From contig JAHBAE010000052.1 of NCBI GenBank assembly GCA_018384485.1, forward strand, positions 1 to 32,182: a DNA stretch of 32,182 nucleotides, in the 5' to 3' direction. This DNA is from Kiritimatiellia bacterium. Its GTDB lineage: Bacteria; Verrucomicrobiota; Kiritimatiellia; RFP12; UBA1067. Positions 1 to 32,182 of the stretch are shown in pieces (the first letter of the stretch is position 1; each line of letters begins with the position of its first letter). Both the position numbers and the translations under genes were made by a program. The notes under the pieces were generated by a model, which was given only the letters and a program-made list of their open reading frames with translations, searched no databases and had not been told where the DNA came from.

Positions 1-21
1 TCGGACTCGACGACTCGAAAA

Positions 22-54
22 GCTCAGATGCACTTTTGCTCAGATGCTCAGATG
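22..54. repeat. Short direct repeats of GCTCAGATG
   Basis: GCTCAGATG occurs at 22-30 and 38-46, and again from 46, so the last two copies overlap by one base. The stretch lies upstream of the feo promoter and the window edge cuts off its left context. It resembles in style the other short-period repeats of the window, but I see no exact copy elsewhere in it. Confidence 0.5.
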
Positions 55-60
55 CCGAGG

Positions 61-96
61 TCGGTCAAGACCGCGATAGCGGTGTTGATTGACCGA
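61..96. repeat. Inverted repeat upstream of feoA
   Basis: TCGGTCAA (61-68) is perfectly complementary to TTGACCGA (89-96), and CCGC (71-74) pairs with GCGG (79-82) inside it. No T-run follows on either strand, so it does not look like an intrinsic terminator. It ends 24 bases before the -35 box of the feo promoter. It could be a protein-binding site or a remnant palindromic element. Confidence 0.55.
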
Positions 97-120
97 GTAC
101 AAGAAAAAAAACATTGAGGG

Positions 121-149
121 TTGACAGCAAATGTTAGTTTTGGTAAACT
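121..149 (+). promoter_or_regulatory. Sigma-70-type promoter of feoAB
   Basis: A perfect -35 box TTGACA (121-126) is followed after 17 bases by TAAACT (144-149), which matches TATAAT at four of six positions. The predicted start of transcription is near 156, giving a 30-base leader with AAAAGGG (168-174) ahead of the feoA ATG. I see no clear Fur-box palindrome overlapping it. Confidence 0.75.
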
Positions 150-185
150 TAGCACCATCTAACAAATAAAAGGGTTCTATTTTTT

Positions 186-431
186 ATGACGCTTGATCAA
201 TTGAAGAAAGGGCAGATTGCCGAGATCACCGGGTATAAGCTCGGCAATGCAGCGTATCGCGCGAAGCTTCTCGCTTTGGGAATGACTCGCGGGGTCAAGG
301 TTAAAATCATCAATGTCGCGCCGCTCGGCGATCCGTTTGAATTGGCGGTAAGGGGGTTTCATCTTTCTCTCAGGCGTGACGAGGTAAGCGTAATAAAGGT
401 TAATCTCATAGAGAAGGGGGACATAAAATGA
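186..431 (+). CDS. feoA: Ferrous iron transport protein A (FeoA)
   Basis: This 81-residue protein is a small SH3-like FeoA, the cytosolic accessory protein of the FeoB ferrous iron importer. Visible family features are the opening block ending in GQIAEITGY, the segment RAKLLALGMTRG around residues 27-38, and the closing pattern DPFELAVRGFHLSLRRDEV typical of FeoA. The ATG at 186 has AAAAGGG 11 bases upstream, and the length is normal for the family. The stop overlaps the start of feoB by four bases (ATGA at 428-431), so the two are translationally coupled. FeoA is thought to modulate FeoB. I see no third gene resembling feoC. Confidence 0.95.
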   Translation: MTLDQLKKGQIAEITGYKLGNAAYRAKLLALGMTRGVKVKIINVAPLGDPFELAVRGFHLSLRRDEVSVIKVNLIEKGDIK

Positions 432-2710
432 AGACCGTCGGTTTGATCGGAAATCCCAACTGCGGTAAGACTACGATTTTCAACGCCCTTACCGGTTCGC
501 ATCAGCATATCGGTAACTGGCCCGGCGTTACGGTTGAGAAGAAGGAAGGAGAGTTTACGCTTCGCAAGGCGGGAGGCGTAAAGATTGTAGATCTGCCAGG
601 CATTTATTCGCTTACCGCAGCGAGCGAGGACGAAAAAGCGAGTTTAGAATATGTCCTTTCTCAGGAGGCGGAACTTTACATCAACATCATCGACGCTACC
701 GCCATCGAGCGCAACTTGTATCTTACGCTTCTAATGTGCGAGCTTAAAGTTCCGATGGTGATTGTTGTCACTATGATGGATGTCGCGCGCCAGCGCCGCA
801 CAGTTGTCGATTTAGATCATCTTTCAAAGCACCTCGGCGTTCCTGTGATCGGTGTAAACGCGACCGATTCGCGCGATATCGCCCGCCTCCGTACGATGCT
901 CGACGAGACGATTGCCTCTCCTAAAATGCCGCGCATGCATGTGGAGTTTCCGAATGAACTTGAGCAGGAGATAGATATTCTCGCCTCGGCGTCGGTGAAA
1001 ACGGCTGAACATTACAAGGTTGACGCGCGTTGGATAGCGATGAAAGCGATTGAGGGCGATCCTATGATTCGGCGTCAATTGGAGCGTCATCACGATATGG
1101 CGCCTGAAGTTATCGATGGCGCGGTTAAGCGCTGCACGGACGTTCTGGGCGACCCTCCGGATGTTGTCCTGGCAGAGACGCGCTACGGCATCATTGCAGG
1201 TCTTGTAAAAGATGTCGTGCGCACAGTCCCCGACAAAGTTTTTCTTTCTGAGAAAATTGATAAGATCGTAATCAACAGATTTTTAGGTATACCGATCTTT
1301 CTCGGCATGATGTATCTCGTGTTTTGGATTACTCAGATTGTAGGCGGAGCGTTCATCGATTTCTTCGATATTGCGGGCGATACTCTTTTTGTAAGCGGAA
1401 GTGCGCACTTGCTCGGTATGCTCAATGCTCCCGATTGGGTCGTCGCGCTTATTTCAAACGGTGTAGGCACGGCGCTTCAGACGGTCGGCACATTTTTGCC
1501 GCCTGTAGGGTTTATGTTCCTTTGCCTTTCGGTTTTGGAAGACTCGGGGTATATGGCGCGTGCGGCGTTCGTCATGGACAGGTTTATGCGCTGGATGGGT
1601 TTGCCCGGGAAGAGCTTTGTGCCGATGCTTGTCGGTTTCGGCTGCTCGGTTCCCGCCATTATGGCAACGCGCACACTTGAATCGAAGCGTGATAGATTTT
1701 TAACAGTCTTTATGACGCCGTTTATGAGTTGCGGGGCGAAACTTCCGATCTGGGTTCTGTTCGCCGCAGCGTTCTTCCCTCAAAATCCCGGCAAGCTTGT
1801 ATTCTATATTTACATTACAGGTATCGTTCTTGGAATTGTAACAGGGCTAATCTTAAAGCACACGCTTTTTCAGGGCGAGCCTACTCACTTTATTATGGAG
1901 CTTCCCCCGTATCATCTGCCGCGTGCGCGTCATATCTTCCTTCATACGTGGGAGAGGCTCAAGATTTTCATCTGGAGAGCAGGCAAATTCATCGTTCCCA
2001 TGGTCTTGGTGCTCGGGATTCTCAATACTGTCGGCACTGATGGTTCAATCGGCAATGAGGATAAAAAAGAATCGCTCCTCTCAGTAGTCGGCAAGTCAAT
2101 TACACCTGTTTTTGAGCCAATCGGAGTTGAGCGCGACAATTGGCCGGCGAGCGTTTCGATTTTCACCGGACTTTTCGCCAAGGAGTCGGTTATCGGCACG
2201 ATGAAGGGGCTTTACGGCCAGGACGATGCCAATCTTGATAAGACTGAAGAAGAAGATGAATATTCTCTTGTCGGCGGACTTAAGGAAGCGTTCGCTTCCA
2301 TTCCTGAAAATCTTTCAGGCGTCTGGAGTGGATTAATCGATCCGTTGGGTTTTGCCGGAGCCGAGGAAGAAGCTCATGATGGCACTGAAGATGAAAACAA
2401 GGCGACGATTGATTCTCTTAGGCGTCACTTCCCGAAAGGCGTTCATCAGATGTTCTCGTTTCTTTTGTTCATATTGCTTTACGTGCCGTGCATCGCGGCG
2501 ACGGGCGTAGTATTCCGCGAAATCGGTAAACTCTATGGAACGATTTTCGTAAGCTATTTAACGCTGCTCGGATGGAGCGTGGCGACGATTTACCATGCGG
2601 TTATGGTAAGTCACAGCGGAATGTGGCTCATAATCGGAACGAGTATTCTCGCCGCGATGTTCGGAGGTTTTTGGCTCTATGGTAAGAAGCATAGAGTGGA
2701 TATGATTTAG
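428..2710 (+). CDS. feoB: Ferrous iron transporter FeoB
   Basis: This 760-residue inner-membrane Fe(II) importer has an N-terminal G domain. The G1 P-loop GNPNCGKT is at residues 8-15, the G2 threonine lies in GVTVEKKEG, and G3 DLPG is at 55-58. The G4 position reads TMMD (115-118) where FeoB normally has NxxD. A helical linker follows, then a polytopic membrane domain carrying the two conserved gate motifs with cysteine, GFGCSVPAIMATRT and FMSCGAKLPIW. Length and domain order are normal for FeoB. An acidic insert (EEEDE and GAEEEAHDGTEDE) lies in the cytosolic loop before the last helices. It is co-transcribed with feoA from the promoter at 121-149. Its stop TAG runs straight into the TTAGTGG-type repeat that follows. 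Confidence 0.96.
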   Translation: MKTVGLIGNPNCGKTTIFNALTGSHQHIGNWPGVTVEKKEGEFTLRKAGGVKIVDLPGIYSLTAASEDEKASLEYVLSQEAELYINIIDATAIERNLYLTLLMCELKVPMVIVVTMMDVARQRRTVVDLDHLSKHLGVPVIGVNATDSRDIARLRTMLDETIASPKMPRMHVEFPNELEQEIDILASASVKTAEHYKVDARWIAMKAIEGDPMIRRQLERHHDMAPEVIDGAVKRCTDVLGDPPDVVLAETRYGIIAGLVKDVVRTVPDKVFLSEKIDKIVINRFLGIPIFLGMMYLVFWITQIVGGAFIDFFDIAGDTLFVSGSAHLLGMLNAPDWVVALISNGVGTALQTVGTFLPPVGFMFLCLSVLEDSGYMARAAFVMDRFMRWMGLPGKSFVPMLVGFGCSVPAIMATRTLESKRDRFLTVFMTPFMSCGAKLPIWVLFAAAFFPQNPGKLVFYIYITGIVLGIVTGLILKHTLFQGEPTHFIMELPPYHLPRARHIFLHTWERLKIFIWRAGKFIVPMVLVLGILNTVGTDGSIGNEDKKESLLSVVGKSITPVFEPIGVERDNWPASVSIFTGLFAKESVIGTMKGLYGQDDANLDKTEEEDEYSLVGGLKEAFASIPENLSGVWSGLIDPLGFAGAEEEAHDGTEDENKATIDSLRRHFPKGVHQMFSFLLFILLYVPCIAATGVVFREIGKLYGTIFVSYLTLLGWSVATIYHAVMVSHSGMWLIIGTSILAAMFGGFWLYGKKHRVDMI

Positions 2711-2811
2711 TGGTTAGTGGTTAGTGGTTAGTAGTTAGTGATTAGTAGTTAGTAGTTAGTGGTTAGTTGGGAGTTTAGAGTTAGGAGTGAGGGAGTTTAG
2801 AGTTGGGAGTT
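2711..2811. repeat. GTTAGT-type short-period repeat tract, left of the restriction gene
   Basis: About 100 bp are made of degenerate hexamers (TGGTTAGTGG, GTAGTTAGT), passing into GAGTTTAGAGTTGGGAGTT-like units. Positions 2727-2760 are identical to 6111-6144 on the other side of the restriction gene (34 of 34 bases). GTTTAGAGTTGGGAGTT (2795-2811) recurs exactly at 7680-7696. GTTAGGAGTGAGGGAGTT (2780-2797) differs at one base from the unit repeated inside the gene at 3931 and from 6157-6174. The tract fills the space between feoB and the next gene, and I see no promoter in it. Confidence 0.9.
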
Positions 2812-2820
2812 GAGAGGAAT

Positions 2821-5800
2821 ATGAATATGCAGCAAAAACAAATAGCCCGCAAGTTCGTTGAACATTGGACTTTTCGACGCGGAAGCGAGAAGGGTGAGGA
2901 TCAGCAGTTCTGGAACTCGCTCTTGGGCGATGTTTTGGGGATGAAGGATATTGCCTCTCGCATTCAGTATCAGGTGCCTGTTCCTATGAAAGGAACGACT
3001 AAGTTTCTCGACGCGTGGATTCCCGAGACGAAGGTCCTCATTGAGCACAAAAAACGCGATGTAAAACTTGATCAGCCGCAAGCAGGTCACGGCGGTATGA
3101 CACCATATGAACAGGCTGCAGAATACGATGCTGCCCGCGGCTTTGACGAAAAGGCGCGGTGGATTGTCACATGCAATTTTGATGCGATATGGATATACGA
3201 CCGATCACACCCGCTTGATGAACCTCAAAAGATTACGGTGAGCGAACTCCCTAAGGAAGTGCATCGTCTTTCGTTCCTTGTAAAAAGCGATGTGCAGAAA
3301 GTCGACTCCAAGGAGTTGGAGATTTCCGTTCTGGCTGGGCGCATCGTCGGCAAACTCTATGATGCGTTATTAGCGCAATATAACGGTAGTGGCACGCTTC
3401 CTTGCGTGACCGATAATGGTAGGTCGGCTTGTCCTCAAGCCGCCGCCGAAACCCTTGCCGCGCTGAACCGCCTTTGCGTTCGCCTTGTTTTTTGTCTCTA
3501 TGCCGAAGATGCTGATATCTTTCCTAAAAATGCATTCCGCAATCTCGTTAAAGCGACACCAGTTGAATTTCTGCGCCGCCAGCTCCTACGTCTCTTTCAG
3601 ACGCTCGATACTCCACTTGATAAGCGCGACCGATTTTTGGAGGCAGAGCTTGCGGTTTTCCCGTATACGAACGGAGGTCTCTTTAAAGGGGCGAGCGAAT
3701 CGGAGATTCCACCGCTCACAGAGGAAATAGCAAAGCTTCTTGACGGCTCGTCTGACTTTGATTGGAGCGGAATTAGTCCCACAATTTTCGGGGCGCTTTT
3801 CGAATCGACCCTCAACCCCGTTACTCGCCGCGCCGGCGGCATGGTCTATACGAGTATTGAGAACATCCATAAGGTAATCGACCCACTCTTCCTGGATGAT
3901 TTAGAAAAGAGATTGGATGATATTTTAGGAGTTAGGAGTGATGGAGTTAGGAGTGATGGAGTTAGGAGTGATGGAGTTAATTCGCCCACTCCCTCACTCA
4001 CCCACTCCATCACTCCCTCACTTAAAAAGAAACTCCTTGCTTTGCAATCCGAAATTGCTACGCTTAAGTTTCTCGATCCCGCCTGCGGCAGCGGCAACTT
4101 CTTAACCGAAACATACCTTTCTCTCCGTCGTCTTGAAAATAGAATCATCGCCGCTTTGCAAGCAGGGCAGGGCGAGCTTGATTTGGGCGCGTCTGTCAAG
4201 GTTTCCATTTCGCAGTTTCATGGAATTGAGATAAACGACTTCGCTGTCACAGTCGCCAAAACCGCGCTTTGGATTGCCGAGGCGCAGATGCTCAAAGAGA
4301 CGGCGGAAATTTTACATCGTGAACCCGACTATCTGCCGCTTAAAGAATACGACGGCATTGTCCAGGGCAATGCGCTCAGGATGGAGTGGGGAAGTTTGTT
4401 GAATGTTGCCAATGCGCAAATGTTGCCAATTGCCAAGTCCAATTCCCAATTGGGGAATAGGGAACCGGGAACGGAAAATTGGAAATTAGGAAATGGAACT
4501 GGCAACACTACCACACTGGCAACATTTTCTTACATCATGGGTAATCCGCCGTTTGTGGGGGCGCGAAACAAGTCGAACGATCAGGCGGCGGATATGGAAG
4601 CGGTTTTCGGAAAAAGTTGGAAATGTCTCGGCAATCTTGACTATGTGACGTGCTGGTACAAGAAGGCTGCGGATTATGTTTTAGGGACCACGGAATACAC
4701 TGAAAACACGGAAAAGAAATCTTCTGTGTATTCCGTGTCTTCCGTGGTTAAAAACCCCTTTACCAAATGCGCTTTTGTGTCAACCAATTCAATATGCCAG
4801 GGAGAGGCGGTTGCCTTGCTGTGGAAACCTCTCTTTGAAAGCGGTATTGAGATTGATTTTGCATGGAGAACGTTTAGGTGGGATAATGAAGCACAGGCTA
4901 AAGCACATGTTCATTGCGTGATTATTGGGTTTGGGGTGAGGGGAGATAATCTCACGCAAAGTTCGCAAAGTCCGCAAAGTGGACGGATAGAAACTTCCCG
5001 AACTTCGCGGACTTCGCGTGAGGCAAAAAGAATCTACGACGGGGACAAGGTAATTGAGGCGGCGAACATCAATGGTTATCTGATGGATGCGCCGAATGCT
5101 TGGATTGAAGGCCGGAAGAGTCCAATATGCGATGTGCCGCCTCTCGTTTTTGGTTCAATGCCAAATGACGGCGGGTATTTAAGCGATTGGGGTGACGAAC
5201 AAAAGGATGCGATCTGTAGTGCAAATCCAGAAGCTAAAAGTTTGTTTCGTCGGTTTCTGGGTGCATCAGAATTTATTAATAATCGAACTCGCTGGTGCTT
5301 ATGGCTTAAAAATGCTTCGCCCGCAATTATTCGTTCAATTCCGCAGGTGAAGGACGCTGTCGCAAATGTTTATAAAATGCGTTCTGAAAGTTCAAGGATA
5401 GGGACACGGAAGTTGGCTGAGGTGCCAACGCTTTTTGGTGAAATTAGACAGCCAGAAAGTGGAAATTATCTGCTTGTTCCTTGTCATTCATCAGAAAATA
5501 GAAATTACATTCCGTTGGGGTATATTTCATCCGATGTTATTTGCAGCAATGCGAATCTCATGATTCCCTCCGCAACGCTCTACCATTTCGGTGTTCTCAC
5601 GTCATCAGTTCACATGGCGTGGATGCGGACGGTTTGCGGACGGCTTAAGAGCGATTATCGCTATTCGGCAAATATCGTCTACAACAACTTCCCGTGGCCG
5701 GAGGTGGAGAATGTTGCCAATGTGCAAGTGTTGCCAATAACCAATACCAATTCCCAGTTGGGGAATATGGAACGGGGGACGAGAGATTGGAAATTGGAAA

Positions 5801-6129
5801 ATGGAACTGGCAATATTGGCAACACTGGCAACATTAGAAAAAGATCTACACGTTCTACACGGCTAAACAATTCCGTGTGTTCCGTGTCTTCCGTGGTTAA
5901 AAATATCACTCAAACCGCGCAATCAATCCTCGATGCGCGCTCTCTTTATCCCGACAGTTCCCTCGCCGATCTCTACGACCCCTTAACAATGCCGGTAGAA
6001 CTTCGTAAAGCTCACGCGGCAAATGATGCCGCAGTAATGAAAGCGTATGGTTACGCGCCCACCATGACCGAACCCGAAATCGTCGCTGACTTAATGAAGA
6101 GGTATCAGGAGTTAGTAGTTAGTGATTAG
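2821..6129 (+). CDS. MmeI-like (type IIL) restriction endonuclease-DNA methyltransferase with in-frame palindromic insertions
   Basis: One polypeptide of about 1102 residues should both cut and methylate DNA. The N-terminal nuclease motif is D64-x10-E75-H-K77. The Rossmann methyltransferase has motif I DPACGSGNF (419-427) and motif IV NPPF (575-578). The target-recognition part ends in the family signature RLKSDYRYS...YNNFPWP, followed by a helical C-terminus with SLADLYDPLTMP. MmeI-family enzymes are about 920 residues. The excess of about 180 matches six low-complexity insertions at 3928-4023, 4402-4526, 4688-4754, 4951-5022, 5710-5835 and 5836-5903, all open in frame. Start: ATG 2821 or ATG 2827 follows GAGAGGA (2812-2818), and 2827 has the better spacing. 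A TTG at 2803 lies in the repeat and is less likely. The last codons and the stop come from the flanking repeat. Whether the enzyme is active cannot be seen. Confidence 0.9.
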   Translation: MNMQQKQIARKFVEHWTFRRGSEKGEDQQFWNSLLGDVLGMKDIASRIQYQVPVPMKGTTKFLDAWIPETKVLIEHKKRDVKLDQPQAGHGGMTPYEQAAEYDAARGFDEKARWIVTCNFDAIWIYDRSHPLDEPQKITVSELPKEVHRLSFLVKSDVQKVDSKELEISVLAGRIVGKLYDALLAQYNGSGTLPCVTDNGRSACPQAAAETLAALNRLCVRLVFCLYAEDADIFPKNAFRNLVKATPVEFLRRQLLRLFQTLDTPLDKRDRFLEAELAVFPYTNGGLFKGASESEIPPLTEEIAKLLDGSSDFDWSGISPTIFGALFESTLNPVTRRAGGMVYTSIENIHKVIDPLFLDDLEKRLDDILGVRSDGVRSDGVRSDGVNSPTPSLTHSITPSLKKKLLALQSEIATLKFLDPACGSGNFLTETYLSLRRLENRIIAALQAGQGELDLGASVKVSISQFHGIEINDFAVTVAKTALWIAEAQMLKETAEILHREPDYLPLKEYDGIVQGNALRMEWGSLLNVANAQMLPIAKSNSQLGNREPGTENWKLGNGTGNTTTLATFSYIMGNPPFVGARNKSNDQAADMEAVFGKSWKCLGNLDYVTCWYKKAADYVLGTTEYTENTEKKSSVYSVSSVVKNPFTKCAFVSTNSICQGEAVALLWKPLFESGIEIDFAWRTFRWDNEAQAKAHVHCVIIGFGVRGDNLTQSSQSPQSGRIETSRTSRTSREAKRIYDGDKVIEAANINGYLMDAPNAWIEGRKSPICDVPPLVFGSMPNDGGYLSDWGDEQKDAICSANPEAKSLFRRFLGASEFINNRTRWCLWLKNASPAIIRSIPQVKDAVANVYKMRSESSRIGTRKLAEVPTLFGEIRQPESGNYLLVPCHSSENRNYIPLGYISSDVICSNANLMIPSATLYHFGVLTSSVHMAWMRTVCGRLKSDYRYSANIVYNNFPWPEVENVANVQVLPITNTNSQLGNMERGTRDWKLENGTGNIGNTGNIRKRSTRSTRLNNSVCSVSSVVKNITQTAQSILDARSLYPDSSLADLYDPLTMPVELRKAHAANDAAVMKAYGYAPTMTEPEIVADLMKRYQELVVSD
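3928..4023. repeat. In-frame insertion 1: 15-bp tandem repeat plus hairpin
   Basis: GTTAGGAGTGATGGA is repeated three times without change (3931-3975), encoding GVRSD three times. GGAGTGATGGAGT (3965-3977) is complementary to ACTCCATCACTCC (4004-4016), so the element can fold. It sits between the conserved block that ends DPLFLDDLEKRLDDIL and the block KKKLLALQSEIATLKFLDPACGSG. About 96 bases (32 codons) are involved. The 18-mer GTTAGGAGTGATGGAGTT recurs at 6157-6174 in the right flanking tract. Confidence 0.9.
4402..4526. repeat. In-frame insertion 2: GTTGCCA palindromic element
   Basis: The arms 4405-4428 and 4500-4523 are inverted copies of each other (19 of 24 bases complementary), and the outermost bases are AATGTTGCCA and its complement. 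It encodes a peptide beginning NVANAQMLPIAKSNSQLGN. It lies just before methyltransferase motif IV (YIMGNPPFVGA), where related enzymes have only a short link. It is homologous along its whole length to the element at 5710-5835. Confidence 0.9.
4688..4754. repeat. In-frame insertion 3: CCACGGAA palindromic element
   Basis: The arms 4688-4713 and 4722-4747 pair at 22 of 26 positions around an 8-base loop. The right arm continues as TTAAAAA. Each arm has a 9-base internal period. The encoded peptide is TTEYTENTEKKSSVYSVSSV followed by VK. It separates the blocks YKKAADYVLG and TKCAFVSTNSICQGE, which I expect to be adjacent in MmeI-like enzymes. The 24 bases at 4731-4754 recur exactly at 5880-5903. 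Confidence 0.92.
4951..5022. repeat. In-frame insertion 4: CTCACGCAAAG palindromic element
   Basis: The arms 4951-4980 and 4993-5022 pair at 24 of 30 positions around a 12-base loop. Each arm is three 9-base units, giving QSSQSPQSG on the left and TSRTSRTSR on the right in the protein. An independent copy of the same family lies between genes at 7485-7572. Confidence 0.92.
5710..5835. repeat. In-frame insertion 5: second GTTGCCA palindromic element
   Basis: The length is 126 bp, exactly 42 codons. The left arm AATGTTGCCA (5710-5719) plus GTGTTGCCAATA (5728-5739) is perfectly complementary to 5814-5835 once eight bases are looped out. It encodes NVANVQVLPITNTNSQLGN and so on, 25 of 35 residues identical to insertion 2 and in the same reading frame. 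It directly follows the conserved FPWPEVE. Confidence 0.92.
5836..5903. repeat. In-frame insertion 6: half-degenerate CCACGGAA element
   Basis: The right arm TTCCGTGTCTTCCGTGGTTA plus AAAA (5880-5903) is identical to 4731-4754. The left arm (around 5842-5861) keeps only the ACACG and ACACGG cores. The encoded SVCSVSSVVKN is the same frame and almost the same peptide as in insertion 3 (SVYSVSSVVKN). It abuts insertion 5, so the two stand in tandem before the conserved QTAQSILDARSLYPDSSLADLY. Confidence 0.85.
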
Positions 6130-6196
6130 TAGTTAGTAGTTAGTTGGAAGTTGAGAGTTAGGAGTGATGGAGTTGGGAGTTGGGAGTTAGTGAATG
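6108..6196. repeat. GTTAGT-type repeat tract, right of the restriction gene
   Basis: This tract contains the 34-base direct repeat (6111-6144) shared with 2727-2760, GTTAGGAGTGATGGAGTT (6157-6174) shared with insertion 1, and TTGGGAGTTGGGAGTT units. It starts inside the restriction gene: the last codons of that gene (ELVVSD) and its TAG are repeat sequence. Confidence 0.9.
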
Positions 6197-6329
6197 TCGA
6201 AATTTGAGTGTCTACTGTCGCGATAAGAACTAAATAATTCTTCTTCTCATAGATAACCCAAAAAAGCATAGTAAAAGTTAGCCTAAACAAAGTTTTATAA
6301 ATTTAAGTAAAAGTAAATAAAGGGAAAAA
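6197..6329. other. AT-rich spacer ahead of the barrel gene
   Basis: About 130 bp hold no gene. It is AT-rich with a possible -10 hexamer TATAAA (6296-6301), but I find no matching -35 box at 16-18 bases. AGGG (6321-6324) lies five bases before the ATG at 6330 and is the likely ribosome binding site. Confidence 0.4.
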
Positions 6330-7307
6330 ATGAGCACAATGAAAACAATCGGGGCTACGGCAATCATCGCATTGACAGGTGGCCTTTACGCCCAGAATGC
6401 GAACTGCAAATGCGGCAAGGGCGAGTGTAGATGCACTGATAATTGTTCTTGCGCGTGCGAATCATGTAAATGCGCAGGGTGTGGCGAAAGCTCTGGATGG
6501 AGCTATGCTCCCGGAGAAGGGGTGTCATTTAATGAAACGCCGATTCTAAGCACGGAGGTTTCGCTTTCGTTCGATTCGCGTTATATGACATACGGCGTAA
6601 TCGACGGGAAGGATCCAATTTTCACGCTTGGAGTAACAGGGACTTTTTTTGATTGGGCGTATATCGGAGTTGAGTCGATTTTTGATTTAACTGACGGAAA
6701 CGGCAAGCGCGGCGGTTACGGTAAGCGTGGCTTTAAGTACACTACGCTCGATGCGTTTGTCGGTCTCGCCCATGAATTTGATCTCGGCGAAGAGATCGGA
6801 ACGCTCGGGATGGATGTAGGTTACATGTACGAGTATCTGCCGCGCTATCAGGGCGAAGTGGGCGATACGCAGTATTTTACGGCGGAGCTTTCGCTTAGTG
6901 GGCATTGGCTTGAGCCGACGATAGCGTTCGAGCGCGATATAATGGCGGATGATGGAACGTATGTTAATTTTGAATTAGGCCACACGTTTGAGATTTGCGA
7001 GGGGTTTACGCTTCGCCCGGCAATCGGTCAGGGTTTCGGCAATTCGCTCAGAACTAAGGGTTATTTCGCTGAGCTTGAAAAAGTCGAAGGCTTTGATCAC
7101 GGCGGGCTTATGGATACGACACTAAAAGTCGATTTTGAATATTCAATTACCGACTGGCTCACGCTTGGCGCGTACGTGGCGTATTACGACTATCTCTTTG
7201 ACGACAAGATGCGCGAAGGTGCCGCTGCGTATAACGGCGAGTGGGGTTCGGGAGAAGATAAGACATGGAACTTTGTCGGCGGCCTTTCGCTCACCGCGTC
7301 ATTCTAA
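6330..7307 (+). CDS. Probable outer-membrane beta-barrel protein with cysteine-cluster N-terminus
   Basis: The protein has 325 residues. Residues 1-21 form a signal peptide ending LTGGLYA. Directly after it, residues 26-51 hold ten cysteines in CxC and CxxC spacing (C26, 28, 33, 35, 39, 41, 43, 46, 48, 51), like a metallothionein or a metal-binding knot. From about residue 72 the sequence alternates aromatic and polar residues in strand-like blocks (TEVSLSFDSRYMTYGV, TLDAFVGLAHEFDL, TLKVDFEYSITDWLTLGAYV) and ends in LTASF with a terminal Phe, as outer-membrane barrels do. I do not recognise a named family. Metal binding is inference from the cysteines; it is one gene away from feoAB, but the repeat-laden restriction gene lies between. 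No cysteines other than C223 are evident after the cluster. Confidence 0.8.
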   Translation: MSTMKTIGATAIIALTGGLYAQNANCKCGKGECRCTDNCSCACESCKCAGCGESSGWSYAPGEGVSFNETPILSTEVSLSFDSRYMTYGVIDGKDPIFTLGVTGTFFDWAYIGVESIFDLTDGNGKRGGYGKRGFKYTTLDAFVGLAHEFDLGEEIGTLGMDVGYMYEYLPRYQGEVGDTQYFTAELSLSGHWLEPTIAFERDIMADDGTYVNFELGHTFEICEGFTLRPAIGQGFGNSLRTKGYFAELEKVEGFDHGGLMDTTLKVDFEYSITDWLTLGAYVAYYDYLFDDKMREGAAAYNGEWGSGEDKTWNFVGGLSLTASF

Positions 7308-7373
7308 TCTCGAACTTGAAGTTCTATCTTGAAATATAATTTAATCCGTAAACCTAGATTCGTCAGTTGAATG

Positions 7374-7652
7374 TCTCACGCAGAGACGAGATGCGCCCGC
7401 GACGAAGTCGTCGGGTTGCCTGAGCGAAACGAACCCGAAGGGCCGCAAGGGGCCGCGAGAGGCCGAGAGCGCAGAGAATTTTAGCTCACGCAAAGTTCGC
7501 CAAGTACGCGAAGTTTTTTAGAATCCGTTTCTTTCCATTATTACTTTGCGGACTTGGCGTACTTTGCGTGAGACACAATGAGGATGTTTGGGGCTATGAT
7601 AGAAAACTACCTTTTCTCAGCATTCTCTGCCTCTCGGCGCCTCTGCGTGAGA
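7374..7652. repeat. Nested composite palindrome
   Basis: The right arm 7622-7652 reads, as its complement, TCTCACGCAGAG + GC + GCCGAGAG + GCAGAGAAT. The left arm has the same blocks split apart: TCTCACGCAGAG at 7374-7385 and GGCCGAGAGCGCAGAGAAT at 7461-7479, with about 75 foreign bases (7386-7460) between. That foreign piece has its own hairpins, CGACGA/TCGTCG and CGGGTT/AACCCG. Between the arms lies the complete CTCACGCAAAG element (7485-7572). Confidence 0.85.
7485..7572. repeat. Intergenic copy of the CTCACGCAAAG palindromic element
   Basis: The arms 7485-7514 and 7543-7572 pair at 27 of 30 positions around a 28-base loop. It is the same family as insertion 4 in the restriction gene (4951-5022), with the same 9-base period, and is better preserved. 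Confidence 0.92.
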
Positions 7653-7757
7653 AAAATTCGCACCTACTGCCGTTTTTAGGTTTAGAGTTGGGAGTTCGGA
7701 GTTTTATCCTTAAACGCATGGGCGAAAAATTTGAGATATGCCCGTTTTTTCGTGCGG

Positions 7758-7787
7758 TTGACAAATTCGGCATAAATTTGATAAACT
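7758..7787 (+). promoter_or_regulatory. Promoter of tRNA-Val and possibly rpoBC
   Basis: A perfect TTGACA (7758-7763) is followed by TAAACT (7782-7787) after 18 bases. The same -35 and -10 hexamers occur in the feo promoter, with 17 bases between them there. Transcription would start near 7794, ten bases before the tRNA. No other promoter is evident before rpoB, so the tRNA and rpoB may share a transcript. Confidence 0.75.
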
Positions 7788-7803
7788 ACACAGAAATCAC
7801 CCC

Positions 7804-7880
7804 GGGCGATTAGCTCAGTTGGTTAGAGCATTACCTTCACACGGTAGGGGTCACTGGTCCGAGTCCAGTATCGCCCACCA
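7804..7880 (+). tRNA. tRNA-Val (anticodon CAC)
   Basis: The acceptor arms GGGCGAT (7804-7810) and ATCGCCC (7870-7876) pair fully. The anticodon stem TTACC/GGTAG has one wobble pair and encloses loop TTCACAC, with anticodon CAC at 7838-7840, reading GTG codons. The T arm contains CTGGTCCGAGTCCAG. A73 and an encoded CCA (7878-7880) complete a 77-base gene. Confidence 0.96.
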
Positions 7881-7986
7881 TAACGTACAGTTAACAAAGT
7901 GGCCGCTTACCACACTTCAGGCGTTGGTGAAGGGGAGATTTTAAAAATAACGAATTTCTTAACTAAAACAATAAGGTAAGCCACTA
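7881..7986 (+). other. Leader between tRNA-Val and rpoB
   Basis: About 105 bases contain two small potential hairpins (GTGG 7899-7902 with CCAC 7910-7913; CTTCA 7915-7919 with TGAAG 7928-7932) and a possible ribosome binding site AAGGTAAG (7972-7979). There is no T-run strong enough to call a terminator, so read-through from the tRNA promoter into rpoB is plausible. Confidence 0.4.
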
Positions 7987-10900
7987 ATGAGCGCAGAACG
8001 CAAAGTGTTCGGCCGTCTCCATGGTATGGAGGCGCCCATGCCCGATCCTCTCGGCATTCAGACAGAGTCATATACTAAATTCCTCCAGGCAGATATCGCC
8101 CCTCAGAAGCGCCGTAATGAAGGCCTTCAGGCGATTTTCAACGAAATATTCCCCATTACGTCTTTTGATGGGCGCTATAAGGTGGATTTCGTTTCGTATG
8201 ATATTGAGCCTGCAAAGAAGAGCTATCTTGAGGCTCTCGCCGCTGGTGAATCGTACGTCCGCCCGCTTAAGGTTCGTTTCCGCCTTCAGGAAGGCGAGAT
8301 GGTTCGCGAGGAAGAGGTGTTTCTCGGCGATATGCCTGTTATGACGCCTGACGGCGCTTTCGTGGTCAACGGCGCAGAGCGCGTAGTTGTTTCTCAGCTC
8401 CACCGTTCTCCTGGCATTTCTTCCGAGCGTCAGATTCATCCCAACGGGCAGACGATTCTTTCCGTCCGCATCATTCCTGATCGCGGCAACTGGATTGAAA
8501 TCATGTTCGATACCAACGACGTGATGTGGTGCTTTATGGATCAGCGCCGCCGCCGCCGTAAATTCTACGCCACCACGCTTTTGAGGGCGTTCGGCTACGG
8601 TAGCGACGTTCAGCTTATGGAGCTTTTCTATGAATTTAAGAAGCTCCCCACCGATCGCGCCTATGCAGATCAGGATCTTCGCCTTTTGGTGATGAAGGAC
8701 GACCTCGTCGACACAGCTTCGCAAGTTGTCATCGCCCGCCGTTACGACCCCGTAACTCCTGCGATGATGGAGCATATCGCAGCTGCCGGCATTAAGCGCG
8801 TTGAAGTCGTCGATGTTTCCGTTGACGGAGGCACTCTCATCAAGACGCTTCGTGAAGACGCCAAGGCAGGCATCCGCAATGAAGAGGACGCTCTTAAGGA
8901 AATCTACAAGAAGATGCGTCCTGGAGACCCGCCCACCGCCACGAACTCGAAGCAGATGCTCCACCGCATGTTCCTTGAGCTCGCCCATTACGACCTCGGC
9001 TATGTGGGCCGCCACAAGATCAACAAGCGCCTCGGTCTCACAGGTAAGATTGATGAAAATCTCCGCACTCTTCACGAGTCGGGCATCGATGTGATCGAAG
9101 CAATTCGTCTTCTTCTGCGCATTCACGCCGGCAAGGATGTTGTGGATGATATCGACCATCTCGGCAACCGCCGCATCCGCACGACTGGTGAGCTTCTCGA
9201 GAATCAGTGCCGCATAGGCCTTGCCCGCACAGAGCGCCTCATCCGCGAGCGCATGACGGTGCACGATCCCAATCAGGGCCCGCTCACTCCTCAGCGTCTC
9301 GTCAATTCCAAGACGTTCAGCGTTGTGGTGCAGGACTTCTTCGCCCGCAGCCAGCTTTCTCAGTTTATGGATCAGACGAACCCGCTTTCGGCTCTCGCCC
9401 ACAAGCGCCGTCTTTCCGCTCTCGGCCCCGGCGGCCTTTCCCGTGAAAGGGCTGGCTTCGAAGTCCGCGACGTGCATCCTTCGCACTACGGCCGCATCTG
9501 CCCGATTGAGACGCCTGAAGGCCCGAACATCGGTCTTATCTCCTCGCTCGGCATTTACGCGAAGGTCAATAAGTTCGGCTTTATCGAAACTCCCTACAGG
9601 AAGGTTGTCGCCGGCAAGGTTACCGATGAAATCGAGTACCTGCCTGCCGATGAAGAAGAGAAGTTCGTTATTGCTCAGGCGAACGCGCCCCTTACTGAAA
9701 ACCGCAAATTCGCGGAAGAGCGCGTTACGTGCCGTTTCAAGACGGAGTTCTGCGAAAAGCCTGCGCACGAAGTGCAGTACATGGATGTAGCTCCGATGCA
9801 GGTAATCTCCATCGCAGCGGGCCTCATTCCGTTCCTCGAGCACGACGACGCAAACCGCGCGCTCATGGGTGCGAACATGATGCGTCAGGGCGTGCCTCTT
9901 ATGAGGACGGAGCGCCCGTATGTAGGCACTGGCCTTGAAGGCGTTTCCGCTAGGGACTCTCAAGTTGTCGTAACGGCGCTTGAAGCCGGTACTGTCGCTT
10001 ACGTCTCCGCCGATTTCATTATGGTTACGAAAGACGGAACTCTTCCTTCCGGCAAGGCGATGTTCACGCACGCTCCCGAGAAGGGTGTCTGGAGGTACGA
10101 CCTTCAGAAGTTCCGCCGTTGCAACTCCGGCACATGCTTCAACCAGCGCCCGATCGTAAAGAAGGGCCAGAAGGTCAAGGTAGGCGACTGCCTCGCCGAC
10201 GGTCCCGCAACGGATCAAGGCGAGCTTGCTCTTGGTAAGAACCTTCTCGTAGCGTTCATGAGCTGGCGCGGTTACAACTTCGAAGACGCCATTCTCGTCA
10301 ATGAAAAGCTCGTGCGCGAGGATGCTCTTACCTCACTTCATATTATCACATTCGAGTGCACGGCTCGCGATACGAAACTCGGCCCAGAGGAAATCACGCG
10401 CGATATTCCTAATGTTTCCGAGGATGCGTTGCGCAATCTCGATGCGGACGGCATCGTACGCGTCGGCGCGGAAGTTAAGCCCGGCGATATTCTCGTAGGC
10501 AAGGTCACCCCGAAGGGCGAGACGGAACTCTCTCCTGAAGAGCGCCTCCTGCGCGCCATTTTCGGCGAGAAGGCAGCCGATGTCCGCGACACTTCCCTTA
10601 CCGTTCCTCCCGGGACGACGGGCGTTGTCATGGATGTTCAGGTGCAGTCTTCAAAGCGCACGGAAGTCGTTGACGAGAAGCGCTCTAAGAAGGCTAAGAA
10701 AGACGCTGAGAAGAAGCGTAAAAATCAGCTTGCCCAGCTCGAGCGCGACCTTATGGCCAAGCTTGCCGCCGAGTTGATGAACGAGAAGATCAATTGCGAC
10801 ATCACCGACAGCGAGACGGGCGATGTGATCATCCCCGCCGACAAGAAAATCAAGAAGAGCCAGCTTAGCGTTCTTGCCAAGGCCCATGCCCACTGGGATA

Positions 10901-11907
10901 TGGATGAAGGCCCCTACAAAGACAAGGTCGCGGCAATCATGCAGCCATTTGAAGCTGAATTCGCGGCAGTTGAAGACGCCGCTGAAGGCGGCGAGGATGG
11001 GCTCTTCTCCGATATGATGGGCGAAGGCGATGTCGTCAAGCAGGTGCGCGTGTTCCTCGTCGACAAGAAGAACCTTTCAGTCGGTGATAAGATGGCCGGC
11101 CGTCACGGTAACAAGGGTGTCGTTTCGCGCATCCTTCCGACGTGCGATATGCCGTTCCTTCCCGATGGGCGCGCCGTTGACATCGTTCTCAACCCGCTTG
11201 GCGTGCCTTCGCGCATGAACCTCGGGCAGTTGTTTGAAACTTACCTCGGCCTTGCTTGCCGCACGCTCGGCTTCCATGCCGCAACGCCCGTCTTTGACGG
11301 CGTTCAGGAGTCGGAGATTGACGAGCTTCTTCTTCAGGCCCGCAAGGTGCAGGAGGAGACAGACGGCAACCAGGCGTGGATCTGCCCCGAAGGAAAGACT
11401 GTTCTTTATGATGGTCTTACTGGCGAGCCGTTCCAGCAGAAGGTTGTCGTGGGCGTAATTTACATGCTTAAGCTCCACCACCTTGTTACCGACAAGATTC
11501 ATGCTCGTGCGGTTGGCCCTTACTCGCTCGTTACGCAGCAGCCTCTCGGCGGCAAGGCGCAGCTCGGCGGCCAGCGTATGGGCGAAATGGAAGTGTGGGC
11601 GCTTGAAGCGTACGGCGTTGCCTACGCCCTCCAGGAGCTCCTCACCGTCAAGTCTGACGATGTTCAGGGCAGAACGCGCATTTACGAGGCAATCGTAAAG
11701 GGTCAGAACGTCCTTGAATCGGGAATGCCCGAGTCGTTCTCGGTCTTGATTCACGAGCTTCGCGGCCTCTGCCTCGATACGCAGCTTCTCGGCGGCAATG
11801 TCGAGCAGCGCGCAAATCGCGCAAGAGAAGCGGCGCGTGGAGCGGAGATAGTGCAGCCGGCGACCCCAGCTGACGATCTTCTCTCCGGGTCGCTCAACAT
11901 CGTCTAA
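7987..11907 (+). CDS. rpoB: DNA-directed RNA polymerase subunit beta
   Basis: This 1306-residue beta subunit is the catalytic partner of RpoC in transcription. The rifampicin-binding region lies at about residues 455-487 and reads SQFMDQTNPLSALAHKRRLS then ALGPGGLSRERAGF, with the usual Asp, His and Ser contact residues present. Other conserved blocks are RDVHPSHYGRICPIETPEGP, NLLVAFMSWRGYNFEDAI, GDKMAGRHGNKGVVS and the C-terminal QQPLGGKAQLGGQRMGEMEV. A lysine-rich helix (KRSKKAKKDAEKKRKNQ) sits in the variable region. Length is ordinary for bacteria. It is followed by rpoC after 42 bases. Unusually, the gene upstream is a tRNA and not rplL. Confidence 0.98.
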   Translation: MSAERKVFGRLHGMEAPMPDPLGIQTESYTKFLQADIAPQKRRNEGLQAIFNEIFPITSFDGRYKVDFVSYDIEPAKKSYLEALAAGESYVRPLKVRFRLQEGEMVREEEVFLGDMPVMTPDGAFVVNGAERVVVSQLHRSPGISSERQIHPNGQTILSVRIIPDRGNWIEIMFDTNDVMWCFMDQRRRRRKFYATTLLRAFGYGSDVQLMELFYEFKKLPTDRAYADQDLRLLVMKDDLVDTASQVVIARRYDPVTPAMMEHIAAAGIKRVEVVDVSVDGGTLIKTLREDAKAGIRNEEDALKEIYKKMRPGDPPTATNSKQMLHRMFLELAHYDLGYVGRHKINKRLGLTGKIDENLRTLHESGIDVIEAIRLLLRIHAGKDVVDDIDHLGNRRIRTTGELLENQCRIGLARTERLIRERMTVHDPNQGPLTPQRLVNSKTFSVVVQDFFARSQLSQFMDQTNPLSALAHKRRLSALGPGGLSRERAGFEVRDVHPSHYGRICPIETPEGPNIGLISSLGIYAKVNKFGFIETPYRKVVAGKVTDEIEYLPADEEEKFVIAQANAPLTENRKFAEERVTCRFKTEFCEKPAHEVQYMDVAPMQVISIAAGLIPFLEHDDANRALMGANMMRQGVPLMRTERPYVGTGLEGVSARDSQVVVTALEAGTVAYVSADFIMVTKDGTLPSGKAMFTHAPEKGVWRYDLQKFRRCNSGTCFNQRPIVKKGQKVKVGDCLADGPATDQGELALGKNLLVAFMSWRGYNFEDAILVNEKLVREDALTSLHIITFECTARDTKLGPEEITRDIPNVSEDALRNLDADGIVRVGAEVKPGDILVGKVTPKGETELSPEERLLRAIFGEKAADVRDTSLTVPPGTTGVVMDVQVQSSKRTEVVDEKRSKKAKKDAEKKRKNQLAQLERDLMAKLAAELMNEKINCDITDSETGDVIIPADKKIKKSQLSVLAKAHAHWDMDEGPYKDKVAAIMQPFEAEFAAVEDAAEGGEDGLFSDMMGEGDVVKQVRVFLVDKKNLSVGDKMAGRHGNKGVVSRILPTCDMPFLPDGRAVDIVLNPLGVPSRMNLGQLFETYLGLACRTLGFHAATPVFDGVQESEIDELLLQARKVQEETDGNQAWICPEGKTVLYDGLTGEPFQQKVVVGVIYMLKLHHLVTDKIHARAVGPYSLVTQQPLGGKAQLGGQRMGEMEVWALEAYGVAYALQELLTVKSDDVQGRTRIYEAIVKGQNVLESGMPESFSVLIHELRGLCLDTQLLGGNVEQRANRAREAARGAEIVQPATPADDLLSGSLNIV

Positions 11908-11949
11908 TCAGGCAAGGACTCAAAACAACACTTTACGGAGTATAATCGA

Positions 11950-16290
<4,341 letters not shown>

Positions 16291-16317
16291 AAACCTATTG
16301 ATTGAAAGGTTCTAAAA

Positions 16318-16950
16318 ATGGATATTGTTGTTTTACTCGGTGCGCCCGGCTCGGGCAAGGGGACGATCGCGGCGAAGCTCGCCGCGGCCGACCCGAAGTT
16401 GAAGCACGTCTCTTCCGGTGATCTTCTGCGCGGCGCTGTAGCCGCCGGCACCGAGGCGGGGCTTCAGGCCAAGGGGTATATGGAGAGCGGCAATCTCGTT
16501 CCTAACGAGCTTATCGCCACCATGATCAAGGATGTAATCGCTTCCGCCGAGGGTGATGTAACGATGCTTCTCGACGGCTTCCCGAGGAACGTGGCACAGG
16601 CTGAAGTTCTTGAGAAGACTGGGGCGCCCATCCGTTCCGTCGTTCTTGTCGACGTTCCCGACGAGGTGATCGCTGACAGAATCGCCGGCCGACGCACTTG
16701 TCCGAAGTGCAAGGCTGGTTATCACGTAAAGGCCCTTCCTCCCAAGGTAGAGGGCATTTGTGATGCGTGCGGTGCCGAACTTGTTATCCGCAAGGATGAC
16801 AACCCCGAAACTGTCAAGGATAGGCTCGTCGTCTATCATCGTGAAACTGAGCCGCTCGTGGAGTTCTACGAAGCGAAGGGGCTTCTTAAGCGTATCGACG
16901 GCAATCAGGGGCCTGAGAAGAACGCTGCCGCTTTTAAGGCGGCGATGTAA
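16318..16950 (+). CDS. adk: Adenylate kinase, zinc-type LID
   Basis: This 210-residue enzyme interconverts ATP + AMP and 2 ADP in the cytosol. The P-loop GAPGSGKGT is at residues 8-16. The AMP-binding SSGDLLR follows, then LLDGFPRN at 84-91. The LID domain carries four cysteines (C128, C131, C148, C151) that would hold zinc, the form found in many bacteria but not in E. coli. AAAGG lies shortly before the ATG. The placement after rpoC and directly before map is compact, with 17 bases to map. In many bacteria adk and map follow secY, so this pair has a different upstream partner here. Confidence 0.97.
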   Translation: MDIVVLLGAPGSGKGTIAAKLAAADPKLKHVSSGDLLRGAVAAGTEAGLQAKGYMESGNLVPNELIATMIKDVIASAEGDVTMLLDGFPRNVAQAEVLEKTGAPIRSVVLVDVPDEVIADRIAGRRTCPKCKAGYHVKALPPKVEGICDACGAELVIRKDDNPETVKDRLVVYHRETEPLVEFYEAKGLLKRIDGNQGPEKNAAAFKAAM

Positions 16951-16967
16951 GGGAGGGGGATCTCCTT

Positions 16968-17738
16968 ATGAAGGTCGATATAAAGTCGAAAGCCGAAATC
17001 GACCGTATGCGCGAGGCGTGCCGGATGTCGGCGGAAATCCGCGACATCTGCGCCGCCGCCGTAGCTCCCGGAGTGACGACCGGAGAAATAGATGACTTGG
17101 TCGTAGAGTATTGCCGCAAGCATTCTGTAAGAGCGAGCTTTTACAATTATTCAGGCTTTCCCGGTCATCTTTGCGTTTCCATTAACGACGAAGTGATACA
17201 CGGAATCCCCAGCAGGCATAGAGTCATTATGCCGGGGGATCTTGTTAAAACCGATGTCGGGATTTTTAAAAACGGTTTTAACGGAGACACATCAAGAACA
17301 GTGCCTCTTGGTGTTACAGACCCAGAGGTTTTGAGGCTCGTTGAGACAACGAAGCGTTGCCTTGCTGCAGGGATCGCGGCGTGCGGACCTGGGGTGCATC
17401 TCGGTGATGTCGGTCACGCGATAGAATCGGTGGCGCTCGAGGCTGGCTTTGGCGTCGTCCGCGATTGGGTTGGCCATGGTGTTGGTCGCACGGTGCATGA
17501 AGATCCTCAAGTGCCGAATTTCGGGAAGGTGGGCACGAAGCTTGTTCTTAAGCCGGGAATGACGCTCGCCATTGAGCCGATGATTTCAATGACAAAGGAA
17601 GGGGAGAAGACGGATATTCTTGCCGACAACTGGACTGTCGTCACGCGTGACCGTTCGCTTTCCGCTCACTTTGAACATACCGTTGCCATCACTGACGACG
17701 GGTGCGAGGTTCTCACTTTGCCGGCGGATTATCCCTGA
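16968..17738 (+). CDS. map: Methionine aminopeptidase, type I
   Basis: This 256-residue enzyme removes the initiator Met from new proteins. All expected residues of a type I dinuclear-metal aminopeptidase are present: H78 (VIHGIP), metal ligands D96 and D107 (TDVGIFKNGFNGDTS), H170 (GHGVGR), catalytic H177 (VHEDPQ), E203 (AIEPM) and E236 (FEHTVAIT). There is no N-terminal SH3-binding or zinc-finger extension, so it is the short bacterial form. GGGAGGGGG right after the adk stop serves as ribosome binding site. It is probably the last gene of the rpoBC-adk-map unit. Confidence 0.97.
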   Translation: MKVDIKSKAEIDRMREACRMSAEIRDICAAAVAPGVTTGEIDDLVVEYCRKHSVRASFYNYSGFPGHLCVSINDEVIHGIPSRHRVIMPGDLVKTDVGIFKNGFNGDTSRTVPLGVTDPEVLRLVETTKRCLAAGIAACGPGVHLGDVGHAIESVALEAGFGVVRDWVGHGVGRTVHEDPQVPNFGKVGTKLVLKPGMTLAIEPMISMTKEGEKTDILADNWTVVTRDRSLSAHFEHTVAITDDGCEVLTLPADYP

Positions 17739-17772
17739 AATCTTTAAGCCCGAAGGCGTCTTGGTCGAATGA

Positions 17773-17813
17773 CGGCTGATTGCTTGGGGATGGATGATTC
17801 GCCGGCTTTTTTT
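17773..17813 (+). terminator. Weak candidate terminator after map
   Basis: CGGC (17773-17776) can pair with GCCG (17801-17804), directly followed by GC and a run of seven T (17807-17813). The stem is only four pairs with a 24-base loop, so the call rests mainly on the T-run and its place between map and the next promoter. Confidence 0.3.
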
Positions 17814-17848
17814 AAGAGATACTCGTTGCGCACAAAAATCGATTTTTT

Positions 17849-17857
17849 TGATATAAT
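17849..17857 (+). promoter_or_regulatory. Extended -10 promoter of tRNA-Gln and pilT
   Basis: A perfect TATAAT (17852-17857) is preceded by TG one base upstream (17849-17850), the extended -10 pattern. The best -35 candidate, TTGCGC (17826-17831), is 20 bases away and poor. Transcription would start near 17864, seven bases before the tRNA. Confidence 0.65.
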
Positions 17858-17870
17858 ACAAAGACATTTC

Positions 17871-17941
17871 TGTCCCGTCGTGTAGTGGCCGCACAGGGGT
17901 TTTTGATACCCTTAGTCCTGGTTCGAATCCAGGCGGGACAA
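17871..17941 (+). tRNA. tRNA-Gln (anticodon TTG)
   Basis: The acceptor arms TGTCCCG (17871-17877) and CGGGACA (17934-17940) pair fully. The anticodon stem GGGGT/ACCCT encloses loop TTTTGAT, with anticodon TTG at 17903-17905, reading CAA. The T arm is CCTGG-TTCGAAT-CCAGG. The weak U1-A72 first pair is typical of glutamine tRNAs. Base 73 is A, and the following CCG shows that CCA is not encoded, unlike in the tRNA-Val of this window. Confidence 0.93.
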
Positions 17942-17971
17942 CCGTCAAAATTTCTAATCGGAGAGAGAGTC

Positions 17972-19072
17972 ATGGATATTCATATCGAAGATTTGTTGCA
18001 GGCCACTATTGATGAAGGTGGTTCAGATTTGCATATTCGTGCCTACATGCCTCCCAAACTGCGCGTTCACGGCGAATTGCTTCCCATAACAGAAGAGGAA
18101 CTAACCGAGGAGGAGTCGTATCAGCTTTGCAAGGAGATGATCGACAAGCTCGGTAATCCTGCGATGCTGGATGAAGTGGAGAAATCCGGCGGTGCCGACT
18201 TCGCTCTCGCCCATCCTGACGGCACTCGTTTCCGCGTCAGCGTCTTTAAAGAGAGAAAGCGCTACGGTGCCGTGCTGCGTCAGATTCCAAGCACGCTCCT
18301 TACGCTTGAGCAGATAGGCCTTCCTCCTGTTGTTAAGGAACTTCTTTTCAAGCCGCGCGGTCTTATTCTCGTAACGGGTCCCACGGGCTCAGGCAAATCG
18401 ACGACTCTCGCTTCGATGATGGATGTCATCAACCGCGAGCGCAACGTGCACATAATTACGATTGAAGACCCTATCGAATTTTACCATACGTCTAAAAACT
18501 CTCTCGTCACTCAGCGTGAAATCGGTGACGACGTGCCGTCGTTCGCCGAGGCTATCCGCCGCGCGCTCCGTCAAGACCCGGATGTTATTCTCGTCGGCGA
18601 AATGCGCGACCTTGAAACGATTGCCGCAGCCATTACCGCCGCGGAAACGGGCCACCTCGTTTTCGGAACTCTCCACACCACAGGTTCCGCAGAGACGATC
18701 GATCGTATCGTCGACGCGTTTCCGATGAATCAGCAGTCGCAGATTCGTACGCAGCTTGCGGCAGGAATGCAGGCGGTCATCTCCCAGATTCTTTTGCCGA
18801 AGCTTGATGCGAACGGTGAGGTGCACGGGCGTGTCGCGGCGTTTGAAATCATGACTCGCACCGACGCCATCTGCTCGCGCATTCGCGATAATAAGACGAA
18901 TATGATCAAGTCTGATTTGCAGACAGGTGCGAAATACGGCATGCAGACGCTCGATTCCCATCTCTCATCTCTTTACAAGCAGGGGCTTATCGCTTACGAG
19001 GAGCTTATCACGAAATCGCAGGATCCTGATTCTGTCGTGCAGAAGCTCAGAGAAGAAGGCTACGGGGCATGA
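17972..19072 (+). CDS. pilT: Type IV pilus retraction ATPase PilT
   Basis: The protein has 366 residues and is a hexameric ATPase that would disassemble pilin fibres at the inner membrane base. It has a PAS-like N-terminal domain with the family's GGSDLHIR block, Walker A GPTGSGKST (136-144), an Asp box around ITIEDPIEF (162-170), Walker B VILVGEMRD (205-213) and a His box GHLVFGTLHT (227-236). The start is ATG 17972, preceded by GGAGAGAG (17960-17967). An open frame reaching back to 17885 would overlap the tRNA and is rejected. Next comes pilB after 44 bases. The Walker B and length favour PilT over PilU, but the distinction is not certain. Confidence 0.93.
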   Translation: MDIHIEDLLQATIDEGGSDLHIRAYMPPKLRVHGELLPITEEELTEEESYQLCKEMIDKLGNPAMLDEVEKSGGADFALAHPDGTRFRVSVFKERKRYGAVLRQIPSTLLTLEQIGLPPVVKELLFKPRGLILVTGPTGSGKSTTLASMMDVINRERNVHIITIEDPIEFYHTSKNSLVTQREIGDDVPSFAEAIRRALRQDPDVILVGEMRDLETIAAAITAAETGHLVFGTLHTTGSAETIDRIVDAFPMNQQSQIRTQLAAGMQAVISQILLPKLDANGEVHGRVAAFEIMTRTDAICSRIRDNKTNMIKSDLQTGAKYGMQTLDSHLSSLYKQGLIAYEELITKSQDPDSVVQKLREEGYGA

Positions 19073-19116
19073 GTGCCCCAAATGTCAGTAATACGCGAGG
19101 AATAAGAGCTTAAAGT

Positions 19117-20808
19117 ATGGATCAGATACTTCAGATATTAATCCAAAACGGATATATTGACGAGGCCGGAGCTTCTGATATTGCAGATCTGGCGAAGACG
19201 GAATCAAAGAGCGTGCGCAAGCAGATTCTCGATTCAGGTATTCTTGATGAGGATTCTCTTCTTGCGGCGATGGCGGCGTATCAAGATACGGAAGCGATCG
19301 ATTTGTCTTCCCTTACAATCGATTCGTCCGTAACAGATGCGATTCCCGCCTCAACCGCGAGGATGTACAATGTCTTTCCCGTGGCGGCCGACGATTCCTC
19401 CGTTACTCTTGCCACTTTCGATATTGTCGATCCGCGCATTTCCGATGAAATGCTCTTCACGCTCTCGAAGGAAGTGCGTTTTGTTTTCGCCCGCGAAAAA
19501 GACGTTATGGACCGCATCTCCCAATATTATGGAGATGCGAACGATTCAGTAGCCGACATGATCAAGTCGCTCGGCGAGGGCATGACGGATGATGAAACTC
19601 TCGCCGCCTCTGCAAACGTCAATGACATCGCTTCGATGGAGAACGCGGCGAATTCCTCCGCCATCATCAGATTTGTGAACCTCGTTCTTTATCAGGGCGT
19701 CGTCGACCATGCGGCCGACATTCATATCGAGCCTTTCGAGCACGATTTCAAAATACGCTACCGCGTCGACGGCGCGCTTTACGAGATGAAGGCGCCTGAT
19801 GTGAAGATGGCTCCCGCCATTATTTCGCGTATAAAAATTCTCGCCAACTTAAATATCGCCGAGCGAAGAGTGCCGCAGGACGGGCGCATAGCTCTCACCG
19901 TGGCAGGCCGCCCAGTCGACTTGCGCGTCTCATGCCTTCCTACGGCTCACGGCGAGTCTGTCGTTATGCGTATTCTCGACCAGACGACAACATCGCTCGA
20001 TTTGGAAAACGTAGGTCTCCCCGAAGACGTGTATGAGCAAATCACGATGGATATCGAAAAGCCGAATGGCATTTTCATCGTGACGGGGCCTACTGGCTCT
20101 GGAAAGACGACGACTCTATATTCCGTTTTAAGGCGCATCAACACGATAGACTCTAAGCTCCTTACTGCCGAGGAACCTGTCGAATACAATGTTGACGGTA
20201 TCGTCCAGGTGCCAATTGACGCGCGTGTAGGCAATACGTTCGCCACCGTTCTTAGGGCGTTTCTCCGTCAAGACCCTGATATTATGATGGTCGGCGAGAT
20301 TCGAGACCTTGAGACTGCGGAAATCGCCGTGCAGGCGGCTCTTACCGGCCACTTCGTTTTCTCGACTCTTCATACGAACGACGCCGCAGGCGCCGTGATG
20401 CGTCTTGTCGATATGAATGTCGCGCCGTATCTTCTTTCTTCTACTCTTGAGGCCGTTCTCGGTCAGCGTCTCGTAAGGACGGTTTGCCGTGAATGTCGTC
20501 AGGCGTATGAGCCCGATAACGAGACTCTTGAGCGTATCGAGATGACGCGTGATCAAATCGGCGGGCGTCCGTTCTATTTCGGTAAAGGTTGCAAGACTTG
20601 CAACGGCACCGGTTACAAGGGGCGCCGCGGCGTATTTGAATATCTGCGCATGTCCAACCCGCTGCGCGAGCTCGTCAACAACAAAGCCCCCACTCTCGTA
20701 ATCCGCGAGAAGGCGCGTGAGCTTGGCATGCGCACGATGCGTGAAGATGGCATTCGCGCCATTCTTGACGGGTATACAACGGTTGATGAGGTCTTGAGGT
20801 ACACGTGA
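19117..20808 (+). CDS. pilB: Type IV pilus assembly ATPase PilB (GspE family)
   Basis: The protein has 563 residues and drives pilin polymerisation. It has an N-terminal MshEN/GspE-N domain of about 140 residues, then the conserved AADIHIEP (199-206) and DGRIAL blocks. Walker A GPTGSGKTT is at 324-332, Walker B MVGEIRD at 391-397 and the His box GHFVFSTLHT at 411-420. The zinc-binding C457, C460, C492 and C495 (CREC, CKTC) are characteristic of PilB/GspE and absent from PilT. Together with pilT it gives the opposing motor pair, but no pilC or pilin gene is in view. A GspE role in type II secretion cannot be excluded; pilT next door favours pili. The stop overlaps the next GTG by four bases. 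Confidence 0.93.
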   Translation: MDQILQILIQNGYIDEAGASDIADLAKTESKSVRKQILDSGILDEDSLLAAMAAYQDTEAIDLSSLTIDSSVTDAIPASTARMYNVFPVAADDSSVTLATFDIVDPRISDEMLFTLSKEVRFVFAREKDVMDRISQYYGDANDSVADMIKSLGEGMTDDETLAASANVNDIASMENAANSSAIIRFVNLVLYQGVVDHAADIHIEPFEHDFKIRYRVDGALYEMKAPDVKMAPAIISRIKILANLNIAERRVPQDGRIALTVAGRPVDLRVSCLPTAHGESVVMRILDQTTTSLDLENVGLPEDVYEQITMDIEKPNGIFIVTGPTGSGKTTTLYSVLRRINTIDSKLLTAEEPVEYNVDGIVQVPIDARVGNTFATVLRAFLRQDPDIMMVGEIRDLETAEIAVQAALTGHFVFSTLHTNDAAGAVMRLVDMNVAPYLLSSTLEAVLGQRLVRTVCRECRQAYEPDNETLERIEMTRDQIGGRPFYFGKGCKTCNGTGYKGRRGVFEYLRMSNPLRELVNNKAPTLVIREKARELGMRTMREDGIRAILDGYTTVDEVLRYT

Positions 20809-21560
20809 AGAAGGCCTGGTTGCTGCCTGTTGCGTCGGCCGCACTGCTTTCGGTGTCGGCGGCTGGGCAGTTCCTTATACGCGAGCGGAGAGTGGTCTCG
20901 TCTCCGGCGCTTGCCGAGAGTGCTTTTGCCGCGCTCGGCGCATTTAGGTCTGTCGTCTCGGAAGTTATCTGGTTTCGCGCCGACCGTCTGCGCGAGGAGG
21001 GGCGTTATGTGGAGCTTGCGCAATTAGCCTCGCTGCTCGTTCACATGGAGCCTCATACGCCCGAGGTGTGGAGCTATTCGGCGTGGAATATGGCGTACAA
21101 CATTTCGATTATGATGTCCTCTCCTGCCGACAGATGGCGTTGGGTTTACGCGGCTTTGAAACTTTTGAGGGACAATGGGCTTAAATACAATCCTCGCGAG
21201 GCTGAGCTTTACAGGGAAATCGCTTGGATGTTTGAGGTGAAAATCGGCGCGGATATCGATTCTGCTTCCAGCGTCTACCGTGAGAAATGGGCCGGCATCG
21301 TGCGTGATGTAGCGTCACGCGGAGCGTGGAATGAGCTCGGCATGGATGCGATGGAGATGCTTGAGATTGAACGGAGAACAGGTTTTTCCGATTGGACGAA
21401 TCCGCAGCTTTCTGCGATTTACTGGGCGGCAAAAGGGCTTCGCTTCGCAAAGGGAGGCGATCGCGCTTTCTTAAATTCTATAATCCGCCAGGCGAAAATT
21501 CTGTACGGTAAAACTGGCGGGGTTAAACAATCCGCGGCAAACGCGGGGAAGGAGGGATGA
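20805..21560 (+). CDS. Unknown membrane-anchored or exported helical protein between pilB and glnS
   Basis: The protein has 251 residues and I do not recognise it as a named family. The GTG start overlaps the pilB stop (GTGA) and has GAGG (20796-20799) five bases upstream. Residues 4-22 form one hydrophobic segment after KK, an anchor or uncleaved signal. The rest is helical and TPR-like: VIWFRADRLREEGRYVELAQ, then MEPHTPEVWSYSAWNMAYNI, then a basic low-complexity end. The stop overlaps the glnS start by four bases. The overlaps on both sides suggest strict co-expression with the pilus ATPases, so a part in pilus function is possible but is inference only. Confidence 0.75.
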   Translation: MKKAWLLPVASAALLSVSAAGQFLIRERRVVSSPALAESAFAALGAFRSVVSEVIWFRADRLREEGRYVELAQLASLLVHMEPHTPEVWSYSAWNMAYNISIMMSSPADRWRWVYAALKLLRDNGLKYNPREAELYREIAWMFEVKIGADIDSASSVYREKWAGIVRDVASRGAWNELGMDAMEMLEIERRTGFSDWTNPQLSAIYWAAKGLRFAKGGDRAFLNSIIRQAKILYGKTGGVKQSAANAGKEG

Positions 21561-23257
21561 TGAACGAGGAATCTGATACATCAAGGCATTTCCTGAGGCA
21601 ATGGATTGAGAAGGATATTGCGGAAGGAAAGACGGGCGGGAAAGTCGTAACGCGCTTTCCGCCGGAACCTAACGGATATATTCACATCGGCCATGCGAAG
21701 GCTGTCTGTGTTGATTTCGGAATGGCTGAGCTTTTCGGCGGCGAGTGTCATTTGCGCCTTGACGACACGAACCCGGCGAAGGAGTCTGACGAATACGCCG
21801 AGAACATCAAGAACGATATCAGGTGGCTCGGCTTTGAGTGGAGCGGCGAGGGCGATGGCGCGGAGAAAGGCTTTTATAACGCCTCGAATATGTTTGACAA
21901 GATGTATGAGATTGCTGAAAATCTCATCAAGGCCGGTCAGGCATATTGCTGCAATCTCAATCAGGAAGAATGGAAGGAGTATAGAGGCGTTCCTGAAAAG
22001 CCCGGAAGGCCTTCTCCTTCTCGCGACACTTCCGTGGAGCGCAATCTCGAGATTTTCCGCGATATGAAAGCGGGCAAGTATGCCGACGGCGAATGGTGTC
22101 TTCGCGCCAAGATTGATATGTCGTCGCCCAACATCCATTTCCGCGATCCAGTCCTTTATCGCATCAGGCACGTTCCTCATTATCATCTTGCCGATAAATG
22201 GTGCATATACCCTATGTACGATTTTGCCCATCCCATCGAGGATGCGCTCGAAGGCGTTACGCACTCTATGTGCACGCTTGAATTTGAAGTCCATCGCCCG
22301 CTTTACGACTGGGTGGTCGACAGAATGGACGAGCAGAATCTTCTCGTGGTGAGGGACGGCGTGAAAATTAGGCCTCAGCAGCGCGAGTTCGCAAGGCTCA
22401 ATCTTACGCACACGGTAATGTCCAAGCGTCTTCTTCTTCAGATGGTGCAGGAGAATGTCGTCGATGGTTGGGACGATCCGCGCATGCCTACCGTATGCGG
22501 TATGCGCCGCCGCGGCTACACCCCTGGCGCGATACGCGAGTTCTGTGCCCGCGTTGGCGTTTCAAAGGTTGAGAGCGTTTCCGACCCGGCTCTTCTTGAA
22601 TGGTGCGTTCGCGAGGAGCTTAACAAGGTCGCCCCGCGCAGAATGGCGGTGATCGATCCCGTTAAAGTTGTGATCGACAATTGGAATGGAGAGGCGAGAA
22701 ACGTCGTTCTCCCGAACAATCCTCTTGATGAGAGCGCGGGAACGCGTGAAGTTCCTTTTGGCGGTGAAATCTGGATCGACCGCGCCGACTTCATGGAAGA
22801 GCCTGATAAGAAGTTCTTCCGCATGGCGATCGGCAAGGAAGTGCGCTTGAGAGGAGCTTGCATTTTCAAGTGCGAGAGCATCGTCAAGGACGAGACCGGG
22901 AAGGTTGTCGAGATTCACGGCGTCTGGGATGAAAATTCCTGGGGCGGAAATGCTGCCGACGGCAGAAAGGTGAAGGGCACAATTCACTGGGTCGACTGCG
23001 CAACTGGCAAAAGCGCTGAATTTAGGCTGTACGACAAGCTTTTCCTTGAGAGTGACCCGATGAAGGATGGCTCGGAAAACTTCCTTAAATTCATAAATCC
23101 CGACTCCCTGAAAGTTGTAAAAGGGTATGTTGAGCCGCTTCTCGCTGAATCTTCGAAGCTTGACAGGTTTCAGTTTGAAAGGACCGGTTACTTTGTCTGC
23201 GACGGTGAAGGCGTATTCAACAGAACTTGTTCGCTCAAGGATTCTTACAAGCCGTAA
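21557..23257 (+). CDS. glnS: Glutaminyl-tRNA synthetase
   Basis: This 566-residue class I synthetase charges tRNA-Gln directly. The HIGH motif (43-46) sits in FPPEPNGYIHIGHAKA, the form typical of GlnRS as distinct from bacterial GluRS. The KMSKS equivalent is VMSKR (287-291), again as in GlnRS. A two-barrel anticodon-binding domain follows to the C-terminus. Length is close to the E. coli enzyme. GGAGG (21551-21555) favours ATG 21560 by spacing over ATG 21557; the two differ by one Met. A tRNA-Gln gene lies upstream in the same presumed transcript. Confidence 0.96.
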   Translation: MMNEESDTSRHFLRQWIEKDIAEGKTGGKVVTRFPPEPNGYIHIGHAKAVCVDFGMAELFGGECHLRLDDTNPAKESDEYAENIKNDIRWLGFEWSGEGDGAEKGFYNASNMFDKMYEIAENLIKAGQAYCCNLNQEEWKEYRGVPEKPGRPSPSRDTSVERNLEIFRDMKAGKYADGEWCLRAKIDMSSPNIHFRDPVLYRIRHVPHYHLADKWCIYPMYDFAHPIEDALEGVTHSMCTLEFEVHRPLYDWVVDRMDEQNLLVVRDGVKIRPQQREFARLNLTHTVMSKRLLLQMVQENVVDGWDDPRMPTVCGMRRRGYTPGAIREFCARVGVSKVESVSDPALLEWCVREELNKVAPRRMAVIDPVKVVIDNWNGEARNVVLPNNPLDESAGTREVPFGGEIWIDRADFMEEPDKKFFRMAIGKEVRLRGACIFKCESIVKDETGKVVEIHGVWDENSWGGNAADGRKVKGTIHWVDCATGKSAEFRLYDKLFLESDPMKDGSENFLKFINPDSLKVVKGYVEPLLAESSKLDRFQFERTGYFVCDGEGVFNRTCSLKDSYKP

Positions 23258-23275
23258 GAGGGGGGGGTAAGGCAC

Positions 23276-23304
23276 TTGTTTTTAATCCGCAAGTATAGTA
23301 TAAT
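23276..23304 (+). promoter_or_regulatory. Promoter of the TPR-ExbBDD cluster, giving an almost leaderless message
   Basis: TTGTTT (23276-23281), 17 bases, then a perfect TATAAT (23299-23304). A second TATAGT overlaps upstream at 23294-23299. The first base of the message would be near 23311, while the ATG of the TPR gene is at 23314, and no Shine-Dalgarno sequence lies between. Confidence 0.75.
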
Positions 23305-23313
23305 TAAAACTGT

Positions 23314-26300
23314 ATGAAATTTAAGGCAGTATTTATTTTCCTTCTCGCCGCTTTACCAGCGTTTCTTTTTGCAGAAGAAGCTGATGCGCAGGCGGCTGAG
23401 CCCGTTCAAGAAAACGTAGAGCTCGAGAATGAGCTTAAATATGTGGAGGCCTTGATAGACTCAGGGTTCCCCGACTTTGCAACTATAGTCAGTGAAGAGG
23501 TAAAAAAGCGTTGGCCGGAGTCGGAGGCGCGGCTTTTTGCGTTTGACGTTCGCGGCCTCTTAGCCTGCGGTCAAATCAAAGAGGCAGAGGCGAAAATCGC
23601 CGCTCTTCCCGATCGTACCGGCACAAAGTATTGGGCGGCGCGCCTTGAAATGGCCAACAGCCTCTTCCAGCGCGGGCAGAAGGATGAGTGCATGAAGATA
23701 TACGAGGAGTTCTTCGATAAACACAAGAAGCCTCCGAAGGATATTGCGAAGTTTTACAATTCTGCCAGCTGGATTTACGGTCAGCTCCTCATGCGCGATA
23801 ATAAGCCCGAGAAAGCCGTGGCGCGCTACGAGTATGCTTTGAAGAATCTTAAAGGCGAAGAATGGTGCAACCTTGCATGCGAAACGGCCGATATCTATCT
23901 CAAGCTTATTGAAAACGCAGAATCTAAAGCGAAGCGCGATGAATTCATCAAGGCGGCAACGCGCATAGTAAACAAGCTTCTCTTTCAGTTTGAAATGCCG
24001 ATTTATTTTGGGCGCGGCGTTTCGATGAAAGCTCATATAGAGCAGATTAAGGGCGATAGCGAAAAGGCCGCGGCCACAATTGAAGAATATAAGCCTCAGC
24101 TTGACGATCTTCACGCGCAGATTCTTGAGAACGACCCCGAAGGCAAACTCGGGCTTCTTCGTCAGTCTCCGCTGCCGCAGTGCCTTTATTTGAAGGCGAA
24201 GGTTTTGTGGGATGAGGCGAAGAAGGAGTACGCATCCCCCACCCGCAAGGATGAGCGCGTAAAAGAGCTTCTCTTCGGCAAGAAGGTGGGTGGTCGCCGC
24301 AAGGTTGAAACTGGTGCATTTGCCATCGCGCAAGGCATCTTCCTTAATTACGAGACATCCTCCTGGGCTCCCGCCGCAGGCGATATGGCGCAGGAAATAC
24401 GCGAATTTGCCGAGCAGAAGTATAACGCCAAAATCAAAACGCGCGTCACTAAGGAGCAGCGTGAGAAAGTGCGCGTTGCGCAATTCCGCGAGGCGAATGA
24501 AAAGTATGTCGCAGGTCTTTATAAAGAAGCCGTAGTCGCTTACTATGATGTTCTTTCAAGGTATCCTGAGCATATTGATTCTATCGCGGCGGTTGAAAAG
24601 ATTGCACTCATCCTTCTTGATGAATACATGGAGGCTACGGATGAGGCTGTCAAAGAAGAAAAGCGTCTTGATTGCGATACGGTAGAGGGGTATCTTTCCG
24701 AACGCTTTGCGGGAGTTTCCGACAATCTCATCATGACAAGCGCTGGAGACGCTCTTGTAAGATTGGCGGCAAAGGAGGCCGAGTACCGTAATATGGACAG
24801 GTCCGACGCCCTCTACGCTGCGTTCTGCGGCAACTACACGCGCCATGCGGCCGCTCCCGCCACGGCGTCTTCAAAGGCAAGCGAGTTGCAGAAGAAGGAA
24901 CTTTACGACAAGGCTATCTACTACTGGAGTTTTCTTGATAAGATTTATACGAATTCCGTTTTCCATGTAATGGCTCTTTCTCAGCTGTCTTATTGCTACG
25001 GTAAGCTCGGCGATTCCACGAATGAGATTAATTATATAGCTCGCTACGTTGCGGTCGAGAAAAATCAGCTGCGCAAGCTTCAGGCTCAATTGCGTTTAGC
25101 GCAGATGTATCAGAAATCGGGCCTTGATATTCTCAATTCATGCACCAATCATCCTCCTGAGGAAATTGAGGCGCTTGAACGCAAGGGCACAGCTCAGAAT
25201 ATCAGAGCCATCCAGAATTTTGTCCGTCTTGAAAAGGAAGCCGGCGAAGCGTTGGCGAATCCGGCCACACCCGCTTCCGACAAAGAAAAGTTTGTTGAAG
25301 CGCGTGAAGCTGCTTTATTTCTCATAGGTGAATGTTTCAGCCGCATGAAAAGGCCTGAGAAGAATCTTGAGATGTACAGGAAAAAAGCGGCCGAAAGTTA
25401 CGAGGCGTATCTTGGGGTGTATCCTCAGGGCAGGTGGGCTGAACACGCCTATGTTAAGCTTGGCATGATATATACGGCTCTTGGCGATGTAGTAAAATCG
25501 AAAGACGCCCTTGATAAGCTGACGAGGCTATTCCCCGATTCCGACTCGGCGAAGAACGCAAAGCCTCGCCTTGCCAAGAGCCTTATTGAAATCGGAATGA
25601 AGAAGGAGGGTGCTCAGATTTACGCCGAAATGATCGGCACCGACGGCAAATATACTGCGGCGCAATATCTGAATGCCGGTGAGGCGCTTGTTGAATCTGG
25701 CAATTGGGATCTTGCGAACCGTGCGTATGAAAAGGCCATCCGCCTTGCTCCGTCGAATTCAGTAATGACGGTTGCGCGTGCGCGTTTGGGGATTGCGAAG
25801 ACATCATGGAAGCAGGGCTCTTTGGATGAGGCGCGTGAAGCACTCGATCTTTTCCTTGCTGATCAGAAAATGTCCAAATTGCCGATTGCCGCCGATGCAT
25901 ATTTCATGCTCGTCGATGTAGCTCGCCAGCAGGGCAGGGGCGAATCTGACGCGAAAATGCGCGATAAATATTTCGGTGCCGCGGCTCTTGCCCTTAGGAA
26001 GGTGCGCGCATACTGGGCGAAGAAGCCGAAGTGGGAGCAGGATAAGCTTACTCTTACATCCGGCGATTTGATTATTGAGCGTATGGAGGCAGAAGAGAAG
26101 AAAGGCTTTAAAGAGGAGGCTAAGCGTTCTTGCGAGAAGGCTGCGTCCGTATTCCAGGTGTTTATTCAGTCGAATGGGCCCACGGAGAGTATGCCGATTT
26201 CTCAGATGAGCAAAGAAGAGCTTGCAAATCTTGAAATCGCTTACGCAAGGGTCATAAGCCTTTTTGCGAAGCTTGGATCTGAGCAGTCTTCGCGTGTTAT

Positions 26301-26448
26301 TTCGTTCGGAAATGAATACATCAAATACTTCCCAGAGGGCAAGTATCTCAGCGATGTAAATAACTATATGAACAGAGCAAAGGCGGATATTCCCGCTTCT
26401 TCTTCCACGGAGGAAAAAACATCCGAGGAAGGTGAGGGGCAGGAATAA
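23314..26448 (+). CDS. Large exported TPR protein of the ExbB/ExbD cluster
   Basis: The protein has 1044 residues. Residues 1-20 are a clear signal peptide (KFKAVFIFLLAALPAFLFA), which fixes the start. The remainder is all helical with many TPR-like pairs, for example at 151-178 (a GQLLMRDNKPEKAVARYEYA block), 705-770 (YVKLGMIYTALGDVVKSKDA) and 785-816 (AGEALVESGNWDLANRAYEK). The C-terminus is a short acidic tail ending EEGEGQE. It would be periplasmic. TPR proteins commonly stand beside TolQ/ExbB-type motors and act as scaffolds for partner or outer-membrane proteins. It is the first gene of a run of six or seven close-set genes. No enzymatic motif is visible. Confidence 0.85.
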   Translation: MKFKAVFIFLLAALPAFLFAEEADAQAAEPVQENVELENELKYVEALIDSGFPDFATIVSEEVKKRWPESEARLFAFDVRGLLACGQIKEAEAKIAALPDRTGTKYWAARLEMANSLFQRGQKDECMKIYEEFFDKHKKPPKDIAKFYNSASWIYGQLLMRDNKPEKAVARYEYALKNLKGEEWCNLACETADIYLKLIENAESKAKRDEFIKAATRIVNKLLFQFEMPIYFGRGVSMKAHIEQIKGDSEKAAATIEEYKPQLDDLHAQILENDPEGKLGLLRQSPLPQCLYLKAKVLWDEAKKEYASPTRKDERVKELLFGKKVGGRRKVETGAFAIAQGIFLNYETSSWAPAAGDMAQEIREFAEQKYNAKIKTRVTKEQREKVRVAQFREANEKYVAGLYKEAVVAYYDVLSRYPEHIDSIAAVEKIALILLDEYMEATDEAVKEEKRLDCDTVEGYLSERFAGVSDNLIMTSAGDALVRLAAKEAEYRNMDRSDALYAAFCGNYTRHAAAPATASSKASELQKKELYDKAIYYWSFLDKIYTNSVFHVMALSQLSYCYGKLGDSTNEINYIARYVAVEKNQLRKLQAQLRLAQMYQKSGLDILNSCTNHPPEEIEALERKGTAQNIRAIQNFVRLEKEAGEALANPATPASDKEKFVEAREAALFLIGECFSRMKRPEKNLEMYRKKAAESYEAYLGVYPQGRWAEHAYVKLGMIYTALGDVVKSKDALDKLTRLFPDSDSAKNAKPRLAKSLIEIGMKKEGAQIYAEMIGTDGKYTAAQYLNAGEALVESGNWDLANRAYEKAIRLAPSNSVMTVARARLGIAKTSWKQGSLDEAREALDLFLADQKMSKLPIAADAYFMLVDVARQQGRGESDAKMRDKYFGAAALALRKVRAYWAKKPKWEQDKLTLTSGDLIIERMEAEEKKGFKEEAKRSCEKAASVFQVFIQSNGPTESMPISQMSKEELANLEIAYARVISLFAKLGSEQSSRVISFGNEYIKYFPEGKYLSDVNNYMNRAKADIPASSSTEEKTSEEGEGQE

Positions 26449-26497
26449 TTTTACATCACGCTCTTAAGTATCAAATTTTATTCAAGAAAGGAAAAAG

Positions 26498-27268
26498 ATG
26501 AAGAAACTTTTGGTGACAATGTTTGCAGCGGCGCTTACGGCGCAGGCATGGGCGGTTAAAGGAACTCTCGTCACCGCTACGGAGTCCTTGACCGGCGACA
26601 TCAAGTGGCAGGCGAGGACGAAGCTTTATACGGTCTCGATCATGCGCGGGAAAACTCCTATTGAGATGGAGCGTAAACTCGCTGATGTCGTCAGGCTCGA
26701 TATCCCTGAGCCCAAAGGCTTTGCGGCGGCAGTTCAGCAGGTTGAATCAGGCAAGGGGCAGCAGGCAGTCGGCGCTTTGACGAAAATCGTCAGCGAATAC
26801 CGTATGCTCAACTGGGATAAACCGGCAGGGCGTTACCTCGCGCTTGCGCTTTTGGCCGCAGGAAACCCGCAGAAGGCTCAATCTGTGTGTCTTGGCGTTA
26901 TTGCCGACGATAAGAGCGCCTCTTACATGGGTGATATAGCCTCCGCCTATTGGAAAGCTCTTCTCAAGCTTGGCAAAAAAGATCAGCTCGAAGGTCTTCT
27001 TAAAAAGGCCATCGGTTGCGATGATCGCGCAGCCTCCGCCGCAGCGCTCGTAATGCGCGGCGATATTATTCTCAGCGATGCTAACGACGCGCCTGATAAA
27101 CTTCGCAAGGCTCTTACCGATGGCTATCTGCGCGTTATTCTTATGTATCAGGATCCTGCTTGCCGCCGCGAACGCAAAGAGGCGCTCCTTAAGGCAGCAG
27201 ATGTTATGGATAAGCTCCGTCAGTCCGCACGTGCTGCGAATCTCCGCAGCGAGGCTCAGAAGATTTGA
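26498..27268 (+). CDS. Exported protein of the ExbB/ExbD cluster, function unknown
   Basis: The protein has 256 residues. The signal peptide is about 1-19 (KKLLVTMFAAALTAQAWA). Residues 20-75 look like a small beta domain (KGTLVTATESLTGDIKWQAR, then TKLYTVSIMRGKTPIEME) with the flavour of an SH3-like barrel. The rest is helical and TPR-like (YLALALLAAGNPQKAQSVCL). AGAAAGGA precedes the ATG. It lies 49 bases after the large TPR gene and 56 before exbB, so it is probably a periplasmic subunit of the same system. I do not recognise a named family. Confidence 0.78.
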   Translation: MKKLLVTMFAAALTAQAWAVKGTLVTATESLTGDIKWQARTKLYTVSIMRGKTPIEMERKLADVVRLDIPEPKGFAAAVQQVESGKGQQAVGALTKIVSEYRMLNWDKPAGRYLALALLAAGNPQKAQSVCLGVIADDKSASYMGDIASAYWKALLKLGKKDQLEGLLKKAIGCDDRAASAAALVMRGDIILSDANDAPDKLRKALTDGYLRVILMYQDPACRRERKEALLKAADVMDKLRQSARAANLRSEAQKI

Positions 27269-27324
27269 TTTTATACTAAAAACGTAAACACTTAAGATCT
27301 ACCCAAACCCAAGGAAACAAACAA

Positions 27325-28140
27325 ATGAACAAGAAGATAAGTAAATCAATCGCCGCGTTTTCGATTCTCGTCGGAACTTGCATTGCTCCTGTGGCTGCAC
27401 TGCAGTCGTTCGGTCAAGAGCTTACTGACGCCAATGGCAACGCAGTCTCCTCCAATGCTGCGCAGCCTAAGAGCAAGGGTGGTGCTGGCTTTGTTGAAAT
27501 CGTATTCGGTTCTGGTTGGGTCGGCACGGTGCTTTGGTTTACGCTTTTCGGCGATGGCGCGCTCGCTATCTATTTCTCGATTGACTCATCCATCCTTATC
27601 AAGCCCGATCGTCTTATGCCCAAGCGTCTGCTTGATGGCGTTCAGGGCGCCATGGCCGAGGGCGATGTTGTAAAGGCAATGGAGATTTGCCAGCAGAATC
27701 CCTCGGCTATGTCCTCTATCGTACTTGCGGCTTTCCAGCATATCGAAGAGGGCTTTGATGCAATTCAGGAAGCCGTTAACGCCGCTTCCGACCTTGAGCA
27801 GGAGAAGATTCAGCAGCGTCTGAACTGGATTTCCGTGTGCGGAAACTTAGGCCCCTCCCTCGGCCTTCTCGGAACGGTGCAGGGAATGATTTTGACGTTC
27901 GACGCTCTCGCGTCGGGTGGTGCAGGCGATGCATCTGCTCTCGCTTCGTCGATCGGTCAGGCTCTTTGGACGACGGCCGGCGGTCTTGTCGTGTCGATTC
28001 CCGCAATCACCGTGTTCTACTCTCTTCGTAACAAGGCCAACCGTCTTATTCTCAAGATGACGGCGATGACGATGGAGATTCTCAATGGTCTTCGCAATGT
28101 CTCCGTCGATCCTGGCATGGAAGAGGAAGCAGTCGCCTAA
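27325..28140 (+). CDS. MotA/TolQ/ExbB-family proton channel subunit
   Basis: The 271-residue protein would be the inner-membrane stator of a proton-driven motor. It has an N-terminal hydrophobic segment (8-26), a linker, and the three family helices at about 58-84, 168-192 and 210-233. The signature GLLGTVQGM is at 180-188 and the cytosolic domain lies between helices one and two. The extra N-terminal signal-like segment is found in ExbB proteins that carry a periplasmic extension. AAGGAAAC precedes the ATG. Its partners are the two ExbD genes that follow. The family does not say what is energised. Confidence 0.93.
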   Translation: MNKKISKSIAAFSILVGTCIAPVAALQSFGQELTDANGNAVSSNAAQPKSKGGAGFVEIVFGSGWVGTVLWFTLFGDGALAIYFSIDSSILIKPDRLMPKRLLDGVQGAMAEGDVVKAMEICQQNPSAMSSIVLAAFQHIEEGFDAIQEAVNAASDLEQEKIQQRLNWISVCGNLGPSLGLLGTVQGMILTFDALASGGAGDASALASSIGQALWTTAGGLVVSIPAITVFYSLRNKANRLILKMTAMTMEILNGLRNVSVDPGMEEEAVA

Positions 28141-28184
28141 GGCGGGGAAAGTTTCAGATTTAACTTAAGCTGATTTTTCAAGCA

Positions 28185-28682
28185 ATGGCGAGAAAACAAC
28201 AGGAAAATCCAACACTCGACATGACGCCGATGATCGACGTCGTGTTCGAATTGATTATTTTCTTCGTGGTCACTCTCACTGAGGCTCAGAAAAAGGACGA
28301 AACGATTGAGCTTGAAGATGGTAAGCATGGCATAGTGCTGACTCCGGAAGAGCTTCCGCCTTCCCATCTTCAGATCGACATCGGTATTTATCCTTCTGGG
28401 CCCAAGAGGGGCAAACCGAGAATATCAATGGGCGATAGGGATATCACGCCGGCAGAAATCGGCCAGCGTGTTCGCGATCGCTATAAAAAGTACGGTGAGT
28501 TCCCTGTGATCATAAGGGCCGACTATGCCGTTCCTCATAAGGCCGTAGCTCAAGTGATGGAAGCTTGCACCGCGAACAACATCTGGCGCATTTCGTTTAT
28601 GGCTGTTCATGAAGATAAGACTTCAAAGCCGGGTAAGCCTGGGCGCAAACGTCTATCGTTCTTAAAGAACAGGGGGAAGTGA
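28185..28682 (+). CDS. ExbD/TolR-family protein, first copy
   Basis: The protein has 165 residues: a short cytosolic start, one transmembrane helix (about 16-33) with the proton-relay aspartate D18 in MTPMIDVVFELIIFFVV, then a periplasmic ExbD fold with the conserved VIIRADYAVPHKAVAQVMEA region. A basic tail (KTSKPGKPGRKRLSFLKNRGK) is unusual. The first 29 residues match those of the next gene at 28 positions, but the periplasmic parts are unlike each other. No good ribosome binding site precedes the ATG, so translation may depend on coupling or on low initiation. Confidence 0.93.
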   Translation: MARKQQENPTLDMTPMIDVVFELIIFFVVTLTEAQKKDETIELEDGKHGIVLTPEELPPSHLQIDIGIYPSGPKRGKPRISMGDRDITPAEIGQRVRDRYKKYGEFPVIIRADYAVPHKAVAQVMEACTANNIWRISFMAVHEDKTSKPGKPGRKRLSFLKNRGK

Positions 28683-28683
28683 T

Positions 28684-29091
28684 ATGGCCAGGAAACAACA
28701 GGAGAACCCAGCTCTTGATATGACGCCGATGATTGACGTCGTTTTCGAGTTAATCATTTTCTTCGTCGTCTCGATTAAGCAGGAGGATATTTTCTCTAAG
28801 CTCAATGCTAACCGCCCGGCCCCCAACAGCGCTCCGTCTCAAGCTACCGACGATACGAGCGTTACGATTGAAATCGGCAAGGGCCGCACGTTGAACGGAG
28901 TTATTCTTTACAACAAGCGAGAGGTTAAAGTCGTTGAGCTTAATAAGAACCTCAGCGAAGTTGCGAGGACTTCGAAAAAGACGCCGGTAGTTATCAAGTG
29001 TACTGAAGATTCGCCGCACAAGGCCTTGATTGACGTCCTTGATGTCTGCTACCGTAACGGATTATATAGTGTAAGCATATTCACGCTTTAA
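28684..29091 (+). CDS. ExbD/TolR-family protein, second copy
   Basis: The protein has 135 residues, with the same N-terminal membrane segment as the preceding gene (MARKQQENPALDMTPMIDVV with D18) and a different, shorter periplasmic domain containing TPVVIKCTEDSPHKALIDVL. The start is two bases after the previous stop, with GGGGGAAG just upstream. ExbD works as a dimer in the ExbB pentamer. Two such genes with one shared helix suggest a heterodimer in which only the periplasmic halves differ. Confidence 0.93.
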   Translation: MARKQQENPALDMTPMIDVVFELIIFFVVSIKQEDIFSKLNANRPAPNSAPSQATDDTSVTIEIGKGRTLNGVILYNKREVKVVELNKNLSEVARTSKKTPVVIKCTEDSPHKALIDVLDVCYRNGLYSVSIFTL

Positions 29092-29108
29092 TATCGGGAG
29101 ACCGCCTA

Positions 29109-30824
29109 ATGGACGGATATACTCAAGAGGAAGAAATATTAGAGGAAGAGGCTCCGCTTTCAGCCGAAGAACTTTTCGAGCTGCATAAGGAAGAGATTAA
29201 CGCTGCATTCGAAGAGAAGGGCTTTTTTAAGCGTTTCTCAGAAATGTGCTCAGGCTTGACGAAGCCGCGCTCTTCGGCGGAATACAAACTCGCCAAGGTG
29301 GAATTGACTCGCTTGAGCGCGCCGATTCTCGCCGTTTTGCTTCCTACCTTGTTTATAATCACTCTTATGATTGTAACGAAGGTGTCCGCGAACAAGAAAG
29401 ATGTGATTGAGGTTGAAATTTCTACGATTCAGGAGGAAGAACTTCCGCCGGAAGAAGATATTCAGGAGCCCGATCCTGTTGAGCCCGATCCAGTCGATGA
29501 AGTCGTAGATATTCAAGTCGACACTCCCGTAGTAGGGCCGCCTTCGGAAATGGTCTCTCCAAGTCCCACTCCGACAACAGAGCCTCTTTCTGTAAAACCG
29601 GCAGAGCAGGAGTCTGTTGCGCTTATCAAGTCACCAATTCAATTCCGTGCATTGGCAGGCTCCCGCAATCCGGGAACTATTGGCAGGATGACGAGCGGCG
29701 GCAGTTCCTTGGGCGATGCCGCTACTGAGGCTGCCGTTATGAAAGTTTTAAGGTGGCTTAAATGGAAGCAAAACCCGAATACAGGTGCAATAGGAGATCT
29801 TGCTACTACGTCTTTGGCTGTTTTGGCTTATCTTGCCCATGGTGAGACTCCCTCCTCCAAAGAGTTCGGCGAAACGGTCTTAAACGCCATACAATATCTT
29901 ATTTCCGCTCAGATACAAGGTTCGGAAGGTGTTCAGACATTCAAAGGCACCGATGGGCATGAATATGCTACATTGATTGCCACATACGCCCTTTGCGAGG
30001 CGTACGGAATGACGAAAAATCCCAATGTTAAGGAGGCTGCAATGCGCGTTCTTACGCGAATCGTGCAAAACCAGTCGCCCACTGGAGGTTGGGATTACAA
30101 TATCAATAAAGAGTCTACTCGTGACGACCTCTCGTTTGAAGGTTGGGCGATTCAGGCTATCAAGGCGGGTAAGCTTGCAGGTCTTGAGCCGGAAGGTCTT
30201 GATGAATGTATAAAGAAGGCTATTCGCTGCCTTAAGACGCGTAACTTCCGTAACGGAGGCTTCAACTATACGGCAAACGGCTCTCCAACTGGCCTTACGG
30301 CAACGGGGTGCCTTGCCATGCAGCTTCTCGGCTATGCCAATGAGCCTGAAGTTAAGAGCGCCTTAGACTTTATGCGTGAGTGGCTTCCCACATTCAAGTC
30401 GACTGAGAAGGTAGTACCTGGCGGACCTTTGCCTGGAACCGCTCCACAGTACTATGCGTATTACGCGGCTCAGTGTAAGTATCAGGCAGGAATGTGTGAA
30501 GAGCCTGACCCCAAGAATGTCAAGAGTTGGCAGGATTGGAATGTTGCGATGAAAAAACTCTACTGCTCAACGCAAATTACAATCCCTCAGACAATTGAGG
30601 GTCCTGACGGCAAGCCTAAGGAGATGGGGTATTGGAAAGACGGCTACAATGGAGATTTCATGGGCTCGTGCCTTTGCGCGCTTCAGCTTATGGTCTATTA
30701 TCGCTACCTGCCTACGTCTAAGATTGAGAAGAAGGCTGTGCCTAAGAAGGAAAAGGGCTCTTCCGGCAAGAAGAAGCGTGAAGAGAAGAAGAAAGAGGTT
30801 GTTGACATCGAAGTTGACATCTGA
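29109..30824 (+). CDS. TonB-like membrane protein with C-terminal alpha/alpha-toroid (prenyltransferase/squalene-cyclase-like) domain
   Basis: The protein has 571 residues: an acidic cytosolic part of about 69 residues, one membrane helix (70-92), then an acidic proline-rich stretch EEELPPEEDIQEPDPVEPDP (109-128), the pattern of a TonB periplasmic arm. A low-complexity link follows to about 200. Residues 203-535 form helical repeats with TGGWDYN (325-331), NGGFNYT (382-388) and MGYWKDGYNGD (506-516). These fit the alpha/alpha toroid of prenyltransferases, squalene cyclases and complement-like folds. I see no DxDD cyclase motif, so a binding role is more likely than catalysis. The Lys/Glu tail ends EVVDIEVDI and echoes DEVVDIQVD at 130-138. 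GGGAG precedes the ATG, 17 bases after the second exbD. No TonB C-terminal domain is present. Confidence 0.85.
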   Translation: MDGYTQEEEILEEEAPLSAEELFELHKEEINAAFEEKGFFKRFSEMCSGLTKPRSSAEYKLAKVELTRLSAPILAVLLPTLFIITLMIVTKVSANKKDVIEVEISTIQEEELPPEEDIQEPDPVEPDPVDEVVDIQVDTPVVGPPSEMVSPSPTPTTEPLSVKPAEQESVALIKSPIQFRALAGSRNPGTIGRMTSGGSSLGDAATEAAVMKVLRWLKWKQNPNTGAIGDLATTSLAVLAYLAHGETPSSKEFGETVLNAIQYLISAQIQGSEGVQTFKGTDGHEYATLIATYALCEAYGMTKNPNVKEAAMRVLTRIVQNQSPTGGWDYNINKESTRDDLSFEGWAIQAIKAGKLAGLEPEGLDECIKKAIRCLKTRNFRNGGFNYTANGSPTGLTATGCLAMQLLGYANEPEVKSALDFMREWLPTFKSTEKVVPGGPLPGTAPQYYAYYAAQCKYQAGMCEEPDPKNVKSWQDWNVAMKKLYCSTQITIPQTIEGPDGKPKEMGYWKDGYNGDFMGSCLCALQLMVYYRYLPTSKIEKKAVPKKEKGSSGKKKREEKKKEVVDIEVDI

Positions 30825-32050
30825 TGAAATTTCCTCTCTTCTTAGCGGTTAAATACCTCAAACCGAAGCGCTCCGTCGCTTCGGTTATTACGCTTGTATC
30901 CGTTCTCGGCGTTATGCTGGGTGTTGCGGTTGTTATAATCGTGCGCAGCGTGATGACAGGGTTTGGAGATATCTGGGAAGAGAAAATCTTAGATTTCAAG
31001 CCACATATTTCGCTCGTTCCATATTCAGGCAATGTGATACACTCCGAAGAGGAACTTGCCGCGAAGCTCAGAAAAATTTCAGGAGTTACCTGCGTTACTC
31101 CTGAAATCGATACGCGTGTTTTGCTTGCAAACCGCGGAAGGGTGCTCGCGCCGGTCATAATAGGAGTTAACGGCGATGATTTCGCTTCGGCATACAAGGT
31201 TGGCATGCCTCGTGCAGGGTCGTTTGATCTTGACGGCGATACAATTATCTTAGGCTCGACGGCGGCGCGTACACTCGGTGTTTGGGTGGGCGATGAAGTT
31301 ACAGTCTACTCGCCTAAAACGCTTATTGATAAAGACGAGATATTCCTTCCCGTCAAATGGCGCGTCGGCGGCATTTTCTCTTGCGGTCAGCATGAATACG
31401 ATTCAGGTTATGTAATCGCATCTCTTTCCAATGTCCGCGATTTGATGGGCCTTGAGAGTGGAGTTTTCGCAGTTCACGTGAAGACCGATTGCCCTACGAT
31501 TGCGGGGAAGTTCAATGATATCACGAAAAACATATCTATTCTTGCGCCTGGGCTCAGGCAGATATCTTGGCGCGAGGCCGACCGCGAAATTTTCAACGCT
31601 CTGGCGGTAGAGAAGAATATGACGGCGCTTTTGCTTTCGTTGATATCGCTTGTAGCCGTTTTCTGCGTGATGAACACGCTTCTCGTCCTTACAGTTCAAA
31701 AGACTTCTGAAATCGGTCTTTTAAAGGCTATAGGGTTTTCAAAGCGCGAGATAATGCAGGTCTTTCTCGTTCACGGCTTAATCCAATGCGCAATCGGCAT
31801 AGTGCTTGGTCTTCTGACTTCATGGGCTGTTCTTTCAAATCTTCAGAAAATCGTTGAGTTTCTTGCGCGCATGGGGCTTGAAGTTTTTCCGGCATCAATC
31901 TACGGCCTTGCGCAGATCCCCCATAGGCTTATTATTTCAGATGTTTTCTGGGTAGTGGCGCTCGTTCTTGTTTTCGGCACTCTTGCTTCCTTTGTGCCTG
32001 CGCTTACCGCCTGCCTTAAAGATCCAGTCCGCGCTTTGAACAATAATTGA
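30824..32050 (+). CDS. LolC/LolE-like lipoprotein-releasing ABC transporter permease
   Basis: The 408-residue FtsX/MacB-type permease has one N-terminal helix (20-42) after FLAVKYLKPKR, a large periplasmic domain (about 45-260), and three C-terminal helices (about 266-290, 312-336 and 370-395). The coupling motif TSEIGLLKAIGFSKREI lies between the first two of these. This is the LolC/LolE layout, the inner-membrane part that extracts lipoproteins for transfer to LolA. The ATG shares one base with the stop of the toroid gene, so the two are translationally coupled. No ATPase (lolD) gene begins in the remaining 130 bases. Other FtsX-like exporters are possible, but the N-terminus favours Lol. 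Confidence 0.88.
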   Translation: MKFPLFLAVKYLKPKRSVASVITLVSVLGVMLGVAVVIIVRSVMTGFGDIWEEKILDFKPHISLVPYSGNVIHSEEELAAKLRKISGVTCVTPEIDTRVLLANRGRVLAPVIIGVNGDDFASAYKVGMPRAGSFDLDGDTIILGSTAARTLGVWVGDEVTVYSPKTLIDKDEIFLPVKWRVGGIFSCGQHEYDSGYVIASLSNVRDLMGLESGVFAVHVKTDCPTIAGKFNDITKNISILAPGLRQISWREADREIFNALAVEKNMTALLLSLISLVAVFCVMNTLLVLTVQKTSEIGLLKAIGFSKREIMQVFLVHGLIQCAIGIVLGLLTSWAVLSNLQKIVEFLARMGLEVFPASIYGLAQIPHRLIISDVFWVVALVLVFGTLASFVPALTACLKDPVRALNNN

Positions 32051-32091
32051 AAGGCATAAGTATTTTGCCCGTAAGATATTTTGGGGTACGG

Positions 32092-32154
32092 CCAACGCAT
32101 CAAAAATTCCTTCTCCCCGCTGACGCGAGGTAGAACGAATTTTTGATGCGTTGG
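32092..32154. repeat. Perfect 17-bp inverted repeat after the permease gene
   Basis: CCAACGCATCAAAAATT (32092-32108) and AATTTTTGATGCGTTGG (32138-32154) are exact complements with a 29-base loop. There is no T-run after the stem, so it is not a standard intrinsic terminator. It may be a small palindromic or mobile element or a bidirectional stop signal. Confidence 0.85.
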
Positions 32155-32161
32155 AAGTGTT

Positions 32162-32182
32162 CCAGCAGCCAGCAGCCAGCGT
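32162..32182. repeat. CCAGCAG tandem repeat, cut by the window end
   Basis: CCAGCAG at 32162-32168 and 32169-32175, then CCAGCGT to the window edge. It is a 7-base period, in the style of the other short-period tracts. The full length is not visible. Confidence 0.6.

Follow-up and report, generated by a model that had tools for sequence, protein, structure and literature searches.

A probable proton-driven envelope force transducer with exchangeable heads in Kiritimatiellia and related bacteria

Six close-set genes, encoding a TPR-repeat protein, a second exported protein (hereafter EXP), an ExbB/TolQ-type subunit, two ExbD/TolR-type subunits and a membrane-anchored arm that ends in a predicted alpha/alpha toroid, were found in DNA of a Kiritimatiellia bacterium (the window, that is the whole stretch of 32,182 nucleotides analysed). 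The proton-path residues of the motor are intact, the gene order is conserved across the phylum, and in sister species the toroid is replaced by another head while the arm and the C-terminal tail are kept. The locus appears to code for a trans-envelope force transducer, driven by the proton motive force, the head of which is exchangeable; to this reading we assign a probability of about 0.7. To our knowledge, nutrient import and outer-membrane upkeep are the only well-understood trans-envelope jobs of ExbBD/TolQR-type motors. With a tip that is swapped within one genus while the motor-facing arm stays the same, coupling to the motor and recognition of the target could each be tested on its own. 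The genes are the following:

23314..26448, + strand: TPR-repeat exported protein; open reading frame with a TPR_6 match (5.8e-15) and an orthologue upstream in most loci
26498..27268, + strand: EXP exported protein; AlphaFold2 pLDDT 92.8, best Foldseek matches to TPR proteins (E 5.6e-4)
27325..28140, + strand: ExbB/TolQ-type motor subunit; MotA_ExbB match (1.3e-25)
28185..28682, + strand: ExbD/TolR-type subunit 1; ExbD match (9.7e-21), MTPMIDVVF motif
28684..29091, + strand: ExbD/TolR-type subunit 2; ExbD match (1.2e-21), sequence different from that of subunit 1
29109..30824, + strand: predicted toroid transducer of 571 aa; open reading frame, AlphaFold2 model and VIA-align comparison
30824..32050, + strand: lolC/lolE-type permease gene; TIGR02212 match (3.5e-75), under the cut-off of that model

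All six open reading frames lie where a sequence-only reading of this DNA had placed them (23314-30824), on a single strand and separated by gaps of 49, 56, 44, 1 and 17 bp; purine-rich, ribosome-site-like stretches precede several of them. The description of the gene set given in that reading stands for the six genes but has to be amended in two respects. The operon continues into lolC, the start of which lies one base within the toroid stop codon (ATGA, a 1-bp overlap), and the "exported protein" is now modelled by AlphaFold2 as a five-strand small barrel (residues 20-68) followed by a TPR-like solenoid (residues 75-255), a Pfam search with EXP having given no match. The TPR protein is 1044 aa long, has a signal-peptide-like N-terminus and is presumably a periplasmic scaffold. 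Genes of the GspE/PilT type are found upstream of the module, and also in a few other loci.

A complete proton-motor set had been expected, and the Pfam matches for ExbB and ExbD together with the intact proton-path residues agree with this. Thr148 and Thr181 of ExbB (E. coli numbering) are present in all 116 alignable ExbBs of such modules, including that of the window, which also retains Pro190 in TM3. Both ExbDs carry the MTPMID motif with the proton-carrying Asp, and the transmembrane Asp of the second is invariant in 25/25 relatives; the genome contains seven ExbD genes. The ExbB of the window has an N-terminal export signal before TM1 and a short extension, which recalls Serratia, where a "long" ExbB touches HasB with its periplasmic extension (PMC9008036).

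The transducer is laid out as cytoplasmic helices, a TM helix, a Pro/Glu arm, the toroid and a C-terminal tail. In the AlphaFold2 model the TM helix falls within residues 57-93, the arm (residues 99-181) is disordered and the toroid takes up residues ~193-536. The parts map to the window as follows:

29310..29375, + strand: TM segment RLSAPILAVLLPTLFIITLMIV, with Ala-X3-Pro in place of the TonB-type Ser-X3-His
29403..29429, + strand: D-box-like strand VIEVEISTI, of alternating pattern, directly after the TM segment
29436..29549, + strand: periplasmic arm rich in Pro/Glu, modelled as disordered
29685..30716, + strand: predicted alpha/alpha toroid head (residues 193-536), pLDDT ~95, Z 23.4 against squalene-hopene cyclase
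30795..30821, + strand: C-terminal strand-like tail EVVDIEVDI, conserved and kept on PA14-headed proteins

The toroid, first proposed from the letters of the DNA, was borne out by this confident model, which VIA-align superimposes on squalene-hopene cyclase (2sqc) over 291 residues at 3.6 A. Foldseek TM-scores are modest (0.3-0.4), and the predicted fold is called from the VIA-align comparison and the pLDDT. The fold neighbours are enzymes, namely squalene-hopene cyclase, cellobiose 2-epimerase and GH76. The transducer's own Pfam matches are toroid-type (pectate lyase) and sub-threshold only, its relatives match SQHop_cyclase, and a search of PDB sequences with the toroid protein gave one weak match (E 0.28). 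A Pfam search for TonB_C gave no match in the transducer, and the model contains TM anchor, arm and toroid, in line with the earlier view that a toroid replaces the TonB tip on a TonB-like topology.

Of the polar or aromatic toroid positions compared, thirteen are invariant in 54 relatives (H244, Y286, E297, D340, S342, W346, Y448, Y452, Q455, W474, N478, Y530 and R532), and nearly all of these are also kept in a 24-row set that reaches ~24% identity. This conservation suggests that the polar and aromatic residues make up a candidate ligand or catalytic site. The cyclase motif DxDD does not occur in the window's toroid and is found in only 1/24 and 5/54 of the aligned rows. No aligned row contains CGEQ, and a thioester reading of the toroid was discarded for that reason.

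Relatives of the toroid were found in 88 of the 195 genomes of the phylum searched. Among the loci drawn from the window's order, its class and its phylum, most have the gene order TPR-EXP-ExbB-ExbD-ExbD-toroid. The same order is found in most loci of sufficient reach in a scan of genome contigs, which yielded 80 loci, all labelled Kiritimatiellae, Lentisphaerae, Verrucomicrobia or uncultured bacterium; the remainder are orphan copies. ExbD, ExbB, EXP and TPR all lie upstream on the same strand for 43/78 toroid genes in the contig-scan loci and for 24/52 in other loci of the phylum, too often for coincidence. Many of the toroid genes that do not have the full upstream set lie at contig ends or are orphan copies. 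The core is present in 67 of 80 toroid-bearing genomes (odds ratio 26, ignoring kinship). Some toroid transducers, tandem arrays included, sit apart from any EXP core; beside these orphan genes no recurring family was found except near-copies in close relatives, and no toroid was found in plasmids. The gene lolC follows directly in 46/59 motor-linked loci. Since this adjacency is confined to the window's order, the slot being devoid of lolC in other classes, it is not read as functional. In other orders the toroid gene is followed by a gene of ~600 aa, which from its sequence we take to be mutL and presume to be unrelated.

Among 117 core loci the adjacent head is a toroid in 82, a PA14-like domain in eight, a vWA domain in three and DUF4159 in two, while 21 have no recognisable transducer adjacent and one lies at a contig end; these figures are no census, as the loci were gathered partly with the toroid as bait and the cores with other sixth genes came from an EXP-profile search. 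The survey, confined to this phylum, upholds the occurrence of toroid genes near ExbD in relatives that the sequence-only reading had put forward. With the conserved neighbourhood and the confident toroid model, neither of the two outcomes named there as refuting it (no toroid in a structure prediction, or genes apart in all relatives) was observed. The PA14 label stems from a Pfam match of one member (1.8e-8), the others being assigned by homology to it. In six genomes of the window's genus a PA14-like head occupies exactly the sixth slot, and a PA14-like domain is found somewhere in nine genomes of this genus. The PA14-headed proteins of the genus keep a similar arm and the same ...VxVDI tail. 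Because a PA14-like domain here replaces the toroid with arm and tail kept, the head is a cassette, and the system does not hinge on the toroid. On an ExbB plus EXP tree, made by a quick method and with some long branches, head type needs at least eight changes.

Of 120 non-redundant transducers, 63 carry the tail pattern (background 1.7%) and 57 have an alternating, D-box-like strand after the TM segment (11% of random stretches), kinship inflating both counts. The window's VIEVEISTI fits most of the published D-box pattern, with the sixth position unmatched (IEVEIST without the sixth hydrophobic residue). Since the tail is retained through head swaps it is part of the platform and not of the toroid; it could offer a second strand to an ExbD or to the EXP barrel. 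A broader picture, which we hold with the odds slightly against it, is that of a phylum-wide arm platform (TPR-EXP-ExbB-ExbD-ExbD) with exchangeable heads, some of them from orphan arm-head genes, by which one motor would reach several envelope targets, each arm having two strand-like handles (the D-box-like strand and the C-terminal tail).

The TM histidine is essential in TonB and TolA. In the cryo-EM structure Ser16 and His20 of TonB contact Ser34 and Trp38 of ExbB (PMC12215075). The window's transducer has AVLLP, that is Ala-X3-Pro, instead of Ser-X3-His (SHLS), and in its clade this goes together with Gly at the ExbB Ser34 column, which in the window's ExbB is Gly78 of TM1. Toroid relatives in other classes do have Ser-X3-His, as do parts of the window's class. 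When TM segments were compared over the 95 loci with a head, the ExbB column held Ser in 21 of the 23 with Ser-X3-His, against 2/72 of those without it, the other 70/72 having Gly, Ala or Leu (Fisher p ~1e-16, ignoring kinship). The two His rows without ExbB Ser are regex matches outside the TM segment; a locus with a broken frame (L071), counted as His with Ser, is likewise a non-TM match and was excluded from the tree test, and another (L070) combines Ser-X3-Asn with ExbB Ser. On the tree the association comes down to ~3 changes, two or three in the same direction and none in the opposite one (sign test p 0.25), too few independent changes for significance. The joint loss of the TM His and the ExbB Ser fits a joint remodelling of the docking site, which ~3 changes do not prove. 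With a site that seems to have been remodelled on both partners, the model of His-dependent coupling in TonB and TolA can be put to a natural test.

We propose that an ExbB pentamer and the two ExbD proteins form a proton motor, probably of the 5:2 type. The TM helix of the transducer would dock on the outer face of ExbB at the TonB/TolA site, and the strand just past the membrane may be held by the periplasmic domains of ExbD in the D-box mode. The Pro/Glu arm would convey force to the toroid head, which may grip a ligand or partner via its putative conserved polar-aromatic pocket, with TPR and EXP as likely soluble periplasmic partners or scaffolds. The same platform would bear a toroid, vWA, PA14-like or DUF4159 head, so that the target would vary with the head. 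A ligand, or a partner in the outer membrane, was not found for the toroid transducer. Counting against this reading are the lack of the His in the window's protein, the small number of changes behind the His/Ser34 association, the imperfect D-box match, the 21/117 cores that have no recognisable adjacent transducer and the toroid transducers that sit apart from any EXP core.

The arm-toroid protein might not be coupled to this motor at all, the locus then being a case of synteny without function. The loss of the His docking motif and the separate existence of some cores and toroids would agree with this, but the six-gene order retained over deep divergence, the loss of the His matched by that of ExbB Ser34, and the head swaps that preserve arm and slot make it most improbable. 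Also unlikely is a toroid that acts as a periplasmic enzyme on a tether, processing glycans or isoprenoids, and that merely shares a transcript with the motor or is held in place by it: its fold neighbours and the invariance of polar and aromatic residues over very divergent toroids point that way, whereas its replacement by a PA14, vWA or DUF4159 head while the arm stays favours binding over one chemistry, and DxDD is missing here and in most relatives.

Two further alternatives start from known systems. The module might replace Tol-Pal, with motor and arm tying the outer membrane to the cell during division and TPR/EXP acting as CpoB, which we consider doubtful. No TolB_N match was found in the genome, although this absence rests on a genome that is ~90% complete, and the sub-threshold YbgF/CpoB match of the TPR protein is that of a generic TPR. 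The module does have two TolR-like subunits, but the genome contains other ExbBD sets; the outer-membrane biogenesis gene lolC is co-operonic in this order only, mutL being there in others; and a head that changes within a genus is more in keeping with a variable target than with a housekeeping tether. Very unlikely is a role of the module as an alternative TonB, with the toroid passing energy to a TonB-dependent receptor. The topology is TonB-like and the genome has one receptor gene (a Plug match), yet only this one was found, and no receptor gene recurs beside the module in the loci examined. Moreover, a separate canonical TonB, the possible presence of which had been raised beforehand, is encoded with a normal TonB_C at another locus of the genome (C92), and therefore the module is no stand-in for a missing TonB.

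As a force transducer with an exchangeable head, the module extends a known family and is not of a new kind, since the platform with a vWA head has already been published: in operons of PVC bacteria, TPR, tolQ and two tolR genes are accompanied by one for a TonB-like transducer with a vWA domain at its end (Mol Biol Evol 2025, PMC12204202). The motor can thus no longer be called undescribed, as its homologous TPR-tolQ-tolR-tolR core was reported there. The toroid is another head on this homologous platform, and the same gene families (TPR, tolQ-like, two tolR-like) precede vWA heads in the loci surveyed here. Toroid, cyclase and PA14 are unmentioned in the text of that paper. In the open-access literature searched no paper was found on ExbD with a prenyltransferase-type transducer or with DUF4159, on TolQ/TolR with PA14, or on Kiritimatiell- with TonB and ExbD; neither the toroid and PA14 heads nor a swap within a genus were found there. 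The swapping of the tip on a kept arm suggests a wider design, of which the vWA family of 2025 would be one example.

With the Ton system the window's module shares the motor family, a single TM anchor and a Pro/Glu arm, and it has a candidate D-box-like strand; it differs in having no TonB_C, no Ser-X3-His, two different ExbDs, and TPR and EXP partners. Tol-Pal (TolQ-TolR-TolA-TolB-Pal-CpoB) likewise has this motor family and a TPR protein in the operon, whereas here a predicted toroid replaces the TolA/TonB-type C-terminal domain and no TolB was found in the ~90% complete genome. The squalene-hopene cyclase/prenyltransferase and epimerase/GH76 toroids have the same predicted alpha/alpha fold (Z ~21-23), from which the window's toroid is set apart by its membrane anchoring via an arm, its lack of DxDD and an identity of 8-18%. 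Closest are the PVC vWA transducers (PMC12204202), which have in common with the module TPR, a tolQ-like gene, two different tolR-like genes and a TM-linker transducer without TonB_C. The module departs from them in its toroid instead of vWA, the loss of the TM His/SHLS in the window's clade, the conserved C-terminal tail, the EXP gene (unmentioned there) and the natural head swaps.

A second ExbB-ExbD pair lies close to the gene of a toroid protein elsewhere in the genome from which the window derives (contig C115, locus L079, positions 5446-6537 and 8096-9009). This toroid protein, of 363 aa, is secreted and carries no membrane anchor, and a gene that we assigned by eye to the MATE-type transporters is found between it and the pair. 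On contig C114 of the same genome, ExbB-ExbD-ExbD are accompanied by a short TonB-like arm protein of 144 aa and a separately encoded DUF4159 protein (L081, 7518-11087), so that arm and head are divided over two genes.

At locus L199 (7229-8623), which has the same platform as the window, the vWA-headed transducer has a SAM domain (2.2e-18) at its N-terminus; this domain presumably faces the cytoplasm. At L172 (3878-5056) the place of the transducer after ExbD is taken by a protein-kinase-like gene, the product of which has a membrane segment at its C-terminus.

In the window (17885-20808), GspE/PilT-type ATPase genes precede the TPR gene at a distance of a few genes, and the same holds for three distant loci (L066, L067 and L068), the last of which also has a T2SSF gene upstream. 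The first 8 kb of the window has a lower GC content (0.47-0.50 versus 0.51-0.57 across the following 20 kb) and includes an MmeI-type restriction-modification gene (2803-6129).

Toroid transducers occur in tandem arrays, with no ExbB/ExbD/EXP core nearby, at three loci (L059, L060 and L061) of a genus that we take to be Akkermansia. Immediately upstream of the orphan toroid transducer gene at L117, L119 and L161, a gene encodes a 742-aa protein that, judged by eye, resembles a GH92 mannosidase.
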